IMG/VR virus record: IMGVR_UViG_3300010367_000012
Span: 1-64,000 of that record
DNA: 64,000 nt
Source of the DNA: a virus
Strand: one strand, 5' to 3'
The position numbers and the translations under genes were made by a program. The notes under the pieces were generated by a model that had not been told where the DNA came from, did not search any database, and saw only the letters and a list, made by a program, of their open reading frames with translations. This document shows positions 1 to 64,000 of the stretch, piece after piece; the first letter of the stretch is position 1; the number at the start of each line of letters is the position of its first letter.

Positions 1-114
1 ATTCACAATGAGAAATTGGGAACAGCTATTGCAGAAACAGTTGTCTCTCATATGCTACAAAAAGGATTAATAACATACGGAGAAACAGATGAGTTTTTGG
101 GCGAACAAACTTAA
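1..114 (+). CDS. C-terminal fragment of an unknown protein
   Basis: An open frame enters from the left window edge and stops at 112-114, leaving 37 visible residues that begin IHNEKLGTAIAETVV. The next gene starts inside it at 89, the usual close overlap of this phage. The fragment is too short to assign to a family. Confidence 0.6.
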   Translation: MHNEKLGTAIAETVVSHMLQKGLITYGETDEFLGEQT

Positions 115-487
115 TGGTGAGCCAGTAAAGCAGAACACTGTCCCTTCAAGGGATATGTTTGCTGTCTATAATTCACCCACAATACCCCAGCAAGCTCCTC
201 AGACTCCCAGTATCCCTAACCAGGAATACACACCAAGCGTCCGCCTGAAGGAGGGTGGACGTTGTCCTGGTTGTGGTAGTGATAAGTATCTGATCCACGG
301 ATCATATGCTATTGCCTGTGGAGAATGCGGATATCACCCACGATTTGAACAGTCTGGCTATGGAGAAAGAAGTCTCCAGACAAAGCCAGGAGAAGCTAAA
401 GCCGCGCGTCAGTCTGGAGACAGTCAGACAATGCAGAGCGCAATCGCTACCCTTAATGCCGGTGGCGGAGACCATATCAATTCATAA
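89..487 (+). CDS. Small zinc-ribbon protein
   Basis: 132 residues. A single zinc ribbon is visible at C59-x2-C62 and C77-x2-C80, within CPGCGSDKY and CGECGYHPR. The flanks are Pro/Gln-rich at the N-terminus and polar at the C-terminus, probably disordered. It overlaps the end of the preceding gene and lies 29 bp upstream of the ribonucleotide reductase, so it may be co-expressed with it. The function is not recognised; a ribbon of this type often mediates nucleic-acid or protein contacts, but nothing here shows which. Confidence 0.75.
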   Translation: MSFWANKLNGEPVKQNTVPSRDMFAVYNSPTIPQQAPQTPSIPNQEYTPSVRLKEGGRCPGCGSDKYLIHGSYAIACGECGYHPRFEQSGYGERSLQTKPGEAKAARQSGDSQTMQSAIATLNAGGGDHINS

Positions 488-516
488 ATCTACTCATCCC
501 AGCGGAGTAATAAAAC

Positions 517-2442
517 GTGTCTAATTCCATGAGCCCATATCAGTCCTTTATTGCAATCTCTCGTTATGCCCGCTGGGATGATGAGAAACAACGTAGAGAG
601 TATTGGGAGGAAAGTGCAGACAGATATCTGACTTTCCTTTCAGAACATACACTGAAGAATTACCAGTACGATTTGGCTGAGATTATGCCTCAGCTACGAG
701 AGAACTTTATTGGACTAGAGGCTATGGGTTCTATGCGTGCCCTGATGACTGCTGGTCCTGCCCTTGAGCGTTCCAATATCGCAGGATACAACTGTTCTTA
801 TCTGCCTATTGATAATGTTGTTGCTTTTGATGAACTCCTTTACATCCTTATGAATGGAACTGGAGTTGGCTTCTCTGTTGAGAAAGTATATGTAGACAAG
901 CTGCCTGTTGTTGCCAAGCCTCACCGTTCCGCTACCTTCGTTGACGTAGAGGACTCCAAGGAGGGTTGGGCAAAGGCTCTGAGAGAGGTTATCCAGGCTC
1001 TGTACAAGGGTCAGAAGGTCATATGGGATGTCCGTGCTGTTCGCCCCGCAGGCAGCCGTCTGAAGACGTTTGGAGGGCGTTCCAGCGGTCCTGAACCACT
1101 GGTTGAACTCTTCCAGTTCGTGACTGAGATCTTCCAGAATGCTGGTGGACGTAAGTTGAAGACGATTGAGGTATTTGATATCGTCTGCAAGATTGCATCC
1201 GTTGTAGTAGTAGGTGGAGTAAGACGCTCTGCTCTTATTGCATTGACTGATCTAGATGACAAGTCTCTAGCTACAGCCAAGTCAGGGGAATGGTATATCG
1301 ATCACCCTTACCGTGGACTGGCTAATGTCTCCGCTGTTTACAATGGTCGTCCAACTCAGTCACAATTCATGCAGGAATGGAAGAATATCTATGACTCTAA
1401 GTCTGGAGAGAGAGGCATTTTCAATAGAGAAGCTTCTCAGAAGCAGGCAGCCAAGTATGGAAGACGAGTGGAGAACCTTGATTATGGAACGAATCCTTGC
1501 AGTGAAATTATCCTCCGCCCATACCAGTTCTGTAACCTCTCCACCGTTGTTGTCAAGCCTGACGATTCACTAGATGATCTGCTGGATAAGATTGAGATAG
1601 CTACTATCTTCGGTACTATTCAGTCCACCCTTACAGACTTCAGTTATCTCCGTCCTATTTGGAGACAGAATACAGAAGAGGAAAGACTTCTAGGTGTCTC
1701 TATGACAGGACAGCTAGGTCATGCTGTTCTGAATGGTTCCAAGGGTTCTGAGCAAAGAGACAAGTGGCTTGACGCTCTCCGTATCTATGCTGTACAAGTT
1801 AATCAGGACATGGCTGCACTGCTTGGCATCTCTGCGTCCGCTGCTGTAACCTGTGTGAAGCCAGAAGGAACTACTTCTCAGTTGGCTAACGCTGCGTCAG
1901 GTATGCACGCGTGGCATGCTAAGTACTATGTACGTCGTGTTCGTGGAGACAAGAAAGATCCTCTGTCTAGACTGATGCAGGATGCTGGTGTACCTTGTGA
2001 GGACGACGTAATGAATCCATCCGCAGTAGTCTTTTCATTTCCTGTGAAGGCTCCTGATGATGCTATTACTCGTACTGATCTGACAGCTATTAAGCATCTT
2101 GATTTGTGGCTGGCATATCAGCAGCACTTTACAGAGCACAAGCCTTCTGTTACGATCACCGTGAAAGAAGATGAGTGGCTGGAGACAGCCGCTTGGGTAT
2201 GGAAGAACTTCGATGAGCTATCTGGAGTAGCATTCCTTCCGTACTCTGACCACGTGTATCAGCAAGCTCCTTATGAGGACTTGACGGAAGAGCAGTACCA
2301 TGAGATGGTTGCTGCCATGCCAAAGGAAATCCCTTGGGAGGACCTGAGCTGGTACGAGTTGTATGATCAGACCGTAGGTACACAATCGCTAGCCTGCACG
2401 GCTGATGGTGGCTGTGAGGTAGTTGACCTAGTAGCAGCATAG
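517..2442 (+). CDS. Adenosylcobalamin-dependent ribonucleotide reductase (class II)
   Basis: 641 residues; makes deoxyribonucleotides from ribonucleotides for phage DNA synthesis in the cytoplasm. Visible family features are an N-terminal cysteine in YNCSYLPID (C93), the GTGVGFSVE segment, the active-site loop YGTNPCSEI near residue 325, and a C-terminal redox pair CTADGGC at about 627-633. It is shorter than class I large subunits and no small-subunit gene lies nearby, which fits a monomeric B12-dependent enzyme. The start is taken as GTG at 517, with GGAG about 10 bases upstream; ATG at 529 is an alternative. ThyX encoded at 9403 would complete the dTMP branch. Confidence 0.92.
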   Translation: MSNSMSPYQSFIAISRYARWDDEKQRREYWEESADRYLTFLSEHTLKNYQYDLAEIMPQLRENFIGLEAMGSMRALMTAGPALERSNIAGYNCSYLPIDNVVAFDELLYILMNGTGVGFSVEKVYVDKLPVVAKPHRSATFVDVEDSKEGWAKALREVIQALYKGQKVIWDVRAVRPAGSRLKTFGGRSSGPEPLVELFQFVTEIFQNAGGRKLKTIEVFDIVCKIASVVVVGGVRRSALIALTDLDDKSLATAKSGEWYIDHPYRGLANVSAVYNGRPTQSQFMQEWKNIYDSKSGERGIFNREASQKQAAKYGRRVENLDYGTNPCSEIILRPYQFCNLSTVVVKPDDSLDDLLDKIEIATIFGTIQSTLTDFSYLRPIWRQNTEEERLLGVSMTGQLGHAVLNGSKGSEQRDKWLDALRIYAVQVNQDMAALLGISASAAVTCVKPEGTTSQLANAASGMHAWHAKYYVRRVRGDKKDPLSRLMQDAGVPCEDDVMNPSAVVFSFPVKAPDDAITRTDLTAIKHLDLWLAYQQHFTEHKPSVTITVKEDEWLETAAWVWKNFDELSGVAFLPYSDHVYQQAPYEDLTEEQYHEMVAAMPKEIPWEDLSWYELYDQTVGTQSLACTADGGCEVVDLVAA

Positions 2443-2449
2443 GAGTACA

Positions 2450-2785
2450 GTGAACGCAGATGAGCTTGTAGAAGTTTGGGCTCTTGGAGAGTACAAGAGC
2501 AAGTACCGTTACTATTCAGATACTTCATATTTCCACAAGTACAACCATCTGATAATGTGTCCGACAGTAAAGGCTACTCCCGTCCGAATGGGCTGGGAAT
2601 GTGGCTGCTACTCTGAGTACACACGAGATGATGGTTTTGAAACTGCATTCACTATCTCGTGTGCTTGTGGAGTAGAAGACTTCTTCCGACTGTCTAAGGG
2701 TGAATGGGATCTCCCTGAAATTCTGAAGCAGATGGAAGAATATGAGAGCACACAGTTCTGTCCCTACTGGAATGAGGAAGACTAA
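2450..2785 (+). CDS. Cys-rich protein of unknown function
   Basis: 111 residues, starting at GTG 2450 with AGGAG just upstream and 7 bp after the reductase stop, so probably the same transcript. The central part has ECGCYSEY and SCACGVEDFF plus single cysteines at CPTV and FCPY, which could form a metal site. Acidic C-terminus. No family recognised. Its stop codon overlaps the start of the next gene (TAATG). Confidence 0.75.
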   Translation: MNADELVEVWALGEYKSKYRYYSDTSYFHKYNHLIMCPTVKATPVRMGWECGCYSEYTRDDGFETAFTISCACGVEDFFRLSKGEWDLPEILKQMEEYESTQFCPYWNEED

Positions 2786-2925
2786 TGCTTGAAGCGTGGA
2801 AGTCTGCTTGGGAAGAGATGTCGGATAACTTCTATGAGAATTGGCAGACGATTGTCTTCCATCTCTATACCCTCCAATACGTAATGGCTACGGGTGATCT
2901 GACCGTTTGGGAGCAAGATGTCTGA
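2785..2925 (+). CDS. 46-residue acidic hypothetical protein
   Basis: An ATG overlaps the previous stop (TAATG at 2783-2787) and opens 46 codons to TGA 2923-2925. Its end in turn overlaps the HNH gene start at 2918. The product begins MLEAWKSAWEEMSDNF and is rich in Trp and acidic residues. The translational coupling on both sides is the main support; no function can be proposed. Confidence 0.6.
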   Translation: MLEAWKSAWEEMSDNFYENWQTIVFHLYTLQYVMATGDLTVWEQDV

Positions 2926-3202
2926 TCGACATGGAATGGGCGCACAGGTTCTTCATGAGCTGTACGAACGGGACATGGGAATCTGTCAGGTATGCTTCCG
3001 CTATGCGGATATCCGAGACTGTAACGTAGACCATGTCATTCCCGCTGCTGATGGTGGGACGAGTGATATGGATAACCTTCAACTCACGCATTACTGGTGC
3101 AATACCATTAAGGCGGACAACAAGGGAAAGATTAACTTCAACGCCTATTGGTACCAGAAGCCCACAAAGCGACAGCTTCAGGCAGTTGATCGTAGGGCTT
3201 GA
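2918..3202 (+). CDS. HNH endonuclease
   Basis: 94 residues, almost all of it an HNH nuclease domain: a zinc pair CQVC at about 24-27, the core DHVIPAADGG followed by DNLQLTHYWCN, then a short basic tail. In phages such free-standing HNH enzymes act in DNA packaging or as homing nucleases; the sequence does not decide. It ends just before a strong terminator hairpin, so it closes the reductase transcription unit. Confidence 0.85.
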   Translation: MSDRHGMGAQVLHELYERDMGICQVCFRYADIRDCNVDHVIPAADGGTSDMDNLQLTHYWCNTIKADNKGKINFNAYWYQKPTKRQLQAVDRRA

Positions 3203-3211
3203 CCGATGTCA

Positions 3212-3254
3212 GTAGGGCCTGATAGAGTAACTTCTATCAGGCCCTACGCTATTT
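3212..3254 (+). terminator. Intrinsic terminator between HNH and recA-like genes
   Basis: GTAGGGCCTGATAG (3212-3225) pairs perfectly with CTATCAGGCCCTAC (3234-3247) around an 8-base loop, followed by GCTATTTT. The upstream ATG at 3206 would place this hairpin inside the recombinase reading frame, so the real start must be downstream. Confidence 0.85.
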
Positions 3255-3265
3255 TGGGAGATAGA

Positions 3266-4309
3266 TTGAACGACGAATTAAAGTCTTTTATGGCCAAGAT
3301 GAATAAGCAATTAGAGAAGGATGGGAAGCCCCTTCTATTCACAGCATCTTCTATGCCTGTGATTAAGAAGTTCACTTCTGGTCTTCTCGCACTAGACGTA
3401 GCGTTAGGCGGAGGTTGGCCCGGAAATAAGTGGGTTGAGATTTACGGTAAGGAATCCAACGGTAAGACCAGCATCATTCTGAGAACTATTGCAGCTAATC
3501 AGGCATTGAATCCTGATTTCATGACGTTCTGGGTTGCCTCTGAGTATTTCGATCCTGCGTGGGCTACACAGAATGGTGTAGATGTTTCAAAGGTAATTGT
3601 GTTTGACACTAATAACATGGAGACTGCTTACCAGATGGTAATTGATGCAGCAGCCTCACATCAATTTGATTGCCTTGTGATTGACTCCTACCCGGCTATG
3701 GCGGCGGGAGAAGAAATTGATAAGGCCATGGATCAGAACTCTATGGCACTAGGAGCTAGACGTACCGGTCAGTTCTTCCGTAAGATTGAGGGACATTATT
3801 CTCAGGACCGACCATATATTGGTTTCTTTGTTAATCAGTTACGTGATGCAATCGGGTCTTTCTCACCATATGGCACGCCGACGACAACGCCAGGAGGAAA
3901 GGCAAAGAATTACTTCTTCTACCAGCGTGTACTTATCTCCAGAGATGAATTCATTGAGGAGAAGGTGGAAGGACAGGGTAAGGTAAAGGTTGGACAGACT
4001 AACAAGTACCTGCTAGAAAAGAACAAGGCTGCGGCTCCTAAGTCTGTAGCTATGGGAGACTTCTACTTCCTGGATTCTGAAAAGGGATTCCATGCTGGTG
4101 AGTTTGATACTACAAAGGACATCATTACTATGGCTGTCCTCTTCAAGGTCATCAAGCGTGCTGGTGCCTGGTTCAGCTACACCACACTTGACGGAGAAGA
4201 GTTTAAGTGGCAGGGTAGAGATCCGATGGTGGAAGACATTCGTAGTAATCTAGACCTTAAGGAAGAAATCTTCGCTAAGACTCTAGAAATTGCTACGAAT
4301 AAGGAATAA
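3266..4309 (+). CDS. RecA-like DNA recombinase
   Basis: 347 residues from TTG 3266, chosen because GGGAG lies 5 bases upstream and because starting at ATG 3206 would translate through a 14-bp terminator stem. ATPase core: Walker A GKESNGKTS at about 61-69 and a Walker B-like strand LVIDSYPAM near 140. Family role: ATP-dependent strand exchange on single-stranded DNA during phage recombination and repair. The RuvC-like resolvase at 12214 and the nucleases at 6487 and 7102 could work in the same pathway. The C-terminus lacks the long acidic tail of host RecA. Confidence 0.85.
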   Translation: MNDELKSFMAKMNKQLEKDGKPLLFTASSMPVIKKFTSGLLALDVALGGGWPGNKWVEIYGKESNGKTSIILRTIAANQALNPDFMTFWVASEYFDPAWATQNGVDVSKVIVFDTNNMETAYQMVIDAAASHQFDCLVIDSYPAMAAGEEIDKAMDQNSMALGARRTGQFFRKIEGHYSQDRPYIGFFVNQLRDAIGSFSPYGTPTTTPGGKAKNYFFYQRVLISRDEFIEEKVEGQGKVKVGQTNKYLLEKNKAAAPKSVAMGDFYFLDSEKGFHAGEFDTTKDIITMAVLFKVIKRAGAWFSYTTLDGEEFKWQGRDPMVEDIRSNLDLKEEIFAKTLEIATNKE

Positions 4310-4311
4310 CT

Positions 4312-4698
4312 ATGGCTATTACTGGTGCTAAGACCATCATTGTTACAGGAAAGTACGTAAATTTCATCAGTGGCGCTGGTGAGAACGGTACAGTACAGTT
4401 CATTCCATCCATGCCCAGTCTGTCTGATGCCGCAGACAATCAGTTCTTGACAATTCCCCCGTTTGTTGCTGTACTTCCAGGGACAATCGGGGGAACCCCG
4501 AACAGTAGTGGTCCGGGTACCTTCAGCATCACGTTGCCATGTACAGACAACAACGAGTTGCACCCTGAAGGATTTACCTATACCATCATCGAACGCGTTA
4601 CCAACATGGCGAACCGCACTACTAAGGGAGTCTTGATTCCCAGCACGCTAGGTAGTACAGTGGACCTAACAGACGTACTCGCCCCGTACTTGGGATAA
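4312..4698 (+). CDS. Beta-rich protein, possible virion surface domain
   Basis: 128 residues with ATG two bases after the recombinase stop. The sequence is rich in Gly, Thr, Ser and Pro, has alternating hydrophobic stretches (AKTIIVTG, FTYTIIERV) and few charges, the composition of a beta-sandwich. A decoration or fibre-associated protein is plausible but not shown. Similar small beta-type proteins lie at 44987, 45320 and 55850. Confidence 0.65.
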   Translation: MAITGAKTIIVTGKYVNFISGAGENGTVQFIPSMPSLSDAADNQFLTIPPFVAVLPGTIGGTPNSSGPGTFSITLPCTDNNELHPEGFTYTIIERVTNMANRTTKGVLIPSTLGSTVDLTDVLAPYLG

Positions 4699-4718
4699 AT
4701 ACTACAAGGGAGACAGCA

Positions 4719-4943
4719 ATGACAATGACGACCGATGAGGCAATGAACCGTGCGCGTGTTGAGTTCGCTAAGTACCAGCTTCTTTTCCTGGAGCAGGAGC
4801 GACTGAACCCTGACCTTTCTTTTGATGAGGTTCAGGTGCTGGTTGACTATGACCACCCGATCTTTGAGGATGAGGAAGACCAGGCTAGTTATGACACGGC
4901 CGCAATGATCGTTGCTTTCGAAGTCATCATGTCTGTTCTTTAA
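4719..4943 (+). CDS. Small acidic helical protein
   Basis: 74 residues; GGGAG is 7 bases before the ATG. Strongly acidic and predicted helical. No family recognised. It ends 13 bp before the RNA ligase gene, which has its own GGAGG, so the two probably form an operon. Confidence 0.7.
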   Translation: MTMTTDEAMNRARVEFAKYQLLFLEQERLNPDLSFDEVQVLVDYDHPIFEDEEDQASYDTAAMIVAFEVIMSVL

Positions 4944-4956
4944 TTAGGAGGATTAC

Positions 4957-5577
4957 ATGGAGTTCAAGCCCTGGCCTAGCATCCCTCGTATGTCGAAGGA
5001 GCAGGTTACTGTAACTGAGAAGATCGATGGCTCGAATTCAGCGGTTCGTATTCGTCCATTCAATATCGATGATGACCGTATCGATCAGGTTGATACAGTC
5101 TCTATCGATGGTGAGAAGTACACTCTGTGGGCACAGTCCCGTAAGCGTCTCCTTCAGCCTGTAAAGGAAAAGGACAACTTTGGATTTGCTCGTTGGGTCT
5201 ACGACAATGCTCCTGCACTTGTTCGTGTGCTTGGTCCTGGTGACCACTATGGCGAGTGGTGGGGAAGCGGCATTCAGCGGTCCTACGGGCTGTCTGAGAA
5301 GCGTTTCAGCCTCTTCAATGCTCCTCGTTGGTCTGAGGTTCTGAGTCCCACAGAAGCGCTCTCAGAGGTTTCTAACCTGTACATCGTTCCACTGCTCTTC
5401 AAGGGTAGGTTCTACGATCTCGACACCAAGTCTCTTCGTGATGATCTGGTGGAGAACGGCTCGAAGGTTGTCCCTGGCTTCAAGTCAGAAGGCATGGTAG
5501 TGTACCTTCGAGAGGTCAACGCGAGTTACAAGGTTCTCTTGGAGAACGACGAAATCCACAAGTGGGAGACAAAGTAG
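4957..5577 (+). CDS. RNA ligase, Rnl2-like
   Basis: 206 residues of nucleotidyltransferase-fold ligase. Motif I with the adenylated lysine is EKIDGSN (K22); a middle motif is GEWWGSGIQRSY; motif IV is SEGMVVYLR; motif V is YKVLLEN near the C-terminus. These enzymes seal RNA breaks with ATP. It is shorter than T4 Rnl2 (about 330 residues), consistent with loss of the C-terminal domain. A second, larger RNA ligase is encoded at 56650, and the tRNA array at 43-54.5 kb is an obvious substrate source. Confidence 0.85.
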   Translation: MEFKPWPSIPRMSKEQVTVTEKIDGSNSAVRIRPFNIDDDRIDQVDTVSIDGEKYTLWAQSRKRLLQPVKEKDNFGFARWVYDNAPALVRVLGPGDHYGEWWGSGIQRSYGLSEKRFSLFNAPRWSEVLSPTEALSEVSNLYIVPLLFKGRFYDLDTKSLRDDLVENGSKVVPGFKSEGMVVYLREVNASYKVLLENDEIHKWETK

Positions 5578-5590
5578 TTGCTTGTCTCGT

Positions 5591-5607
5591 CATCCTCTAG
5601 TAGGATG
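5591..5607 (+). other. Short hairpin upstream of the lipoprotein gene
   Basis: CATCCT and AGGATG form a 6-bp stem with a 5-base loop. There is no T-run, so it is a weak terminator at best; it may sit in the leader of the next gene. Confidence 0.4.
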
Positions 5608-5635
5608 GCGTGGCTGGTCACTACTAGGAGTAAAA

Positions 5636-6031
5636 ATGACGAACATGCGTAAGGTTGCTGCGGCTACTCTGGCGGCTGTTACCTTGGGTATTACTGCAAC
5701 TGCTTGTAGCAGCGAGGCTGATACAGCGTCAAGCAATGTGTCAAAGGCTGCTGATAACTTCCAGGTCAACCGTCGAATTGTTGTGATCAACGGCATCACT
5801 GACAAGTACCTGCTTGTTATCACGGGAGCCTGTTCTATCAATACGGATGACCCTCACAAGCTTGTGACCACATGCAAGACTGGTCCTGGTCAGTACAAGA
5901 AGTTCTATGCTGGACTGGCCAACAACGTTACGTGGACTGTGGAGCAGGGTTCTTCTGTTAAGGTGAGCGGATACCACTACAAGGTGATCTTCCGTCCGTC
6001 TACTCTTGTTCCTGACATCGATTTCAACTAA
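5636..6031 (+). CDS. Predicted secreted lipoprotein
   Basis: 131 residues from ATG 5636, chosen for AGGAG five bases upstream; the longer frame from 5582 has no ribosome site. The N-terminus MTNMRKV plus a hydrophobic stretch and a lipobox ATAC with Cys24 predict lipid anchoring on the outside of the host membrane. The mature part is polar with two further cysteines (GACS, TTCK). A surface lipoprotein from a phage might act in superinfection exclusion, but this is inference. Confidence 0.7.
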   Translation: MTNMRKVAAATLAAVTLGITATACSSEADTASSNVSKAADNFQVNRRIVVINGITDKYLLVITGACSINTDDPHKLVTTCKTGPGQYKKFYAGLANNVTWTVEQGSSVKVSGYHYKVIFRPSTLVPDIDFN

Positions 6032-6035
6032 GATC

Positions 6036-6071
6036 CTCAGCCAGTACCTGAACAATGGGTACTGGCTTGAG
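6036..6071 (+). terminator. Hairpin after the lipoprotein gene
   Basis: CTCA-GCCAGTACC (6036-6048) pairs with GGTACTGGC-TTGAG (6058-6071), with one bulge, 4 bases after the stop. There is no T-run, so it may protect or process the mRNA rather than terminate it. Confidence 0.55.
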
Positions 6072-6106
6072 GCAGTAGAAAATCCATTCCAATTAGGAGG
6101 CAATAA

Positions 6107-6376
6107 ATGCTTATCACTGGTGCTTACATCGCGGGCGGAATCATTTACGCGATTGGTTTCTTCACCTCTCTGTCTGACGTTCTGGACAACGGTAAGAGCC
6201 TGAAGGAGTACCGCGAGAAGTATGGGCACGACCTTGGTCTGATCGCGTGTGGTTTCTCTCGTGGTTTCGTGACCGTTGGTTGGCCTGCATTCGGTGGCAT
6301 CAAGTTTGGTGTGGGTATTGTTCGGGATGCTATCCGTCTGGTCCTTGGTAAGAAGCCGAAGGTTGTTGAGAAGTAA
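6107..6376 (+). CDS. Small membrane protein
   Basis: 89 residues with AGGAGG before the ATG. Two hydrophobic segments, about residues 3-20 and 45-65, separated by a charged stretch (KEYREKYGHD), with a basic C-terminus, suggest two membrane passes. No holin or known family features. The stop overlaps the next start (TAATG). Confidence 0.7.
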   Translation: MLITGAYIAGGIIYAIGFFTSLSDVLDNGKSLKEYREKYGHDLGLIACGFSRGFVTVGWPAFGGIKFGVGIVRDAIRLVLGKKPKVVEK

Positions 6377-6486
6377 TGGCTTCAACTTGTCCATTATGTG
6401 ACAAGAAATTCAAAACGGATAAAGAACTCTACGCGCACATGCCTAAGTGTTCTTATCCAAAAGATAAAAGGAAAGAAAAGAAATAA
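6376..6486 (+). CDS. 36-residue zinc-finger microprotein
   Basis: Opens at the ATG overlapping the previous stop and ends one base before the GTG at 6487. It is almost only a finger: C5-P-L-C8 with H22 and C26 (CPLCDKKF, YAHMPKC), followed by a lysine tail (KDKRKEKK). The spacing resembles a C2H2/C2HC finger. Nucleic-acid binding is likely from the charge, not shown. Confidence 0.65.
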   Translation: MASTCPLCDKKFKTDKELYAHMPKCSYPKDKRKEKK

Positions 6487-6816
6487 GTGGCTGATGTAAA
6501 AGACAGCCAGAGGCAGGAACGCCGTCTAGCCATAGCGCTAGGCGGCTCTGTCAATTCTGGTTCAGGTAATGGTTGGGTTCGTAAGGGTGACGTGAGAACG
6601 GAGGAAGAACTATTCGAATTGAAGATTACCAGTGCCAAATCCTATTCCCTTAAAGACGCAGAGCTTGAGAAGAATGCGGAACAAGCGCTGATAGATGGAC
6701 GTATTCCAGTCTTTATGGTAGAGTTCAAGACCACTGGTAACGCATGGGTAATAATGTCGAAAGATGATTACCTGACTCTTAGGGAAGAAGCAAGTATTGG
6801 TAATGAAATTACGTAG
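6487..6816 (+). CDS. PD-(D/E)XK-type nuclease, possible Holliday junction resolvase
   Basis: 109 residues, GTG start immediately after the previous stop. GGSVNSGSGNGW followed by RKGDVR (D) and FELKIT (E-x-K) reads as the catalytic core of small archaeal/phage Hjc- or VRR-type nucleases. Size fits a single-domain enzyme acting as a dimer. It precedes WhiB and a Cas4-like nuclease and overlaps WhiB by 14 bp. Confidence 0.7.
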   Translation: MADVKDSQRQERRLAIALGGSVNSGSGNGWVRKGDVRTEEELFELKITSAKSYSLKDAELEKNAEQALIDGRIPVFMVEFKTTGNAWVIMSKDDYLTLREEASIGNEIT

Positions 6817-7138
6817 TGTTGCTCCTCAATGGTTTCACGATGATCCAAAGAAGACAGCCAAATGTGTGTCCTTTCCCGCTACTGCGGATTATGACCCTTG
6901 GTATGGAGAGTCGGATGATCCTGATGCTGTAGACGAGACAGAAGACGCAAAGAATATCTGCTTAGGCACGTACGATGGACGACCGTGCCCCTTAAAGGAA
7001 CTCTGCTTAGAATTCGCTATGGTCAATAACGAACGCTGGGGAGTCTGGGGCGGGATGTCACCTGATGAACGTGCGAAACTGAGAAAGGAAAAGAGAAAGA
7101 ATTGGCAACCATCAGCAGCGGCTGGGGACCTAAGCTAA
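6803..7138 (+). CDS. WhiB-family iron-sulfur transcription factor
   Basis: 111 residues from ATG 6803 (TTG 6797 is in frame). It has the four cluster cysteines C21, C53, C62 and C68 (NIC, RPCPLKELC) and the family turn GVWGGMSPDER. WhiB proteins bind a [4Fe-4S] cluster and the primary sigma factor and control development in actinobacteria; phage copies can redirect host transcription. It is thus a strong marker of an actinobacterial host. The C-terminal tail is basic (RKEKRKNW), suited to DNA contact. Confidence 0.92.
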   Translation: MKLRSVAPQWFHDDPKKTAKCVSFPATADYDPWYGESDDPDAVDETEDAKNICLGTYDGRPCPLKELCLEFAMVNNERWGVWGGMSPDERAKLRKEKRKNWQPSAAAGDLS

Positions 7139-8103
7139 AAGGTAACCTAGCTAATTACGCCAATGCTTCTAAGGGAACCGTTCTCTTGGGAGATATTCAA
7201 GCCCATATGATTAAGGAAAATGCCAAGCCTTCCACTCGTAGGCAAGACATCGTGCACCCGTCTGAGACGTCGAAAGAAGACTGGTGTCCCCTGGCTACCT
7301 ACCATCGGATTTTGGCCTGTAGAGAGGCAAACAACCCCTATCTCAAGCCTGCTGAGACCATCGCTCCACAGCTCCTGAACATCTTCGATGAGGGACACAA
7401 CATCCACGACAAGTGGCAGCGTCGAATCTGGAAGATGGGAGATCTCTGGGGTAACTGGAAGTGTCTGAGATGTGATACCTTCGTCAGATCTGACAACCTT
7501 CCTGACAAGTGCCATATATGCGGCATGGGTGTTGAAGGAATGCAGTATCTTGAGGTACCCTTGCGCTATGACCCGCTGTTGATCGCTGGTCATGCAGATG
7601 GCGCGGTTCCAAAGCTGAATGCTCTTATCGAGATTAAGTCGGTAGGCGCTGGTACCGTTAGAATGGAAGCACCTGATATATACAAAGCGAATGTTGATGG
7701 CTCACATATCAATCTTCAAGGTTTGTGGAAGGACATCAAAGAGCCTTTCCCAAGCCATATCAGACAGGGTCAGCTATATCTAGCTCTTTGTGCTCGAATT
7801 GGATTGCCATTTGATCAAATCCTCTTTCTATATGAAAGTAAGTTTAATCAGGGTGTAAAGGAATTCCTTGTAAAGTACGACCCTGAAGTGTCAAGGGGCA
7901 TTCTATTGAATTGCTCTGATATTGTCGCTGCTCTGGATTTGGGGGGACCGCTTCCAGAGTGCCCTACTGGTACGTGTAAAGATTGCGAGAAATATGGCAC
8001 GCAGAAATCCGATTCAGAGCGGATGGTTAGAGAACACAACTCTGAGAGAAAAGCCGTCAGACGACCAACCAGTTCTCCCACCAGGATTGTCAGATCTACC
8101 TGA
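7102..8103 (+). CDS. Cas4/RecB-like PD-(D/E)XK exonuclease
   Basis: 333 residues from TTG 7102. An N-terminal cysteine at WCPLATYHR (C62), the core GHADG ... IEIKSV at about 162-178, and a C-terminal cluster CPTGTCKDC match the RecB-family nuclease with a four-Cys iron-sulfur site. An internal CLRC/CHIC zinc ribbon sits before the core. Likely a single-strand DNA exonuclease feeding recombination. It overlaps WhiB by 37 bp. Confidence 0.85.
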   Translation: MATISSGWGPKLKGNLANYANASKGTVLLGDIQAHMIKENAKPSTRRQDIVHPSETSKEDWCPLATYHRILACREANNPYLKPAETIAPQLLNIFDEGHNIHDKWQRRIWKMGDLWGNWKCLRCDTFVRSDNLPDKCHICGMGVEGMQYLEVPLRYDPLLIAGHADGAVPKLNALIEIKSVGAGTVRMEAPDIYKANVDGSHINLQGLWKDIKEPFPSHIRQGQLYLALCARIGLPFDQILFLYESKFNQGVKEFLVKYDPEVSRGILLNCSDIVAALDLGGPLPECPTGTCKDCEKYGTQKSDSERMVREHNSERKAVRRPTSSPTRIVRST

Positions 8104-8461
8104 CGATGTACTGATGGATCTGTTGGTTGATTTCACCAACTGGACTGGCTATGCTGGTTATCAAGTTGCTTTGAATGAAATTGCCGAAAGAAAGGCCGAA
8201 CGCAGTCTTCAGCGCGTATTCGACCGATACAGTATTGTCCATAAGAAGGAGAAGACTGTAGCAGCGACTAAGGCAATGGTTCAGCAAGAGGAAGAATATA
8301 TGGAGGCAGAAGACGCAGTTGAACTAGCGTACGCGGTAACGAAACTCTCAAAATCGGAATATACCCACCTAGAGGCTGCAAGTAAGGTAGTATCCAGAGA
8401 ACTGTCTCGCCGTATTTCTAGACGTGATCTAGAAGGCCGTGTAGACAAATACGCATCGTAG
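7994..8461 (+). CDS. Helical protein of unknown function
   Basis: 155 residues if started at ATG 7994; a start at 7922 in the same frame lacks a ribosome site and would deepen the overlap with the nuclease gene. LSDLPDDVLMDLLVDF is followed by long charged helices (QEEEYMEAEDAVELAY, RELSRRISRR), probably coiled coil. It overlaps the nuclease gene by about 110 bp in another frame, so the true start may lie further downstream. Confidence 0.6.
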   Translation: MARRNPIQSGWLENTTLREKPSDDQPVLPPGLSDLPDDVLMDLLVDFTNWTGYAGYQVALNEIAERKAERSLQRVFDRYSIVHKKEKTVAATKAMVQQEEEYMEAEDAVELAYAVTKLSKSEYTHLEAASKVVSRELSRRISRRDLEGRVDKYAS

Positions 8462-8468
8462 GTGGAAA

Positions 8469-8906
8469 ATGACTGTTGTCCGTGGGCAGATTTATCAATA
8501 TAACTTAAATCCAATGGTTTTCTTCAGCATTCAGAGGGTTTATTCTGTAAATCAGATTCTCATAATGAATGTTGATACCCGTGCACAAACGTACTTTACT
8601 CAGACTAGATTGCTGAGTACCTGTACGCTTGTGGACTCTGTACCACCAAATAGACTCCACAATGGCTACCATTTCACTGGTGGAGCGGTTACGGTAAGTC
8701 TGGCTTTTGCCTTGACGACACCGTTCACCAGTGGTAGAGTTCTTGCTCACGGCACAGTCACAAAGCCCAGAGCGTTCGCCCCTACGTACTTGCAGGGGCG
8801 TACCGCTGACCATGCTAGTGTGACTAGCGCTGGACTCATTAATCCACTTGTCCTAGGAGGACACTTTGCCAGCAAAGGGCGCACGGTACAAGCATCGCTC
8901 AATTAA
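8469..8906 (+). CDS. Hypothetical protein with SH3-like N-terminus
   Basis: 145 residues; GGTGGAA precedes the ATG. The first 50 residues (VVRGQIYQYN ... FSIQRVYSV) resemble small beta-barrel phage proteins; the rest is Thr/Ser/Ala-rich. The 3' end overlaps the next gene by 41 bp, and no good start is visible in between. The C-terminal half could be non-coding. Confidence 0.5.
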   Translation: MTVVRGQIYQYNLNPMVFFSIQRVYSVNQILIMNVDTRAQTYFTQTRLLSTCTLVDSVPPNRLHNGYHFTGGAVTVSLAFALTTPFTSGRVLAHGTVTKPRAFAPTYLQGRTADHASVTSAGLINPLVLGGHFASKGRTVQASLN

Positions 8907-9036
8907 GGATGTTGTGTACAAGATCGATGAGGTTGACAACAAGGCTAAGGCGGTATACCTTGTAGAAACCAACGGACGCGGCGCACGTGTTCGAGTGACA
9001 TTTACTCAGTTGAGCGACAGCTACGAAAGGGCTTAA
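8866..9036 (+). CDS. 56-residue basic beta-type protein
   Basis: TTG 8866 follows a perfect AGGAGG by six bases. The product PAKGARYKHRSIKDVVYKI... is basic at its N-terminus and ends in beta-like strands (VYLVETNGRGARVRV). Size and pattern suit an SH3/KOW-like barrel, similar in style to the proteins at 52663 and 52976. It ends two bases before the next GTG. Confidence 0.65.
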   Translation: MPAKGARYKHRSIKDVVYKIDEVDNKAKAVYLVETNGRGARVRVTFTQLSDSYERA

Positions 9037-9037
9037 A

Positions 9038-9394
9038 GTGCACATCACGTATTCTATGGTTCAGGAAGATCTTCCCGCTATCATCGCCACAAAGGGTGAG
9101 GATTTTCAGTATGAGGTTCATCCTGGCTCTGGTGGTACTTGCCTGTACGTGTGGGAGGGTGAGCCTGACTGTCTGATTGGCTGCTATCTGGCTGATCTGG
9201 GACTTCCTCTTGAGGCTTTCAGCAAGTTTGAGGGCAGCGGTATTGACTCCGCTTTTGGGAATGGCCATCTTGAAGAGTTCGGCTTTACCGCTGACTATGA
9301 GGCCATTAACGCCATGGAACGCATTCAGAATCTTCAGGATAATCAGTACACCTGGGGAGACGCGTACGACCGAATTTTCGATTCAGAACAGTAA
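9038..9394 (+). CDS. Conserved-looking acidic hypothetical protein
   Basis: 118 residues from GTG 9038. Acidic and soluble, with LYVWEGEPDCLIGCYLADLG near the middle. No catalytic motif stands out. It sits directly upstream of thyX and may be co-transcribed with it. Confidence 0.7.
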   Translation: MHITYSMVQEDLPAIIATKGEDFQYEVHPGSGGTCLYVWEGEPDCLIGCYLADLGLPLEAFSKFEGSGIDSAFGNGHLEEFGFTADYEAINAMERIQNLQDNQYTWGDAYDRIFDSEQ

Positions 9395-9402
9395 GGAAAT
9401 AA

Positions 9403-10116
9403 GTGAAGTTAACAGTGTTAGCTTCCACCTATTTTGAAGAGTTGCCGGATTCCGTTAGAAATACGGAGTTCGGCACTTTTCATGGTGGAGAGCCCCATCA
9501 GTCCGCAGATCGTCTAGCGCATTTTGCTGGACGTTCTTGTTATCAGTCCTGGAAGATGCCTAATCCTGATACTGCTACAGATGAAGGTTATCTGAATAAC
9601 ATTATCAATCAGGGCCATTTCTCAGTTCTTGAGCACGCTAGCGTTACTTTCTATGTAGAAGGCATCAGCCGTAATATGACTCACGAGTTGATTCGACACA
9701 GACACCTGAGCTATTCTGAGCTTTCTCAGCGCTACATCAATATGGAGGATGCCTATATTATGGTTCCTCCCGCTGTTGACGCACTAGAGGGCAAGGATTG
9801 GGCGGAAACTGTAGGATTAATGGGTCGTACTATGTCAGAGGCTACAGATCGCTATAAGCGAATCGTGAAGTTCTTTGAGAAGAACGATGTCAAGGGTAAG
9901 AAGGCACGTGAAGCAGCAAGAGCCTTGCTTCCAGGCGGTACAGAGACTAAGATCGTAGTCACTGGAAACCACAGAGCATGGCGTGATATGCTCCACAAGC
10001 GTTACAGCGTACATGCTGATGCAGAGATCAGAGAGTTTGCCACTTTGGTTCTTAAGGAACTGAAGAAGATTGCCCCTGGAACTTACCAGGATTTCCCAGA
10101 TAAGCCTTTTGACTAA
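9403..10116 (+). CDS. thyX: FAD-dependent thymidylate synthase
   Basis: 237 residues, GTG start. The ThyX signature RHR-x2-S-x-SE-x-SQRY is present at 98-111 (RHRHLSYSELSQRY). The enzyme methylates dUMP to dTMP with methylene-tetrahydrofolate and NADPH through FAD, acting as a tetramer. Length is normal for the family. With the class II reductase it gives the phage its own dTTP supply. Confidence 0.95.
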   Translation: MKLTVLASTYFEELPDSVRNTEFGTFHGGEPHQSADRLAHFAGRSCYQSWKMPNPDTATDEGYLNNIINQGHFSVLEHASVTFYVEGISRNMTHELIRHRHLSYSELSQRYINMEDAYIMVPPAVDALEGKDWAETVGLMGRTMSEATDRYKRIVKFFEKNDVKGKKAREAARALLPGGTETKIVVTGNHRAWRDMLHKRYSVHADAEIREFATLVLKELKKIAPGTYQDFPDKPFD

Positions 10117-10124
10117 GGAGTTAT

Positions 10125-10484
10125 ATGTCTGAACCGAAGCTTGACTTTGAGGATGCTCGTGTAGTTGACTGTCACGATCTCGATAAGTTCGTTGCTATAC
10201 ATCTTGAAGGTTTTGATGTAGAGTGGCGCGCACTGGAGTCGTCCCGTTGGGATGGTTTCCACAATGGTAGTTTTGCGGAAGCTGACGTGGCTCCTGGTAA
10301 GGAGTCTGACTGGCTTGATGATGGTGAGGACTTCGATAGGTGGCTTCTAGGAGGATATTACTTCGATGAAGACAGTTATGGATTCTCTGGTAATGAGATT
10401 CCCAGCGTAGAGTCAATGCTTCAATGGCTTTGCGATCAAGATAAGATTCCTGCTGGTAAGTATGTGGTGAAGCTCTGGTGGTAG
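10125..10484 (+). CDS. Acidic hypothetical protein
   Basis: 119 residues, very acidic (Asp/Glu-rich throughout), with several Trp. GGAG precedes the ATG and it begins 8 bp after thyX. No family recognised. Highly acidic phage proteins are sometimes DNA mimics; there is no evidence for that here beyond charge. Confidence 0.7.
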   Translation: MSEPKLDFEDARVVDCHDLDKFVAIHLEGFDVEWRALESSRWDGFHNGSFAEADVAPGKESDWLDDGEDFDRWLLGGYYFDEDSYGFSGNEIPSVESMLQWLCDQDKIPAGKYVVKLWW

Positions 10485-10705
10485 AAGAATTCATTACTGT
10501 AAGAGAGTTCATTGAGATGCTTAAGGAGTTTCCTCCCGATACTCCAATGATTCTCTCTACTGATGCAGAGGGAAATGAGCTTCGTATGGTAAATGGTGTA
10601 GGAATACGCTATGTTACTGAACTAGAGCATCGTTTCATGGACAGTATTGACGACACAGAGCTTGACGAGTACGATACATGGGTAATGACTACGGAGGTAT
10701 GGTAA
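10478..10705 (+). CDS. Small phage protein with a conserved-type N-terminus
   Basis: 75 residues from GTG 10478, overlapping the previous gene. The opening TVREFIEMLKEFPPDTPMIL followed by a beta strand is a pattern common in small actinophage and proteobacterial phage proteins of unknown role. Acidic C-terminus. The stop overlaps the next ATG. Confidence 0.75.
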   Translation: MVEEFITVREFIEMLKEFPPDTPMILSTDAEGNELRMVNGVGIRYVTELEHRFMDSIDDTELDEYDTWVMTTEVW

Positions 10706-10893
10706 TGGAGCCTGTTTTCGAGCTTAAGTGGAAGTACCGTTGCCCCAAGCAGCGTGGACGTTACTCCGGTGGTACTCACAATGGTCCTCCGAAGAAGCGT
10801 AAGAAGGTAGGTAGCAAGATCAAGCCTACTCAGCAGCGTGTGATGATCCTCCAGGCCAATGGCAGGGTTGCGTGGGACTGGCAACCGGTGTAA
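10705..10893 (+). CDS. 62-residue basic protein
   Basis: Start set at ATG 10705 because GGAGG lies at 10693-10697 and the ATG overlaps the preceding stop; the ATGs at 10678 and 10699 are badly placed. The product is strongly basic in the middle (PPKKRKKVGSKIK), suggesting nucleic-acid binding. Begins MEPVFELKWKYRCP. Confidence 0.7.
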   Translation: MEPVFELKWKYRCPKQRGRYSGGTHNGPPKKRKKVGSKIKPTQQRVMILQANGRVAWDWQPV

Positions 10894-10926
10894 GGTAGTA
10901 CTTGTAACTGACCGACACAACGAAGG

Positions 10927-11139
10927 ATGACAATGGGTAAGCACAAGGGACCGAAGGAAGATCCGCAGGGTACTCAGGCTGGTAAGCCTTGGGAAGAGCT
11001 GACTCCTGAAGAGAAGGGTAAGGAGTTTGACGCTTCTCACGCCCGTCCGGTAAGCTACGCTCACAAGAACTTCAAGACTGCTAAGCCTGGTGAGGGTGGT
11101 CGTGGTTTCGGATTCGGTAAGCCCAAGCACAAGCGGTAA
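10927..11139 (+). CDS. Low-complexity Lys/Gly-rich protein
   Basis: 70 residues (or 68 from ATG 10933, which is better spaced from GAAGG). MGKHKGPKEDPQG and GEGGRGFGFGKPKHKR suggest a disordered, basic nucleic-acid-associated or virion peptide. It is the last gene before a terminator. Confidence 0.65.
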   Translation: MTMGKHKGPKEDPQGTQAGKPWEELTPEEKGKEFDASHARPVSYAHKNFKTAKPGEGGRGFGFGKPKHKR

Positions 11140-11152
11140 GTAAACAATCGAG

Positions 11153-11187
11153 AGGCCCTATCTGGAAAGGTAGGGCCTTTCTTGTTA
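11153..11187 (+). terminator. Intrinsic terminator
   Basis: AGGCCCTATC (11153-11162) pairs with GGTAGGGCCT (11169-11178), one G-U, then TTCTTGTT. It separates the thyX group from the SLOG-protein group. Confidence 0.85.
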
Positions 11188-11198
11188 TAGGAGGATTA

Positions 11199-11594
11199 AT
11201 GACAATTGTAGTTATCACTGGTTCCCGAGATTGGCCAATGAGCAAGGCTCATCTTATCTGGGATGCCCTCAGAAAGCTCCAGAAGGCCCATGAGGACGCC
11301 TGGCACTGGGAAGAGGCGCACATGGTACTCCATCATGGTGAATGTCCGTATGGTGGCGCTGACCTGATTGCAGCCTCTTGGGCTGACGGAGCAGACTGGG
11401 AAGTCATTTCCCATCCGCCCATTAAGCAGGCTGCATGGGCATACGCTAAGCGGAATCAGGAAATGATTGACCTGAAGCCTGACTATGTAGTAGCATGCTT
11501 CCTAGAAGGCGCGGGAAACCGTGGAACTCAGATGACATTTGATATGGCCGTAGAGGCTGGTCTTTCCGACAACATTAAGGTGGTAAGAGGTTAA
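11199..11594 (+). CDS. SLOG-family protein (YspA/DUF2493-like)
   Basis: 131 residues, GGAGG before the ATG. The nucleotide-binding start VVITGSRDWP, a central HHGECPYGGADLIAASWA and a C-terminal strand ending VVACFLEG match the small SLOG superfamily related to lysine-decarboxylase-like and DprA folds. Such proteins are thought to bind nucleotide-derived ligands or NAD-type signals; the ligand is unknown here. Confidence 0.8.
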   Translation: MTIVVITGSRDWPMSKAHLIWDALRKLQKAHEDAWHWEEAHMVLHHGECPYGGADLIAASWADGADWEVISHPPIKQAAWAYAKRNQEMIDLKPDYVVACFLEGAGNRGTQMTFDMAVEAGLSDNIKVVRG

Positions 11595-11854
11595 TGGCTA
11601 CTGTTGAAGAGCGCATTGAGAGCATGCTGATTCGCTATCTCCTTGAGGAGAAGGACATCCTTGCTGCTGAGGCTATGTTCTACGGCACCAACAGCGCTCT
11701 GGACGATGGTTGTGACACTTGCGGTTGGGGTAGCACTGAGATGACTTTCACGGTTCGATACAAGCCTGTTGCAGGCAAGCACTTTGAGTTCCTGGAGCTT
11801 GGTGGTGATCCTCTGGATATGCTTCCTGTGCTCCTTAAGTACGACGTGGAGTAA
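11594..11854 (+). CDS. Hypothetical protein with a CxxC pair
   Basis: 86 residues; ATG overlaps the preceding stop. CDTCGWG near residue 40 might bind metal. Acidic, soluble, no family recognised. Confidence 0.7.
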   Translation: MATVEERIESMLIRYLLEEKDILAAEAMFYGTNSALDDGCDTCGWGSTEMTFTVRYKPVAGKHFEFLELGGDPLDMLPVLLKYDVE

Positions 11855-11856
11855 GA

Positions 11857-11955
11857 ATGATTTGTAAGTGCGGATTGGCGGAAGCAGTTCCCAAGTGGTA
11901 CCCATACTGCTCTGAGATCTGCTTCCGCTTTTGGAACAAAAAGAAGGGCAAGTAA
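11857..11955 (+). CDS. 32-residue zinc-binding microprotein
   Basis: Begins two bases after the previous stop and overlaps the next start (TAATG at 11953-11957). C3-x-C5 and C18-x3-C22 (ICKCG, YCSEICFRFW) form a likely zinc site, followed by KKKGK. One of several minimal zinc-finger peptides in the window. Confidence 0.6.
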   Translation: MICKCGLAEAVPKWYPYCSEICFRFWNKKKGK

Positions 11956-12221
11956 TGCCTACTATGGTTGTGCAGGAATGGGTAGAGTCTGAAGCAGGCT
12001 GGGGAACTAGCTTTGACGGATATTCTATTCATGAGACTTCAGCCGATAGAGATGAATACATTAAGGAATATTGGGATTCAATGCCTGATGCTGTTCCTAG
12101 CATCTATTCCCGCCCGTTTGGTGATCCTCGTGTCATGCATATCTGGGCAGAGGCAGCGGATGAAGTATTCAAGACTAAGAACGGTTGGCGAACATGGGAC
12201 AGGACAGTAGTCGGTGAGTGA
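11955..12221 (+). CDS. Hypothetical protein, Trp-rich
   Basis: 88 residues from ATG 11955, coupled to the microprotein stop; the in-frame TTG at 11931 has no ribosome site. Seven or so tryptophans and an acidic surface. No family recognised. It overlaps the resolvase gene by 8 bp. Confidence 0.7.
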   Translation: MPTMVVQEWVESEAGWGTSFDGYSIHETSADRDEYIKEYWDSMPDAVPSIYSRPFGDPRVMHIWAEAADEVFKTKNGWRTWDRTVVGE

Positions 12222-12708
12222 TTTAGATCCAACAAAGCCCGAAGCTCTGTTTATAGGAATCGATCAGTCCTATACAGGCTTCGGGCTGGTTGTCTTAGAT
12301 AACAATGGCCACAGCCATCAGAAGAGCCTTTTGAAATACCCTCTCAATAAATACAGAGATGAAGGAGAGCGATTAGTAAAGATCTATGACGATCTGATTA
12401 TGTACTTCGCTATCCATCAAGGATCTAAGGCTGAAATACATATCGGAATGGAGGGATATGCTTATGGAGCAAAGCTCGGAAGGGAAAAGCTCGGAGAACT
12501 CGGAGGAGTCGTCAAACTCGTCTCCAACCTCATCTTCGGAGTCACCCCAACAATTATTGCGCCTACTTCTCTCAAGCAGTTCGTCACAGGATCAGGCAAA
12601 GCTGATAAGCAGACTATGCTTAGCGAGATACAAAAGCTGGACCCCGAAATAAAGAACCACAATCTAGCTGACGCATATGGTATTGCCTATCTGCTATACT
12701 CTAGCTAG
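12214..12708 (+). CDS. RuvC-like Holliday junction resolvase
   Basis: 164 residues from GTG 12214. RNase H-fold acidic residues are visible: D17 in FIGIDQSYTGFG, a glutamate in GMEGYAYGA, and the C-terminal HNLADAYG aspartate, the RuvC arrangement. It would cut branched DNA before packaging or during recombination and pairs logically with the RecA-like gene. Confidence 0.85.
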   Translation: MSDLDPTKPEALFIGIDQSYTGFGLVVLDNNGHSHQKSLLKYPLNKYRDEGERLVKIYDDLIMYFAIHQGSKAEIHIGMEGYAYGAKLGREKLGELGGVVKLVSNLIFGVTPTIIAPTSLKQFVTGSGKADKQTMLSEIQKLDPEIKNHNLADAYGIAYLLYSS

Positions 12709-12734
12709 CAACTCCTCCTTTGCTATCTCCCTTT

Positions 12735-12780
12735 AAAGACCCCTTTCTTACATAATCTGTGAGAAGGGGGTCTTTTTGTC
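12735..12780 (+). terminator. Strong intrinsic terminator
   Basis: AAAGACCCCTTTCT (12735-12748) pairs with AGAAGGGGGTCTTT (12762-12775), followed by TTGTC. It ends the first metabolic region. Confidence 0.9.
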
Positions 12781-12782
12781 TG

Positions 12783-12788
12783 TATAAT
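12783..12788 (+). promoter_or_regulatory. Candidate -10 box of the spoVS promoter
   Basis: A perfect TATAAT lies just after the terminator. No good -35 is seen 16-18 bases upstream (the region is in the terminator stem), so activation by another factor is possible. Confidence 0.45.
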
Positions 12789-12824
12789 CAGTAGGAGACA
12801 TGAACTACAAACTTGGAGAAAAAT

Positions 12825-13109
12825 ATGGTAGAGAATTCGAACCACAATGAGGTTCTTCTAAAGGTGAAGTCTTCCTCTCCTGCATCATCGCTCGCAGCAG
12901 CTATTGCTAACAATGTCTACGCCAATAAGGACATCACTCTAAGAGCTATCGGTGCCGCAGCAGTAAACCAGGCTATGAAGGCACTTGCTATTGCTCAGTC
13001 CTATGTCGGTCCAAGAGGACACGTATTAGCTTGCCGTCCTGGTTTCGCCACAGTGACTATGGATGACGGAGATATCAGCGCACTCATTTTCAAAGTAATC
13101 GTTTCTTAA
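12825..13109 (+). CDS. SpoVS-like protein
   Basis: 94 residues from ATG 12825, with GGAGA six bases upstream. The frame extends to TTG 12813 but without a site. The sequence shows the SpoVS pattern: VLLKVKSSSPASSLAAA, LRAIGAAAVNQAMKALAIA, a Pro/Gly turn and a C-terminal IFKVIV strand. SpoVS is a small Alba-like protein that affects sporulation in Bacillus, with related proteins elsewhere; a phage copy next to WhiB and Rpf genes suggests control of host dormancy. Role here is inferred. Confidence 0.85.
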   Translation: MVENSNHNEVLLKVKSSSPASSLAAAIANNVYANKDITLRAIGAAAVNQAMKALAIAQSYVGPRGHVLACRPGFATVTMDDGDISALIFKVIVS

Positions 13110-13126
13110 CAAGGGGAGAGTCCCGA

Positions 13127-13348
13127 ATGCCAGCACAACCAGTGGACAACAGTAGTCCACAGTCAAGAACTGCTGAGTTCTCCTCTGGAGCTACAGGATT
13201 GACAGGGCAGGGAACTGCTCATTCAGTTCAGCAACAAGCCCCACATGACTACTCACTCACTTCGGTACTCTCACCACTTCCAAGAAACAATGGAATGAGT
13301 ACCACCACATTCAATCAGAACAGAGCCCTTAGCTATTACCGTTCTTAA
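13127..13348 (+). CDS. Low-complexity Ser/Gln/Pro-rich protein
   Basis: 73 residues; AAGGGGAG precedes the ATG. Polar, likely disordered (NSSPQSRTAEFSSGATG). It opens a run of small genes up to 15442 with similar style, which may be minor virion or scaffold-type proteins. Confidence 0.7.
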   Translation: MPAQPVDNSSPQSRTAEFSSGATGLTGQGTAHSVQQQAPHDYSLTSVLSPLPRNNGMSTTTFNQNRALSYYRS

Positions 13349-13359
13349 AGGAGAAAACT

Positions 13360-13680
13360 ATGGCTGAAGAAATCGGCACAGGAAGTCGCCCTACTATGGG
13401 CACTGAAGCAGCACAACTTTCCCGCGTTGGTCGTCCCGAGCGTGGAAGACTACGCCCCAAGGGTGGAGCAGGTAAGAATGGGAACGCTCTAGACGGGCCT
13501 ACAGGGCACCGTAAGGCGTCCTTTGAGAAGATGGGTGCCTCCCTGCACCCTACCGCTACGCTGTACGCTCAGAACGCCGTAGAGGCCAATGAGATGTGCA
13601 AGAAGGTTCTTATGATGCCTTCCCGTAGCTCTTGGACAGATTCATTCCGCGCAAAGGCCAAGTACGGTCGTTCTATGTAA
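13360..13680 (+). CDS. Basic hypothetical protein
   Basis: 106 residues, AAAGGAG before the ATG. Arg/Gly-rich N-terminal half (GRPERGRLRPKGG), then a helical C-terminal part. No family recognised; possibly virion-associated. Confidence 0.7.
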   Translation: MAEEIGTGSRPTMGTEAAQLSRVGRPERGRLRPKGGAGKNGNALDGPTGHRKASFEKMGASLHPTATLYAQNAVEANEMCKKVLMMPSRSSWTDSFRAKAKYGRSM

Positions 13681-13695
13681 GAAAGGCAATTACCA

Positions 13696-14067
13696 ATGAC
13701 ACTTCAGCACCCAGCTAATATCGCCAGATTCGAAAAAGAAACCTGGATAGAAAGATTACCGGATGCTCTGACTGATGCTATTGGCAAATTGTCCTTTATT
13801 GCATGGGCTTCAGTTGTAGTAGTAATCTGGATTCTATGGAATTCACTAAGCCCATGGCCATTCGATCCATTTCCATTCGTCTTCCTTAACCTAGCGTTCA
13901 GTGCGTTTGCGTTCTACAGTGCGCCATTGATTCTTATGAGTCAGAACAGACAGAGCGAGCACGACCGTGCAAGAGCAGAGGAGGACTTGAAGACCGATAA
14001 GCGCACATTGGCCATTCAAGAACGAATCGCAGCACATTTGGCTATTAATGTAGCCGATATAGAATAG
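13696..14067 (+). CDS. DUF1003-family membrane protein
   Basis: 123 residues. Two membrane spans (about 31-49 and 58-80) flank the family signature PWPFDPFPFVFLNL, followed by LMSQNRQSEHDR and a charged helical tail. DUF1003 proteins are widespread in bacteria with no settled function. Two passes with a cytoplasmic tail would also suit a lysis accessory role, which is untested. Confidence 0.85.
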   Translation: MTLQHPANIARFEKETWIERLPDALTDAIGKLSFIAWASVVVVIWILWNSLSPWPFDPFPFVFLNLAFSAFAFYSAPLILMSQNRQSEHDRARAEEDLKTDKRTLAIQERIAAHLAINVADIE

Positions 14068-14074
14068 AGGAATT

Positions 14075-14647
14075 ATGGCTGGTTACTCCAGCGGTGTTGC
14101 TGGCATGAACAACATGTCATATAATCCTCCCGTAGGTCAGCAAGGATCTGTGACACAGTACGGAGGAGGCGGAGGAAACCCACTTACAGGGTTCCGCTCC
14201 ATCCTTGATGCTAAGCTAGCAGCCGCAACAGGAAAGACACCTGAAGCACAATATCCTGACGGATATCTAGGTTCTGTTATTGACAGACGTCAGGATAAGC
14301 TACTTCAGACTGTACGAAATAATGCCCGTTCGTATACCCGAGGGGTACACAAAGGATCACGCATTTCCCCTACAGATTACTTCTGGCCTGATGATCTGAC
14401 TCCTTATTCTTCTCTAGAAAGAAGACTCGCAGGAGATAAGAAGAAGTATTCTGCGCAAGGTAATCCAATGGAAAGACTTGCTCATGGTGGAAAGTACCTG
14501 ACTAATGAAGAGGCTAAGCAGTTCGCTCAAGAATTGAATATTGCTGTTGATCCTCAGATGAAGGTAGTTTCTCCACAGGTCAGAGCCTTCCATGCTAAGT
14601 TCAACTTGCCTGGTTGGTCTGCTACTTCCAACGGAATGAGTGTCTAA
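14075..14647 (+). CDS. Hypothetical protein with Gly-rich N-terminus
   Basis: 190 residues. The first 40 are disordered (QYGGGGGNPLTGF), the rest helical and charged. Style and position suggest a virion-associated protein. Its stop overlaps the next start. Confidence 0.65.
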   Translation: MAGYSSGVAGMNNMSYNPPVGQQGSVTQYGGGGGNPLTGFRSILDAKLAAATGKTPEAQYPDGYLGSVIDRRQDKLLQTVRNNARSYTRGVHKGSRISPTDYFWPDDLTPYSSLERRLAGDKKKYSAQGNPMERLAHGGKYLTNEEAKQFAQELNIAVDPQMKVVSPQVRAFHAKFNLPGWSATSNGMSV

Positions 14648-14973
14648 TGGAAAAGCAGAATAGTAATTACGTTCCAGGTAAAAGAGCACAACAGAACCAA
14701 ACTATTTACAACTGGACTAAGCCTTTCCAATCAATGAATGAGCAATTAGTCCATGCTCAATTAGTAGAGAATGCCACTCTGGAAGCTGCTACTAGAAAAC
14801 CTCCTATTCCTAATATCGGTAAGATTCCTAATCGATTCGGATATAGAACTGATCCTCCAGGTATTTCAGACGTTCTGGTAGTAGATACAGCATTTGCAGC
14901 CCAGTTCGGTGATTTCTCTGGTACAGAATCAGGGTACATGGGTACTAGCTATCCATCAGTACCACAAATTTAA
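14647..14973 (+). CDS. Hypothetical protein
   Basis: 108 residues from ATG 14647, overlapping the previous stop; the frame from 14614 has no ribosome site. Polar, with Pro-rich centre (RKPPIPNIGKIPNRFGY). No family recognised. Confidence 0.65.
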   Translation: MEKQNSNYVPGKRAQQNQTIYNWTKPFQSMNEQLVHAQLVENATLEAATRKPPIPNIGKIPNRFGYRTDPPGISDVLVVDTAFAAQFGDFSGTESGYMGTSYPSVPQI

Positions 14974-14982
14974 GGAATTAAT

Positions 14983-15156
14983 ATGGCAGCAAAAAGAGCT
15001 GTACCAGCAACGGCTAGTCGTTCTACCGATAAGCGTAAAGTTGGTACTGCAAAGAATCCCAAGAAAGTAGCAGCCCCATCAGCCGCAGCTTATAAGCCAG
15101 TAAAGAAAGTACAAGTGGTGAAGAAGTCTGCTGGAAGACCAAAGAAGGCACAATAA
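14983..15156 (+). CDS. 57-residue Lys/Ala-rich basic protein with AT-hook-like tail
   Basis: ATG 14983 follows AAGGAA and the frame runs to TAA 15154-15156. The composition is Lys, Ala, Val and Pro, ending SAGRPKKAQ; GRP followed by lysines is the AT-hook core for the DNA minor groove. It resembles a histone-tail-like DNA-binding peptide. Confidence 0.65.
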   Translation: MAAKRAVPATASRSTDKRKVGTAKNPKKVAAPSAAAYKPVKKVQVVKKSAGRPKKAQ

Positions 15157-15157
15157 T

Positions 15158-15442
15158 ATGGCATATCCAAGATTAAGATCCATGAATGCCTCTCTGAATG
15201 AGGGAGCTACCGATGGACGTTATAAGAAGATCCGCCCTGACACTGAGTGTGCGGACACAGATGACAAAGTACAGAACCTAACGTACGATACTCGTGAGTC
15301 TCTGAGCCTTCCGTACTACGGAGTTGGTATGGCTCGTGAGATGCGCGTACCTGCTAGACTGGAAACGGTTACTACCCCTGATTTCTACAAGAATAAGCTT
15401 GAAAGACTGGAAGATTCTGGTGTTCTAGGCCAGACTTGGTAA
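15158..15442 (+). CDS. Hypothetical protein
   Basis: 94 residues, starting one base after the basic protein gene. Polar and charged throughout, no family recognised. Last gene before a terminator that overlaps a promoter. Confidence 0.7.
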   Translation: MAYPRLRSMNASLNEGATDGRYKKIRPDTECADTDDKVQNLTYDTRESLSLPYYGVGMAREMRVPARLETVTTPDFYKNKLERLEDSGVLGQTW

Positions 15443-15462
15443 CACATTTTCCACTTTGCACC

Positions 15463-15504
15463 ACAGCCCCTGAGTTGACAGATGTCAGTCAGGGGCTGTA
15501 GTCT
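15463..15504 (+). terminator. Terminator overlapping a promoter
   Basis: ACAGCCCCTGA (15463-15473) pairs with TCAGGGGCTGT (15489-15499). The loop contains a perfect -35 TTGACA (15475-15480), and TAGTCT at 15499-15504 is an 18-base-spaced -10. The same DNA would end one unit and start the cell-wall gene unit. Confidence 0.65.
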
Positions 15505-15578
15505 TGAGCCTGTTGTTACGAGATCGGGACATTCCTGAACTCAGCGACAGTCCTTATTGTCTAGAGATTGGACTAACC

Positions 15579-16058
15579 ATGTCCAGCACTATTAAGCGCG
15601 CAGCAGCTATAGCTACTACGGTTTCTGCGCTTGTTATAAGTGGAATGGCTACAGCCTCTCATGCGGCTGCCAGCACAACCACTCTAGGGTCTAAGGCTCT
15701 AGGAATCGCCAAGAATCAGTTGGGTAAGCCTTACCTTTGGGGTGCGGCTGGTCCTAGCAAGTTTGACTGCTCAGGTCTTACGAAGTATTCTTTCAGCAAA
15801 ATTGGGAAGTCAATTCCCCGTGTTGCCCAGGATCAATACAATAAGAGCCACCACATCAGCAGCGCAAGCAGACGACTTGGCGATTTGATCTTTTTTGGGA
15901 ATAGTAGCCGCAGTATTGTTCATGTGGGAATTTATGCAGGTAACGGAAACATGATTGATGCGGACTCGGGAAGCTACTACGGCCACCGAGTAACCAAGGA
16001 GCCTGTAAAGGGTTGGTTCTCCCAGCACTACAAGGTTTACTACGGTCGATTCGCGTAA
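15579..16058 (+). CDS. Secreted NlpC/P60 peptidoglycan peptidase
   Basis: 159 residues from ATG 15579; the longer frame from TTG 15504 would bury the signal peptide. A signal peptide covers about 1-30 (hydrophobic VSALVISGMA, cut near SHAA). The NlpC/P60 domain has Cys64 in KFDCSGL and His115 in VHVGIYAG. It hydrolyses cell-wall peptides outside the membrane. A secreted form with no binding domain is unlike a normal endolysin and could loosen the wall late in infection or clear spore or cell debris. Confidence 0.85.
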   Translation: MSSTIKRAAAIATTVSALVISGMATASHAAASTTTLGSKALGIAKNQLGKPYLWGAAGPSKFDCSGLTKYSFSKIGKSIPRVAQDQYNKSHHISSASRRLGDLIFFGNSSRSIVHVGIYAGNGNMIDADSGSYYGHRVTKEPVKGWFSQHYKVYYGRFA

Positions 16059-16658
<600 letters not shown>

Positions 16659-16664
16659 AGAGAA

Positions 16665-16693
16665 GGGTCCTCACTTTACGTGAGGGCCTTTTT
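16665..16693 (+). terminator. Intrinsic terminator after the Rpf gene
   Basis: GGTCCTCAC (16666-16674) pairs with GTGAGGGCC (16680-16688), one G-U, 5-base loop, then TTTTTCTG. Confidence 0.85.
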
Positions 16694-16740
16694 CTGTTAA
16701 GATGAGTTGTCTAAGAAACGAAATACAAAAGGACCACTAC

Positions 16741-17301
16741 ATGACTGATACTTTCGATCCGTACACAGATAAGAATGTCCACAAGACAGGGCTGTTGATC
16801 TGCTGGCCTTGCAAAAAGATCGAAGAGATTCCAGACTACGATCCGGACAATGCGGATAACGATCCTCGTATTGGGCATATCGTTGAAACTCACCTTCGCA
16901 GACATCCGTCATTTGAAGACAGAAATGTTCTGGAATGGATGTCCCTTGGCTTTGTTCCTACACGCCACTTCAAGGACCCACAGTATAAGAAGCAGATCAT
17001 TGATCAGATTCTTGAGGGTAATGGTAAGACTGGATTCGATGATGAGTTCTATGACACAGCGAATACCTTCAAGGAAGACGCTCTTAAGTGTTACCAGAGA
17101 CATAATCGTCCTGCATTCAATGACACCAAGCATGGCAAGTGTATTGACTATCTGAGCCACAACATGGAGATCAAGCCCAATACTTCACGTGAGCGCAAGA
17201 TTGCTGGACTTCCTACCTACGATGAGACCAAGATCAAGAAGAGTTTCATCTGCGAGCACTGCCCGTATCACCAGAGCGTCAAGGTAGCTCTAAGAAAGTA
17301 A
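16741..17301 (+). CDS. Putative zinc-binding protein
   Basis: 186 residues from ATG 16741 with AAAGGA seven bases upstream; the 16702 start has no site. Two CxxC pairs at opposite ends, CWPC (about 22-25) and CEHC (about 171-174), could form one zinc site between termini. Middle part is charged and helical. No family recognised. Confidence 0.7.
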   Translation: MTDTFDPYTDKNVHKTGLLICWPCKKIEEIPDYDPDNADNDPRIGHIVETHLRRHPSFEDRNVLEWMSLGFVPTRHFKDPQYKKQIIDQILEGNGKTGFDDEFYDTANTFKEDALKCYQRHNRPAFNDTKHGKCIDYLSHNMEIKPNTSRERKIAGLPTYDETKIKKSFICEHCPYHQSVKVALRK

Positions 17302-17330
17302 TTACCGAAATACTATTTGGAGAATAATTA

Positions 17331-17687
17331 ATGACTATTGATCTGGAAGAACTACAGAAGAAGCAGGCTGCTGAATTACTTGCTGACAGAGATTCTGGGG
17401 CTGAAGAAGTAACGACTGCTTTTTTGATTGTCCAGAACAAGGATGGCCAGTGGTCCGCCTACGCCGATTTCGCAGGCATGGACGTAGAAATGGATCGTCA
17501 GGCTACTCTAGATGACATCATTGGCGGTTGTGAGAATGTAAAGGTTGGCTGTCAGACACAGCAGACAGCTATTTCTACTGTTATCATGATGGAACAGCGT
17601 GCTGCAATGATGCAGCAACAGATGATGCAGCAGCAGGAAGCCCAGAGAATTTCTTCTCTGATTGACCCCAATAAGTTGAGAGCGTGA
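17331..17687 (+). CDS. Hypothetical protein with Met/Gln-rich tail
   Basis: 118 residues; GGAGAA before the ATG. A compact N-terminal part, then a helix EQRAAMMQQQMMQQQEAQ rich in Met and Gln. No family recognised. Confidence 0.7.
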   Translation: MTIDLEELQKKQAAELLADRDSGAEEVTTAFLIVQNKDGQWSAYADFAGMDVEMDRQATLDDIIGGCENVKVGCQTQQTAISTVIMMEQRAAMMQQQMMQQQEAQRISSLIDPNKLRA

Positions 17688-17691
17688 TTAC

Positions 17692-18618
17692 ATGACAATG
17701 TCTGGACCACAGAAGTACCCAGGTGCCTCGTTAAGCGAGTGGTACCATAATCGTTATCCTGGTGATCAGCAGGAAGTAAATACTATTGTTCTGCATACCA
17801 CTGAGGGACCTACCCTCTCTGATTACAGTGGTGGAGCTGTAGCACCTAATTTCACTGCTGTTCCTGATTTCAAGAACCAAAAGCTAGTTTGGTACCAGCA
17901 CTATGATTTTGATGAGTCTTCTCGTGCTCTTGTTCATGCTAGTGGTCAACCTGGTACAAATACTGCTAATGTAAGCCAGATTGAGCTTGTTGGTACCTGC
18001 GATCCCACTACTCACAATAAGTGGGGAAATACTCCGCATATTTATTGGCCGGAAGCTCCTGACTGGGCACTTAAGGAAGTAGCTAAGTTCCTTGCTTGGG
18101 CTAATGTAAACCACAATGTTCCTTTGAGTGGTCCAGCCAACTGGAAGGCTTATCCTTCTTCATACGGATCTGGTAATGGCGTTCGTCTTACTATTGCTCA
18201 GTGGGAAGCCTTTAGAGGTATTTGTGGGCACGAACACGTTCCTGAGAATTACCATGGTGATCCTGGTGCTCTTGATTTCGCTAAGTTGATTTCTTTTGCC
18301 AAGGCAATTGTTAATCCACCTAAGCCTCCAACACCTGTTCCACCGAAGCCTAAGCCCACTGTGTACACGCCTCCAGCCTTCCCAACAGGTCTGAGACCCA
18401 ACCACTCAACACCTTCCGCTAAGAGCCTACAGAAGGCCCTGAAGGCTACTGACTGGCTTGCTGAGAGCGTGGCTCTGTCTGATAACTACGGTCTTAAGAC
18501 ACAGGCTGCTGTGGCTGGTTTCAATAAGAAGCACGGTCTGAACTCTGCTGGTGTATCTTACGATCCGGCTATTGGTCCAAAGGGATGGAAGCTTCTATTC
18601 ACATTAGCCTACGGCTAA
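17692..18618 (+). CDS. N-acetylmuramoyl-L-alanine amidase (endolysin)
   Basis: 308 residues. An Amidase_2 domain occupies about 5-205: zinc ligand H35 in VLHTTEGP and a late GHEHVPENYHGDPG carrying the second His and Asp. A Pro/Lys linker (about 205-225) leads to a C-terminal domain resembling a peptidoglycan-binding module (KSLQKALKATDW, GLKTQAAVAGFNKKHG). No signal peptide, so release needs a holin or other route. It is the best candidate for the main lysis enzyme. Confidence 0.9.
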   Translation: MTMSGPQKYPGASLSEWYHNRYPGDQQEVNTIVLHTTEGPTLSDYSGGAVAPNFTAVPDFKNQKLVWYQHYDFDESSRALVHASGQPGTNTANVSQIELVGTCDPTTHNKWGNTPHIYWPEAPDWALKEVAKFLAWANVNHNVPLSGPANWKAYPSSYGSGNGVRLTIAQWEAFRGICGHEHVPENYHGDPGALDFAKLISFAKAIVNPPKPPTPVPPKPKPTVYTPPAFPTGLRPNHSTPSAKSLQKALKATDWLAESVALSDNYGLKTQAAVAGFNKKHGLNSAGVSYDPAIGPKGWKLLFTLAYG

Positions 18619-18628
18619 GATGACCATT

Positions 18629-18668
18629 AAGAGGGGAATCCTTTCGGGGGTTCCCCTCTTTGTCTTTT
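18629..18668 (+). terminator. Intrinsic terminator after the amidase
   Basis: AAGAGGGGAA (18629-18638) pairs with TTCCCCTCTT (18651-18660), followed by TGTCTTTTT. Confidence 0.9.
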
Positions 18669-18673
18669 TAGGA

Positions 18674-18679
18674 TAAGAT
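18674..18679 (+). promoter_or_regulatory. Candidate -10 box placing transcription start at the ATG
   Basis: TAAGAT ends six bases before ATG 18686, the spacing seen at other apparently leaderless genes here. The -35 is poor and lies in the terminator stem. Confidence 0.4.
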
Positions 18680-18685
18680 AAACAC

Positions 18686-19537
18686 ATGAACGATATACGA
18701 GTTGAACTAGGGGCAAGTAGCTACTTTAGCCGTCCCTCTAATATCCTTGACCCAAACCTATTCGAAGGTGAGCATTTACATCCCGATGTCCGAGACACGA
18801 TCCTCCGTATTTACATGGATTACATGGGTACTCGTTACAACGAGCCTGATAAGTGGTCTATGGTTTGGCTGGCAGGTAGTGGAATTAGTTTCCAGTGGTC
18901 GGCAAATCGCGGAAATGGTGATTTGGATGTACTGTTTGGAATCGACTACTCCGAGTTCGTCACAGCCAATCCAGACTTCATGTACTTTGACAGACACGAA
19001 ATCGCTAACTATATCACCGAAGATCTACGCAAGAATCTCTGGCCAGTAACAGCACACACCTATTTTGGCTTTGGTGAGTATGAGCTGACATTCTTCCTCA
19101 ATGACAATGTAGAGGCTACAGAAAACTCTATTACCAATATCCATCCTTATGCAGCTTATAACCTGACTAAGGATGAATGGACAATCAAGCCTCCTAACCT
19201 TCCAGCACAGCCAACGGAACTCTATCCTTCCTCCTTCTACGAACAAGCAGAAGCCAATAAGGCGCATACTGAAGGACTTGTGAACAGATACAACGCTGTA
19301 CGTCAGGAAGGATCTACGATCAGACCAGGGAGCCCACAGGATGTTAACAACCGTCGCCATAAAGAATTGGTACGATCAGAAGCGCGAACGCTCTTCGATG
19401 CACTCCACTTGGGCCGTAAGATGGCTTTTTCCCCCAATGGAGAAGGATACGGAGATTTCTACAACTTCCAGTGGCAGCACGCTAAGGAAGCAGGAGTAGT
19501 AAACGCTCTTAATGAGATAATTAATCAGGAGAATTAA
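18686..19537 (+). CDS. Nucleotidyltransferase-fold protein
   Basis: 283 residues. The motif AGSG (63-66) followed by NGDLDVLFG (D79 and D81) is the G-S ... D-x-D signature of the polymerase-beta-type nucleotidyltransferase superfamily. A third acidic residue may be in YELTFFLND. Substrate unknown: tRNA end, protein or small molecule are all possible, and the tRNAs of this phage lack encoded CCA. The ATG may be at the 5' end of the transcript. Confidence 0.65.
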   Translation: MNDIRVELGASSYFSRPSNILDPNLFEGEHLHPDVRDTILRIYMDYMGTRYNEPDKWSMVWLAGSGISFQWSANRGNGDLDVLFGIDYSEFVTANPDFMYFDRHEIANYITEDLRKNLWPVTAHTYFGFGEYELTFFLNDNVEATENSITNIHPYAAYNLTKDEWTIKPPNLPAQPTELYPSSFYEQAEANKAHTEGLVNRYNAVRQEGSTIRPGSPQDVNNRRHKELVRSEARTLFDALHLGRKMAFSPNGEGYGDFYNFQWQHAKEAGVVNALNEIINQEN

Positions 19538-20035
19538 ATGGCAGAAACTTGGGGTAACCACGTAGCAATAGTAGTAAATGGCGTATTGAGACAGCCTAAT
19601 GACTCATCCGTCATCATCCCTGGACTTCTTATCTACAAGTCACTTGTCAAGGATCATCGAGTTTCTTTGATTATTGACAGTGCAGCCAAGGAAAAGGTTC
19701 AGTACTGGCTCCTTATGAATGGTCTTACTGATCATGTCAATGAGATCTATTGGGAAGAAACTGATCCTGATGATGATGGAGCCAGAAGATTGCGTCAAGT
19801 TGCTCGGTTGAGAAGACAGGGACCTCTTTCATTAGTATATGAATCCGATACTGCTGTGGCTACAAAACTACTTCAGGCTCAGATTCCTACTATGCTATTT
19901 CTGCATCCAACCTATACACATCCTGATTTCCGTCCTGGTCCTGCTAAGGAACCGACTCCTTGGGATTCTCTGCTAGCCGAAAAGATAAGACAGCAAGAGG
20001 CCAGAGCGACAGACACAAGACTTCTAGACTTCTAA
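19538..20035 (+). CDS. Possible HAD-like protein
   Basis: 165 residues, starting directly after the previous stop. AIVVNGVLRQ and LIIDSAAKEKVQYWL resemble degenerate HAD-type strands, but the DxD is missing, so activity is doubtful. Operon with the nucleotidyltransferase gene. Confidence 0.55.
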   Translation: MAETWGNHVAIVVNGVLRQPNDSSVIIPGLLIYKSLVKDHRVSLIIDSAAKEKVQYWLLMNGLTDHVNEIYWEETDPDDDGARRLRQVARLRRQGPLSLVYESDTAVATKLLQAQIPTMLFLHPTYTHPDFRPGPAKEPTPWDSLLAEKIRQQEARATDTRLLDF

Positions 20036-20044
20036 GGAGATACT

Positions 20045-21100
20045 ATGGCAGCACCAATTCCAGATCAGGGAGCGATTGCCCACTTGGGTGGTCAGTTCCA
20101 TCACAATGTATTCGAGCATCTTCAGAAGAAGGCTAATGCCTCTTCTAAGAAATATGCCGCTGCTCATCAGACTCAGGTAAAGCAGACTGCTGATGCACGA
20201 GAAAGATTCGCTCAGAGTGCTGCACAAGGTATTAAGCAGGGACAGGCAGCCTACGCCAAGAACGTAGCAGGACAGCAGAAGCAGGCGCAACAAGCTGCTA
20301 AGGCTCACGCTGCTGGTGTAAAGTCTGGTAAGGTAGCTCCTGCACAAGGCGCACCACCACGTACCTTCGCTATGGGTTCAACTCCACAGCAGAAGGCTGC
20401 ACAGAAGACAGCAGCAAAGCAGTCATCTACTATGCAGCAACAGCGTAATTTCGCACATGGTGAGGCTCTGAAGTTCCAGTCAGCACAATTCAAGGTCAAG
20501 CAGCAGCAAGTAAACAATGCTCATGGTCAGGCTATTCAGGAAGCTAAGCAGAGAAGTAAGGGAGGACCCGTGAATACTACTAGTACACCGAAGGCTCCGT
20601 CTTTGTCTCCTTCTTTTTCTAGTGCACCAGCTACACATACACCAGTGAAGGCAAAGCCTATTGCTTCTACATCCTTCTCCAGTCAGCTTGCTCCACAGAA
20701 GCCTCTTGCAGGGCCGCAAGGGTCCACTACAGCCTCTTTCAGCTCTGGCAGCGGTAATTGGACAGCTAAGCCACCAAAGCCGCTTACAGCGGGACCTAGC
20801 AGTCCTTCGCTTCCGCACATTCCTGGTGGACCTATGCAGCGTGCTGGAAGTGTCACCAATCCACAGTTCAGTAGTGGTACTGCCCCAAAAGCTAATGGCG
20901 CATATCCTCAGCACACACATCCTGAAGGATCATCAACTGCGCCATTGCCTAATCTGACAGCATCTCAGCCAAAGCCGAATACATTTACTACTGGCTCCAG
21001 AAATGCTAAGCCTGGTGGAATCGCAGCACGTGGATCACAACTAGAGGCTTGGGCAATTGGACGTACTCAGCAGATCAGACAGCAAAGACAGGGAGAATAG
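20045..21100 (+). CDS. Large low-complexity Ala/Gln/Ser/Pro protein
   Basis: 351 residues; AAGGAG before the ATG. The first 170 residues are Lys/Ala/Gln-rich and helical (KKYAAAHQTQVKQ), the rest is Pro/Ser/Thr-rich and disordered. Likely a virion-interior or scaffold-like protein, but composition is the only evidence. Confidence 0.75.
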   Translation: MAAPIPDQGAIAHLGGQFHHNVFEHLQKKANASSKKYAAAHQTQVKQTADARERFAQSAAQGIKQGQAAYAKNVAGQQKQAQQAAKAHAAGVKSGKVAPAQGAPPRTFAMGSTPQQKAAQKTAAKQSSTMQQQRNFAHGEALKFQSAQFKVKQQQVNNAHGQAIQEAKQRSKGGPVNTTSTPKAPSLSPSFSSAPATHTPVKAKPIASTSFSSQLAPQKPLAGPQGSTTASFSSGSGNWTAKPPKPLTAGPSSPSLPHIPGGPMQRAGSVTNPQFSSGTAPKANGAYPQHTHPEGSSTAPLPNLTASQPKPNTFTTGSRNAKPGGIAARGSQLEAWAIGRTQQIRQQRQGE

Positions 21101-21102
21101 CC

Positions 21103-22608
21103 ATTAAGCTATATTTTCAGGGAGCCCATCTTCCTACTTACCGTAACCTTATTAAGGAAACGGGAGTAGGAAGTAGCTCCCTGTCCTATTTGGGATTAAG
21201 AAATCGTACTAACTTCAGTAAGCCCTGGAAGGTTTCCAAGTACTTTCCAGAAGGACACGCACTATTCGTAGATTCTGGTTGTCAGACACTGAATACTGCT
21301 AAGGAACAGAAATATACAAATGAAGAATTGAGAGAAATTGCTGATCACTATTATGAGTGGGTCGCTAGTAATATCAACGAAATCGAAATCTACACAGAAT
21401 TTGATGCTCTACAACTCGGTAATAGCTACATTGAAGAGCGTAGGGATTCCGCTAGAGAACTCCTCTTCGACAAATTCGTCCCAGTTTGGCACCCTACCGG
21501 GAATTCCCAAAGCGATGGAATGGCTGATCTCAATTCCCTGGCAGAAAGATTCGGCAGGGTTGGAATTGCTCAGACTCATCTCAACGGAAGAGATCTTGTC
21601 CTTGTGCTCAATAGAATGGCATCCAGAGGTATTGAGCTTCATGGTTTAGCCATGACTAAACAAGACGTCATGCAGTCAGTCAACTGGACATCTGTTTCCT
21701 CAACCTCTTGGGTCTCTCCACAGAAGTACGGAGCTACTTTCGTCTGGTCCCACAATCAGCTAAAGAGCTATTCCAAGGATCAGAAGGAACAGGCTAGACG
21801 TAAGGAAAGATTCGTTATCGAGTCTGCTGGATTCGATGTAGATAAGATTTTAAAGGATGATCCCAAGGAACTTCTTAGACTTTCTTTGTGGTCCTGGTCA
21901 CAATTCGTTGACTCAATTAACGCTAAGAAAGCAAGAGGAGTAACTACATCTATGATTTCGCCTACTGACGACTTCTCGGAAAATGATGACGATGCAGTTG
22001 GTGGTGTTCTTGAGCCAGTACGGAACAGAGTATCAACTCCGGTAGCAAGAAATGCTGATGAAAAGAAGATAATTCCACTCATCGGATTCGAGTTCATTAC
22101 ACAGAAGAAGCGTAACCCTGTAACAGGACAAATGGAGGACGTAGATCTTCCTACTGTACGCAGTCGTAGTGATTCAATGCGTATTTGTGATACCTGTTTC
22201 CTTGCAGCCAAGTGCCCCATGTTTGAAGAAAACGCAACTTGCGCGTATGATATCCCCATCACAATCCGTACCAAGGAGCAGGCTCAAGCTCTGATGGATA
22301 CTATGGTGGAGATGCAGGCGCAGCGAGTTCTGTTCATGAAAATGGCGGAAGATGCTGAAGGTGGACATGCTGACCCTATCCTTTCTGGTGAAATGGATCG
22401 TCTGGTTAAGATGATGAAGACTAACCACGATCTTCAGCAAGAGGGATTCTCCCTTACTGTCACTGCTAAGCAGAACGGACAGGTAGGAATCGTAGACAAG
22501 ATCTTCGGTGAAATGGGAAACACTCAAAAACTGAGAGAATTAGAAGCTCCACAACAGGCTGATGATGTGATCAGAAGCTACGATTTTATTGATGTAGAGA
22601 CCGATTAA
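21103..22608 (+). CDS. Large protein with TGT/DpdA-like N-terminus; apparent ATT start
   Basis: 501 residues if initiated at ATT 21103. GGGAG sits seven bases upstream of this ATT and no ATG, GTG or TTG is near; the TTG at 21049 lies deep in the previous gene. The N-terminus KLYFQGAHLPTYRNLI and FVDSGCQT (DSG at 57-59) recall tRNA-guanine transglycosylase-like phage proteins. A cysteine cluster CDTCFLAAKCP ... ATC near 360-380 could hold zinc or iron-sulfur; the rest is helical. A terminase-associated role is an alternative. Function is uncertain. Confidence 0.65.
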   Translation: MKLYFQGAHLPTYRNLIKETGVGSSSLSYLGLRNRTNFSKPWKVSKYFPEGHALFVDSGCQTLNTAKEQKYTNEELREIADHYYEWVASNINEIEIYTEFDALQLGNSYIEERRDSARELLFDKFVPVWHPTGNSQSDGMADLNSLAERFGRVGIAQTHLNGRDLVLVLNRMASRGIELHGLAMTKQDVMQSVNWTSVSSTSWVSPQKYGATFVWSHNQLKSYSKDQKEQARRKERFVIESAGFDVDKILKDDPKELLRLSLWSWSQFVDSINAKKARGVTTSMISPTDDFSENDDDAVGGVLEPVRNRVSTPVARNADEKKIIPLIGFEFITQKKRNPVTGQMEDVDLPTVRSRSDSMRICDTCFLAAKCPMFEENATCAYDIPITIRTKEQAQALMDTMVEMQAQRVLFMKMAEDAEGGHADPILSGEMDRLVKMMKTNHDLQQEGFSLTVTAKQNGQVGIVDKIFGEMGNTQKLRELEAPQQADDVIRSYDFIDVETD

Positions 22609-22614
22609 TTAGAA

Positions 22615-22806
22615 ATGGACAAGAGTAACTACGTGACAGCGCAAATCGAAGAATATGACACGGACGAATACTTTGAAGTAGAGTCCGAGTTTTTGGAAAA
22701 CTATGAGTTTGAAGAGACTCAGCCGTGTCCAGCTTGTTTTGGTTCAGGATTGGATAGAGAGCTAGATTCTGATTGTCTAAATTGTTGGGGTGATGGAGTT
22801 GTCTGA
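22615..22806 (+). CDS. DnaJ-type zinc ribbon peptide
   Basis: 63 residues. An acidic N-terminal half precedes CPACFGSG and CLNCWGDG, the two CxxCxGxG half-sites of DnaJ zinc domains. It overlaps the next gene by 17 bp. Short stand-alone forms occur in many actinophages without known role. Confidence 0.75.
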   Translation: MDKSNYVTAQIEEYDTDEYFEVESEFLENYEFEETQPCPACFGSGLDRELDSDCLNCWGDGVV

Positions 22807-23065
22807 AGAAGCTAAGATTTTTGACGATATGGTAGATGGTCTGTTAGCTGGGGAAGGTCTCGTTGCTGAGTTTGACTCAGGACTAACACTTTCTGCCTAC
22901 GACATTGACCGAATTGGTATTACTCTAGATGAACCAGGGCATACTATTGATATCGTAATCACAGGAGAAGAGTTAGATTATCTCCATCTGTTCCTGGAAG
23001 CATTGCATGCTGCACGAGGTCAAGTTGAAAACGTTAATTGGGACGAATTGCTGACCGGAAATTAA
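22790..23065 (+). CDS. Acidic hypothetical protein
   Basis: 91 residues from GTG 22790 (ATG 22793 also possible). Acidic, mostly helical, no family recognised. Last + strand gene before a convergent terminator. Confidence 0.7.
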   Translation: MMELSEEAKIFDDMVDGLLAGEGLVAEFDSGLTLSAYDIDRIGITLDEPGHTIDIVITGEELDYLHLFLEALHAARGQVENVNWDELLTGN

Positions 23066-23091
23066 AAACTTAATTAGCTGAAAAACCAAAC

Positions 23092-23135
23092 AGAAATACC
23101 CCCGAAATCTAAACAGAAATCGGGGGTATTTCTAT
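23092..23135. terminator. Bidirectional terminator between convergent genes
   Basis: AGAAATACCCCCGA (23092-23105) pairs perfectly with TCGGGGGTATTTCT (23120-23133), with A-rich sequence on the left and TAT on the right. It separates the + strand group from the - strand gene at 23142. Confidence 0.85.
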
Positions 23136-23141
23136 GCCTAT

Positions 23142-23378
23142 TTAATCTTCAGTCTTCCAGCGCATAACGTAGCGACCGCGCTCTGTGTCAAACCTGTCAT
23201 CCCACAGATTGTATTCTTCCCACTCGTTATTCACCAAATCCAGATCTACCAGGATGTCTGCTACTAGATCCTGCTGAATCGGTGAGAAGAAGTCGATGTA
23301 CTGCTCTACTGACATCTTCTCCTTCATCTGCTTCGATGTCACGATAACTGACGCTACATACTCAATGTCATAGCCCAT
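23142..23378 (-). CDS. Small hypothetical protein
   Basis: 78 residues, acidic with several Trp/Tyr. GGAG is 11 bases from the ATG. A consensus - strand promoter at 23514-23542 drives it. No family recognised. Confidence 0.65.
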   Translation of the reverse strand: MGYDIEYVASVIVTSKQMKEKMSVEQYIDFFSPIQQDLVADILVDLDLVNNEWEEYNLWDDRFDTERGRYVMRWKTED

Positions 23379-23454
23379 TATGCTATGTCTCCTATTTCCG
23401 ACTTGTCCTGAATGTCCGATTCGGGTAAAAGGGCAGCTCTGGTACGAATCCGTA

Positions 23455-23482
23455 GGGTGACAACTGGTCTGTCACGTGACCC
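23455..23482 (-). other. Leader hairpin upstream of the 23378 gene
   Basis: GGGTGACA and TGTCAC-GTGA-CCC can pair across a short loop in the 5' leader between the - strand promoter and its gene. Confidence 0.4.
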
Positions 23483-23513
23483 TTAGAGCGCAAGCGCTCC
23501 GTTCGATGTCTCT

Positions 23514-23542
23514 ATCTAATCATGCGCGCCACTCCCTGTCAA
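23514..23542 (-). promoter_or_regulatory. Promoter, - strand
   Basis: On the - strand TTGACA (23542-23537), 17 bases, TTAGAT (23519-23514). Identical -10 to the promoter at 32600. It fires into the 23142-23378 gene. The 23.4-23.7 kb stretch holds this and a divergent promoter and no gene. Confidence 0.75.
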
Positions 23543-23675
23543 GCGCTCCGTTTCCCTTTCTTGCGAGTCTCTGAGTGCCCGTGTGGCGCGTTGTTGGGAC
23601 AACCCTAGCACGTGCCCCCACCTTGCCCCTGTACGCGCGTGAGGGAGGCACACAGACACGCTCTGACGTGCAGAG

Positions 23676-23703
23676 TTGACACCCTGCCCGATGCGCGTAT
23701 GGT
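23676..23703 (+). promoter_or_regulatory. Promoter for a leaderless gene
   Basis: TTGACA (23676-23681), 16 bases, TATGGT (23698-23703). The ATG of the next gene is seven bases further, at the expected transcription start. Confidence 0.7.
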
Positions 23704-23710
23704 TCTCCCC

Positions 23711-23941
23711 ATGACAACGAAACGCAGCAAGGCATTTCAGGCACCCGCACGTGAGCCGCTTAAGCCTCTCAAGGCTGGTCAACGACGTTGCCCGATGTGT
23801 TCCCGTGGCATCAAGCCTACGCCTAACGGGCTGTTCTACCCTCACAACGTCATCAAGGGCGTACCGTGCGACTCCCGTACGGTTCGGGCCGGATACGTCT
23901 ACAGAGGAACGGGTGTTGACACGCTCGCACAGAGCGCGTAA
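23711..23941 (+). CDS. Basic zinc-ribbon protein, probably leaderless
   Basis: 76 residues from ATG 23711; the longer frame from 23612 runs through the promoter. No ribosome site is present, and the ATG coincides with the predicted RNA start. Product is basic with CPMC near residue 27 and a later cysteine (VPCDSR). Confidence 0.65.
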   Translation: MTTKRSKAFQAPAREPLKPLKAGQRRCPMCSRGIKPTPNGLFYPHNVIKGVPCDSRTVRAGYVYRGTGVDTLAQSA

Positions 23942-23987
23942 CGTTCTCTCTGTCGCCACAACGGCGCACAGTACGGAGGTAGACAGC

Positions 23988-24245
23988 ATGGCAACGGTTC
24001 GCGTAACGTCTGAGCTTGTGGAGTCGGACGGAACGGAGCACGAAGAGTTTTACGCCGAAGCTGATAGCGTGGCTAAGGCTACCGCGCTTCTCCTTGAGAA
24101 TGAGGAGAAGGTGAGCGAACAGGATTGGATGGCATGGGTTGCCTACCAGTCAGGTTTTAACTACGATGACGAAGGGTACTCCTTCACTGTCACGGACAAC
24201 GGTTCTCGACAGTCGATTGTGTACCGTTACGTAGTCTCTGTGTAG
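23988..24245 (+). CDS. Hypothetical protein
   Basis: 85 residues from ATG 23988 with GGAGG eight bases upstream. Acidic, beta-alpha pattern (TVRVTSELVESDG). First of a row of short genes each followed by a hairpin. Confidence 0.7.
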   Translation: MATVRVTSELVESDGTEHEEFYAEADSVAKATALLLENEEKVSEQDWMAWVAYQSGFNYDDEGYSFTVTDNGSRQSIVYRYVVSV

Positions 24246-24249
24246 TGAG

Positions 24250-24289
24250 CTTGCGTCACCCTAGGACTTGTGCCTAGGATGGCGTTAGC
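24250..24289 (+). other. Post-stop hairpin
   Basis: GCTTGCGTCACCCTAGG pairs with CCTAGGATGGCGTTAGC (two mismatches) around ACTTGTG, a few bases after the stop at 24245. A second small hairpin, CTTCCTAAACGGGAAG, follows before the next ribosome site. Confidence 0.6.
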
Positions 24290-24322
24290 TTCCTAAACGG
24301 GAAGCGAGAAAGGGGTAAAGCA

Positions 24323-24652
24323 ATGGAGCGGGCAAAGAGTGCTGTTCATTCTCTCCGTATGGTTGACGTTGTTACCGATCGGGGAGTACCTTTCCGAGTG
24401 ACTTTCGGTAACAGGGAATACCGGGATGGGACGCATTCACCTTATGAGGTAGTGTCGTTCTATGACGCACGGTACGACTTTACCGAGCATGGACAGTTTG
24501 TGTCGGATTACAACCCTGAAACGCTTTTGGAGCGTCAGAGGGGTTACGCATTGTCGCTCAATGGCGATTATGCCGATTGGACGATTGACGGAAGTACGAT
24601 GAACCTTGTACTTACGTGGCTCGTTCATCACGTGATCGCTGGGAAGTTCTAG
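24323..24652 (+). CDS. Hypothetical protein
   Basis: 109 residues; AAAGGGG precedes the ATG. Mixed alpha/beta, aromatic-rich (SFYDARYDF). No family recognised. Confidence 0.7.
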   Translation: MERAKSAVHSLRMVDVVTDRGVPFRVTFGNREYRDGTHSPYEVVSFYDARYDFTEHGQFVSDYNPETLLERQRGYALSLNGDYADWTIDGSTMNLVLTWLVHHVIAGKF

Positions 24653-24658
24653 CCTCCA

Positions 24659-24694
24659 CTATCGTCTAGGGACTTGACAGACCCTAGGCGGTAG
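24659..24694 (+). other. Post-stop hairpin
   Basis: CTATCGTCTAGGG pairs with CCCTAGGCGGTAG over 13 bp with two G-U pairs; the loop contains TTGACA. It follows the stop at 24652 by a few bases. Confidence 0.6.
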
Positions 24695-24745
24695 GGTTCA
24701 CTAGAACCAACAAACCGCAGTAATAACGGCTGAAAGGCTTTCATC

Positions 24746-24988
24746 ATGGCTGCTGTCTCCTTCACTCAGTCCTGTGACGTTCACTTTGCGCACTCGCACA
24801 CTGAGCCTGTGAACTGTTTCGGTGAGGCTTCGGCAATGGCGCTCATGTTCATCTGTGAGTTTGCGATTGTTGACGAGATCCCCAGCATTGCGCTTGAGTG
24901 GAGCAAGAACGACGGTACCGAGACGTTTGAGATCTCCTTTGAGGATGATCTCTCGGGTGCGGAAACTGTTCTGACTTTCACTGTCTGA
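24746..24988 (+). CDS. Hypothetical protein
   Basis: 80 residues with GAAAGG before the ATG. Acidic, hydrophobic centre (AMALMFICEFAIV) but no clear membrane span. No family recognised. Confidence 0.7.
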   Translation: MAAVSFTQSCDVHFAHSHTEPVNCFGEASAMALMFICEFAIVDEIPSIALEWSKNDGTETFEISFEDDLSGAETVLTFTV

Positions 24989-24999
24989 GTTAGTGAGAT

Positions 25000-25034
25000 T
25001 GCCTTTATCCTCTCTCTTATTAGAGGGGATAAGG
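25000..25034 (+). other. Post-stop hairpin
   Basis: CCTTTATC ... GATAAGGG form an 8-bp stem extended by CTCT/AGAG with one bulge, after the stop at 24988. A second hairpin CTTCCT/GGGAAG lies before the next start. Confidence 0.5.
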
Positions 25035-25075
25035 GTTGTCTTCCTAAAACAGGGAAGCTAAAGAAAGGCCATATC

Positions 25076-25627
25076 ATGGCTATTGGTGAGACGTTCTCGC
25101 ACCTTGAGCTTTCTTTCTCTGCCTATGTGGGCATTGAGGGAGTTAACCGACGCGTTATCTTCCGTGACGTTGAGTTTGACGACACGCACGATTGTGGTTC
25201 GGTCGACAACATCATCAAGGGTATGGAGCGTGCGGGGTGGGAGATTCACACTGCCCTGATTCACACTGAGAATGACTCGGCATACATCGATAACAAGGAT
25301 GCCGCTACGGTTTCCGCTGTCTTTGATGCACTGTTTGAGTCTCCCGAAGAGGCTGGTAAGATCATCGCGTATGGTGAGCTTTTCGGCTGGACTGAAAGCC
25401 ACTTTGAGCGTAACCGTTACGGTCGTTCTTATGAAGATGGTTTTTACGGTGTGTATGACAATGCCGAGGAATTCGCGCAAGAGTTTGTCGAGAATGACGA
25501 AGAGACTTCGGGAATTCTCACGTCTCCTTATATCTCTGTGGATTGGGAGCAGACAGCGGATAACCTCATGAATGACTTTGCGTCGCATGAGTACGGTTAT
25601 GAGCTGTACGTGTTCGCCAATCACTAA
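25076..25627 (+). CDS. ArdA-like antirestriction protein
   Basis: 183 residues, acidic. The C-terminal two thirds match the ArdA style: YGVYDNAEEFAQEFVE, then PYISVDWEQTADNLMND and a final YVFANH. ArdA proteins mimic DNA and block type I restriction enzymes. The N-terminal third is less typical, so the call is for a divergent member. It lies in a block of likely early genes. Confidence 0.7.
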   Translation: MAIGETFSHLELSFSAYVGIEGVNRRVIFRDVEFDDTHDCGSVDNIIKGMERAGWEIHTALIHTENDSAYIDNKDAATVSAVFDALFESPEEAGKIIAYGELFGWTESHFERNRYGRSYEDGFYGVYDNAEEFAQEFVENDEETSGILTSPYISVDWEQTADNLMNDFASHEYGYELYVFANH

Positions 25628-25633
25628 CCATTC

Positions 25634-25680
25634 GCTTTAGTCGCTATCCCTCGCTTACATAGGAGGGATAACGGCTATGG
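25634..25680 (+). repeat. GCTTTAGTC/GGCTATGG hairpin element, copy A
   Basis: GCTTTAGTC (25634-25642), stem TATCCCTC/GAGGGATA (25645-25652, 25663-25670), GGCTATGG (25673-25680). TAGTC and GGCTA can extend the stem. It starts seven bases after the stop at 25627. Confidence 0.75.
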
Positions 25681-25697
25681 TCAATGGAGGTGAAATA

Positions 25698-25913
25698 GTG
25701 TTTGCTAAAATCCTTACCCGTAGTGGTAACGATGATGACCCGAACCCTGTTGGTGTAGGCTTTTACTACATTGACGACGATAACGAGCGACAGAAGAAAT
25801 TGCGTGTTGCTCGTTGTTATACCACCATGATTGAAAACAGCAAGTTCAAACGTCGCACCGTTTTCTATGACAGAGACGGTAAGGCTGTTTGTACTGGTTG
25901 GATGATGTGGTAA
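25698..25913 (+). CDS. Hypothetical protein
   Basis: 71 residues from GTG 25698 with GGAGG seven bases upstream; the frame's ATG at 25677 is inside the hairpin element. Basic, aromatic (GFYYIDDDNERQKK). No family recognised. Confidence 0.65.
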   Translation: MFAKILTRSGNDDDPNPVGVGFYYIDDDNERQKKLRVARCYTTMIENSKFKRRTVFYDRDGKAVCTGWMMW

Positions 25914-25919
25914 TCGACA

Positions 25920-25974
25920 GCTTTAGTCATATCCGATAGAGATATCGGATTTGGCTATGGCTAGCGGTCGCTAG
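25920..25974 (+). repeat. GCTTTAGTC/GGCTATGG hairpin element, copy B
   Basis: GCTTTAGTC (25920-25928), perfect stem ATCCGATA/TATCGGAT (25931-25938, 25943-25950) with loop GAGA, then GGCTATGG (25953-25960), six bases after the previous stop. It is followed by CTAGCG-GT-CGCTAG (25961-25974). Confidence 0.75.
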
Positions 25975-26002
25975 TCGTTTGTTACAGAAAGGCACAACCA
26001 TA

Positions 26003-26236
26003 ATGGTTACTTACGAGCGTCAGTCTCCCTCTGAGATTCGTACGGGTGACAAGGTTACGGATGCACTCGGTAGGGTGTTCGTCGCGTACTCCGATGCTGA
26101 GTTGTCCATGGGTGACTATTGCGTTAACGGTGTCCTTATGGATGGCGGAGACGTGAAGTCATTTATCCTTGACGCTGATTCTCTCGTGACTATCTCTTAT
26201 GACGAGTCCGTTTGGAACGAAGACACCTACGTCTAA
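26003..26236 (+). CDS. Hypothetical protein, beta-rich
   Basis: 77 residues from ATG 26003 (the in-frame TTG at 25979 is weaker). TGDKVTDALGRVFVAY resembles a small barrel domain. GAAAGG lies about 12 bases upstream. No family recognised. Confidence 0.65.
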   Translation: MVTYERQSPSEIRTGDKVTDALGRVFVAYSDAELSMGDYCVNGVLMDGGDVKSFILDADSLVTISYDESVWNEDTYV

Positions 26237-26257
26237 AACTGAATAGCTTTACCACTT

Positions 26258-26307
26258 AGCCTACGGCTCTAGTTCTTCGATAGAATTAGAGCCGTAGGCT
26301 TTTTGTG
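26258..26307 (+). terminator. Intrinsic terminator
   Basis: AGCCTACGGCTCTA (26258-26271) pairs perfectly with TAGAGCCGTAGGCT (26287-26300), followed by TTTTTGTG. Confidence 0.9.
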
Positions 26308-26331
26308 TTTCTATTCAGGAGAATTCAATTC

Positions 26332-26517
26332 ATGAGTAATCAAACAGAACCAAAGTTATGGGAAAAGAAGACATTCGCTAGTGCTGCTTTCTCTGCCTTA
26401 TTGGCTGCGCTTGCTGCTGTCTCTGTGTGCGCCGTACGCGGAGAGACCTTAGCTCTTCCCCCTATGACGCACGTTAGCGGCTCACAGAGTCACCTAGACA
26501 GCTCAGAAGGGAAGTAA
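26332..26517 (+). CDS. Small protein with one membrane segment
   Basis: 61 residues from ATG 26332 after CAGGAG. A single hydrophobic helix (about 14-32, FASAAFSALLAALAAVSV) with polar ends; Lys/Glu-rich N-terminus inside, Ser-rich tail. Could be a signal anchor. No family recognised. Confidence 0.65.
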   Translation: MSNQTEPKLWEKKTFASAAFSALLAALAAVSVCAVRGETLALPPMTHVSGSQSHLDSSEGK

Positions 26518-26521
26518 CGCC

Positions 26522-26689
26522 ATGCCTTATGAAGTGAGAAAGGTCAAGGGTGGATACAAGGCAGCACACAAGGGAACGAGCAAGACCTTTAGCAAGCATC
26601 CACAGAGCAAGGAGACAGCACGCAAGCAGATTCAAGCTATCGCCATCCATACACACGAGTTCAGCCACGGAGCACAGAGCAGCCGTTAA
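26522..26689 (+). CDS. 55-residue basic protein
   Basis: ATG 26522, four bases after the previous stop, with GGAAG upstream. Product MPYEVRKVKGGYKAAHKG ... TFSKHPQSKETARKQ is strongly basic and follows a pattern seen in small phage proteins (YEVRKV, GK-x-FSK-x-P). Nucleic-acid binding is plausible. Confidence 0.65.
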   Translation: MPYEVRKVKGGYKAAHKGTSKTFSKHPQSKETARKQIQAIAIHTHEFSHGAQSSR

Positions 26690-26850
26690 GATACCTGTGT
26701 GCCCCTGTGACGTCCTCCCGTACGACAGTTGACCACAGAGACCCACTCCTCAAAGGATCTTGCTACAGGAGCGTACAGAGCTTCTATGTAGCACACTTTG
26801 TTTGCCCCGTGTCGGCAAGCCTGCTGAGTACATGTCAAGTCATGACACAC
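26690..26850. other. Short intergenic region without clear features
   Basis: Nothing beyond weak palindromes is visible between the last + gene and the convergent terminator. Confidence 0.5.
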
Positions 26851-26896
26851 GAAAAACCCCTAGCCATTCCCGTTAAGGATTGACTAGGGGTTTTCG
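26851..26896. terminator. Bidirectional terminator
   Basis: AAAACCCCTAG (26853-26863) pairs with CTAGGGGTTTT (26884-26894), with A-run on the left and T-run on the right. It marks the switch from + to - strand genes. Confidence 0.85.
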
Positions 26897-26900
26897 CTAT

Positions 26901-27098
26901 TTACTGGTGAAACAGGATCTTGCCATCCTTCACACAGATATTATCTGCGCTCTTATCCACGGTGCCGTGTGCCATTGAGACACAATCCTTTTTGAATTGC
27001 CCCGCTTCCTTATACGGAATAGCTACAAGACCCCAAAGAATTGCACTAATCATAACTCCGATTAGCATTCCAGCAAAAGCCGCTAGTGGTTCCATCAT
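26901..27098 (-). CDS. Small membrane protein
   Basis: 65 residues. One N-terminal membrane helix (about 5-28, FAGMLIGVMISAILWGLV) and a polar tail with two cysteines. Starts at 27098 or 27095. No family recognised. Confidence 0.65.
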   Translation of the reverse strand: MMEPLAAFAGMLIGVMISAILWGLVAIPYKEAGQFKKDCVSMAHGTVDKSADNICVKDGKILFHQ

Positions 27099-27110
27099 TC
27101 CCCTTAGAGG

Positions 27111-27320
27111 TTACTTGCCCAGGATGCGCGAAATAACATCCTTGCCACTCAGCAAGAGCGATCCCCAACCAAGAGCGGAAGCAATAGCCAGGATCACCAG
27201 CGCGGTAACGAATGCGCCGATAGCGTGAGCGACCATCACAATAAGCAAGATCACACCCCATACAGCCATGCCAAGAGAGGCAACAGCAAGAGCGAGCGCA
27301 ACCCAATTGCGAGCGTTCAT
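27111..27320 (-). CDS. Small membrane protein
   Basis: 69 residues, almost entirely hydrophobic, with two helices (about 6-30 and 33-55). Adjacent to another membrane protein gene; the pair could be holin-like, but they lie far from the lysis enzymes. Confidence 0.65.
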   Translation of the reverse strand: MNARNWVALALAVASLGMAVWGVILLIVMVAHAIGAFVTALVILAIASALGWGSLLLSGKDVISRILGK

Positions 27321-27354
27321 TATCCGATATCCATTCTGTGAGTCGATTAGTCGG

Positions 27355-27394
27355 ACATAGAGACTCTGGGAATTGCTTCCCAGAATCCCTAAAC
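27355..27394 (-). repeat. Hairpin element, divergent copy F
   Basis: Read on the - strand: TTTAGGGA, stem TCTGGGAA/TTCCCAGA with loop GCAA, TCTCTATG. TAGGGA and TCTCTA pair, keeping the TTTAG ... CTATG frame of the element. It follows the stop of the 27403 gene by eight bases. Confidence 0.6.
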
Positions 27395-27402
27395 CCTGCT
27401 AA

Positions 27403-28290
27403 TCAGGCAGCGTCAACCGTGTGTGCGTCTTCCTGCGCCTTTGCCACCTTAAGCCAGTAATCCCGCGCGCTCTGAGTAATAGCAGTGTGCGCCATGTCCC
27501 ACGTGTTCGCGTTGACACCCTCGGGACGCTCCGGGATCTCGTTAGGCTCATCAAGCGCAAGTCCGCTCTTGACAATGCGAGACTCATAAACCATATCGCC
27601 AGTCTCAGCGTCAATGAACTGATCCAGTCCATCAATTTCCGGCAGTCGTACAGGCGTAAGAGTCTTCAGCTTTTCGGCCAAAGCCTCTACAGCGTCCGCA
27701 GTCTTGGGAGCATCCTTGCGAATGGCGTTGATGATATCGGAAACCTTCTCTTCAGAGATCAGCCGCTCACCCTTTGCAGCGTCCAGTTCCCTACGCGCTC
27801 CCTTGGGGTCGTTCTCAGGGTCAACAGGAACCGTAACGTTCGTGCCGTCCGCAGCCTGTACAGGCTCCACAGCGGGCAGAACATCAGAGGCAATGAAACC
27901 CTGTGCGCGCTCATCTGCATACGCGTTATACGCCGTACGCTCCTTGTAATCCTGCTCCTTCTGAGTGAGCTTACGCGGCTCATCCTTGACGACAGGAGTA
28001 GCGTTCGAAAGAGCCTCACGCGCAATTGCAAGCGCGTTGTCTTCCGACACATCCGGAACATCAATCCACCACTCAGCAGCCAAGCCACGGCCGGACGCGT
28101 CCACCAGCTCAAGATCAGCGAGAGCGTCAAGCGCGTTGAATGCCTCGCTAGGCGTAATGCCCATCTCAGCCGCGAAATCCTCGGTAGAAACCGCGTCATC
28201 CTGCGTCACGTCGAATGAGGCAAGAACCTTGAAAACCTCCGCAAGATCGAGCGAACCGGTTTCCTGCGTCTTGCTCGGACGAGTAGCCAT
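27403..28290 (-). CDS. Acidic protein with winged-helix-like N-terminus
   Basis: 295 residues. Residues 15-75 (VFKVLASFDVTQ ... EDFAAEMGITPSEAFNALDALADLELV) look like a winged helix-turn-helix; the rest is acidic and helical. Possibly a regulator or DNA-associated protein of the early block. Its own promoter lies at 28343-28372. Confidence 0.65.
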   Translation of the reverse strand: MATRPSKTQETGSLDLAEVFKVLASFDVTQDDAVSTEDFAAEMGITPSEAFNALDALADLELVDASGRGLAAEWWIDVPDVSEDNALAIAREALSNATPVVKDEPRKLTQKEQDYKERTAYNAYADERAQGFIASDVLPAVEPVQAADGTNVTVPVDPENDPKGARRELDAAKGERLISEEKVSDIINAIRKDAPKTADAVEALAEKLKTLTPVRLPEIDGLDQFIDAETGDMVYESRIVKSGLALDEPNEIPERPEGVNANTWDMAHTAITQSARDYWLKVAKAQEDAHTVDAA

Positions 28291-28342
28291 TTTCTTGTGT
28301 CCTTCCGTCTCGGTTCCTTGTGTTAGGAACCTGATAGGACAG

Positions 28343-28372
28343 ACGTTAGTCTCCCAACGTCCATCCTGTCAA
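28343..28372 (-). promoter_or_regulatory. Promoter, - strand
   Basis: TTGACA (28372-28367), 18 bases, TAACGT (28348-28343). A hairpin GGTTCC/GGAACC follows before the ribosome site. Confidence 0.7.
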
Positions 28373-28391
28373 GCCACTAGCTCAAGATCTT

Positions 28392-28820
28392 TTACAGCTC
28401 ACACGGACCCTGGCACGTTTCGCAGTAGTCTTCCGCGTAGTCGTACCATGACTCTGCATCTTCCTGCCCGAACACCCCTGCATACCACGCTGTGACGCTG
28501 TAAGCGGTCTGTTCGTCCCTTTCCTCATCCTGCCACTCAGAAAGCCACAGAGCGCGTTCCTTGCGCTTGATCTCCCTACGGTGAGCCTGCCCCTTCTCCC
28601 CTTCGTCCGCGTAGTGGTGAGACAGTACGCGAGAGTTAGCGGAGACACCCGCACCGTTCTTGTACTTGCGACGGTTACGGTTAGCAGTGCCCGGAACGGG
28701 AATGCCCTTGTCTTCCGGAAGAGCATGGTAACGACGCTTAGCGATCTTGGCCAGTTCAGCCCAGAAAGCGTAATAAGCCTCGCGGTTTTCCATGAACGGG
28801 CCGGTAGGACGCTCCAACAT
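28392..28820 (-). CDS. Hypothetical protein
   Basis: 142 residues, charged and aromatic, with a C-terminal CETCQGPC cluster that may bind metal. GGAAGGAA precedes the ATG. Promoter at 28856-28885. No family recognised. Confidence 0.65.
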   Translation of the reverse strand: MLERPTGPFMENREAYYAFWAELAKIAKRRYHALPEDKGIPVPGTANRNRRKYKNGAGVSANSRVLSHHYADEGEKGQAHRREIKRKERALWLSEWQDEERDEQTAYSVTAWYAGVFGQEDAESWYDYAEDYCETCQGPCEL

Positions 28821-28855
28821 ACTGTGTTCCTTCCTGCTGTCTTACTGTTGAGTCC

Positions 28856-28885
28856 AACTTAGTGGACACAGCCACCCCCTGTCAA
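28856..28885 (-). promoter_or_regulatory. Promoter, - strand
   Basis: TTGACA (28885-28880), 18 bases, TAAGTT (28861-28856). Leader hairpin GTCCA/TGGAC overlaps the -10 region. Confidence 0.7.
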
Positions 28886-28917
28886 CACCCAGGGAGCGAC
28901 TGAATCAACTAGGTTGA

Positions 28918-29397
28918 TTAGTCCCAAAGGTCCGATTCGTACGCTCCCGACTCATAGGCGTATTCATCATCGCCGTATTCGTCATAAAGCGGCTCATCAT
29001 CTGCGAATTCGTCGTAAGCCTCTACAGTGCTATTCCATGCCCTTTCGAGCATTTCGTCACTGTCATAAAACATCGCACGAACTGAGCCGTCAGAATCTGA
29101 AACCAGAATCGCACGATAATCCGAGAACAGATCGAAGAAACCGAACGTCGATTGATCCCCTACGGAATCACTTGCGTAACCCTCCATTGCGAGGCAATCG
29201 AGAATTTCCGTGTCAAGGTTTGCATACTTACCGAGACTGTTGTAATTCTCCTCAATTACCGCAGAATGCACGTGATAACGGAATCCGTCACCTTCAGCAG
29301 TAAGCGAGAACGAATGTCCGTCAATGTCTCGCCACATGTCCGCCTTATTCTCGATAAGCTCAAGGCAGACAGAGCAGATACCGTAATTCGCAATCAT
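28918..29397 (-). CDS. Acidic hypothetical protein
   Basis: 159 residues from ATG 29397, chosen because GGAAGG lies about 10 bases upstream and a hairpin element occupies the longer frame. N-terminal CSVC pair, then a very acidic Asp/Glu/Tyr tail. Charge could suggest DNA mimicry; no family is recognised. Confidence 0.65.
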   Translation of the reverse strand: MIANYGICSVCLELIENKADMWRDIDGHSFSLTAEGDGFRYHVHSAVIEENYNSLGKYANLDTEILDCLAMEGYASDSVGDQSTFGFFDLFSDYRAILVSDSDGSVRAMFYDSDEMLERAWNSTVEAYDEFADDEPLYDEYGDDEYAYESGAYESDLWD

Positions 29398-29423
29398 AAT
29401 CCCGTTTCCTTCCGAGTAAGGGA

Positions 29424-29462
29424 CCATAGCCACGCACCTATTTCTAGATGAATGACTAAAGC
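29424..29462 (-). repeat. GCTTTAGTC/GGCTATGG hairpin element, copy E
   Basis: On the - strand GCTTTAGTC (29462-29454), stem CATCTA/TAGGTG with loop GAAA, GGCTATGG (29431-29424). Starts three bases after the stop of the 29466 gene. Confidence 0.7.
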
Positions 29463-29465
29463 CTA

Positions 29466-29666
29466 TTACACGAAGTGCCAGATAATCCAGGCAACGAGAG
29501 CAAGAGGACCGATAGTAATTGCTCCAAGACATCCGAAGCAACCACCAATAGCCAAGACCTTAGCTAGTGGTCCCTCATCCCCATAACCGTTTTCAAGTGC
29601 GCTAGCCATACGATCCCGCAAAGGCTGATCTTTGCGAGTGCTAGGAAGTCGCGCCCAATTAGGCAT
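29466..29666 (-). CDS. Small membrane protein
   Basis: 66 residues from ATG 29666 (AAAGGA upstream). Basic N-terminal half and a long C-terminal hydrophobic stretch (about 37-64, one or two helices). No family recognised. Confidence 0.6.
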   Translation of the reverse strand: MPNWARLPSTRKDQPLRDRMASALENGYGDEGPLAKVLAIGGCFGCLGAITIGPLALVAWIIWHFV

Positions 29667-29740
29667 TTCCTTTTCCCTTCTAGTGTCCAGCACCACGAAC
29701 CTACAGCACGTAGGCTCATGATGCAAGAGGCTAGCTAGGA

Positions 29741-30187
29741 TTACTTGACAGGCTTCACCGTGAGGATATTCGGGTACCAAGAGAGAACATGGTTACGAAT
29801 ACCGCGCACGTGGAATGTGTACGTCTGGCCCTTCTTAATCTGACTGTACATGTCCGAAGAATTCCACTTGCCATTTACCATGGAATCGGAATCCTCAAAG
29901 ACTCCCTTATCGGTGAAGATAAGGTAAGTGGAAGAATTGTTGTCATTCTTCACCAACTTATCCGTAACCGTAGCGGTAACGTCCTTAGTGGGGTGCAGTG
30001 CCTCATACAGGCCAACACCACCAAACGTCACCAGACCAAGAGCACCCGCAAGGAGGATGCCGGAACCGATGTTACGGGACTTGTGAGAACGGTATTGCGG
30101 ACGCGAGTTATACCGTGTGGTCGGGACACTACGCGCAATGTCGGAAAGCGATTCCTTGCGCATGCTCGGCTTGCTGTCCTGAACCAT
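29741..30187 (-). CDS. Membrane-anchored protein with extracytoplasmic beta domain
   Basis: 148 residues. Basic N-terminus, one membrane helix (about 41-60, GSGILLAGALGLVTFGGVG), then a beta-rich domain (TATVTDKLVKNDNNSSTYLIFT). Topology suggests a domain outside the cell membrane. Role unknown; surface exclusion is one option. Confidence 0.65.
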   Translation of the reverse strand: MVQDSKPSMRKESLSDIARSVPTTRYNSRPQYRSHKSRNIGSGILLAGALGLVTFGGVGLYEALHPTKDVTATVTDKLVKNDNNSSTYLIFTDKGVFEDSDSMVNGKWNSSDMYSQIKKGQTYTFHVRGIRNHVLSWYPNILTVKPVK

Positions 30188-30233
30188 TGATCTATTCTCC
30201 TGTTTTCGACGGATTGAATACCTGACTAGATAT

Positions 30234-30274
30234 CCATAGCCAATTTCCCTAATGAAAGGGAAAGTGACTAAAGC
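30234..30274 (-). repeat. GCTTTAGTC/GGCTATGG hairpin element, copy D
   Basis: On the - strand GCTTTAGTC (30274-30266), stem TTTCCCT/AGGGAAA, GGCTATGG (30241-30234). Starts three bases after the stop of the 30278 gene. Confidence 0.75.
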
Positions 30275-30277
30275 GAC

Positions 30278-30490
30278 CTAGACAGCGAAATTCAGGATTC
30301 CCGCACGCTTGGCAGTCTTACGCATAATCACGCGAGACTCACCCTTGATGTGCTTTGCAGCGTACTGCATTGCTGCTTTCTTCGAAAGGGGAAGGAATGC
30401 GCCGAACTCCACGCGCTCACCCTTGCCATTCGGCACAACCACCACGTAGTGATTGGGGCGAACAAGGTTCATGGGCTGAATCATAAGCAT
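30278..30490 (-). CDS. Small basic protein
   Basis: 70 residues, beta-rich first half (HYVVVVPNGKGERVEFG) then a basic helix. No family recognised. Confidence 0.65.
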   Translation of the reverse strand: MLMIQPMNLVRPNHYVVVVPNGKGERVEFGAFLPLSKKAAMQYAAKHIKGESRVIMRKTAKRAGILNFAV

Positions 30491-30505
30491 TTCTGTATTT
30501 CCTTT

Positions 30506-30697
30506 TCAGATTTTGGTGGCGCTAATGAAAACGACGTGTTCCATACCGATAGTCAGCGTGTCCCCATGCGCATCGGTTTCGTAGAATACCTCGTTACGAC
30601 CCTTTGCGAAATTGAGTCGTTCTACAAAGTGTTCATTCATGCGGGGAAGCTTGAGAGTTCCCGCAAGCGAGATAATCTCAATGTCGTACAGTTCCAT
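30506..30697 (-). CDS. Small hypothetical protein
   Basis: 63 residues, mixed alpha/beta. GAAAGG lies before the ATG. A G/C-rich hairpin (GGGGGAG/CTCCCCC) separates it from the upstream gene. Confidence 0.65.
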   Translation of the reverse strand: MELYDIEIISLAGTLKLPRMNEHFVERLNFAKGRNEVFYETDAHGDTLTIGMEHVVFISATKI

Positions 30698-30753
30698 TTG
30701 GAGCCTTTCATGAAGGGGGAGAGACTGTCAATCCCTCCCCCGTTCAGAGAGTG

Positions 30754-31038
30754 TCAGGAAGCGCTGTAAGCGCTCTTGAGAGCGGCACGAGCGGCACGCG
30801 CACGGTTCTCAAGGGCGAACCACTCGTTACGCTGCTGAGGAGTCCAGAAGTGGACACCCTGAAAACGGGGAGACTTGCGACCGTTCGCAAAAACCAGGTT
30901 CGGGAGGTCACGCGAACCCATCATGAAGTTGTCTCCGTAGTCGCGCACCATCTTACGGCGCATGATCTCCTGCTGAGTGCGAAGCTTGATCATGACAGGG
31001 TGAGCAGCAACCTTGGCAGCGAGCTGAAGAGCGTTCAT
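30754..31038 (-). CDS. Basic hypothetical protein
   Basis: 94 residues from ATG 31038 with AAGGAG upstream; the frame continues to 31095 without a site. Arg-rich and helical, ending ARAALKSAYSAS. No family recognised. Confidence 0.65.
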   Translation of the reverse strand: MNALQLAAKVAAHPVMIKLRTQQEIMRRKMVRDYGDNFMMGSRDLPNLVFANGRKSPRFQGVHFWTPQQRNEWFALENRARAARAALKSAYSAS

Positions 31039-31144
31039 TTTTTCTGTCTCCTTGTGTCTTGCGTCGTTCCCTGCTGACAGATCTAAGACTGTCATACCCT
31101 CGCTTGAGCGTCAAGCCCCAACGTTCAAGCAAGAGTAAAACCTC

Positions 31145-31639
31145 TTAGATGCCTGCTACGTGATCATGGTTGATGTAGTCAGTGACTGTACCGTCACGAT
31201 GCGTCACGCTGTAGCATGAACCATTATTTGCGTGGAATGCCGAAGAAATAAGCCCGTACTTGATAACGGGATTCTTTTCTTCATCCTTTGTCAGAATGGC
31301 AACACTTGCACCAATCGACCGAGAATTGTGAATCTGATTTCCCCGGAGCATAGAGAAATGCTCAATAGTGAGGTAATTCTCATGTGCCGTGTCTTCCTCA
31401 GTGACAGGAACATACTTGCGCACGTCGGAGCTGTCAACGCTCCATTCCTGCCCGCTCGTGTCGAGAACGTACCTTCCCGCGTCGCTCCGATACCGCACAA
31501 CGATACCGGTAATGAGCTTGTACCCACGAGGAGCCTTCACAAGGGCAGTGACGCTATCCCCAACGTCACCACGTGCGCTAGTCTTCTTCCGAAGGTCCTG
31601 GAATTCCCGAACAGCCCTGAAGGATTCGGAGACGGACAT
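31145..31639 (-). CDS. Hypothetical protein
   Basis: 164 residues, soluble, with an SH3-like middle part (GDVGDSVTALVKAPRGYKLIT). GAGGAA precedes the ATG region. No family recognised. Confidence 0.65.
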   Translation of the reverse strand: MSVSESFRAVREFQDLRKKTSARGDVGDSVTALVKAPRGYKLITGIVVRYRSDAGRYVLDTSGQEWSVDSSDVRKYVPVTEEDTAHENYLTIEHFSMLRGNQIHNSRSIGASVAILTKDEEKNPVIKYGLISSAFHANNGSCYSVTHRDGTVTDYINHDHVAGI

Positions 31640-31718
31640 ATCTAATTCCTCTCGTATTGCTGGCAGGATTAGCCAGACTTACCCAATCCCCCATTTCTGG
31701 GGGAATGAGTAGGCTTGT

Positions 31719-32015
31719 CTAAGCCTCTTCAAACAGTGTCATTGCGTGCCGCTCACCGTGGAGCCACGATCCACAACTATCACAGTCCGAAGTACTGTAC
31801 GAGCGTTCCTCACAATCGCAGAAACCCTCTCCGTCACAGTCTTCCGCATGGTCACCCAAACGCATGCCCATAGCTACCGTGAAAGGCCACACAATGAGGC
31901 ACAAAGGCTCTTCATCGTGCCCATGGTCTGAATGACAGTCTCCACACTCACCATTTGCATGATGGTGCAGACAATTGCCACAAACCCAAATGGTCCCGTA
32001 ATCCTTAAGTGCCAT
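31719..32015 (-). CDS. Cys/His-rich metal-binding protein
   Basis: 98 residues with at least ten cysteines: WVCGNCLHHH, CGDC, FCDCEE, CDSCGSW, plus many histidines. Likely two or more zinc sites. Overlaps the next gene by its start region. Function not recognised. Confidence 0.65.
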   Translation of the reverse strand: MALKDYGTIWVCGNCLHHHANGECGDCHSDHGHDEEPLCLIVWPFTVAMGMRLGDHAEDCDGEGFCDCEERSYSTSDCDSCGSWLHGERHAMTLFEEA

Positions 32016-32206
32016 TAATTCTTTCCCCTCTCCTGCTTATCCCAGATGATAAACAGAACATAGGTCATTGGCCAAATTACAGCCATACCCAGCGCTGTAC
32101 CGAATCGCTCTATTTCTGAAACTTCCTCATCACCCATAGAAAGGGCGAGAATTAGAAGGAAGAACCAGAACGTCACGAAACCATATGCGGCGAGAAAAGT
32201 AAACAT
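32015..32206 (-). CDS. Small membrane protein
   Basis: 63 residues from ATG 32206 (GTG 32209 possible). Two membrane helices separated by an acidic loop (GDEEVSEIERFG). Coupled to the upstream gene by a TGATG overlap. Confidence 0.65.
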   Translation of the reverse strand: MFTFLAAYGFVTFWFFLLILALSMGDEEVSEIERFGTALGMAVIWPMTYVLFIIWDKQERGKN

Positions 32207-32340
32207 CACTCGCCAACAAGTGCGGTGAACTCAACAGCCGTGAACCACTCGAACGTGTCGTCACTCCAGAGGACACAACGCGCGCCGTTGTCACGCACAC
32301 CACAGGTGAAACCGTCGACGTCGTTACGCTGAACAGCCAT
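32206..32340 (-). CDS. 44-residue hypothetical protein
   Basis: ATG 32340 with GAGAGG upstream, stop overlapping the next start. Product MAVQRNDVDGFTCGVRDNG..., two cysteines. The coupling supports it as a gene. Confidence 0.6.
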   Translation of the reverse strand: MAVQRNDVDGFTCGVRDNGARCVLWSDDTFEWFTAVEFTALVGE

Positions 32341-32419
32341 TGTTTTAGCCTCTCGTCTGTCACCCTGTCTAGGTGGACAGTGCAGAGCTTAGCGCTTGTC
32401 TAAGCCCCACACAACCCCT

Positions 32420-32566
32420 CTAGCGCGTCAGCAAGTCCAAGTAATGCCAGTACATCGCTTCTGCTTTCTTACGCCAGTACTCCCGATACTGGGAGCGTGA
32501 CAAACCCTCACCCGTCATGCGCGTCTCATAGAACTTCAAACGCCGTTCCATCTCTTCGCGTGACAT
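32420..32566 (-). CDS. 48-residue basic helical protein
   Basis: Start at ATG 32566 because AGGAGG lies just upstream; the 32611 start is poor. Arg/Lys/Trp-rich helix (YREYWRKKAEAMYWHYL). Promoter at 32600-32628. Confidence 0.65.
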   Translation of the reverse strand: MSREEMERRLKFYETRMTGEGLSRSQYREYWRKKAEAMYWHYLDLLTR

Positions 32567-32599
32567 GTGCTTACCTCCTGGTCTAGGTGAACAACACCC

Positions 32600-32628
32600 A
32601 TCTAAGCACATGCGCTAACGCGAGTCAA
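32600..32628 (-). promoter_or_regulatory. Promoter, - strand
   Basis: TTGACT (32628-32623), 17 bases, TTAGAT (32605-32600). Confidence 0.7.
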
Positions 32629-32655
32629 CACATGTCTTAGAGGGATGCAAGACAT

Positions 32656-32853
32656 CTAGAACAGTCCGCCAAACAGCAGGAATACCGCAGCGATGAGAAG
32701 GACGTAACCAATCATGATCGGCCACGCAAACAGCAGACCAAGAGTGATCTTGAGCTTATACCGCTTGCCTTTATCGCTTTCCAGCATTCCGTAATTGCCG
32801 ATGAGTGCAAAAGCTACACCCATAAGCAGATATGCAATTATCCAATTGATCAC
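32656..32853 (-). CDS. Small membrane protein
   Basis: 65 residues, two or three hydrophobic helices around a basic loop (DKGKRYKLK). A 7-bp hairpin (ATGTCTT/AAGACAT) follows its stop. No family recognised. Confidence 0.65.
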   Translation of the reverse strand: MINWIIAYLLMGVAFALIGNYGMLESDKGKRYKLKITLGLLFAWPIMIGYVLLIAAVFLLFGGLF

Positions 32854-33038
32854 AGCGTGCCCTCTCCCATTTCAGTGACACGAACCAAAGTGTCACGCTG
32901 AACATAAATCTTGTGGATTCCTTGACCGATGTATTCCCGGTCAATTACTCCAGTGTCGTACTTATTAGGGTTTTCCTCGCTGTCAATGAGCTGCAAGAGA
33001 ACACCCGCGATTTCTTCGGCAGAGTAAATCTTCTGCAT
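32850..33038 (-). CDS. Small hypothetical protein
   Basis: 62 residues; stop overlaps the start of the membrane protein gene. Mixed alpha/beta, no family recognised. A long leader hairpin (ACTCGGA/TCCGAGT with inner TAGGGA/TCCCTA) lies upstream at about 33070-33110. Confidence 0.65.
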   Translation of the reverse strand: MQKIYSAEEIAGVLLQLIDSEENPNKYDTGVIDREYIGQGIHKIYVQRDTLVRVTEMGEGTL

Positions 33039-33118
33039 TTCTCGCTCCCTAATTGGTGGAGTAATCCACTCGGACTATAGGGACACAATCCCTACGTATT
33101 TCCGAGTAGAAAGCACCA

Positions 33119-33346
33119 TCAATTACAGCGGTAAACAGCCTTCATGAACAGTTCACGATTGAAACTCGGATTATCGTCCGCGAACCAATCCGCAAACTCA
33201 TCTGCGAGTGAGTCAAGCTGAGCATATTCGCCCGCCATTTCAGGCAGGATCAGCCCAGGAATTGACACACCATCCACACTCGCAAGACACGTACGAATAC
33301 GTGCATTGAGAATGTCGGCAGTCTTCTGAAAGTGCGTACGAGTCAT
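33119..33346 (-). CDS. Small acidic helical protein
   Basis: 75 residues from ATG 33346 (33349 also possible), coupled to the preceding gene's stop. MTRTHFQKTADILNAR and LADEFADWFADDNPSFNRE resemble a common short actinophage protein type of unknown role. Confidence 0.65.
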   Translation of the reverse strand: MTRTHFQKTADILNARIRTCLASVDGVSIPGLILPEMAGEYAQLDSLADEFADWFADDNPSFNRELFMKAVYRCN

Positions 33347-33350
33347 CATG

Positions 33351-33653
33351 TCAGTTTCTGACTTTCTGTCGGTCGGCAATATACGCCTTGAGGGCATCGA
33401 GTTCCTGTTGATTTGTCCTATTCGCATTGTCGTATTCACTCTGACTTGCGAAGTCGGAAATACCCATGTCATCCGTTACCGCTCCCATTGTGCTGAGAGT
33501 GGTTGAATTCGGAGAACCAGGAGAATGCCACCATGACGCAATTGTCTGTGCGCATGCATCGGAAATCATCGTTCCGAATCGGAAGAATTCCCATACTTCG
33601 AACTCTACTTCATCATTGGAAAGGTGAAACTCCCAATTTCTGTACACAATCAT
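33351..33653 (-). CDS. Hypothetical protein
   Basis: 100 residues, acidic with several Trp. GGAAAGG before the ATG. No family recognised. Confidence 0.65.
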   Translation of the reverse strand: MIVYRNWEFHLSNDEVEFEVWEFFRFGTMISDACAQTIASWWHSPGSPNSTTLSTMGAVTDDMGISDFASQSEYDNANRTNQQELDALKAYIADRQKVRN

Positions 33654-33704
33654 TGGACTTTCCTTTCCCTAGACAGTCCTAGAATCGCTGGGATCTAGTA
33701 ATTA

Positions 33705-33851
33705 TTACGCCTTGCGTTGCTTACGCTTATTGCACACTGTGCAACGCTTTATTTGCCAGAGTTCTTGCCACGTTCCGGCCCAAGGAAATAGGGGAGAGTC
33801 AAACGTTCTCACCTGATCCTGCCACGGTCCGTATTTATGAATGTGGATCAC
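33705..33851 (-). CDS. 48-residue protein with CxxC
   Basis: GTG 33851 overlaps the stop of the upstream gene (GTGA). Product MIHIHKYGPWQDQVRTFD ... RCTVCNKRKQRKA has a single CxxC in a basic tail. Support is the coupling and clean frame. Confidence 0.55.
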   Translation of the reverse strand: MIHIHKYGPWQDQVRTFDSPLFPWAGTWQELWQIKRCTVCNKRKQRKA

Positions 33852-34165
33852 TTGCTCAGCCTCGCAAGCTTGGACAGATTGTCAGCCTTACGGCCGACAG
33901 AAATCTTTTCTGTCTTTGACACATAGGTTCGAGCTTGACGCTTAACCTCATTGAGGTCATTTGTCCAGGCCAAACCATACTCATCCCAACCCTTTTCATA
34001 TGCCCCATTGCAGGAACATCCCGAGTCGGAATAGATAGCGTATTCACCATTTGAATTGAGAACGATGGCAGTCATCCACCAATCGTAGTCAGCATAAGAA
34101 CTGACATCCCAAACGATGATTACAGGATTTTCACCCTTAGAATCATTCCACGTGTAGCCAATCAC
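33848..34165 (-). CDS. Hypothetical protein
   Basis: 105 residues from GTG 34165, which has TGGAG eight bases upstream; the longer frame to GTG 34219 has none. Mixed alpha/beta with GCSCNG and a basic tail. No family recognised. Confidence 0.55.
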   Translation of the reverse strand: MIGYTWNDSKGENPVIIVWDVSSYADYDWWMTAIVLNSNGEYAIYSDSGCSCNGAYEKGWDEYGLAWTNDLNEVKRQARTYVSKTEKISVGRKADNLSKLARLSK

Positions 34166-34437
34166 TGAATTTCTCCAGTTTCTGACCCCAGCGATTTTAG
34201 CGCTGTCTAGAGAGGGCACGCTGTTTAGTTCTCAAAGAGCAGTGAAGCACGGGCACACTATGTGTCGTTTAATCTCTATGATTTACATTCAAGAGACCCG
34301 CTGTGTTGCTGTCTTGCTGGTCACTATCCTTGCACTTGCTGTCTTGCCTGTCAACTCCCCTTGTGAGCGTCCCTCGCGTCGTTTTAGGCCCGTAGGCTGT
34401 CCCGCTTGGGCTGTGCTCTGTGGTGCCAACAGGGAGG

Positions 34438-34466
34438 ACACTACGCACCATGGGGGAGCGTGTCAA
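34438..34466 (-). promoter_or_regulatory. Promoter, - strand
   Basis: TTGACA (34466-34461), 17 bases, TAGTGT (34443-34438). It would give a leader of more than 250 bases before the gene at 34165. Confidence 0.75.
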
Positions 34467-34547
34467 GCCCTACCCGAAACGCTCTGTGTGCCTGTCTAAG
34501 AGCCTCACACCCCCTAGTGAGTCTCTGTGGTCACCAGACATGCCAAA

Positions 34548-34573
34548 GGGCCCTAGAGACGTCTCTAGGGCCC
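34548..34573. terminator. 26-bp perfect palindrome
   Basis: GGGCCCTAGAGAC followed directly by its reverse complement. It sits just after the 34587 gene on the - strand and has a short TTT on that side, so it may be a terminator or a protein-binding site. Confidence 0.55.
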
Positions 34574-34586
34574 TACAGGGGTACAG

Positions 34587-34712
34587 CTAGGGAGTCTGAA
34601 CCGTGACTAGGTTCTGTCCGTCCCTCACTCCAGCATCCCAACCCATGATCACACCCGCGCTGTATGCAATTACAACCAATAGAGCTACAGAGAAAGTCAG
34701 AATGAATTTCAT
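34587..34712 (-). CDS. 41-residue membrane peptide
   Basis: ATG 34712 with AGGA nine bases upstream. MKFILTFSVALLVVIAYSAG is a single membrane or signal-anchor helix followed by a short polar tail. Flanked by hairpins on both sides. Confidence 0.6.
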   Translation of the reverse strand: MKFILTFSVALLVVIAYSAGVIMGWDAGVRDGQNLVTVQTP

Positions 34713-34749
34713 TATCTCTATTCCTAATGAGAGAGGTATTTATGGAGAA

Positions 34750-34802
34750 ATATAAATAGGTAGATACCTAGAAATAGATTCTAAATATCTACCTATTTAT
34801 AT
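34750..34802 (-). terminator. Long AT-rich hairpin
   Basis: TATAAATAGGTAGATA (34751-34766) pairs perfectly with TATCTACCTATTTATA (34786-34801), extended one pair by A34750/T34802. It follows the 34815 gene on the - strand and is followed by TTTCTCC. Confidence 0.65.
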
Positions 34803-34814
34803 ATGTATTTATGT

Positions 34815-35018
34815 TTAGAGGGTAGCGATCACATCAGAAGTTGTCAACCCCTGATTTAGATTGCCAATTGCGCTATCAATCATGAACAGAGTTTCAGGGA
34901 GATTAGTACCGAATGCCGTACGGTAAATCTTGGTTGCCTGAAGTCGTGTTGTGTCTCCGCGCTTAATCATTTCTGCGAGGAGCATAGCCAGACTTACAGC
35001 GCGCTGAATTTCATTCAT
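34815..35018 (-). CDS. Small helical protein
   Basis: 67 residues, helical, no family recognised. Three bases after the upstream gene, so co-transcribed with it. Confidence 0.65.
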   Translation of the reverse strand: MNEIQRAVSLAMLLAEMIKRGDTTRLQATKIYRTAFGTNLPETLFMIDSAIGNLNQGLTTSDVIATL

Positions 35019-35021
35019 TGC

Positions 35022-35231
35022 TCATTCTCCTTGCTCAGTCTTGGTGATCATTACGTCAAGAGCATCACGCCACTTGCGCGCATCGTCAAGCGTGAGGTAT
35101 ATGGACACATCACGCGTAGGCTCACGCTCTAGGACAATCCGGACATGAGTTCTTATGCCCTCCCCAGGGATGAGCGCGCGTCCAATGCTCCGCACCGTTG
35201 CTAGCCACGTTGCTTTAGGTCTACCGGCCAT
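35022..35231 (-). CDS. Small basic protein
   Basis: 69 residues beginning MAGRPKATWLATVRS, a basic AT-hook-like start, then alpha/beta. Its leader carries the duplicated GATCGTTTAGG element at 35256. Confidence 0.65.
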   Translation of the reverse strand: MAGRPKATWLATVRSIGRALIPGEGIRTHVRIVLEREPTRDVSIYLTLDDARKWRDALDVMITKTEQGE

Positions 35232-35255
35232 AGTCTCTCAGTGCCTCTCTAACAA

Positions 35256-35279
35256 GATCGTTTAGGTGGGTTGGGGGAA
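35256..35279 (-). repeat. Duplicated leader element, copy 1
   Basis: GATCGTTTAGGTGGG plus TTGGGGGAA matches 37171-37194 at 22 of 24 positions. Both copies lie 24-35 bases upstream of - strand start codons and next to a hairpin. Confidence 0.7.
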
Positions 35280-35284
35280 GTGCC

Positions 35285-35319
35285 CAGGGTGCCCCTTTGA
35301 TCTTGCTAGAGGCACCCTG
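35285..35319 (-). terminator. Terminator-like hairpin
   Basis: CAGGGTGCC (35285-35293) pairs with GGCACCCTG (35311-35319). It lies between the stop of the 35343 gene and the next promoter or leader. Confidence 0.6.
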
Positions 35320-35342
35320 TAGCACGTTCTAGGGGGTGTTGC

Positions 35343-37130
35343 TCACTCACCCCAGGGAAGCGCGTGAGTGTGAGCGCATGTCTCGCCATATCCGACAGTC
35401 ACGGAACGGTCATCCGTGAGTGCCTTAGTGCAGAACACGCAACGCGAGTGAGTGTGGCCGAACCGTGCCGCATCCTCAGCGCTTACCGCGTCGCTTGCCT
35501 TAATCACGTGAATGGATTTCGGGGAGTACTCCCAACCATTGTCAGTGAACTTAACGGCGTACGCCGTTCCCTTTACCGTGCGAATCTTGAAATACGAGTT
35601 GTTGAAGAAATAGACACCGTTCATATCCACGGTGACATTCTCCGCGCGCATTTCATCCTTTGCCTTAATAGGCGCGTCCTTAACCTTTGCATTCTCGGTA
35701 ATGCCATCCGTGAGAGTGCAACGGGTGAGCGCGGTTTCAGCCGCACCCTTCCAATCCTTGTGAGCCTTGATACCGGCCGTAAGGCTCACACGCTCCCCAA
35801 TCATCCCGTCAAGCTTAGGGGAGGATGCAAACCAGGAATACACGTTACCGGATGCGTCAGACAGCTTGTAAAGCGTTGACGAACCGTATTGCGTCTCAAT
35901 GTGCCGCTCACTCTCCACAGTGAGGGACAGTGCCCAACGCTCCCCAATTTCGCCCACATGAACGGACGTGCTTTCCTGCTTTTCGACTTTCTGAATAAAA
36001 GTCTTTTCCAGGAATCGCGCCCAAGCTTGGGGAGCGCTAGCGAGAATTCCCATATTGCGGAATGAAACCTTATCGGCACCCGCAACGCTTTTCATGTTGA
36101 GCACGTATTCAGAGTTTCCGCTGAATTCATCCGAGAGAATCCACGCGCGCAATTCCTCAGCGCGCCCGTACATTTCCTCAGAATACTTAGCGAGCCGCTT
36201 AAGGTCCGCGAGATATTCCGCATTCCACTTGTCAGGCTTAGGAGGGTCGATTACATCCAATACCATTCCCTTTGTTGCCCCCGGCTCATTCGTGCGAATG
36301 AAACCGTATTCCGTGACGCATGCCCACGAAATGGCAAGCGCGGTAAGCGTGGAAACGTCAGAACGTCCACCACCAAAACCGCCGGACATTTCCTCAACGT
36401 CCTTTGCCATGCGGTCGAATGTGTAAGGCAATGCAGCCCAACCCGTAAAGTCCTTAATGCAAGAACTTCCGACCTGAATTTGTTCGCCCGTTTCCGTATT
36501 CCGCATCACATAGGTGTTTTTGCGGTAACGGTCCGTCTGGCAATGGTCGCACCATCCCTCACGCAATTCGGAACGGTCAATCGACTTTACGCCCGGATAC
36601 GTGCGCACAATCAATCCCGCGTGCTGGTCATAATCCAGAGTCGCAATGAATTCCCAGTTAGGGAGTTTCGGCGCAATTCCAGTAATGCGCGTCATGTACA
36701 CAATGGTTTCGACCTTTACGCCGAAAACATTCTCTGTCTTTTTGGTTTCCTCGCGGTATTCGACATTCAAACCGCCCGGAATTCCACGCTTAGCGCAACG
36801 CGCATTGATCTTTTCGATCTTTTCGCGCGTCATTTCCAGTTCAAAGGAATTCAACTCGAATTCCCACGTAATGAATTCCTCCGTGATTTCCGAGGAATTC
36901 TCTACCGACTCACGCATACGCATTTCCCTTTCTGCCTTACGCGCACGGTCGTTGATACGGCGCGCATCCGGATTGATACGGACACACGTACGGCACATGC
37001 GCCGCTCACTGCCCTTACCGGGCATGACCACACGTCCACATGCGCTCACGTCATGCGCCATGCCCTTAGTGATCACGTGCATTACCGCGCCGTGCAACCG
37101 TGCACCCGTTGCGACAGTCTGAGCGTTCAT
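35343..37130 (-). CDS. Large early-block protein with two zinc modules
   Basis: 595 residues from ATG 37130, which is better spaced from GGAG than the ATG at 37136. N-terminal CRTC in a basic helix; a middle CDHCQTDRYRKNTYVMRN ... GSSCIKDFTG module, a type common in large actinophage proteins; and a C-terminal DUF6011-like CVFCTKALTDD ... GYGETCAH. The remainder is alpha/beta. Role unknown; size and position suggest an early host-directed or DNA-bound protein. Confidence 0.75.
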   Translation of the reverse strand: MNAQTVATGARLHGAVMHVITKGMAHDVSACGRVVMPGKGSERRMCRTCVRINPDARRINDRARKAEREMRMRESVENSSEITEEFITWEFELNSFELEMTREKIEKINARCAKRGIPGGLNVEYREETKKTENVFGVKVETIVYMTRITGIAPKLPNWEFIATLDYDQHAGLIVRTYPGVKSIDRSELREGWCDHCQTDRYRKNTYVMRNTETGEQIQVGSSCIKDFTGWAALPYTFDRMAKDVEEMSGGFGGGRSDVSTLTALAISWACVTEYGFIRTNEPGATKGMVLDVIDPPKPDKWNAEYLADLKRLAKYSEEMYGRAEELRAWILSDEFSGNSEYVLNMKSVAGADKVSFRNMGILASAPQAWARFLEKTFIQKVEKQESTSVHVGEIGERWALSLTVESERHIETQYGSSTLYKLSDASGNVYSWFASSPKLDGMIGERVSLTAGIKAHKDWKGAAETALTRCTLTDGITENAKVKDAPIKAKDEMRAENVTVDMNGVYFFNNSYFKIRTVKGTAYAVKFTDNGWEYSPKSIHVIKASDAVSAEDAARFGHTHSRCVFCTKALTDDRSVTVGYGETCAHTHALPWGE

Positions 37131-37170
37131 GATCATCTCTCCTGTGAGTCTCTGTGTGGCTGTCTAGCGT

Positions 37171-37194
37171 GATCGTTTAGGTGGGGTGAGGGAA
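37171..37194 (-). repeat. Duplicated leader element, copy 2
   Basis: GATCGTTTAGGTGGG plus GTGAGGGAA, 22 of 24 identical to 35256-35279. Confidence 0.7.
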
Positions 37195-37235
37195 ACGGGC
37201 CTAGATGCATCCCTAGACGTTCCTAGGCCCGTTTC
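37192..37235 (-). terminator. Terminator-like hairpin
   Basis: GAAACGGGCCTAG (37192-37204) pairs with CTAGGCCCGTTTC (37223-37235); on the - strand it follows the stop of the 37255 gene. Confidence 0.7.
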
Positions 37236-37254
37236 TGTGGCTTACAGCGTGTCT

Positions 37255-38760
37255 CTAGATGTCTGCCACGTCGTGAACCGTGATGATGCTTGCCCAACCA
37301 TGGCGGGGGGTGCCCGTTCCGTGTGTCCGGCCGTACTCATCTGCCACACGGTCCCAATCCATGCACTGAGCGGCATTCATGGTGAGCGTGACCCAACCAA
37401 GGGAAATACGCGTTCCGGTCGTTTCGTCAACGATCACGGACAGCTCATATTCCTTGGTAACCAGGGTCTCAACGAAACCAGCGTCGGAATCGTCATCCTG
37501 CGATTCCTGCGCCTTACGCTGTGTTTCCTGCGCCATTTCAACGGCTGCACTCATGTTGTCCGGAGTGATGAGATCCATAAGCGTGAGCTTAGGAGCGTCA
37601 TCCTTGAATGCGTTGTGAATAGGCGACTCATCACCTTCACACACGAACTCTGCAAAGTGCGCGCGATTGTCAATGCTCCGGCAATTCGTGCACTCATACT
37701 TGATACCCGCGCGCTCAGTCTCTCCGAAGAACACAAGAGAGTGAGTGTCGAGAGTGGCGAACGAACGGCCGTTGTCGACGCAATACCCGCACACGTGCTT
37801 ACCGTCAACGTCCGTGGAATTCTCCGCAACGTTGCCGAATACCTCACACACAGTGCAACGCTCAGAATCGAGCGGAGCATTACCGAGCATCCATCGGCCA
37901 CCCGTAAACAGAACGGGCATTCCCTGAATTGCTCCCATGGGAATTGACAGACAACCCATGATCTTAATTCCGTCGTAATCGTCGTTTGCGTGATTGATCA
38001 TGTCGTGAGCGTCGCCATTCTCAACGTCCGCGTACTCAAATTCGATGATCTCTGCCACGGATGCAAAGGGGAACTCATACATACCGAGACCCTTACGCGC
38101 GTTGTGACGCTTCATTTCGCGCACAATGTCACGGCAACCGGGGGCGTGATAGTGATTCATGCCGTTCATGCCCATGTGAGCCTGCACGACGTTGACAGTG
38201 TCGACGTTGTCACCCTTGCCACCCCACACAGAAGGGTCAACGGGGGCAATGGTGATGTGATCACCCAACTTGTCACGGTCGAAATCGCACACACCCTCAG
38301 TTTTGCCCACATAGTCACTGAACATGCCCGTTACGGGACGTCCACACCCGAAGTAGCACTCACCGGTCAAAGCGGACATTTCGGGGATCATGTCGAAACC
38401 CTCTGCGCCGTTCACAGTGACCGTAGGCACGTCGTTGGACTCATCCCCCATGGGAGCGTCTACAGGCTCCACAACGGCCGATTCCGGGGCGGGAAGGGTG
38501 AACAGTGCGAGTGAGTCAACGTCATCACTTACGGACGTCCGGTAACCCTTGCTAGCGATCACGTCAACGTTCCGGACACTGTGAAGGATGCTCACACCCT
38601 GGACAGTGAGGGAGCGCGTACCGTCCACCACCACACCCGCACGGATAAGGGCATTGATCGTCTGTCCCTTTGCCGTAGTCAGTTCGTATGAGCCGTTGTC
38701 GCGCATGGTTGCTTCCCGCATGGCGATGATCTGAGCAGTGGTGATGTTGATCTTGCGCAT
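37255..38760 (-). CDS. Large protein with several Cys motifs
   Basis: 501 residues from ATG 38760 with GGGAG eight bases upstream; the longer frame to 38835 has none. Zinc-type pairs: CYFGCGRP, CTVCEVFG ... CGYC, and CTNC with a later cysteine. The N-terminus (NITTAQIIAMREATMRDNG) may be a helix-turn-helix. No family recognised. It lies beside the likely origin region. Confidence 0.7.
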   Translation of the reverse strand: MRKINITTAQIIAMREATMRDNGSYELTTAKGQTINALIRAGVVVDGTRSLTVQGVSILHSVRNVDVIASKGYRTSVSDDVDSLALFTLPAPESAVVEPVDAPMGDESNDVPTVTVNGAEGFDMIPEMSALTGECYFGCGRPVTGMFSDYVGKTEGVCDFDRDKLGDHITIAPVDPSVWGGKGDNVDTVNVVQAHMGMNGMNHYHAPGCRDIVREMKRHNARKGLGMYEFPFASVAEIIEFEYADVENGDAHDMINHANDDYDGIKIMGCLSIPMGAIQGMPVLFTGGRWMLGNAPLDSERCTVCEVFGNVAENSTDVDGKHVCGYCVDNGRSFATLDTHSLVFFGETERAGIKYECTNCRSIDNRAHFAEFVCEGDESPIHNAFKDDAPKLTLMDLITPDNMSAAVEMAQETQRKAQESQDDDSDAGFVETLVTKEYELSVIVDETTGTRISLGWVTLTMNAAQCMDWDRVADEYGRTHGTGTPRHGWASIITVHDVADI

Positions 38761-38839
38761 CCTGATCACTCCCTCTGTGGTGTGCCCGTTGTTGAGCACT
38801 CCCCCATTACATGCCCTTACAGGGAGAGCAGACACCCAA

Positions 38840-39728
38840 GACCTACGATGTTGACCAAAGCTTTGCCATAGCCTTGACTGTCCATGGGGGAATAACGGAC
38901 ATACCAGACATGACAGATCGTCAGTTGATCATGACCAACCAAGATCATCCGTGCGAAAAAAGCGGCGCGGCACACATAATCTCTCTGGTCAATACTACTC
39001 ACACGTATACCCTAGAAACCTCTGTACGCCCCTCTAAGAGCTTTTGATCATGCTCTAGGTCTCTCCTATCCACCCCACATGAGATAGGCCCGTAGAGAGC
39101 GATACTCCATAGGGTGACATCTGACGATCACTCAGCATCCCATGACACACCATCAGATATGCCCTCTGACCTGCGATGCTTGACAACACCCCAACTGACG
39201 TACTCTCAGACAGTCCCCTATGTCCCATATGCCTGCACACCCTCCGTGATAACAGGAGCAACTACCCATAGGGCCTATACCCTCCCATACCAGGAATATG
39301 CGACATATCACCCATAAGCCCCCTAATACCCCGTATCCCCCATACCGCTCTTATATGGTCAAATCGGACATCAGGGACAATGCTAATCAATGCCATTTTA
39401 TACGCAGAGTGACATTTATACGGTTTTTTCCCTAGTAAAACTATCGAATATGGTCACACTGTGTGATAATTGCCCAAGAATGGCATATCGGACATAATAC
39501 GCAATGCTGCTCTATGCCTCATTGGTGCTCATACATGGGCATACAGGGGCGTAGCAGGCATCTTGCATATAGGGAGCATAGAAGGCAAAATGGACATATG
39601 AGACCCCCCTACCCTTAACGGACAAATACGGACAAAAGGGGCGGCCTAGTTTGATTTACGATTTTCGAATTGATTTGTAATACAGTATCCGAATAGGGCC
39701 CTATTAAAATTTAAATTCTATTTGGGGA
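38840..39728. other. Gene-free, repeat-bearing region; candidate replication origin
   Basis: About 900 bp with no convincing gene. CGGACA is repeated at 38896, 39365, 39489 and as a tandem 10-bp pair CGGACAAATA/CGGACAAAAG at 39619-39638; close variants TGGACATA and AGACAT also occur. The right end is very AT-rich (39650-39720) and holds the palindrome AATAGGGCCCTATT (39693-39706). Iterons plus an AT-rich segment resemble a replication origin. A physical genome end is another possibility. Confidence 0.5.
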
Positions 39729-39757
39729 TTGACAGATCAGTATCTCTGTAGTACGAT
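39729..39757 (+). promoter_or_regulatory. Consensus promoter for a leaderless gene
   Basis: TTGACA (39729-39734), 17 bases, TACGAT (39752-39757). ATG 39764 is seven bases from the -10 end, at the expected RNA start. Confidence 0.8.
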
Positions 39758-39763
39758 CTTCCT

Positions 39764-39970
39764 ATGAGTAGACAGAAGGTGTATACGGACCATGTATTCA
39801 AGACTGAAGATGAGGCGTGGAAGTATGTCACGGATCATTACTCAGTAGAGAAGAATTACATTATGAAGAATGCTAAGAAGGCCGGTAAGAAGGTATCAGT
39901 CGGCGTAGAAAAGCGAGGGCGCGGAGCTAGTAGCAATGTCTCATTCATCATCGTAATTTATGTAGGCTAA
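39764..39970 (+). CDS. Small basic protein, leaderless
   Basis: 68 residues. There is no ribosome site before the ATG, and the promoter places RNA start on it. Product is basic in the middle (MKNAKKAGKKVSVGVEKRGRG) and ends in a beta strand (VSFIIVIYVG). It lies between the repeat region and a bidirectional terminator. No family recognised. Confidence 0.75.
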   Translation: MSRQKVYTDHVFKTEDEAWKYVTDHYSVEKNYIMKNAKKAGKKVSVGVEKRGRGASSNVSFIIVIYVG

Positions 39971-39972
39971 AG

Positions 39973-40012
39973 AGAAAGACCCCTTTCCGTTATGGATTGG
40001 GGTCTTTCTTTG
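39973..40012. terminator. Bidirectional terminator
   Basis: AGAAAGACCCC (39973-39983) pairs with GGGGTCTTTCT (39999-40009), A-rich left and T-rich right, between convergent genes. Confidence 0.85.
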
Positions 40013-40034
40013 TTTACTCCATACATTTACGGAT

Positions 40035-40136
40035 CTACTCCATTTTTCCGTCACAACGCTTATCAGGACAGCGTCTTGGATTGGTACTGAGTGATCCACA
40101 CTTATTGCAGCGATATTGTCTGTAAGCCATTCTCAT
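40035..40136 (-). CDS. 33-residue zinc ribbon
   Basis: ATG 40136 overlaps the upstream stop (ATGA). C10-x2-C13 and C24-x4-C29 (CNKCG, RCPDKRC). It is a paralogue of the gene before it: same spacing and the same RRCP/QRCP turn. Confidence 0.6.
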   Translation of the reverse strand: MRMAYRQYRCNKCGSLSTNPRRCPDKRCDGKME

Positions 40137-40282
40137 GCGATATGTCCTTCATCTGGAATGATTACTGTCTTCTTTCCATTGCATTGAGTAGATGGACATC
40201 TTTGGAGTGATGTTCTCAGTCCGCAGGATGTACATTTCCTCAAGGGCCGTCTTGGTTTGAAGATTGCTGCTACTTTAGCCAT
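40133..40282 (-). CDS. 49-residue zinc ribbon
   Basis: ATG 40282 with GGAG six bases upstream. Basic N-terminus (FKPRRPLRK), CTSCG and RCPSTQC forming one zinc site with the same spacing as its downstream neighbour; tandem duplication is likely. Confidence 0.65.
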   Translation of the reverse strand: MAKVAAIFKPRRPLRKCTSCGLRTSLQRCPSTQCNGKKTVIIPDEGHIA

Positions 40283-40300
40283 TAGTTCTCCTGACATTCC

Positions 40301-40882
40301 TTAGTCTCGCAATCCTGCATCAAAACTGTCCTGAAGGGCCTGTGTGGCTCTGTGAGGCTTTACTGTGCGCTCTAGGTACTCGTAGGTCTCCTTGTTCCAG
40401 AGAGCGTCCATATAGGCGTTGTGAGCCCCTGTAGCCTGCTCTGGGACTCTTGGGTTGCCCAGTCTCATGATCTCGGACTTCAGATCGTTCGTATACATGG
40501 GGAAACCAGAAGGAAGATCGATCATGCGCCCGAAAAGCTGACATAGGGCTACATGGTCATAGGCTGAGTAATAGGCCCACAGTTCTGGATTAGGAGTATC
40601 GAGCACGAAATGCTTTACGTCTTCCGCAATTTCATCCTTGTGCTTGACAGAGTCATAATCCAGATGTCCGTGAGTAAGTGCAACACCATCTTCGGTCATC
40701 GTATAAGGAAGAGAAGGCACTACATTCTGTCTTAGCCACGGATGGAGGAAAATATCCTTCATAAGAGAGTAATCGAAATTGACTCTGTAGAGTCCCTTTC
40801 CGTCTTCTCTTACCATTCCGATACTGATGAGGCGGATTGTAGAGCCATTCTCAAGGAATTCTGTATCGTAGTAGATTTTCAT
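40301..40882 (-). CDS. DEDD-type 3'-5' exoribonuclease (Rv2179c-like)
   Basis: 193 residues. Acidic motifs of the RNase T/DEDD fold: D6 and E8 in YYDTEFLENG with IRLISIGMV, D in SAYDHVAL, and AHNAYMDALW. This small family trims RNA 3' ends. It is part of a - strand operon with a HAD protein and an HNH enzyme, upstream of the tRNA array; tRNA or Y RNA trimming is a possible job. Confidence 0.85.
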   Translation of the reverse strand: MKIYYDTEFLENGSTIRLISIGMVREDGKGLYRVNFDYSLMKDIFLHPWLRQNVVPSLPYTMTEDGVALTHGHLDYDSVKHKDEIAEDVKHFVLDTPNPELWAYYSAYDHVALCQLFGRMIDLPSGFPMYTNDLKSEIMRLGNPRVPEQATGAHNAYMDALWNKETYEYLERTVKPHRATQALQDSFDAGLRD

Positions 40883-41043
40883 TACTCAGGATTCTTCCAG
40901 TTCTTCAGAGTTTCCTTATTACGATTGGATGTAACGAGTGCTCCACGCTTGTTGTAGAGGTACCAGCGCTTTGTTTTCTTGTTGAAGCGGAGATACATAC
41001 CCTTCTGGGTTTCTTCGCGCTCTCCCCAGTCTTCATCTGCCAT
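40882..41043 (-). CDS. 53-residue basic protein
   Basis: ATG 41043, stop overlapping the exoribonuclease start (TAATG). Acidic start (MADEDWGEREET) then basic beta strands (MYLRFNKKTKRWYLYNKRG). Coupling on both sides supports it. Confidence 0.65.
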   Translation of the reverse strand: MADEDWGEREETQKGMYLRFNKKTKRWYLYNKRGALVTSNRNKETLKNWKNPE

Positions 41044-41557
41044 TGAGATTAGCCTTCCATTCTTCGATTTCTTCGAGATGGTCTCTTGTAATACCTGTTT
41101 GAGGGGAAATTATGCGGATTCCACTGTGTGGAGCGCAGTTTTCCTCAATCCAGTCTCTGTCTTTGCGTCCAACTTCGTCATCTAGCCACAAAAATGGGAT
41201 TCCAGGACGATTTTCGTTCATCCATTCGGCCACACGCTTGGTTTTCCAGTACAAACCTTCCTTATTCCAGTGATCTCTGTCAATCCAGTCGATAACTGGG
41301 AGCTTAGGAAGACCAATATGGCAGCCAACCCATTCATCTGCTTCGAATTCCCATGTAGTTGCCCAGATAAGTTCCCCGCCAAGTGCCAGCAGATCAGGCC
41401 CGTGAGTGGGGTTCAGCCACAATCTGAAGCCCTTTGTGCTGGGGGAGCTAGCTGGGAACGCTCTATGGGTTTCGTAGCCTTCTGGACGCCTTGTAGCCTT
41501 TGCCGCGTAGGGGTTCAAGGGTCCGTCAACGTCCAGAAGGATAGCGAATTCATTCAT
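41033..41557 (-). CDS. HAD-like hydrolase, RNA-repair-associated type
   Basis: 174 residues. HAD motif I LLDVDGPLNP (D9, D11), motif II-like WATTWE, motif III lysine region and a late LDDE. This resembles the HAD domain found in Swiss-army-knife RNA repair proteins, which is consistent with the two RNA ligases here. Acts likely as a phosphatase; substrate not shown. Confidence 0.75.
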   Translation of the reverse strand: MNEFAILLDVDGPLNPYAAKATRRPEGYETHRAFPASSPSTKGFRLWLNPTHGPDLLALGGELIWATTWEFEADEWVGCHIGLPKLPVIDWIDRDHWNKEGLYWKTKRVAEWMNENRPGIPFLWLDDEVGRKDRDWIEENCAPHSGIRIISPQTGITRDHLEEIEEWKANLNGR

Positions 41558-41967
41558 TAAAACTTACCTCCGTATTTCAGTCTGTCCTCATTGCACCAGG
41601 AATGCAGTGCCAGGAGCTTACCCTTGTGGATAATCTTGGATACATACTGGTTCTTCTTGTGAAATTGAGTAATTTCCGTTGAACAGTAACGGCAGTGATA
41701 ACCATGAGGTATGACCATCTCCCGCTTAAGCTGTTCTTGCCAGTTCGAAGGGTAGACTATGTCTCCCTTCAGGTTGTTGCATTGCTTATGTGTTAACTGA
41801 ATATTGTCTCGACCATTTCCCCCGCCTGCTGCACGGGGGATAATATGGTCACGAGACGCATCGTCAAGTTCTACATACTCTCCACACAAGGCACAGATAC
41901 CCTTGAAGTCTGCATGTATCCGCGCCAATGGTTTAGAGTAGTAGGAACTTTGATTCCTACGACTCAT
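41557..41967 (-). CDS. HNH endonuclease with second zinc ribbon
   Basis: 136 residues. HNH core: CALCGEY, DHIIPRAAGGGNGRDN, LTHKQCNNLKGD. A second part has CRYC and a final HSWCNED, likely another zinc site. One base overlap with the HAD gene. May be a homing-type or packaging nuclease. Confidence 0.85.
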   Translation of the reverse strand: MSRRNQSSYYSKPLARIHADFKGICALCGEYVELDDASRDHIIPRAAGGGNGRDNIQLTHKQCNNLKGDIVYPSNWQEQLKREMVIPHGYHCRYCSTEITQFHKKNQYVSKIIHKGKLLALHSWCNEDRLKYGGKF

Positions 41968-41969
41968 CT

Positions 41970-42131
41970 CTAACCCTTTCTTTTAACTTCTTCCAGGAAT
42001 TGCTCGAATGAATGATCGAAGAGATATCTTCTCATTTCAGACCAGCACTTCAACTCAAGTTTGTGTTCTTTAGGGTGTCCTGGTACCATACAAGGTCCAG
42101 ACTTACCGATGTCCATCTTCTTAAAGTCCAT
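41970..42131 (-). CDS. Small protein with Cys/His cluster
   Basis: 53 residues from ATG 42131; the longer frame to 42242 crosses the divergent promoter region. GPCMVPGHPKEHKLELKCW might bind zinc. First gene of the - strand operon. Moderate support. Confidence 0.55.
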   Translation of the reverse strand: MDFKKMDIGKSGPCMVPGHPKEHKLELKCWSEMRRYLFDHSFEQFLEEVKRKG

Positions 42132-42213
42132 GATGTAGAACTTTCTTACTAGTAGTACCCCCACCAATCCCCATGTCTTTACTCTAGCAGTTCTGGTTAC
42201 AGAGCACAAGGAC

Positions 42214-42243
42214 TTGACAAGTACCACGCCATCCCTGTACACT
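42214..42243 (+). promoter_or_regulatory. Promoter for the RHH-regulator unit
   Basis: TTGACA (42214-42219), 18 bases, TACACT (42238-42243). Downstream the leader holds two copies of TACTTAGTT (about 42258 and 42282) around ATACTT/AAGTAT, a possible operator. Confidence 0.7.
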
Positions 42244-42312
42244 CTTCTTTATAATAAATACTTAGTTCTTATAAGTATGTGTACTTAGTTATTTTCGTTA
42301 GGAGATGAATGT

Positions 42313-42483
42313 ATGACTAATAGTGAAGCTATGGTTTCTCGTAGTCTTAGATTACGTAAAGATACTCTTCAAGTTCTTCATAGAGAAGCTGAAAAGAAGA
42401 ATCTAGGGATTACTGTTTACATCAGAACTGTTCTTGAATCTCTTGTTGAGAATCTTTCTAATGAGAACCAGGAGAACAACTAA
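42313..42483 (+). CDS. Ribbon-helix-helix (CopG/Arc-like) regulator
   Basis: 56 residues, AGGAG before the ATG. RSLRLRKDTLQVLHREAEKK followed by ITVYIRTVLESLVENL has the beta strand and two helices of an RHH dimer. It probably represses its own promoter at the TACTTAGTT repeats. The stop overlaps the next gene. Confidence 0.8.
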   Translation: MTNSEAMVSRSLRLRKDTLQVLHREAEKKNLGITVYIRTVLESLVENLSNENQENN

Positions 42484-42686
42484 TGATTGAAGATCACCTG
42501 GAACTCTATGAAATGATTAGAGAGGCGCTGGAAAAGAAGTTCCCCTCTGAAACCCCTGAATTGGCATTGACCTTTGATAGAGTGGCAGAAGTGGCTACTC
42601 TTGGTGCTCTGGAATATGTAAATGAACTTGAAGAGGCTGTTGCTAATCTTCGTGGAACGATTAAGCGTATGACCAAGGAGCACTAA
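42483..42686 (+). CDS. Small helical protein
   Basis: 67 residues, start coupled to the RHH stop (TAATG). Acidic coiled-coil-like helices. Could partner the RHH regulator; no family recognised. Confidence 0.65.
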   Translation: MIEDHLELYEMIREALEKKFPSETPELALTFDRVAEVATLGALEYVNELEEAVANLRGTIKRMTKEH

Positions 42687-42690
42687 GACC

Positions 42691-42912
42691 TTGACACAAC
42701 CAGAAGAACTTGCTAGATTCCTGGCATACGCAGTCAAGCATCTTGGTGGATCACTGAAGATCTCCAAGAAAGAGCTTGACAACATGCTCCCTACTCGGTT
42801 AGTATGGGATGCAACTTCCGAGGAAGAGTTTGTTACTGTGGCAACGATAAGCAACGACGTTATCATGCTTACAGTAGAGCCGTCCACAGTAGTTGCCACC
42901 CCTACAGATTAG
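42691..42912 (+). CDS. Small hypothetical protein
   Basis: 73 residues from TTG 42691. Mixed alpha/beta. Its 3' end carries the -35 of the tRNA promoter. No family recognised. Confidence 0.6.
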   Translation: MTQPEELARFLAYAVKHLGGSLKISKKELDNMLPTRLVWDATSEEEFVTVATISNDVIMLTVEPSTVVATPTD

Positions 42913-42921
42913 TGTTATACT
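42893..42921 (+). promoter_or_regulatory. Promoter for the tRNA array
   Basis: TTGCCA (42893-42898), 17 bases, TATACT (42916-42921), then a long hairpin CCCTAAGAGG/CCTCTTAGGG (42943-42972) just upstream of the first tRNA. Confidence 0.75.
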
Positions 42922-42976
42922 GATCAAGCCTCCTTTCGAAAGCCCTAAGAGGTAGGTTCGTCCCTCTTAGGGTCCT

Positions 42977-43048
42977 CGGGTACGAGGAAGATGGTAATCC
43001 GCCTGTTTTGGGAACAGGATAAACGGGGTTCGATTCCCCGGTACCCGA
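42977..43048 (+). tRNA. tRNA-Pro(UGG)
   Basis: Acceptor CGGGTAC/GTACCCG, anticodon arm CCTGT-TTTGGGA-ACAGG, T-arm with TTCGATT. No CCA is encoded, as for all tRNAs here. Confidence 0.9.
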
Positions 43049-43050
43049 CT

Positions 43051-43099
43051 AGTCAGCTTGAACTGTAAGGATGTAAATCCGAATCAGCGCCTGCTGACT
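43051..43099 (+). ncRNA. Small structured RNA candidate
   Basis: AGTCAGC (43051-43057) pairs with GCTGACT (43093-43099), with an inner GGA/TCC hairpin, between two tRNAs. May be a processing or degenerate tRNA relic. Confidence 0.35.
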
Positions 43100-43106
43100 T
43101 TAAACT

Positions 43107-43172
43107 TGAGTAAACACACATATGAAAACACCCTCAACAAATACTAATGGTGCTCATCATATCGTTTTACTC
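43107..43172 (+). other. Long-range stem between tRNA genes
   Basis: TGAGTAAA near 43107 can pair with TTTTACTCA near 43165, enclosing about 50 A-rich bases. Confidence 0.3.
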
Positions 43173-43183
43173 ATTTCTGTAAT

Positions 43184-43255
43184 GGCCCTTTAGCTCAATT
43201 GGCAGAGCATCCGGTTGAAGCCCGGAGTATATCGGTTCGAGTCCGGTGGGGGCCA
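43184..43255 (+). tRNA. tRNA-Phe(GAA)
   Basis: Acceptor GGCCCTT/GGGGGCC (two G-U), anticodon arm TCCGG-TTGAAGC-CCGGA, T-arm TTCGAGT. Confidence 0.9.
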
Positions 43256-43331
43256 CTCACCCGTAAACCTTTATCTGATCAATTCTGGTGTTGGGTCTGC
43301 GCACAAAGACCAGGGTGAACGATTTCTTTAT

Positions 43332-43403
43332 GGCTTAGTAGCTCAGTGGAAGAGCGGCCGTCTCATACGCGGCTTGTCGGGAGTTCGATTCTCTCCTAAG
43401 CCA
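43332..43403 (+). tRNA. tRNA-Met or -Ile2 (CAU)
   Basis: Acceptor GGCTTAG/CTAAGCC, anticodon arm GCCGT-CTCATAC-GCGGC. Sequence alone cannot separate elongator Met from lysidine-modified Ile. Confidence 0.9.
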
Positions 43404-43404
43404 C

Positions 43405-43477
43405 TGCACGGATAGAGAAACGGTGTCTCACGAGCCTCATAAGCTCGCAAGTAGAGGGTTCGACTCCCTCCTGTGCC
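43405..43477 (+). tRNA. tRNA-Met-like (CAU), mismatched end
   Basis: GCACGG/CTGTGC acceptor with the first pair T1/C72 unpaired, D-arm GAGA/TCTC, anticodon arm CGAGC-CTCATAA-GCTCG, T-arm GAGGG/CCCTC. The unpaired 1-72 recalls initiators, but the three G-C pairs of initiator anticodon stems are missing. Confidence 0.75.
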
Positions 43478-43485
43478 CCCACTTC

Positions 43486-43514
43486 TTTACATGCCCTATC
43501 TTATGTAGTACACT
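43486..43514 (+). promoter_or_regulatory. Promoter inside the array
   Basis: TTTACA (43486-43491), 17 bases, TACACT (43509-43514), upstream of the 43541 gene. Confidence 0.7.
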
Positions 43515-43540
43515 CCAGTTATCAACGACTAGGAGGAACT

Positions 43541-43894
43541 GTGGGAGATAGGGCAAACGTTTATATTCATGAGAATGGTCGTCCGGGCGTATACCTGTAC
43601 ACGCACTGGGATGGTACGTATTTACCCCGTCTGATTAAGGACGCGTTACAGACGGATCGTGCACAAAACCGCTTGACTGATTCTGCGTATTTGACAAGAA
43701 TCCTGTTCGAAGAGATGATTAAGAACACTCTCGGGGAAGAGACAGGATATGGAATCTCAGCGGAAGTACAGGACGGTTCCGACCGTATCGTAGATATAGA
43801 CACATACAACTGCATAATAACTTTAAAGGGCTATCCTTATGACTGGGATGGCGTGCCAATCGATCCTTATGCCTATGAGGATGAGATCTGGTAA
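43541..43894 (+). CDS. Hypothetical phage protein
   Basis: 117 residues from GTG 43541 after AGGAGG. MGDRANVYIHENGRPGVYLYTHWDG is a pattern seen in small conserved phage proteins of unknown role. Soluble, acidic. Lies within the tRNA array with its own promoter. Confidence 0.8.
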   Translation: MGDRANVYIHENGRPGVYLYTHWDGTYLPRLIKDALQTDRAQNRLTDSAYLTRILFEEMIKNTLGEETGYGISAEVQDGSDRIVDIDTYNCIITLKGYPYDWDGVPIDPYAYEDEIW

Positions 43895-43931
43895 GTTAGG
43901 GGTCCTGAGCATGACGAGAAACTGCTCCCAA

Positions 43932-44004
43932 TCGGTATTAGTGTTTAACGGCAGCACATCAGTCTTCCAAACTGAGAGAGGGAGTTCGAATCTCCTATAC
44001 CGGA
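43932..44004 (+). tRNA. tRNA-Gly(UCC)
   Basis: Acceptor TCGGTAT/ATACCGG (U-G first pair), anticodon arm TCAGT-CTTCCAA-ACTGA. Confidence 0.85.
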
Positions 44005-44008
44005 CCAT

Positions 44009-44079
44009 TCCCCATTCGTATAATGGCAATACATGCGCCTCTGGAGCGTAGAATCGAAGTTCGAATCTTTGATGGGGAG
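44009..44079 (+). tRNA. tRNA-Gln(CUG)
   Basis: Acceptor TCCCCAT/ATGGGGA, anticodon arm TGCGC-CTCTGGA-GCGTA. Confidence 0.85.
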
Positions 44080-44082
44080 CCA

Positions 44083-44207
44083 CACGTACAGAAACTGGAA
44101 GAATAACGGATCTGGAACGCACATAATAACCATGGTAAAGGTGCGGAAAGGTGAAGGGAAGCAACTGGGAAGTTCGTATCCGCTTGTAAACGGCTCTGCG
44201 GCACGTG
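44083..44207 (+). ncRNA. Possible structured RNA between Gln tRNAs
   Basis: CACGT near 44084 and ACGTG near 44203 bracket GCGGA/TCCGC (about 44141-44182) and ACCATGGT. No gene or tRNA fits this 130-bp spacer. Confidence 0.3.
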
Positions 44208-44213
44208 AGACCA

Positions 44214-44284
44214 TGGGGATTCGTCTAATGGCAGGACGGGGGTTTTTGGTGCCCTCTGTGGAGGTTCGAATCCTTCATCCCCAG
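44214..44284 (+). tRNA. tRNA-Gln(UUG)
   Basis: Acceptor TGGGGAT/ATCCCCA, D-arm GTC/GAC, anticodon arm GGGGT-TTTTGGT-GCCCT. Confidence 0.8.
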
Positions 44285-44351
44285 CAAGATGCTATATTAA
44301 CTTGGCCAGTGTTGTAATAGGCTGTGTCCTGCCTTAAAGGACACCCCCACT

Positions 44352-44425
44352 GCCCCGTGGGACTGCTGGAGTGGTCACAGGCTTGTCACGCCTGTATCAG
44401 GCGGGTTCGATTCCCGTACGGGGCG
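44352..44425 (+). tRNA. tRNA-Asp(GUC)
   Basis: Acceptor GCCCCGT/ACGGGGC, anticodon arm CAGGC-TTGTCAC-GCCTG, discriminator G. Confidence 0.9.
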
Positions 44426-44429
44426 CTTT

Positions 44430-44500
44430 GCTCCTATTGTGTAATGGAAGCACGCTACCCTCTCAAGGTAGGGGTCGGAGTTCAATTCTCCGTAGGAGTA
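44430..44500 (+). tRNA. tRNA-Glu(CUC)
   Basis: Acceptor GCTCCTA/TAGGAGT with G1-U72, anticodon arm CTACC-CTCTCAA-GGTAG. Confidence 0.85.
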
Positions 44501-44504
44501 CAAT

Positions 44505-44632
44505 CGGCATCCTTGTAGGTTCCAAAGATAGGACCATGCCCCTGTCGGGGGTTCGAGTGGATATCGCTAGCGGAAATTGGAATACGCTGCCTACAATAGA
44601 TTTCAAAGTAAGTGACGTCATAGGATGCCTGA
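44505..44632 (+). ncRNA. Structured RNA of unknown class
   Basis: GGCATCC plus TTGTAGG (44505-44519) pair with CCTACAA and GGATGCC on the 3' side, 15 bp in two perfect helices; a 25-base bulge holding TGACGTCA lies on the 3' strand only. Inside are TTCCAA/TTGGAA and CCCC/GGGG helices. It does not fold as a tRNA or as the Y RNAs. Confidence 0.5.
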
Positions 44633-44669
44633 CAGTCACATAAGCCTAGGGGTCGCTCCTCTAGGTTCT

Positions 44670-44741
44670 GCTCCCATCGTATATTGGTTAGTATCGCGGT
44701 TTTTCACACCGCAGGACGGGGTTCAATTCCCCGTGGGAGTA
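44670..44741 (+). tRNA. tRNA-Glu(UUC)
   Basis: Acceptor GCTCCCA/TGGGAGT with G1-U72, anticodon arm GCGGT-TTTTCAC-ACCGC. Confidence 0.9.
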
Positions 44742-44913
44742 CGTTTGGAACCAGTCATAGCTTACGCCCCACGTATACTCAAACAGACTGGATAGGGTAT
44801 ACCAGCATAGAAGAGGCGCAGACAAGGGAAGGGCCTCCAGGTGGGAGAACCGCTATTCTTTGGCAAGAATAGTAGGCACAAGGGATGAGACCACCAGCCA
44901 CAGTACTACTTAC
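44742..44913 (+). other. Hairpin-rich spacer
   Basis: CCAGTC/GACTGG, GGTATACC and a perfect CTATTCTT-TGGC-AAGAATAG (about 44852-44871) with no gene. Possibly a terminator or processed RNA at the end of the first tRNA run. Confidence 0.35.
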
Positions 44914-44978
44914 CTTTCTAGAAATGCTATACAATAGAAGAGCTATAGCGATCACTTAGTGATTCTTTCTAGAAAGGT
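44914..44978 (+). promoter_or_regulatory. Promoter with paired palindromic operators
   Basis: CTTTCTAGAAA occurs at 44914-44924 and again, as a perfect CTTTCTAGAAAG, at 44967-44978. Between them lies a -10-like TATACA (44928-44933). Two operator copies about 53 bp apart suggest repression by a dimeric protein with looping. Confidence 0.55.
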
Positions 44979-44986
44979 TTAATAAT

Positions 44987-45298
44987 ATGGCTTTTGGTGC
45001 TAATACCGTAGTTAGAGTAAACGCTCTAACTGTAGGACAGCAGGTTGTAGCCGCCGTTGCAGCAGATGGACATGCATATGTGTATCCAACCCCTACAACA
45101 GGTGGTGCTACATACCCAACTGTTCGTAAGTTGATCCCAGCAGACGTTCCCGCAGGAACTGATAGTGCTGGAAACCCTGTAACTAGTGCAGCAGTTCTTT
45201 GGACAGTACAGTTGAGTGGAAGTGCTTTCTCTCTTCCTATCGATTTTACTCTTAACGCAATTACTGACTACGTTATTGTTACAACTGGTTCAGCGTAA
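44987..45298 (+). CDS. Small beta-rich protein
   Basis: 103 residues, Ala/Val/Thr-rich, few charges; likely a beta-sandwich. Starts after the double-operator promoter with AAAGG upstream. Possibly a virion decoration or exported protein; similar in style to 45320 and 4312. Confidence 0.7.
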   Translation: MAFGANTVVRVNALTVGQQVVAAVAADGHAYVYPTPTTGGATYPTVRKLIPADVPAGTDSAGNPVTSAAVLWTVQLSGSAFSLPIDFTLNAITDYVIVTTGSA

Positions 45299-45319
45299 GA
45301 TTCTTAGAGAAAGAGTTAT

Positions 45320-45715
45320 ATGGCTACATATACTAAAAAGGCTATCGATCTAGCAATAGGCGATTACCTTGTACATATTCCTGCAAGTGTGGATAATTCT
45401 GAAGTGACTAAGGTTGCTCCATATCCACAGGTCACAGGTATTAGCTATGGTGGATTTTCAGACGGACAACTTGGTGTTAACTACGGTCTTGATGGCGGAC
45501 ACATTGACTTCAATATGTTAGCTAGTATCACGATTACAGTATCCAATATGGCTTCGGATGACGGAAAAACCATTGTTACTTTACCTGCGGACAGACTTGT
45601 AGCAGGAAATCAGATTAATGGCGTTGCTATTACTGATGTAAAGATTGTGGCTACAACCTCAGACTCTGTACAACATCAATATGCACTTACTGATGTTGTT
45701 CAAGTAGCACAGTAA
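45320..45715 (+). CDS. Small beta-rich protein
   Basis: 131 residues, beta strands with Val/Thr/Ile and few charges. AAAGAG precedes the ATG. Same operon as 44987. No family recognised. Confidence 0.7.
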   Translation: MATYTKKAIDLAIGDYLVHIPASVDNSEVTKVAPYPQVTGISYGGFSDGQLGVNYGLDGGHIDFNMLASITITVSNMASDDGKTIVTLPADRLVAGNQINGVAITDVKIVATTSDSVQHQYALTDVVQVAQ

Positions 45716-45721
45716 GATTTA

Positions 45722-45766
45722 GAGTGGGCTATGGGTAAGAAATTCATAGCCCACTCATAACTTTAT
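45722..45766 (+). terminator. Intrinsic terminator
   Basis: GAGTGGGCTATG (45722-45733) pairs perfectly with CATAGCCCACTC (45745-45756), followed by ATAACTTTAT. Confidence 0.8.
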
Positions 45767-45819
45767 ATTTGTTGATACCATGTGAGAGTACTAGCCCTAC
45801 TCTTGTATTGGATAATAAA

Positions 45820-46632
45820 TTGGCTACCTATTACCGTAGTATTTCTGAGTCTGCATCTGAAACTAATGGCGGAAGACTGGGACGTCATGTAAAGCATGAT
45901 TCCCGCTCTCTTGACTACAAGTTTGATGGTTCAGGTATTGCTACTGCTTCAATTCGTCATACTCGTTATATTCCTGTACTAGATCAGGGTGACTTAGGTT
46001 CTTGTACAGGAAATGCGGCTACTGGTAACCTTGGTACTGGAGCCTTCTACGCCACTATCCCATCTAGCCTAACGCTAGACGAGACTGAGGCTGTAAAGCT
46101 CTACAGCGCTGCTACAGCGCTTGACAGCTACCAGGGTACGTATCCTCCCACCGATACTGGTTCAGACGGTCTGAGCGTCGCTAAGGCGGCACAGAAGGCT
46201 GGTCTGATCTCTGGTTACCAGCACATCACTTCTTTGGCTGATGCTATCGCTGCTCTACAGCTAGGTCCGATCATCACTGGAGTCAACTGGTACAGCTCAT
46301 TTGACAATCCCAGCAAGACAGGTAAGGTGTCTATCACCAAGTCTGCTTATGTCCGTGGAGGGCATGAGTTCGTTCTTGATGAGGTTGATGCGACAAATAA
46401 GCTTATCGGTGCAACTAACTCCTGGGGAGAGTCTTGGGGTCTTAAGGGACGCTTCTACTTCTCCTTCGCAGATTATGAGCGCTTGCTAGCTGAGCAAGGA
46501 GATGCTACAGTGTTCGTAAAGCTAGTAACTCCAGAGCCAACCCCAACACCTACTCCGGTAAGTGTTGATCCTGATACTCTTGCTGCCTACCAGTCCCTAA
46601 AGGCTTGGGCAATCAAGAACAACGTTCAGTAG
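45820..46632 (+). CDS. Papain-like (C1-type) cysteine peptidase
   Basis: About 270 residues. Papain-family residues are clear: VLDQGDLGSCTGNA with Gln and catalytic Cys (C62 in this numbering), GGHEFVLDEV with His, and ATNSWGESWG with Asn. A Thr-Pro-rich linker (EPTPTPTPV) and a helical tail follow. Start is uncertain: TTG 45820 gives a compact product, TTG 45769 extends it, neither has a good ribosome site. No signal peptide, so it may act inside the host or on the virion. Confidence 0.8.
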   Translation: MATYYRSISESASETNGGRLGRHVKHDSRSLDYKFDGSGIATASIRHTRYIPVLDQGDLGSCTGNAATGNLGTGAFYATIPSSLTLDETEAVKLYSAATALDSYQGTYPPTDTGSDGLSVAKAAQKAGLISGYQHITSLADAIAALQLGPIITGVNWYSSFDNPSKTGKVSITKSAYVRGGHEFVLDEVDATNKLIGATNSWGESWGLKGRFYFSFADYERLLAEQGDATVFVKLVTPEPTPTPTPVSVDPDTLAAYQSLKAWAIKNNVQ

Positions 46633-46634
46633 AC

Positions 46635-46663
46635 TTGACGCCTGCCATTGGGCATAGTACAAT
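46635..46663 (+). promoter_or_regulatory. Promoter for second tRNA run
   Basis: TTGACG (46635-46640), 17 bases, TACAAT (46658-46663), eight bases before the tRNA-Thr gene. Confidence 0.85.
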
Positions 46664-46670
46664 GGCTAAT

Positions 46671-46742
46671 GCCGCTATAGCTTATCTGGCAAAGCACCTG
46701 TCTTGTAAACAGGAGTGCTCGGTTCGAGTCCGGGTAGCGGCT
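46671..46742 (+). tRNA. tRNA-Thr(UGU)
   Basis: Acceptor GCCGCTA/TAGCGGC, anticodon arm CCTGT-CTTGTAA-ACAGG. Confidence 0.9.
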
Positions 46743-46754
46743 CTCCACTTTAAT

Positions 46755-46826
46755 GCCTCTGAAGTTCATTGGTTGAATTTCCCCTTGGTACGGGGAAGGT
46801 ACAGGGTTCAATTCCCTGCTGAGGCT
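46755..46826 (+). tRNA. tRNA-Thr(GGU)
   Basis: Acceptor GCCTCTG/CTGAGGC with a T-T mismatch, anticodon arm TCCCC-TTGGTAC-GGGGA. Confidence 0.85.
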
Positions 46827-46830
46827 CTTC

Positions 46831-46902
46831 GGCGGTGTAGCATAAGGGAAATGCGCCTATCCTGAACCGATAGGAGATCTCAGTGTAACTCTGAGCACCA
46901 AT
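46831..46902 (+). tRNA. Degenerate tRNA-like gene (GAA)
   Basis: D-arm GCAT/ATGC, anticodon arm CTATC-CTGAACC-GATAG, T-arm CTCAG-TGTAACT-CTGAG with a non-standard loop. The acceptor pairs only at GGTG/CACC. It is a pseudogene or a specialised RNA. Confidence 0.5.
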
Positions 46903-46907
46903 GACAT

Positions 46908-46981
46908 GCTCCGGTATCCCAAAGGCAGAGGACATAGTCTCAAAAACTATGCTAGTGTCGGTTCGAGTCCGACTCGGAGTA
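46908..46981 (+). tRNA. tRNA-Leu(CAA), short variable arm
   Basis: Acceptor GCTCCGG/TCGGAGT with G1-U72, anticodon arm ATAGT-CTCAAAA-ACTAT. The variable loop has about six bases, unusual for a Leu tRNA. Confidence 0.75.
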
Positions 46982-46987
46982 CTTTAT

Positions 46988-47060
46988 GGTCCCTTAGCCC
47001 AATGGCAGAGGCAACAGATTTAAACCCTGTTTAGTATCGGTTCGAGTCCGATAGGGACTA
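46988..47060 (+). tRNA. tRNA-Leu(UAA), short variable arm
   Basis: Acceptor GGTCCCT/AGGGACT with G1-U72, anticodon arm ACAGA-TTTAAAC-CCTGT (last pair mismatched); variable loop short. Confidence 0.75.
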
Positions 47061-47073
47061 CTTTACACATCAT

Positions 47074-47154
47074 GCCGGTGTGGCGGAATGGCAGACGCGA
47101 TGGTCTTAGGAACCATTGTCTTCGGGCGTGCAGGTTCGACTCCTGTCACCGGTA
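47074..47154 (+). tRNA. tRNA-Leu(UAG)
   Basis: Acceptor GCCGGTG/CACCGGT with G1-U72, anticodon arm ATGGT-CTTAGGA-ACCAT, normal long variable arm TGTCTTCGGGCGT. Confidence 0.9.
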
Positions 47155-47159
47155 CTCGC

Positions 47160-47188
47160 TTGACATCTACTAGCTTCAGTAGTACGCT
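47160..47188 (+). promoter_or_regulatory. Promoter for the 47213 gene
   Basis: TTGACA (47160-47165), 17 bases, TACGCT (47183-47188). Confidence 0.8.
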
Positions 47189-47212
47189 GTTACTAACGAA
47201 GGGAGCAAGCAG

Positions 47213-47422
47213 ATGGATATTGTTACAGGAATTCTTGCTTTTCTGGGAACGGCTGGTCTTTTCGGTCTGTTCATCTTCTTCATGATCCAGAAGCAAGGCT
47301 GGAGGTTGGCACAGATTGTCGCAGGTGCTATCATGGGCATCCTGCTTGTGTCTAACTTTCCAGGACTTCCAAATGCAGTAAATGACGGACTGACAGGTAT
47401 TGTCAATTCGTTTAAGAAGTAG
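47213..47422 (+). CDS. Small membrane protein
   Basis: 69 residues, GAAGGGAG before the ATG. Two helices (about 4-24 and 33-47) around WRLAQ, then an amphipathic tail. A holin-like topology, but its place in the tRNA array and own promoter suggest another role. Confidence 0.7.
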   Translation: MDIVTGILAFLGTAGLFGLFIFFMIQKQGWRLAQIVAGAIMGILLVSNFPGLPNAVNDGLTGIVNSFKK

Positions 47423-47443
47423 TAAGATGGGCTTCGGCCCTAT

Positions 47444-47514
47444 ATGCCACTGGTGTACCGGAAGCATAACTGGCTCCAACCCAGCGGGACAAGGTTCGAC
47501 TCCTTGGTGGCGTG
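47444..47514 (+). tRNA. tRNA-Trp(CCA)
   Basis: Acceptor ATGCCAC/GTGGCGT (one wobble), anticodon arm CTGG-CTCCAAC-CCAG. Confidence 0.8.
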
Positions 47515-47540
47515 CGTATAATTTGATAAATTAACAAACA

Positions 47541-47563
47541 GCTCTTCTTTGAAGAGCCTTATT
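47541..47563 (+). other. Hairpin before tRNA-Asn
   Basis: GCTCTTC-TTT-GAAGAGC followed by CTTATT; possible terminator or processing site. Confidence 0.5.
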
Positions 47564-47634
47564 CCCCTGTAGCTCAACGGCAGAGCAGTCGACTGTTAAT
47601 CGACCGGTTGTTGGTTCGAATCCAGCCGGGGGAG
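47563..47634 (+). tRNA. tRNA-Asn(GUU)
   Basis: Acceptor TCCCCTG/CGGGGGA, anticodon arm GTCGA-CTGTTAA-TCGAC. Confidence 0.9.
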
Positions 47635-47658
47635 CTTGTGCCGTAAGGCACACGAGCA

Positions 47659-47811
47659 TTGACAGCGATGCGTAGTTGAGAGATACTTCATACAAGGGAA
47701 ACCGCATGTGAAGGTTCAAATCCTTCCGGCCCGACTCTTCGGGACGTAGCTCAACTGGATAGAGCAGTGGTAAATATAAAAGCACTTTCAACGCCCTTTT
47801 CTAGCTGTCAA
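47659..47811 (+). ncRNA. Y RNA 1 (YrlA-like, with tRNA mimic)
   Basis: Closing helix TTGACAGC/GCTGTCAA (47659-47666, 47804-47811). Immediately inside are the shared signatures GATGCGTAG on the 5' side and TTTTCTA on the 3' side, then helix GTTGA/TCAAC (47675-47679, 47788-47792). The interior is a permuted tRNA mimic: T-arm GAAGG-TTCAAAT-CCTTC (47710-47726), a closed acceptor-like stem centred on CCCGA-CTCT-TCGGG (47730-47743), then D-arm GCTC/GAGC (47749-47765). Known bacterial YrlA RNAs have this arrangement and bind Ro60. Confidence 0.85.
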
Positions 47812-47821
47812 AACAACTTAA

Positions 47822-47933
47822 TAGCCGATGCGTAGACTTGGGTTACTTCGCAACCAAATTATATGCGGCCCTTCGGTTCGATTCCAGGGTCAATGGGCTG
47901 GTGCCCTTTCCTAAGTCGCCTCTTTCTAGGCTA
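47822..47933 (+). ncRNA. Y RNA 2
   Basis: Closing helix TAGCC/GGCTA (47822-47826, 47929-47933), signatures GATGCGTAG, TTACTTC and CTTTCTA, second helix GACTTGGG/CCTAAGTC (47835-47842, 47910-47917). The inner part has a T-loop-like GG-TTCGATT-CC in CCCT/AGGG and a GGGC/GCCC hairpin, a reduced tRNA mimic. Confidence 0.8.
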
Positions 47934-47949
47934 ACAATTTAACAAGCTT

Positions 47950-48024
47950 TACCCGATGTGCAGGCAACAGTTACTTCTTCAATTATGGTGAAAACAAAGC
48001 ACTGTAGCCGTTTTTTCTAGGGTA
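47950..48024 (+). ncRNA. Y RNA 3 (minimal)
   Basis: Closing helix TACCC/GGGTA (47950-47954, 48020-48024), signatures GATGTGCAG, TTACTTC and TTTTCTA, second helix GGC-A-ACAGT/ACTGT-A-GCC. Only 75 nt and no tRNA-like part: apparently a bare Ro-binding stem. Confidence 0.75.
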
Positions 48025-48035
48025 TTTATTTTTAC

Positions 48036-48183
48036 GAGTTCCGATGCGTAGTTGGGGAGTTACTTCTAATTTCCTGCTAAGAAAAAGTTACGGGTTCGAA
48101 TCCCGTTGCGTCCACTCCTGGGCGTATGGTGTAATTGGCAACACTAAAGAAACCACGCTTCACGACGCCTTTTCTAGGAACTC
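48036..48183 (+). ncRNA. Y RNA 4 (YrlA-like, with tRNA mimic)
   Basis: Closing helix GAGTTCC/GGAACTC (48036-48042, 48177-48183), signatures GATGCGTAG, GTTACTTC and TTTTCTA, second helix GTTGGGGAG/CTTCACGAC with one mismatch. Interior: T-arm ACGGG-TTCGAAT-CCCGT (48090-48106), closed acceptor-like stem TGCGTCC/GGGCGTA (48107-48126) and D-arm GTGT/ACAC (48129-48144), the same permuted order as Y RNA 1. A tRNA finder may miscall it as Ser. Confidence 0.85.
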
Positions 48184-48192
48184 AATTTTTGA

Positions 48193-48232
48193 TACCCTCC
48201 GTATTCCGATACTGGAGGGTTTTATTTTAACT
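48193..48232 (+). terminator. Terminator between Y RNAs and Ro60 gene
   Basis: ACCCTCC and GGAGGGT form the stem, followed by TTTATTTT. Confidence 0.85.
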
Positions 48233-48260
48233 AATGGCGTACCACAACAAGGAGGATGGA

Positions 48261-49841
48261 ATGGCTAAGTTCAACAAGACTGTAAAGACTGGTGTTACTT
48301 CCCCAGTAAAGTCCGCTAAGACTGCTCTCAATGAGTCTTTCAAGATGGGCTATGAGCGTGAGAAGAAGAGTGAGCTGTTCCTTCTTGCCGTTTCTAACTT
48401 CGTGGGTCAGGACACTTTCTATGAGAGTGCCCAGAAGCGTGATGACCGATTCGCTAGCCTTGTTCGTGAGGTTGCGGTTCAGGATCAGGCTTGGATCACC
48501 GGTTTCGTCAAGTGGCTTCGTAATGATGCCTTCATGCGCTCTGCGTCCATCGTAGCGGCTGCTGAGGGTGCCAAGGCACTTCTTGACGCAGGAACCATGA
48601 ACGGCTCTCCTAGGGGCCTTGTAGCGGCTTCTCTAGCCCGTGCTGACGAGCCTGGTGAGTTCCTGGCGTACTGGACCAACAAGTTTGGCAAGAGTATCCC
48701 TGCTTCTGTAAAGAAGGGTGTTGCTGACGGAGCAAAGCGTCTCTACAACGAGTATGGTTTGCTTAAGTACGACACCGATTCCAAGGGATTCCGCTTTGCT
48801 GACGTCATTCAGTTGACTCACGCTAAGGCTGGAAATGCTACTCAGAACTCTTTGTTCAAGTATGCTCTTGACCGCCGTTACGGAAATGACGCTGTTCCTG
48901 CTGAGTTGAACATGGTGAGCACTCGTGCTAACCTGATGTCTGCTCCTGTAGAGAAGCGTAAGGCTCTCATTGGTACTGCTGTTGGTCGAGACACGCTCAA
49001 GACTGCTGGTATTACCTGGGAAGCTCTTTCCGGATGGCTTCAGGGTCCGATGGATAAGCAGGCTTGGGAAGCTGTTATTCCTAACATGGGTTACATGGCA
49101 TTGCTGCGTAATCTCCGCAACTTCGTAGAGGCTGGTGTATCCAATGAGGTTCTTAAGGGCGTACTGGCAACACTGTCTGACGCTGGGCAGGTTTCTCGAA
49201 GCAAGCAGTTCCCATTCCGATTCCTTGCGGCCTATCAGGCTAACAAGGGAAATCTGAAGATTGCTGCTGCTCTTGAGGAAGCACTTGAGCACTCCCTTAG
49301 CAATGTTCCGTCTCTGACTGGACGTACGCTAATCCTGGTTGACCGCTCAGGTTCTATGTTTCAGACTCACCAGAATGACCGTGAGTTGACCATGGCTGAT
49401 AAGGCTGCTATCTTCGGTTCTGCGCTTGCGCTTCGTGCTGAGGATGCTGACTTGGTTCAGTTCGGTTCTGCATGGGGTGGACGTAAGCCTTACGAGGCTG
49501 TAAACTTCCGTCAGGGAGATTCACTGCTTCCTATGCTTGACAAGTTCCGTGACATGGGTGGAACTGACACTCAGGGTGCCGTTCGCGGTAGCTTCAAGGG
49601 TCATGACCGCGTTATCATCATCACTGATGAGCAGTACAACGGTTACGGTGGCGATCCTCTTTCTGCTGTTCCTGTGAACACTCCGGTGTACACCTGGAAC
49701 TTGGAAGGGTATCGTGTCGGTCAGAGTCAGTCTGGTTCTAAGAAGCGTCACACCTTCGGTGGACTTACTGACAAGGGATTCGAGATGATTCCTCTCATCG
49801 AGATGGGTCAGTCTCAGAAGTGGCCTTGGGAGAAGAAGTGA
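48261..49841 (+). CDS. rsr: Ro60 orthologue (TROVE domain and VWA)
   Basis: 526 residues from ATG 48261, with AGGAGG just upstream; the ATG at 48234 has none. A helical-repeat TROVE ring covers about the first 340 residues (ELFLLAVSNFVGQDTF, AWITGFVKWLRND, FRFLAAYQANKG). A C-terminal von Willebrand A domain has the metal site LILVDRSGSM and a late VIIITDEQ. Ro60 is a ring-shaped RNA-binding protein that holds Y RNAs on its outside and misfolded RNA ends in its cavity, and in bacteria works with exoribonucleases. Four Y RNA genes lie directly upstream. Gene name follows bacterial usage. Confidence 0.93.
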   Translation: MAKFNKTVKTGVTSPVKSAKTALNESFKMGYEREKKSELFLLAVSNFVGQDTFYESAQKRDDRFASLVREVAVQDQAWITGFVKWLRNDAFMRSASIVAAAEGAKALLDAGTMNGSPRGLVAASLARADEPGEFLAYWTNKFGKSIPASVKKGVADGAKRLYNEYGLLKYDTDSKGFRFADVIQLTHAKAGNATQNSLFKYALDRRYGNDAVPAELNMVSTRANLMSAPVEKRKALIGTAVGRDTLKTAGITWEALSGWLQGPMDKQAWEAVIPNMGYMALLRNLRNFVEAGVSNEVLKGVLATLSDAGQVSRSKQFPFRFLAAYQANKGNLKIAAALEEALEHSLSNVPSLTGRTLILVDRSGSMFQTHQNDRELTMADKAAIFGSALALRAEDADLVQFGSAWGGRKPYEAVNFRQGDSLLPMLDKFRDMGGTDTQGAVRGSFKGHDRVIIITDEQYNGYGGDPLSAVPVNTPVYTWNLEGYRVGQSQSGSKKRHTFGGLTDKGFEMIPLIEMGQSQKWPWEKK

Positions 49842-49927
49842 GTTGGTTTTGTATCTGGTGTAGAAACTGGGTTCCTTTCCCAAGGAACACCTGTCATCTA
49901 TGCGGTAGACCAAAACCCATCAGTTGA
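49838..49927 (+). CDS. 29-residue RanBP2-like zinc finger
   Basis: GTG 49838 overlaps the Ro60 stop (GTGA) with GGAG upstream, so it is translationally coupled. The sequence W-x-C-x2-C, ten residues, C-x2-C (WFCIWC, TCHLCGRPKP) fits the RanBP2 finger, which in other proteins binds single-stranded RNA. A tiny RNA-binding partner for Ro60 is suggested. Confidence 0.7.
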   Translation: MSWFCIWCRNWVPFPRNTCHLCGRPKPIS

Positions 49928-49952
49928 TTGGCAGAGTAAAATCTGCTAAGCT
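49924..49952 (+). promoter_or_regulatory. Promoter for third tRNA run
   Basis: TTGATT (49924-49929), 17 bases, TAAGCT (49947-49952), then a hairpin GTTCTACG/CGTAGAAC before tRNA-Ala. Confidence 0.7.
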
Positions 49953-49983
49953 AGTAGTTCTACGGGGTAACTCGTAGAACAAT

Positions 49984-50054
49984 GGGGCCATCGTTCAATG
50001 GTAGGACACCTGTTTTGCAAGCAGGTAATCGGGGTTCGACTCCCCGTGGCTCCA
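49984..50054 (+). tRNA. tRNA-Ala(UGC)
   Basis: Acceptor GGGGCCA/TGGCTCC with the G3-U70 alanine identity pair, anticodon arm CCTGT-TTTGCAA-GCAGG. Confidence 0.9.
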
Positions 50055-50112
50055 CATCGCAAATCCTGAGAGCGGGCTAAACCGGTTACGCCCTTAAGGG
50101 ATGATTCCAGAG

Positions 50113-50148
50113 ATGGTGACTACACTGGATTAACAAAGTAGTCACACC
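50113..50148 (+). other. Hairpin before tRNA-Lys
   Basis: GTGACTAC and GTAGTCAC pair perfectly around a 15-base loop; no T-run. Confidence 0.45.
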
Positions 50149-50149
50149 T

Positions 50150-50222
50150 GCTCCGGTAGCTCAGTTGGCAGAGCAGCGGACTCTTAATCCGCGTGTCCTC
50201 GGTTCAAGTCCGAGTCGGAGTA
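50150..50222 (+). tRNA. tRNA-Lys(CUU)
   Basis: Acceptor GCTCCGG/TCGGAGT with G1-U72, anticodon arm GCGGA-CTCTTAA-TCCGC. Confidence 0.9.
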
Positions 50223-50358
50223 CAGTGTAGCTAGGAAGGGCTCTACAGCTTTGTACTGCATTCCCCCTACCAGGCAGCGTGCGCACCTGTCCTGGCCATA
50301 GCAGTCCTCTATGCGGTTCTTGGAGAAGGCACAATGGTGCAACCTCATGGACTTTTTT

Positions 50359-50431
50359 GATTCATTAGCTCAGTTGGCAGAGCAGCAGACTTTTAATCTG
50401 AAGCGCCTCGGTTCGAGTCCGAGATGAATCA
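50359..50431 (+). tRNA. tRNA-Lys(UUU)
   Basis: Acceptor GATTCAT/ATGAATC, anticodon arm CAGA-CTTTTAA-TCTG. Confidence 0.9.
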
Positions 50432-50451
50432 CTTTACAATTAGGAGGAAAG

Positions 50452-51042
50452 ATGGCAGTACAACCAGGAGACTTTGGTCTAGTATCCATTAAGGGCGGAG
50501 TCGGATTATTAATCCGAATCGGTCAGTTTTTGAATGGAGATGGCTTCCGTGATTACGAACACGCCTTTATTTATATGGGTGATGGTAAGATCGTTGAAGC
50601 TGAGCCTGGTGGTGCCCTTATTTCCGACTTGTCTGAGTATGATGGTCGTCCAATTATCTGGTCTAGTGGACTTGTTCCCTTGACAGATGAGCAGCGCAAC
50701 CTTATTGTTCAGTCAGCACTGGCGCAGGAAGGAACGCCTTACAGCTTCCTTGACTACCTAGCCATTGCGTTGTATCGTCTCGGTATCAAGCATCCGGGTG
50801 TGGCACAGCGTGTTGAGAGTTCGAAGCACTTGATTTGCTCTCAGCTAGTTGCGCTAGACTATGAACATGCTGGTATACCGTTGACAGACTTACCACCGTA
50901 TCTTGTGACTCCTGGCAAACTGACCAACTACTTGCTAAGACTCAAGGGATACGCTAAGCTAGCCAAGCAAGTACAGCACAGCGGAAGAAACAGTGTAAAC
51001 ATTCAAGCCGCAGGAGATATAAGCATTGGCAGTATTCGCTAA
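50452..51042 (+). CDS. Permuted papain-fold (YiiX/NlpC-like) protein
   Basis: 196 residues, AGGAGG before the ATG. PGDFGLVSIKGG at the start, EHAFIYMGDGKIVEA with the His, and a later ICSQLVALDY with the Cys follow the circularly permuted NlpC/P60 order (His before Cys), as in YiiX-like amidases. No signal peptide. May act on a lipid, peptide or wall bond. Confidence 0.8.
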   Translation: MAVQPGDFGLVSIKGGVGLLIRIGQFLNGDGFRDYEHAFIYMGDGKIVEAEPGGALISDLSEYDGRPIIWSSGLVPLTDEQRNLIVQSALAQEGTPYSFLDYLAIALYRLGIKHPGVAQRVESSKHLICSQLVALDYEHAGIPLTDLPPYLVTPGKLTNYLLRLKGYAKLAKQVQHSGRNSVNIQAAGDISIGSIR

Positions 51043-51172
51043 CATAGATAACATTCGATGGTTCTTTCTCTGTAAGAAATGCAAGCCACAACTAACGTCA
51101 GATAACTATCCGACAAAAGATAGGGCTGAAGCAGCAGAGCAAAAGCACATTAGAATAAAGCACGCAAAGTAA
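51026..51172 (+). CDS. 48-residue protein with CxxC
   Basis: TTG 51026 with AGGAGA nine bases upstream, overlapping the previous gene. MAVFANIDNIRWFFLCKKCK ... KHIRIKHAK has half a zinc ribbon and a basic tail. Confidence 0.55.
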   Translation: MAVFANIDNIRWFFLCKKCKPQLTSDNYPTKDRAEAAEQKHIRIKHAK

Positions 51173-51175
51173 CAT

Positions 51176-51248
51176 GCGTCTGTAGCTCAATGGATAGAGC
51201 ATCTGACTACGGATCAGAAGGTTGGGGGTTCGAATCCCTCCAGGCGCA
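51176..51248 (+). tRNA. tRNA-Arg(ACG)
   Basis: Acceptor GCGTCTG/CAGGCGC, anticodon arm TCTGA-CTACGGA-TCAGA. A34 would need conversion to inosine by the host. Confidence 0.9.
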
Positions 51249-51308
51249 CAGGGAAATCTAAACCATGTTGAAACACACCCTATAAAGTCTTAACACATGG
51301 GAGATCCG

Positions 51309-51340
51309 CCAGAGTCTCTGATATCTGGCATTTTCATACC
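51309..51340 (+). terminator. Intrinsic terminator
   Basis: GCCAGA and TCTGGC stem followed by ATTTTCAT. Confidence 0.7.
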
Positions 51341-51358
51341 TAAAACACGGAGGCAACC

Positions 51359-52141
51359 ATGTTTGGTCGTAAGAAGAAGACGAACGATTCGCTTACGGTT
51401 CTCAAGAGCATTACTCTTCAGAATCAGGCTAACTTTCAGCAGGTTTCGCTTGATAAGTCTCACGTTTCTCTTGTGAAGACTCAGGAGGCTGCTAAGGTTT
51501 CGCTTACTAAGCGAGGAATGGCAGGAAAGAAGTTTGCAGTCGGCATTATCGTGGATAACTCTGGTTCTATGGGTCCGTGGGGATTCAATTTCTACAACAA
51601 GGGTTATGTGCAGACGCTGACTGAGTTTGCTCTGGGCTATGCCTTTGAGGTGGACACGGATGGTCTGATCCCGGTTGGTGTCTTTGGAGATGGCTTCCAG
51701 TGGGCTTCTGAGGACCTTACACAGGACAACTACAAGGGTTTCGTAGCCTCTCAGGGCTGGAACGGCAACGGTGGCGGTACGAACACTGGTGGCGCTCTGG
51801 AGAAGGTTCAGGAGCTGTTTGACCACTCTGAGGATCTTAACCTCATTATCGTTGTTACTGACGGTATGCCGAATAGCAAGTCGCACGTTATTCAGCAGCT
51901 TGAGCTTATGTCTCGTAAGCCTTATGTTGTCAAGTGGCTTATTGTTGGTGATGACGCTGAGGCACTGAAGTTCGGTAAGCACATTGACGATAACCTTGCT
52001 GGTCTTGTTGACAATGTTGACACCAAGAACTACACTGGTAAGGACCTTGCAAAGCTGACTCCTGAGAAGTTTGCTGAGGACATGTCCGACGAGCTTGACA
52101 CGTATGAGGTTGCAGCAAGGGACAAGGGTATTCTTAAGTAA
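51359..52141 (+). CDS. VWA-domain protein (TerY/TerF-like)
   Basis: 260 residues. A basic, helical N-terminal 50 residues, then a VWA domain with MIDAS DNSGSMG (D66, S68, S70), a Thr loop GGGTNTGGALE and VVTDG. Similar to the VWA proteins of tellurite-resistance clusters. A second VWA protein near Ro60 is notable; function unknown. Confidence 0.85.
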   Translation: MFGRKKKTNDSLTVLKSITLQNQANFQQVSLDKSHVSLVKTQEAAKVSLTKRGMAGKKFAVGIIVDNSGSMGPWGFNFYNKGYVQTLTEFALGYAFEVDTDGLIPVGVFGDGFQWASEDLTQDNYKGFVASQGWNGNGGGTNTGGALEKVQELFDHSEDLNLIIVVTDGMPNSKSHVIQQLELMSRKPYVVKWLIVGDDAEALKFGKHIDDNLAGLVDNVDTKNYTGKDLAKLTPEKFAEDMSDELDTYEVAARDKGILK

Positions 52142-52150
52142 GGAGTATTT

Positions 52151-52663
52151 ATGTCACGTACTCGTAAAGATCGTCCATACTGGGTTATGAAGAATGATCC
52201 TGAGATGGACCGATATGCACGACACGATCATTTGGTTACTCTTCGAGAGCAAGTCGGAGAAGAGCCTGTTTACCGCAATGTCCTGGATAAGGATGGCTGG
52301 CACTGGAAAGAAGAAGTCTTGTACATGAGACCTATCTTCCGTACCTGGACAGAGACTGTCGATTGCACTCTTGACATCCCTGAAGAGCCTGTGTCAGTAT
52401 GGAGACGTAAGACCCTCAAGGGTAAGACCAACGAAGATCGACTTGCTGAGAAGAATTGCTTCCACTGGTTGGAATACTATCCAAATACCAGAAGCAGCAA
52501 GGACTTCAAGCAGTTGACAAACGGGGCCGTACGCTCTAAGGTTAGACAACAGCTACACAGCGCGGTACGTGATTACGGTACTTATTGGGAAGACGACGAC
52601 TGGTACGATGTTGATGTCTTCGTAGACAGCAAGCACGCTAGTAACGGATGGTGGGATTGGTAA
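52151..52663 (+). CDS. Hypothetical protein, Trp/charged-rich
   Basis: 170 residues, AAGGAG before the ATG. Many Trp, Arg and acidic residues; no family recognised. Stop overlaps the next start. Confidence 0.7.
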   Translation: MSRTRKDRPYWVMKNDPEMDRYARHDHLVTLREQVGEEPVYRNVLDKDGWHWKEEVLYMRPIFRTWTETVDCTLDIPEEPVSVWRRKTLKGKTNEDRLAEKNCFHWLEYYPNTRSSKDFKQLTNGAVRSKVRQQLHSAVRDYGTYWEDDDWYDVDVFVDSKHASNGWWDW

Positions 52664-52812
52664 TGGCAGCAAAGGTGAACACTAAGGTCACTTTGCCCAG
52701 CGGTAAAAAGGGAGTTGTAACTACTCCTCCTACTGGAACACCTGGTAAGGAAACTCAGGAAGTCTGGGTTAAGCCTGGAGAGTCTTACCGAGTCCCTGCG
52801 AAGGACTTGTAG
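52663..52812 (+). CDS. 49-residue beta-type protein
   Basis: ATG 52663 coupled to the previous stop. MAAKVNTKVTLPSGKKGVV with VWVKPGESYRVPAKDL looks like a small SH3/KOW-type barrel, related in style to the protein at 52976. Confidence 0.65.
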   Translation: MAAKVNTKVTLPSGKKGVVTTPPTGTPGKETQEVWVKPGESYRVPAKDL

Positions 52813-52878
52813 TAAAATTGGGGGATACGGGTAGACGCAGCCGCCGTATCTTAAATGAAGCAGGGACTCGCCCCACTT

Positions 52879-52951
52879 GCTCCAGTAGCTCAGCGGATAG
52901 AGCAATCGCCTTCTAAGCGATAGGTCGCAGGTTCGAATCCTGCCTGGAGCA
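52879..52951 (+). tRNA. tRNA-Arg(UCU)
   Basis: Acceptor GCTCCAG/CTGGAGC, anticodon arm ATCGC-CTTCTAA-GCGAT. Confidence 0.9.
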
Positions 52952-52975
52952 CGCCGTATCTTACAAGGAGGAATA

Positions 52976-53176
52976 ATGGCTGATAGTAAGAAGCTCAAGC
53001 GTGGAGATCGCGTCAAGACGGCTGTTGGTGAGGGTACTGTCACCTGGACAGAAAGCTCAACTGGTCGGTTTGTCGTTGATAACTATCCTCACGCATTGTC
53101 TTCTGGGGATCTGCGAGAAGTTGTCAAAGAGCCTGAATCTGGAAAGAAGAAGGGTTTGTTCGGCCGTAAGAAGTAA
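52976..53176 (+). CDS. Small KOW/SH3-like protein
   Basis: 66 residues, AAGGAGG before the ATG. KRGDRVKTAVGEGTVTW is typical of KOW-like barrels, with a Lys/Gly tail. Probably binds nucleic acid or ribosome-like targets; not shown. Confidence 0.75.
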   Translation: MADSKKLKRGDRVKTAVGEGTVTWTESSTGRFVVDNYPHALSSGDLREVVKEPESGKKKGLFGRKK

Positions 53177-53208
53177 GCTATACTTGTACAACGCCCTTCG
53201 GGGCACTT

Positions 53209-53279
53209 GCCCGATTAGGTTAATGGGAGACCAGTAGTTTTACACACTACATGCGGGGGTTCGATTCCCTCATCGGGTA
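53209..53279 (+). tRNA. tRNA-Val(UAC)
   Basis: Acceptor GCCCGAT/ATCGGGT with G1-U72, anticodon arm GTAGT-TTTACAC-ACTAC. Confidence 0.9.
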
Positions 53280-53370
53280 CGTGAAACCAAAAACACCAAA
53301 GCCCTATCCAGGGCCTAATAATCCGAAACCACCGAGTGGTCCTAGACCACCTTATAGAACTTAATACAAT

Positions 53371-53448
53371 GGGGCTGGAAGGTTTCGACGTTGGCGAAAG
53401 CCGCACGCGGAGCACCAGCGGACCTGGGTTCGATTCCCAGCAGCTCCA
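53371..53448 (+). ncRNA. tmRNA-like RNA lacking the message domain
   Basis: 78 nt. Acceptor GGGGCTG/CAGCTCC with the G3-U70 alanine pair, discriminator A; the tmRNA signature GGTTTCGAC in place of a D-arm; a tmRNA-type T-arm CTGGG-TTCGATT-CCCAG preceded by GGAC; and a P2-like helix CGTTGG/CCAGCG. In tmRNA this helix leads to a message and pseudoknots of about 280 nt; here a cap of about 20 bases (CGAAAGCCGC...) replaces them. It has no anticodon stem-loop of a normal tRNA. It could be charged with alanine and bind SmpB without a message. Confidence 0.75.
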
Positions 53449-53450
53449 CT

Positions 53451-53527
53451 GGTGCCGGACCTAGATCACATGGCGTGGTAGCGCTCTGCAAAAGCGTTGG
53501 TTCGGGGTTCGATTCCCCTCGGTACCT
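53451..53527 (+). tRNA. tRNA-Cys(GCA)
   Basis: Acceptor GGTGCCG/CGGTACC, anticodon arm GCGCT-CTGCAAA-AGCGT; the D-region is longer than usual. Confidence 0.8.
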
Positions 53528-53531
53528 CTTT

Positions 53532-53617
53532 GGAAACTTGGCTGAGATGGCTTAAGGTGCTCGACTGCTAATCGAGTGAAGGTAACACTTCCACGGGTTC
53601 GAATCCCGTAGTTTCCG
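53532..53617 (+). tRNA. tRNA-Ser(GCU)
   Basis: Acceptor GGAAACT/AGTTTCC, anticodon arm CTCGA-CTGCTAA-TCGAG, long variable arm. Confidence 0.92.
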
Positions 53618-53622
53618 CGCAT

Positions 53623-53706
53623 GGAAGGGAAGCAAATGGTTAGCGGCTACGCTGGAAACGTAGTGAGGGTTTACCGCCCGAGCGGGTTCGATTCCCGTCC
53701 CTTCCG
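53623..53706 (+). tRNA. tRNA-Ser(GGA)
   Basis: Acceptor GGAAGGG/CCCTTCC, anticodon arm CTACG-CTGGAAA-CGTAG, long variable arm. Confidence 0.92.
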
Positions 53707-53804
53707 CAGCACTTGGCAGTGCAACCCTATGTGGTCTGCCTTTTATCGCGGTCTGGCCTAACGCCAGGGGCTCCGGTACTAAAACAAAATCAGTAGGGCA
53801 CAAT

Positions 53805-53888
53805 GGAGGAACTAACATCGGTGGCGTGGCACGGTCTTGAAAACCGTACGGTGTAAAAGCCGTGGGGGTTCGAATCCCTCTTCCTCCG
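53805..53888 (+). tRNA. tRNA-Ser(UGA)
   Basis: Acceptor GGAGGAA/TTCCTCC, anticodon arm ACGGT-CTTGAAA-ACCGT, long variable arm. Confidence 0.92.
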
Positions 53889-53892
53889 CTTT

Positions 53893-53967
53893 GCTCCTGT
53901 GGCCAAGTTTGGTGAAGGCAGCACTCTTATAAGGTGAAGATCGTCAGTTCAAATCTGACCAGGAGTA
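53893..53967 (+). tRNA. tRNA-Ile(UAU)
   Basis: Acceptor GCTCCTG/CAGGAGT with G1-U72, anticodon loop CTTATAA in a 4-bp stem. Would read AUA directly. Confidence 0.8.
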
Positions 53968-53980
53968 CGTTAGGGAGACA

Positions 53981-54289
53981 ATGCGAAACATTACTATGGA
54001 GAACTTCAATGAGGTTCTTGAATCTAGCAAGCCTGTTCTTGTTGATTTCTGGGCTGAATGGTGTGGTCCTTGTAAGATGATGACACCCGTGCTAGAGTCT
54101 GTAGACAAGGAGAACGAGTGGCTAGACGTAGTGAAGATCAATGCAGATGAACAAGCTGATCTGGCTAAGCGTTATGACGTATCCTCTATTCCAACTCTTA
54201 TGCTTTTCAAGAATGGCAAGATCGTTGAGTATCATGTAGGAGCCTTGCCAAAGTTCAAGATCCTTGGTATCATTAACGAACACAAGTAA
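53981..54289 (+). CDS. Thioredoxin
   Basis: 102 residues, GGGAGA before the ATG. Active site WAEWCGPCKMM (Cys31, Cys34), then IPTLMLFKNGK with the cis-proline. A full-size thioredoxin; it could reduce the C-terminal cysteine pair of the class II reductase encoded at 517. Confidence 0.95.
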   Translation: MRNITMENFNEVLESSKPVLVDFWAEWCGPCKMMTPVLESVDKENEWLDVVKINADEQADLAKRYDVSSIPTLMLFKNGKIVEYHVGALPKFKILGIINEHK

Positions 54290-54296
54290 GCAACAA

Positions 54297-54368
54297 TCGG
54301 GCGTAGTTCAATGGTTAGAACGGCTCTCTGATAAGGAGCAGACGGAGGTTCAATTCCTCTCGCCCGGA
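54297..54368 (+). tRNA. tRNA-Ile(GAU)
   Basis: Acceptor TCGGGCG/CGCCCGG (U-G first pair), anticodon arm GCTCT-CTGATAA-GGAGC. Confidence 0.9.
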
Positions 54369-54370
54369 CT

Positions 54371-54442
54371 GTGACTGTAGCATAATGGCAATGCGCCACG
54401 TTGTGGTCGTGGTTTATGCGGGTTCAATTCCCGTCAGTCACC
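54371..54442 (+). tRNA. tRNA-His(GUG)
   Basis: Acceptor GTGACTG/CAGTCAC, anticodon arm CCACG-TTGTGGT-CGTGG, discriminator C. Confidence 0.9.
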
Positions 54443-54444
54443 CC

Positions 54445-54526
54445 GGATGTGTAACCCGTAATTGGTAGCGGTGCGGCCTGTAAAGCCGTTGTTTCGACTC
54501 TGGGGGTTCAAGTCCCTCCGCATCCA
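54445..54526 (+). tRNA. tRNA-Tyr(GUA)
   Basis: Acceptor GGATGTG/CGCATCC, anticodon arm GCGGC-CTGTAAA-GCCGT, long variable arm. Confidence 0.92.
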
Positions 54527-54540
54527 CGTAAGACCAAAAG

Positions 54541-54608
54541 AAGCCCCTAGCAGATGTAATGTCTCTGCTAGGGGTTTTTCAATACCACAAAGCTGTGGTA
54601 TTTCTGTG
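54541..54608 (+). terminator. Tandem terminators at the end of the tRNA array
   Basis: CCCCTAGCAGA/TCTGCTAGGGG followed by TTTTTC (54541-54580), then AATACCACA/TGTGGTATT followed by TCTGTG (54581-54608). Confidence 0.9.
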
Positions 54609-54652
54609 ACTTGTGTTACGAATGCATAACAATGTGGAATATGTGATTCTAG

Positions 54653-54658
54653 TATACT
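54653..54658 (+). promoter_or_regulatory. Candidate -10 box
   Basis: TATACT, 44 bases before the ATG at 54702; no clear -35. Confidence 0.4.
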
Positions 54659-54701
54659 TATAAGCGAAATGTTCCAACCACATCCCCCCACAGGAGCATA
54701 A

Positions 54702-55838
54702 ATGGCAGAGTCATGGCCAGATGACGGATTGATGGACCTTCAACAGGAGCACCTAATCCTAGCTAATCAACTTGCTGATAACACTCTTCAGCTTGAGCAG
54801 GGACAGCGAGTAACTGATACTCGTGTATCTCAGGCTCACGGAGATCTAGCTAATGGACAACGTGCAATTGTTGGTGACATCCACAATGCCGCTCACAATG
54901 TAATTAGAGAAGTATCCACAGACACACAGTTCCTGGACACAGGACAGAAGCTGCTTGAGATGGGCCAGCGTGGCATCGTAGAGGACCTAGGAAGAGGTTT
55001 CCTGGGTGTAGAGCGTGGCCAGGCTGCATCCGACCGCAACGTAGACGGGGCCGCAAGACACCTAGATACTGGTCAGCGCTTTATTGATAACAACCTATAT
55101 CGTGGATTCCATCAGACTGAGCATGGACAGCGCGAAACCGACAGAAATGTAGATCACAATTTCCGTTGGAACGATCTAATTCTTAGAGAGCTTCAGCGTG
55201 AAGTTGATCGTGATACTCGTGAGCTAGAGCGCGGACAGCGTTGGAGTGACGAGAAGAATAGCGATAACTTCTACCGCACAGGACGTGCACTTTCTCACAA
55301 CGCAGAAGAGAATGCAGAAGCTTTTGGTGACACTAACCAGCACCTAAGCGATGTAGAGCGTCGTGTAGAAAACCGTATGAGCGACCTAGACCGTAGAGTT
55401 GAAGTTGGACAACTGCGTAATCACGATGAGATTCGCTACCAGTCTGAGCTAACTCGTGAGAAGGCTGTAAAGAATGAGCTAGAGACTCGTCTGTACTTGC
55501 GTGACCGTGAGGACAGAACTGAAGATCTAGTACGTACAATGGCTGATCGCAACCTTGATGAGATGCGTGGATTCGAGCGTCGTTCTCGTGACGATGAGGG
55601 ACGTACCCGTGACCTTATTCGCCACATTGAGGAAGAGGCTAATGAGCGTGCATTCCTAAAGGCACAGCTAGCAAACCAGGAACTACGCACAGAGCTAGCA
55701 ATTGAGCGTGCTCTACGTCGTCGTCACTGGGATAATGAGCCAGTTAGATTTGACCCAAGAATCAATATCGTAATTGATGATGACGATGACGACAGACATC
55801 ATCGTCGTGAGCGTCGTGAGTCTTCTCAGACAGTCTAA
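54702..55838 (+). CDS. Long coiled-coil protein with GQR repeats
   Basis: 378 residues, highly charged and helical. The segment G-Q-R (or G-Q-K) recurs about every 17-22 residues in the first half (LEQGQRVTD, LANGQRAIV, LEMGQRGIV, LDTGQRFID, TEHGQRETD, LERGQRWSD). The end is a run of Asp followed by His/Arg. A rod-like virion or chaperone protein is likely. No family recognised. Confidence 0.8.
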   Translation: MAESWPDDGLMDLQQEHLILANQLADNTLQLEQGQRVTDTRVSQAHGDLANGQRAIVGDIHNAAHNVIREVSTDTQFLDTGQKLLEMGQRGIVEDLGRGFLGVERGQAASDRNVDGAARHLDTGQRFIDNNLYRGFHQTEHGQRETDRNVDHNFRWNDLILRELQREVDRDTRELERGQRWSDEKNSDNFYRTGRALSHNAEENAEAFGDTNQHLSDVERRVENRMSDLDRRVEVGQLRNHDEIRYQSELTREKAVKNELETRLYLRDREDRTEDLVRTMADRNLDEMRGFERRSRDDEGRTRDLIRHIEEEANERAFLKAQLANQELRTELAIERALRRRHWDNEPVRFDPRINIVIDDDDDDRHHRRERRESSQTV

Positions 55839-55849
55839 GGAGTAATGTT

Positions 55850-56224
55850 ATGCCTTTAGACATTGGTTTCGCTTATCAGAATACTTCCACACAAACAGTA
55901 GTAGACGATGCTTGGACCTCCCTTATTGGTGGCCCAACTCAGCTACTGGGCTTGACAGTTGGTCCAATTGCTACACTCGTAGAACTAAAGGGATACGTTC
56001 TTAATTTGTCTAAGGACGAAGCAAGAATTCGTATCGTTGTAGACGGGGTAGAAGTAGCTCAAGGATCTCCAGAGAACCCACTAATGTATGTGGCAGCATT
56101 CCCAAGCACAACAATTGGTTTCCATACCATTGATTTCCAGGCCATCGCACTTGAGTGCGCGGAACTAGCTTTCGCTGGACCTGTAGGCTTTACCGCAATT
56201 GACTTCGTGACAATTACGGCGTAG
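55850..56224 (+). CDS. Beta-sandwich-like protein
   Basis: 124 residues, AAGGAG before the ATG. Hydrophobic beta strands with Thr/Ala/Val, few charges. Same operon as the GQR-repeat protein; both may be virion proteins. Confidence 0.7.
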   Translation: MPLDIGFAYQNTSTQTVVDDAWTSLIGGPTQLLGLTVGPIATLVELKGYVLNLSKDEARIRIVVDGVEVAQGSPENPLMYVAAFPSTTIGFHTIDFQAIALECAELAFAGPVGFTAIDFVTITA

Positions 56225-56228
56225 TGAG

Positions 56229-56280
56229 CAAACCCCCCCTGTGACTGGGCTTGACAGGGGGGTTTGTCATGTCGTAGGCT
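56229..56280 (+). terminator. Terminator overlapping a promoter
   Basis: CAAACCCCCC/GGGGGGTTTG stem. TTGACA (56251-56256) starts in its loop, 18 bases, TAGGCT (56275-56280), seven bases before the next ATG. Confidence 0.75.
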
Positions 56281-56287
56281 GTACCAC

Positions 56288-56653
56288 ATGACAAACTTCA
56301 CTACGAAAGATTCTGGATACAGAGAACAATATTCTACGGGTATGCAGCGGGATACACAGGATGGGAAAGCACGGTTTGACTTGCTGTTCCCTTTGGATGT
56401 ACCCTACTCAGACCAGTTCTTCACACGGATTGCTGAATTGATGACCCGTGGTGCTGAGAAGTACTATGAGCGTAACTGGGAGAAGGCTATAACTAAGGAA
56501 GAAATATCGCGCTTTCGTTCATCGGCTGCACGACATTTCTTTCAATGGATGTCTGGTGATACTGAAGAAGACCATGCTTCCGCTGTGGTATTTAATCTGC
56601 TAGCTTATGAGACCACAGTTTACAAGATAAGCCAACAGGAGGAAGAACAATGA
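56288..56653 (+). CDS. dATP/dGTP diphosphohydrolase-like protein (DUF5664), leaderless
   Basis: 121 residues from ATG 56288, at the promoter's expected RNA start and with no ribosome site; the frame from 56264 starts inside the promoter. The sequence GARFDLL-type core, RIAELMTRGAEKYYERNW and SAARHFFQWMSGDTEEDHASAVVFN match the phage nucleotide diphosphohydrolase domain. It would adjust the dNTP pool. Confidence 0.75.
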   Translation: MTNFTTKDSGYREQYSTGMQRDTQDGKARFDLLFPLDVPYSDQFFTRIAELMTRGAEKYYERNWEKAITKEEISRFRSSAARHFFQWMSGDTEEDHASAVVFNLLAYETTVYKISQQEEEQ

Positions 56654-57687
56654 AGCTGTACGATTTGTTCGGTTATCGAGACTATATGCAGATGCTTGAC
56701 GAAGGGTATGTGCGAGAGAACTTCCACCCTGAGCTTGATCTGCGTATCATCAACTACACGGAGAAGGCACAGTACGACAACGAGTGGAACAAGGTAACTG
56801 CTAGGTGCCGTGGCCTTATTATCAGTTCTGATGGCACGATCATTGCACGGCCTTTCGATAAGTTCCTGAACTACGGGCAGAACCAGGCTGACGTACTTCT
56901 TATGGATGAGCCTGTAGTAGTAACCGATAAGATGGATGGTTCACTTGGTATCCTGTGGAGTTACAAGGGTCAGCAGGGTATTGCGACGCGCGGTTCCTTT
57001 ACGTCGGAGCAGGCTATTCACGCTACTGCGCTCTGGAAGGAGAAGTACAACTTCCAGGTAGCTCCGATGTGGACTTATATGTTTGAGATCGTCTATCCTC
57101 AGAATCGTATTGTGCTCAACTATGGTGACATGGATGAGCTGGTATTGCTCGGTGTACGAGACATTGAGGAAGGCGATGTGTTGCTTCCTAACGAGGTTGT
57201 AACGTGGCGTGGTCCTAGGACTCAGACCTTCTCCTACGGGACGCTCAGAGAGGCCCTAGCGGCTCCTCAGCGGCCTAATGCAGAGGGCTTCGTCGTCTAC
57301 TTCCCGAACCTTGACTACCGAATCAAGGTGAAGCAGGAGGATTACGTAGCGCTACACAAGATCGTTACAGGCTTGACAAAGCGTCGTGTCTGGGAGAACC
57401 TTGTTGAAGGTCAGACTCTAGTAGATCTTATAGAGCTTGTTCCTGATGAGTGGCACGCGTGGCTGAAGCGGACATACAATGAGCTGATGTTTGAGTTTGC
57501 AGGTATCAAGCAGAAGGTGGCCGTTTCCTACCTTGCCGTGGAACAGGATCTCCCTATTGGATTTACTCGTAAAGAGTTCGCAGAAAGAGTAAAGGATATG
57601 CCTTATCGGAGTATGCTGTTCGGTATCCTGGACGGTAAGGACATCAATCCTGCGGTCTGGAAGCTGATTAAACCTAGCGCAGAGTAA
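56650..57687 (+). CDS. RNA ligase, T4 Rnl1-like
   Basis: 345 residues. Motif I DKMDGSLG with the adenylated Lys (about residue 93), preceded by ARCRGLIISSDG; motif IV AEGFVVYF; motif V RIKVKQED; and a helical C-terminal domain. Rnl1 enzymes repair anticodon-loop breaks made by host nucleases. Overlaps the previous gene by four bases. With the Rnl2-like enzyme at 4957 the phage has two RNA ligases. Confidence 0.9.
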   Translation: MKLYDLFGYRDYMQMLDEGYVRENFHPELDLRIINYTEKAQYDNEWNKVTARCRGLIISSDGTIIARPFDKFLNYGQNQADVLLMDEPVVVTDKMDGSLGILWSYKGQQGIATRGSFTSEQAIHATALWKEKYNFQVAPMWTYMFEIVYPQNRIVLNYGDMDELVLLGVRDIEEGDVLLPNEVVTWRGPRTQTFSYGTLREALAAPQRPNAEGFVVYFPNLDYRIKVKQEDYVALHKIVTGLTKRRVWENLVEGQTLVDLIELVPDEWHAWLKRTYNELMFEFAGIKQKVAVSYLAVEQDLPIGFTRKEFAERVKDMPYRSMLFGILDGKDINPAVWKLIKPSAE

Positions 57688-57696
57688 TTACGTTCC

Positions 57697-57764
57697 GTAT
57701 ACATAAAAGGTACTGGTCTAATGCTATCCTTATGGGGAAAACAGCATTAGACCAGTCCATATAC
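57697..57764 (+). ncRNA. Structured RNA or leader, first hairpin
   Basis: ACTGGTCTAATGCT (57712-57725) pairs perfectly with AGCATTAGACCAGT (57743-57756); outer GTATA/TATAC may extend it. Confidence 0.55.
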
Positions 57765-57770
57765 AACCAA

Positions 57771-57850
57771 CTTGGGGCAGGAAATCTGGAGAAATGAATC
57801 GGGTGACATGGATCTCATTGCTGTTGTCCCCTTTTCAATCTAGCCCCAAG
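57771..57850 (+). ncRNA. Structured RNA or leader, second helix
   Basis: CTTGGGGC (57771-57778) and GCCCCAAG (57843-57850) pair perfectly and enclose 64 bases. Both structures lie just before the gene at 57861. Confidence 0.5.
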
Positions 57851-57860
57851 CGAGTTGCTA

Positions 57861-58292
57861 ATGACACAAGAACAGACTCCCACATGGTCAGGGGCGGTAC
57901 AGAGAGAATTAGACGGTTTGCAGAGAAACGTTGAAACTCGATTTACGGATTTTTCCAGCCGCCTGGACAAACTATTAACACTAACTGAATATTACGCAGA
58001 TAAGCATTCAACTGATATCCGTTTCGAAAATCTAAGTGAGAAAGTAGAAGATACAGAGCAGGACGTTACAGATCTAAAGAGAGAACTTAGAGATTCTTTC
58101 GAGTCGTTAAGACGTGATATCTTAGCTGAACGCCAGAGATACGAAGCAGCTATTAGCAATGAATCAACAACACGACAGACACAGCACACGGGGTACATAA
58201 AGGCAAGACAAGAGCAATTTAGATGGTTGATGTCCGTGGTTATGATCCCTCTAGCAATAGCGATCGTAGATCTGCTGGCAACAAAGAAGTAG
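57861..58292 (+). CDS. Coiled-coil protein with C-terminal membrane anchor
   Basis: 143 residues from ATG 57861 (TTG 57855 also in frame). Long charged coiled coil (about 10-100) and one membrane helix (about 118-138, WLMSVVMIPLAIAIVDLL). This resembles XhlA-type lysis accessory proteins. Not near the amidase, so role is uncertain. Confidence 0.7.
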   Translation: MTQEQTPTWSGAVQRELDGLQRNVETRFTDFSSRLDKLLTLTEYYADKHSTDIRFENLSEKVEDTEQDVTDLKRELRDSFESLRRDILAERQRYEAAISNESTTRQTQHTGYIKARQEQFRWLMSVVMIPLAIAIVDLLATKK

Positions 58293-58360
58293 TAGACACG
58301 TTGATCTGCATAGTGTAGGATGTACTGCACTATGCAGATCTTTTCTATGAAGGAGGCAAG

Positions 58361-59335
58361 TTGCATTCCGTAACGAACATTGCAGAGCTGGAAATTCTGG
58401 CTAAGGTTGATCAGGGTATCTATGACGTTCTGGCTAACCGATCTATTGGAAGAGCAGCAGCGGCTACCACCCTAGGTGAACAGAAGAATATCTCAGTATC
58501 TGAAAAGCTCGTTCGTACATGGCGAGAGAAGCACATTCCCATTGTTAAGCCTGTCACCAACCTTGGTGGCTATTCAGCAAAGACTATTGTGGTTATGCCT
58601 GACGTTCAGGTTCCTTTCCATGATGTCGATCTAGTCAACAAGTTCATTCGATTCCTTGGAGACTTCCAGCCGGACGAGCTTGCTCAGGTAGGAGACTTCA
58701 CGGACTCTCAGGAAGTTGGCCGATGGGTTCGTGGACAGAAGCAGGAATTCGCGGGAGACCTTCAGGCAGGATTCGATTCTGCTAGAGAGATCCTTGGCGA
58801 TATCCGAGATGTCTTTGATGGTCCAGCTTATGTTGTTCGATCCAATCACGATGACAGGCTTGAGAAGTATCTTGAGATGTGCGGTCCTGGTCTTGCTACC
58901 TTGCGCGACTTGACTATTGAGAAGCAAGTCTTTGACGATTACGATGTGAAGTTCATTCGTGATGCTGTCGTAGAGATTGCTCCTGGTTGGGTTATGTGTC
59001 ATGGTGATGAAGGCTCGCTGAGTCCCGCTGCTGGTAAGACAGCTTTCGGTCTGGCTAAGAACAAGTTCGGTGTTTCTACCGTTTGTGGTCATACTCACCG
59101 TGCCGGTAAGACAACTGAATCCACTGGTTACAACGGAAAGATCCGTAACACTCTTACTGGTCTTGAGGTTGGACACTTCATGGATATCACTAAGGCAGAC
59201 TACCTTAAGAAGAAGGGTGTAGCCGCTAACTGGCAGCAGGCATTCGGTATCCTTGAGGTTTATGGAGAGACAGTGTTCTCTCATCTTGTAGAGATTCAGA
59301 ACGGTCAGTTCTCGGTGAATGGAGTGCTTTACTGA
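58361..59335 (+). CDS. Metallophosphoesterase with N-terminal helix-turn-helix
   Basis: 324 residues from TTG 58361 with AAGGAGG upstream. Calcineurin-type motifs in order: PDVQVPFHD, GDFTD, SNHDDR, CHGDEG and CGHTHRAG. The first 60 residues look like a helix-turn-helix. Substrate could be nucleic acid or a phosphorylated nucleotide. Confidence 0.9.
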   Translation: MHSVTNIAELEILAKVDQGIYDVLANRSIGRAAAATTLGEQKNISVSEKLVRTWREKHIPIVKPVTNLGGYSAKTIVVMPDVQVPFHDVDLVNKFIRFLGDFQPDELAQVGDFTDSQEVGRWVRGQKQEFAGDLQAGFDSAREILGDIRDVFDGPAYVVRSNHDDRLEKYLEMCGPGLATLRDLTIEKQVFDDYDVKFIRDAVVEIAPGWVMCHGDEGSLSPAAGKTAFGLAKNKFGVSTVCGHTHRAGKTTESTGYNGKIRNTLTGLEVGHFMDITKADYLKKKGVAANWQQAFGILEVYGETVFSHLVEIQNGQFSVNGVLY

Positions 59336-59754
59336 TGTACACCCCTATGAAGGATCTCAAGGAGTTCCATGACACCTTTGCTCCACAGCAGAGGGAAGAG
59401 GAGTTCCTGAGTAAGACAGAGCGTCGTATCAATCTTATCTATGAGGAGTATGAGGAAGTCTCTCAGGCTATCATTCACCTGGAAGATACTCGACTGAATC
59501 TTACTTCTAGTTCTATGCACGAGGCTAAGGAAGAAGTCGCCAAGGAATTGGCTGATCTTCTCTATGTAGTCTATGGAACTGCTGAAGAGCTTGGTATCCC
59601 TCTTGAGGATGTCTTTGATGTAGTGCACGAATCGAACATGTCTAAGGTCTGGCCAGATGGAGAAGTCCACTACAATGAGTTTGGTAAGGTGTTGAAGCCA
59701 AACACGTACGTCAAGCCAGATTTGAGTTTCATCCATGACAATCGAGTTCTATAG
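59335..59754 (+). CDS. MazG-like nucleotide pyrophosphohydrolase
   Basis: 139 residues; ATG overlaps the previous stop. EEYEEVSQAI and EEVAKELADLLYVVYG are the paired acidic helices, and SNMSKVWPDG is typical of phage members. Probably hydrolyses NTPs/dNTPs or (p)ppGpp precursors. Confidence 0.85.
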   Translation: MYTPMKDLKEFHDTFAPQQREEEFLSKTERRINLIYEEYEEVSQAIIHLEDTRLNLTSSSMHEAKEEVAKELADLLYVVYGTAEELGIPLEDVFDVVHESNMSKVWPDGEVHYNEFGKVLKPNTYVKPDLSFIHDNRVL

Positions 59755-59914
59755 ACCAGTACATGATGAAGGTGATATCTGGAGAGAAGAGAGCTGGACT
59801 TTCCATTCTGCTCCAGAGGTTCCGTATGATGTGACTGCACTTGTACATGTTTCCTGTACGTATGTGGATCTCATTCATTACGCTGGACCTAATTGCCCTC
59901 ACGTAAAGCAATAA
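59735..59914 (+). CDS. 59-residue hypothetical protein
   Basis: ATG 59735 overlaps the end of the MazG-like gene by 20 bp. MTIEFYRPVHDEGDIWREES..., aromatic and acidic. Ends just before a terminator; support is moderate. Confidence 0.55.
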   Translation: MTIEFYRPVHDEGDIWREESWTFHSAPEVPYDVTALVHVSCTYVDLIHYAGPNCPHVKQ

Positions 59915-59919
59915 GCATC

Positions 59920-59960
59920 TAGCCTACCCTGTAAGATAGGGGTAGGCTATTTGTCATTTA
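59920..59960 (+). terminator. Intrinsic terminator
   Basis: TAGCCTACCC (59920-59929) pairs perfectly with GGGTAGGCTA (59940-59949), followed by TTTGTCATTT. Confidence 0.85.
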
Positions 59961-59973
59961 TAAAGGAGATCCT

Positions 59974-60432
59974 ATGCCACGAAGAAAGGCGGCCAGTCGA
60001 GTTCCGCCATTACATCCTAATCGTCCTCGCGCTGGTTCCGCATGGGATAGAACATTCCTGGGAACTGTGCCTGAATCCAATGAGGTCATTCCTCCGAGAC
60101 AGAATAGCGATCTGAATGCTATTAGAGCCAGAGCAGCCAAGCTGACAGATCCGTATCTGGCTACTGAGATCACTCTAGCTATCAACGGTAATGACGCTGC
60201 TCTTCTTCCATACCAGCCAACCCCCACTATCAATCCTGGTAGACCGCGTACACTTGCTGCTGGTTATGATGAAAGAAGTCAGTCACTTCGTATAAAATTC
60301 AGAAACGGGGAATACTATACTTACTACAATGTTCCACAGTCAGTATGGTGGAAATTCCAACGAGCACAATCCCCAGGACGCTTTATCAATACCACCCTTA
60401 ACTCATATCCATATTCGAGAGGTTTGACTTGA
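59974..60432 (+). CDS. KTSC-domain protein
   Basis: 152 residues, AAGGAG before the ATG. The C-terminal half is a KTSC domain: YDERSQSLRIKFRNGEYYTY, NVPQSVW and RFINTTL. The N-terminal half is basic and Pro-rich. KTSC domains occur fused to nucleases or alone; function unknown. Confidence 0.85.
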   Translation: MPRRKAASRVPPLHPNRPRAGSAWDRTFLGTVPESNEVIPPRQNSDLNAIRARAAKLTDPYLATEITLAINGNDAALLPYQPTPTINPGRPRTLAAGYDERSQSLRIKFRNGEYYTYYNVPQSVWWKFQRAQSPGRFINTTLNSYPYSRGLT

Positions 60433-60779
60433 TCCACAATAAGAAGCATGATTTAGGACCACTATTCGTACACGGCATCAAACTACAGAAGAAGTCTCCA
60501 CTCTTCCATCGGTATCCTTCCCATGAGGTAGAGGAACCATACCGATGGTCCAACTCACTCATCATCCGTATCCCGTGGTGCCGTCAGGGCATTGTGTTGG
60601 GCCTGTGGCGCTCTACCAAGAGGTCAGAGGAGCAGATGCTTCTAGATGCTCTGGAAGGCCGTCAGATCAGCGATGAGGAGTTTTCGGATAGTGAGAAGGC
60701 GCATATTCGTCGCACTATGATTAAGAAGCAATTTACGGCAGAACAACAAGAACTACTAGTAGAGGCACTGGATATCTAA
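60429..60779 (+). CDS. Basic hypothetical protein
   Basis: 116 residues from TTG 60429, overlapping the previous stop. Basic and His-rich first half, helical second half. Its stop overlaps the next ATG. Confidence 0.65.
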   Translation: MIHNKKHDLGPLFVHGIKLQKKSPLFHRYPSHEVEEPYRWSNSLIIRIPWCRQGIVLGLWRSTKRSEEQMLLDALEGRQISDEEFSDSEKAHIRRTMIKKQFTAEQQELLVEALDI

Positions 60780-61045
60780 TGAGATTTCTGAAGAGAAGAA
60801 CTGGTGTTAACGACACCATCAAGAACAAACTATTAAAGAGACTCCGTTCCACAACAGATGGAGAACTGATCCGTTGGGTAGACAACATCCATACTGGTAT
60901 CGGTAGAAACATTTCTGAAATGCGAAAGAGCCTCACCCGAGAAGATCCAAGTGAGGCTCTAGCATATATAGACGACACGCGTACTGGCGCAGTATCTTTG
61001 TTGGCGGCAATGCAGGTATTGGAAGAAAGAATTACCAGACCTTAA
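60779..61045 (+). CDS. Small helical protein
   Basis: 88 residues, coupled to the previous stop. Basic N-terminus, helical, no family recognised. Converges with the - strand gene at 61032. Confidence 0.65.
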   Translation: MRFLKRRTGVNDTIKNKLLKRLRSTTDGELIRWVDNIHTGIGRNISEMRKSLTREDPSEALAYIDDTRTGAVSLLAAMQVLEERITRP

Positions 61046-61277
61046 TGACAAAGTAAACATACAAACCAATCGCTGACAGAACAGCAACCTTGAGCATCTT
61101 GCCAAGGAAGCCGATGAACTTACTGGTGTTAAACCAACGACCGAATCTTGTGTGGTCCAGCATGGAACCGAGTATGGCTCCTCCAAAGGCAAAAGCAAAG
61201 CCCTTAACGAATTCCATACCATGCGAAGGCTGCGGCTGAAAATCAAAGATTCCATCGTCTCCCAAGTGTGGGTTCAT
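61032..61277 (-). CDS. Small membrane protein
   Basis: 81 residues, CAGGAG before the ATG. Two hydrophobic segments (about 24-38 and 60-78). The only - strand gene in this part, with its own promoter, 14 bp overlap with the convergent gene. Confidence 0.65.
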   Translation of the reverse strand: MNPHLGDDGIFDFQPQPSHGMEFVKGFAFAFGGAILGSMLDHTRFGRWFNTSKFIGFLGKMLKVAVLSAIGLYVYFVIKVW

Positions 61278-61310
61278 GGTGTACTCCTGAGTAGTAGTGA
61301 TGTTAGTACC

Positions 61311-61339
61311 ACTGTAAAGGTAGTACCCTGTTATGTCAA
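61311..61339 (-). promoter_or_regulatory. Promoter, - strand
   Basis: TTGACA (61339-61334), 17 bases, TACAGT (61316-61311). A + strand TACAAT at 61346 may serve the terminase gene in the other direction. Confidence 0.8.
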
Positions 61340-61383
61340 CTCAGGTACAATATATTTGTTGAGAAATTAATCTGGAGAATTAG

Positions 61384-62958
61384 ATGGCCACTGATATTGA
61401 TTTAGATGAGCTAACAGCGGAAGAGCTGGAAGCCTATAAAAGTACGACTATTGATCTAGACCCTCGTTCTCAAGCATGGGTTGACTCTCTTGTAGAGAAG
61501 CTATTGCTATTCGCGGATGAATTATCTGGGCACCCTCTCTATGGATATCAGCGTCCATTTGCTGCTCGATTCATGGAGTCAGTCATCATTAACGATGGCG
61601 CTACAGTTACTGCTCTCTTCTCTCGTCAGTCAGGAAAGACTGAGACGGTAGCTGCTTCCGTAGCCACCATGATGATTATGCTTCCTCGCCTTGCCAAGGT
61701 TGAGCCGTTCAATGAGTGGCTAGAAGACTTCAAGGAAGGCGTATGGGTTGGAGCGTTCGCACCAGTAGATGACATGGCTAAGACTCTTTACTCTCGAATC
61801 ATCTCTATGTTCGAATCTGAAAGAGCAAAGGAGATCCTAGCTGATCCTTCTATTGATGAGAAGGTACGTGGTCGTGGAGCCGAGATGAAGCTAGAGAAGT
61901 GTGGCTCTCTCGTACGCAGACAGACTGCTCACCCTCGCGCGAACATTGAAGGTAAGACCTATCACATTGCTCTCCTGGACGAGTCTCAGGTAGCTGACCA
62001 GAAGGTAGTAGACAAGTCTATCCGCCCTATGTTGGCGTCCACTAATGGAACCTTCGTTATGACAGGAACTCCTACATACGAAAAGGGAGTCTTCTACCGA
62101 GAGATTCAGCACAACAAGCGCAACGCTACTAAGCGCGGAGCGCGTACCAACCACTTCCAGGCTGACTATCGAGAAGTATCCAAGTGGAACAAGAGATACG
62201 AAAAGGCTGTCAATGGTGACATGCTTCGTATGGGATATGACTCTGACGAATTCAAGCTTTCCTACCGTCTGCTCTGGCTTCTGGAACAGGGAATGTTCAC
62301 CACCTCTGAGCGTCTTGAAGAGCTTGGAGATAAGACAATGCAGATCGTAAAGAACTACAACACTTCTCCTATCATCATTGGTATCGATCCTGCCAGAAAG
62401 ATTGACAGCACGATTGTCACTGCTCTATTCGTAGACTGGGATCATCAGGATGAGTACGGATACTATAACGTACGTATTCTAAATTGGCTTGACCTACAAG
62501 GACAAGACTGGGAAAGCCAGTATCATAGAATCGTAGAGTTCGTGTCCAAGTATAATGTCTGGGCTATTGGAGTAGACGTAGGCGGAATGGGAGATATCTT
62601 TATCTCTCGCTTGCGTGTACTACTACCGCATATTGAAATCGTAGATGTATCCTCACAACGTCCCCAGCAGTCTGAGCGCTGGAAGTATCTAAGAGAGATG
62701 CTGGACAGAGGAAAGCTAGGATGGCCTGCACATGCCAAGACAAGAAACTTGCGCACATACAGAAACTTCGTTCAGCAGATGTCGGATCTTCAGGTTAAGT
62801 TTGAAGGGCCGTACATGCTGGCAGAAGCGCCAAAGGAAGTCAATGCGCACGATGACTACTGTGACTCCTTGGCTATCGCACTAAGTATCATTCCCGAGAA
62901 TATTCACGAGGAAGTAGAGATCTCTAATAATCCCTTTTATGACAGACGTAGATCTTAA
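61384..62958 (+). CDS. Terminase large subunit
   Basis: 524 residues, GGAGAA before the ATG. ATPase with Walker A SRQSGKTE (80-87) and Walker B-type LLDESQ near 200; nuclease acidic residues in GIDPARKID, GVDVGGMG and HDDYCDSLA. It cuts concatemeric DNA and powers packaging. No separate small subunit is recognised upstream. Confidence 0.95.
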   Translation: MATDIDLDELTAEELEAYKSTTIDLDPRSQAWVDSLVEKLLLFADELSGHPLYGYQRPFAARFMESVIINDGATVTALFSRQSGKTETVAASVATMMIMLPRLAKVEPFNEWLEDFKEGVWVGAFAPVDDMAKTLYSRIISMFESERAKEILADPSIDEKVRGRGAEMKLEKCGSLVRRQTAHPRANIEGKTYHIALLDESQVADQKVVDKSIRPMLASTNGTFVMTGTPTYEKGVFYREIQHNKRNATKRGARTNHFQADYREVSKWNKRYEKAVNGDMLRMGYDSDEFKLSYRLLWLLEQGMFTTSERLEELGDKTMQIVKNYNTSPIIIGIDPARKIDSTIVTALFVDWDHQDEYGYYNVRILNWLDLQGQDWESQYHRIVEFVSKYNVWAIGVDVGGMGDIFISRLRVLLPHIEIVDVSSQRPQQSERWKYLREMLDRGKLGWPAHAKTRNLRTYRNFVQQMSDLQVKFEGPYMLAEAPKEVNAHDDYCDSLAIALSIIPENIHEEVEISNNPFYDRRRS

Positions 62959-63016
62959 AGGGTATTTAATGCGCTATCATATAAACAACACTAGTGTTTT
63001 AACTTAAGGAACTAAT

Positions 63017-63454
63017 ATGGCAGAAATGTATCAGGAGGCAGGACGTGCTAGTCAGCTAGCCCCTGCGCCTAGATTCCCTGAAAGAGATCGCGGTGCGGTT
63101 AACTACGAAGCCAAGGGTGCCGCAAATCCTGAGCGTCGTGGACCACTTCGCTTTGAAGAAGGAATTGCAACAGACACTGACGTACCTAATGACTTTCAGC
63201 TAGGTGCAATGCAGGGCTACAGAACCGCTCCTGGAAGTCCTAACCACAACATGAACGTATTTATCAAGCCAGCCGCTGAGACTATGCGTGAGCGTGCTCA
63301 CGTAGGTTCCGCAGCATGGATTGACTCCGCTGGTATGACTGGTGAGTTCATGCACGGTGTAAATGTAGATGCCAACGCAGCTCGTAGATTTGAAGAGGTT
63401 AACCGTAGTGGTGGCCGTTACGAGCGCCTACACGGAGCAGTTATCACCGACTAA
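63017..63454 (+). CDS. Hypothetical protein, probably virion-associated
   Basis: 145 residues, AAGGAA before the ATG. Polar, Arg/Ala-rich and likely disordered at the start. Stop overlaps the next start. Confidence 0.7.
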   Translation: MAEMYQEAGRASQLAPAPRFPERDRGAVNYEAKGAANPERRGPLRFEEGIATDTDVPNDFQLGAMQGYRTAPGSPNHNMNVFIKPAAETMRERAHVGSAAWIDSAGMTGEFMHGVNVDANAARRFEEVNRSGGRYERLHGAVITD

Positions 63455-63657
63455 TGAATAGCGACATTAAGAACAGATTCACATTCCATCCATCCACACC
63501 CAATACAGCAGCCCTTTATGAATCCATGAGAACAAAGGCTCTTGAATTGGCAGCGTGGATGGATGAGAGTGCTCCAGAAAGCCGAGAGCTTTCTCTTGCC
63601 CTGACCAATCTAGACCAAGCGGTTATGTGGTTCAATGCCGCAGTCGCTAGAAATTAA
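63454..63657 (+). CDS. Acb2/Tad1-type anti-defence protein
   Basis: 67 residues. NRFTFHPSTPNTAALYESMR, then SRELSLALTNLDQAVMWFNAA, is the compact helical hairpin of the Acb2/Tad1 family. Those proteins oligomerise and trap cyclic nucleotides or related signals made by CBASS and Thoeris defences. The full domain is present with the characteristic LALTNL and MW-x-NAA. Coupled by overlap to the previous gene and downstream of the terminase. Confidence 0.85.
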   Translation: MNSDIKNRFTFHPSTPNTAALYESMRTKALELAAWMDESAPESRELSLALTNLDQAVMWFNAAVARN

Positions 63658-63666
63658 AGGATCGAT

Positions 63667-63993
63667 ATGACTTTTGTACAAGATCTAGAGGCTAAGTTCT
63701 CTCATTTAAAGAACGTAGCAGAAGACGATGTTCACGCTCTTATCCTAAAGCTTGAGGCTATCTTTAACCGCGTACACGTTGCGCAGGTATCTGACGTTCT
63801 TAAGCAAGCTGTGTCTTCTGACATTCACGCTGCCCTAGGACACATTGAGGCGGTTGCTGATGGTGTTCGTGCTAAGGCAGATTTAGCTGACGAAGTTATC
63901 GACGTTGTTACTACCAAGGTTGACGAAGAAGTCGAAGCTGCTGAGGCAGACATTGAGGAGCCAACTCGTTCTAGAAGCTCCCGTCGTAGATAA
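63667..63993 (+). CDS. Coiled-coil protein
   Basis: 108 residues, AAAGG before the ATG. Long amphipathic helices and an acidic, then basic tail (SRSSRRR). Probably virion- or scaffold-related. Ends seven bases before the window edge. Confidence 0.7.
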   Translation: MTFVQDLEAKFSHLKNVAEDDVHALILKLEAIFNRVHVAQVSDVLKQAVSSDIHAALGHIEAVADGVRAKADLADEVIDVVTTKVDEEVEAAEADIEEPTRSRSSRRR

Positions 63994-64000
63994 TTAACCC

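Follow-up and report, generated by a model that had tools for sequence, protein, structure and literature searches.

The stretch of viral DNA analysed here (the window) covers positions 1 to 64,000 of the IMG/VR record IMGVR_UViG_3300010367_000012, a 112,476-base genome of a Streptomyces phage related to BRock; a nucleotide search against known phages gave no match. At the ends of many of its genes lie imperfect hairpins with flanks GCTTTAGTC and GGCTATGG. Four copies with exact flanks (A, B, D and E) are found at 25634-25680(+), 25920-25960(+), 29424-29462(-) and 30234-30274(-), and these are the only exact ones in the whole record, while the reversed control pattern gives none. With permuted flank letters the same rule gives 0.005 hits per genome, against 4 found. 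The flanks pair with each other (CUUUAGUC/GGCUAUGG, with one U-U mismatch), so that each copy forms a single hairpin of ~54 nt made up of an outer stem of ~6 bp that usually contains the stop codon of the upstream gene, a core with a U.G pair and a U-U mismatch, a near-fixed wobble four pairs higher, a variable upper stem of 10-12 bp, and a small loop.

Full elements were delimited with a covariance model (R1) and a motif rule, and folding of eight copies in the window gave z-scores of -4.1 to -6.5, with no shuffled sequence folding as well. Copy A (25627..25688, +; 35 bits, E=1.1e-8; -30.9 kcal/mol, z=-5.9) follows the ArdA-like gene 25076-25627, whose TAA stop ends at the first base of the element, and has 13 positional orthologues. 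Copy B (25913..25968, +; 36.2 bits, z=-6.5) begins at the last base of the TAA stop of ORF 25677-25913, occupies an orthologue slot, and is of a long-spacer type with an alternative downstream pairing. Copy F (27347..27402, -), which follows ORF 27403-28290(-), was not used in building R1 and was nonetheless recovered with 36.4 bits (E=3.6e-9, z=-6.4); its core GUUUAG/CUAUGU keeps the U.G pair and U-U mismatch and it has 8 orthologues. Copy D (29416..29469, -; 61.8 bits as a member of the seed, z=-4.8) contains the TAA stop of ORF 29466-29780(-) at nt 2-4, and copy E (30226..30281, -; 49.2 bits, z=-5.6) contains the TAG stop of ORF 30278-30490(-) at the same nucleotides.

Seven further copies were detected in the window, and another lies outside it at 106449(+). 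The copy at 31669..31722(-) has a variant core, with C-G and a C-A mismatch in place of U.G and U-U, and the TAG stop of ORF 31719-32015(-) at nt 2-4 (30 bits, E=6e-7, z=-4.1; orthologue slot). The copy at 28858..28913(-) has the core AUUCAGUC/GGCUGUGU, which keeps the U.G pair, the U-U mismatch and the wobble (23.9 bits, also found by the motif rule, z=-5.3). The motif rule identified a copy with a diverged core (AUUGCC...GGGUUGU) at 24990..25047(+) after ORF 24746-24988 (outer stem 7/8, z=-6.2), a copy with a CUUG...CUGG core at 5573..5625(+) at the TAG stop of ORF 4957-5577 (outer stem 7/8, stop offset +2; BRock has similar copies at 34274(-) and 33796(-)), and a copy with a GUUG...CUGU core at 32369..32423(-) at the TAG stop of ORF 32420-32611(-) (outer stem 6/8, stop offset +1). 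A probable weaker copy (CUUG...CUGG core, outer stem 5/8) at 29679..29735(-) follows ORF 29741-30187(-) and resembles one in BRock at 9332(+). A probable copy with a weak outer stem (UUUUACUC...GGGUAUGA) at 31084..31148(-), at the TAA stop of ORF 31145-31639(-), was detected by the motif rule without the outer-stem filter, with a hairpin of -22.3 kcal/mol.

Across the genome, R1 finds 7 copies and the motif rule 11, whereas no other of 255 letter combinations gives more than 3. BRock has 14 copies, and phages T7, TunaTartare and Comrade have none. We analysed 91-108 distinct elements, which occur in all five BRock-like isolates tested, in other Streptomyces-type phages and in Mycobacterium abscessus/chelonae phages, including cultured phages such as BRock and Alone3. 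Exact-pattern scans of IMG/VR gave mostly chance hits inside coding genes, and only hits passing the covariance model were used; the stringent CTAGT..ACTAG pattern gave nothing in the genome contigs searched. Hits at three loci (L036, L057 and L047) were judged likely chance because they lie in AT-rich contigs, a judgement made without reference to gene-junction context. Only 2 of 150 Streptomyces and 1 of 297 Actinomycetes genomes had a hit, in phage-like or mobile-element-like loci, which does not favor a general chromosomal element of the hosts, although this is a weak negative because the search scored only 19-38 candidates per genome.

Pairing in the seed alignment reached 93.5% of cells, with a covariation score of 0.702 against 0.215 for shuffled alignments (0 of 500 shuffles reach it) and at most 0.18 for slid partners. 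The seed was chosen for inner pairing, so two less biased tests carry more weight. The outer stem was not selected on and still covaries. In orthologous gene slots, where upstream proteins have a median identity of 30-64%, the upper stem is 34-40% identical while the core is 79-93%, and nearly all pairs are kept. An excess of G.U (115) over A.C (34) in the stems indicates RNA on the sense strand. The U10.G45 pair is present in 86 of 91 elements, the U11-U44 mismatch in 88 of 91, and a wobble or U-U at pair 15 in 89 of 91. The stop codon lies at exactly nt 2-4 in 61 of 90 elements, of which 51 are TAG, against 34 TAG in 178 genome ORFs. The elements lie on the coding strand, with upstream stop and downstream start on the same strand, and a start codon with an SD-like purine stretch nearly always follows at 8-40 nt (83 of 86). 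In BRock, most junctions of one operon (7.1-11.3 kb) carry a copy. In the long-spacer type the outer 3' arm has an alternative downstream partner of at least 6 Watson-Crick pairs in 17 of 42 elements, against 1.4 expected, while the short-spacer type shows none in excess.

The original prediction of a hairpin with conserved flanks and changing but paired stems is confirmed, and the phenomenon is larger than first described. The spacing of 3-8 nt after the stop, the coding-strand orientation, and the inclusion of copy F with its varied flanks were all correct. What had been missed is the pairing of the two flanks with each other, the covarying outer stem that usually contains the stop codon, the additional copies, the covariation of CUUUA/UAUGG itself (only the U.G pair plus the U-U mismatch is close to fixed), and the wide occurrence of the element in actinobacterial phages. 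The interpretation that accompanied it, a new RNA element acting perhaps as an RNase site, stabilizer or partial terminator, is partly supported. A new structured RNA is strongly supported by the covariation, the conserved gene slots, the wobble bias on the sense strand and the lack of any covariance match to an Rfam 15 family above gathering score, at the elements in the window or in ten related loci, in a permissive search. Loss of pairing in relatives, which had been named beforehand as grounds for rejection, was looked for and was not observed. An RNase site or stabilizer remains the leading but unproven reading, whereas a partial terminator is not supported.

Taken together, these analyses establish computationally a cis-acting RNA element placed at the end of translation between co-directional phage genes, with the hairpin architecture, near-fixed core, freely varying but paired upper stem and nearby ribosome-binding region of the next gene described above; it is very probably a working signal, while its function and its reader are inferred. 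We tentatively hypothesize, at somewhat less than even confidence, that the element punctuates polycistronic, mostly early, messages. In this view a host factor acting on double-stranded RNA, with RNase III as the prime candidate, would recognize the roughly two-turn helix (~22-25 stacked pairs with 1-2 mismatches) by its shape and process it, so that neighboring genes obtain separate mRNAs with structured ends. The upstream message would end in a hairpin flush with its stop codon, and in the long-spacer type the released outer 3' arm could refold with sequence just downstream into a hairpin at the new 5' end. The invariant mismatch and wobbles would tune recognition, for instance toward one-strand cutting or protection from complete cutting. 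The helix has the length (about 20 bp or more) and the intercistronic position, here between genes inferred to be co-transcribed, that are expected of an RNase III processing site. In favor of a host reader, six element-bearing viruses share no common protein and nine tested viruses encode no RNase III domain. U-G wobble enrichment is reported for RNase III distal boxes (PMC11780869). However, RNase III sites usually do not conserve a U-U mismatch this strictly, and mismatches could equally be there to prevent cleavage. The fixed register of the stop codon is not required for an RNase site and hints at a link with translation. Absence of the element from Stanwilliamsviridae phages of related hosts (TunaTartare, Comrade) means it is not general, although phages under the same host RNases might be expected to use it.

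Other readings are less likely. The element could stabilize the upstream message without being cut, as a barrier to 3'-exonucleases flush with the stop codon whose mismatches and wobbles are kept so that RNase III does not cut it. The ORF almost never runs into the element (stop offset +2 or less in 89 of 90), the hairpins are stable (-21 to -31 kcal/mol), and conserved non-Watson-Crick pairs interrupt a long duplex. Exonuclease barriers, however, need no fixed core, and the elements sit between co-directional genes rather than at operon ends, where a T-tailed terminator is seen instead (26258-26300, +); moreover the long-spacer type has a second, mutually exclusive hairpin. We consider this unlikely, and only slightly more probable than a binding site for a specific host or phage RNA-binding protein controlling translation or decay of flanking genes. 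A near-invariant core plus a wobble at fixed spacing in otherwise free sequence does look like a recognition motif, and the genome encodes an RNA-binding protein of PHROG 850 at 48234-49841, but this protein has no homolog (E<1e-4) in the other five element-bearing viruses compared, and many unrelated genes carry the site.

Still less likely is an element coupled to translation termination, in which the terminating ribosome opens the outer stem and the 3' arm then pairs downstream, affecting re-initiation, coupling or ribosome release. The preferred stop position, the strong preference for TAG and the alternative pairing of the long-spacer type fit this reading, and from known footprints a ribosome on that codon would be expected to cover roughly up to the conserved wobble. 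Yet 29 of 90 elements have the stop at other positions, up to 25 nt upstream, the TAG preference may simply reflect CTAG being self-complementary, and no SD is visibly sequestered by the alternative hairpin. A further, also unlikely form of this idea, which our data do not rule out, is a switch gated by termination, in which opening of the outer stem would also hide or expose the core for a host nuclease or binding protein, coupling the fate of each phage message to its own translation. A terminator or attenuator, or a DNA-level promoter or operator, is very unlikely. These are GC-rich hairpins between genes, and TTGAC is mildly enriched in loops (11 of 108, against 2.2 shuffled). However, the longest T run in the 20 nt after the core is 1-2 in 82 of 91 elements and 3 in 7, never more. 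The downstream gene is usually too close for a promoter, most loops with TTGAC lack a TANNNT-type hexamer 16-18 nt further on, and promoter-like sites are not above chance, with no sigma-70 promoter identified in or next to the hairpins. Compensatory stem changes and the excess of G.U over A.C also favor RNA.

As far as Rfam and the open literature searched show, the element is undescribed. It gives a ready handle on how phages of Streptomyces, M. abscessus/chelonae and their relatives partition their early messages, and because unrelated viruses share the element but no protein, it points to an unidentified host RNA-recognition activity in Actinobacteria. The covariance model and motif rule make copies easy to annotate.

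The closest counterparts are RNase III processing sites between genes of phage T7 and in the early mRNA of phage SP82 (for SP82, Panganiban and Whiteley 1983, cited in PMC12502629). They too are imperfect hairpins of about two helical turns between co-directional phage genes, just before the next ribosome-binding site, and are read by a host enzyme, as is inferred for the present element. Neither R1 nor the motif rule gave a hit in T7, and in the element inferred here to be processed, the U.G/U-U core and a wobble are near-invariant and the stop codon is built into the stem. RNase III cleavage motifs mapped in E. coli and B. subtilis (PMC11780869) are duplexes of similar length, with a U-G wobble preference reported in the distal box, but they are consistently paired around the cut, with no fixed U-U mismatch or stop-codon register described in the section consulted. 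REP-type and other intercistronic stabilizing hairpins of bacteria are likewise intergenic, after stop codons and within operons; REP elements are repeats conserved in sequence, whereas here the stems turn over freely and only the shape and core persist. The PeSL stem-loop cassettes of T4-type phages also lie between phage genes but carry an early promoter, which these elements do not show. Among intrinsic terminators, the T-tailed hairpin at 26889-26858(-) shares UAGUCA/UGGCUA, a similar lower-stem sequence with the same U.G pair, but it has a T run and no U-U core, and the elements have the reverse.

The window belongs to a 112,476-base virus record whose terminase is 80–81% identical to those of the Streptomyces phages BRock, Alone3, LuckySocke, pSt2308 and GiJojo, and it contains 30 tRNA genes. 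The original prediction held as an observation: the four copies with exact GCTTTAGTC...GGCTATGG flanks lie where it placed them, and no other exact copies were found in the record. When the flank letters were permuted, the same hairpin rule returned only 0.005 hits per genome. Its interpretation, that these are a new RNA element and perhaps an RNase site, stabiliser or partial terminator, is only partly supported.

The two flanks pair with each other (CUUUAGUC/GGCUAUGG, with one U•U), and outside them lies a further stem, typically CUAGU...ACUAG. The modal element is 54 nt long and symmetric, with outer stem pairs 1–6, a loose position 7, pair 8, C9-G46, U10·G45, U11•U44 and U12-A43, followed by a continuous stem to about pair 25 and often a tetraloop. 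In the seed alignment 93.5% of cells are paired and the covariation score is 0.702, compared with 0.215 for shuffled alignments and at most 0.18 for slid partners. These values must be interpreted with caution for the inner stem because the seed was picked for inner pairing and that part is partly circular, whereas the outer stem was not used for picking. A covariance model built from the seed (R1) found seven copies in this genome, including copy F and a copy at 31669 that were not in the seed.

Across 91 distinct elements, U10·G45 is kept in 86, U11•U44 in 88, and pair 15 is U·G, G·U or U•U in 89. Nearly every other pair shows compensatory change, including C9-G46 (A-U, G-C) and, in more distant copies, U12-A43 and A13-U42. 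A rule based only on the U·G, U•U and pair-15 features finds 11 copies here and 14 in BRock, while the other 255 letter choices at the two fixed pairs give at most three each in these two genomes. The rule found no copies in TunaTartare, Comrade, Success or T7, and the single hits in Lumos and Jasmine have no gene-junction context. Stem cells contain 115 G·U against 34 A·C on the coding strand, indicating an RNA rather than a DNA element. The covariance model is itself strand-aware and contributes to this bias, but the core motif fixes the strand independently.

Copies of the element sit in conserved gene slots. One slot follows an ArdA-like antirestriction gene (annotated as such in Alone3) in 13 viruses or loci, including window copy A, and two other slots have nine and eight members. 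The window gene in the ArdA-like slot, at 25076–25627 (+), is 81–87% identical in two environmental relatives and around 30% identical in more distant members of the slot. A further element at 106449–106502 (+) of the record, outside the window, occupies a slot conserved in at least nine viruses. In the three slots the upstream proteins are at median 30–64% identity and the core is 79–93% identical, while the upper stem is only 34–40% identical, yet most stem pairs are intact. This is turnover under selection for pairing.

In 61 of 90 elements the stop codon occupies exactly nt 2–4, and 51 of these are TAG, compared with 34 TAG among 178 non-overlapping ORFs of the genome. Stops lie upstream in nearly all the others, and the ORF almost never extends into the element. 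A start codon with an SD-like stretch was found nearby in 83 of 86 elements, in nearly all of them 5–48 nt downstream of the 3′ end, although a few of these assignments fall inside the element and are artefacts of the rule. In BRock (NC_048650), most junctions in a run of small early-type genes at 7128–11261 carry an element.

Two types of element could be distinguished by the distance to the next gene. When the next start codon is 24 nt or more away (n = 42), 25 elements have ≥5 and 17 have ≥6 Watson–Crick pairs between the outer 3′ arm and sequence just downstream, compared with 6.4 and 1.4 in shuffles. Examples are BRock 8304–8361 and the elements at 2727–2785 in locus L254 and 206–263 in locus L033. 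This excess is somewhat inflated because orthologous elements are not independent, but elements with short spacers (n = 65) show none. The downstream hairpin and the outer stem exclude each other, which was an unexpected feature.

R1 hits occur in all five BRock-like isolates tested (3–4 each), in environmental relatives of ~111 kb (up to 11), in a 57-kb contig related to prophage-like loci in Streptomyces genomes, in Mycobacterium abscessus-type prophage contigs and phages Aegeus and prophiGD54-2, and in contigs whose terminases are nearest to Streptomyces or Arthrobacter phages. Host assignment of the metagenomic contigs rests only on such nearest relatives. Two Stanwilliamsviridae, Comrade and Annadreamy, have no hits; TunaTartare and BillNye have only marginal matches, and Ankus has one weak match (25.6 bits).

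No Rfam family matches the element, and full-text searches of the open literature, which leave out subscription journals but include the BRock genome paper, found no description of it. Intercistronic mRNA elements are already known as a kind, and we consider this to be one with an unusual core and stop-codon register. A T-tailed hairpin at 26858–26889 (-) (CCCCTAGTCA...TGGCTAGGGGTTTTT) shares the UAGUCA/UGGCUA pairing of the elements but lacks the U-U core, and may be a terminator derived from, or ancestral to, an element. Another T-tailed terminator lies at 26258–26300 (+). The apical loops of 11 of 108 elements, including BRock 8673–8729 and the window copy at 28858–28913 (-), contain TTGAC against a shuffled expectation of 2.2. 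This motif resembles a -35 hexamer but is not accompanied by a consistent -10.

No protein is shared by all six element-bearing viruses that we compared, and no RNase III domain was found in nine, so a host reader is likelier than a phage one. The window does encode a PHROG 850 protein (RNA-binding protein, E = 2e-51) among the tRNA genes at 48234–49841 (+), but it has no homologue in the five unrelated element-bearing viruses compared. While the structure, its covariation and its placement come directly from the sequence analysis, the host reader and any cleavage of the element are inferences. The alternative hairpin of the long-spacer type would fit a new structured 5′ end after a cut in the core, or a ribosome-operated switch, and our data do not separate the two. 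A published motif analysis reports U-G wobbles in RNase III distal boxes (PMC11780869). In length, position, lack of a T tract and operon punctuation, the elements resemble the host-RNase-III processing sites of phages T7 and SP82 (for SP82, Panganiban and Whiteley 1983, cited in PMC12502629).
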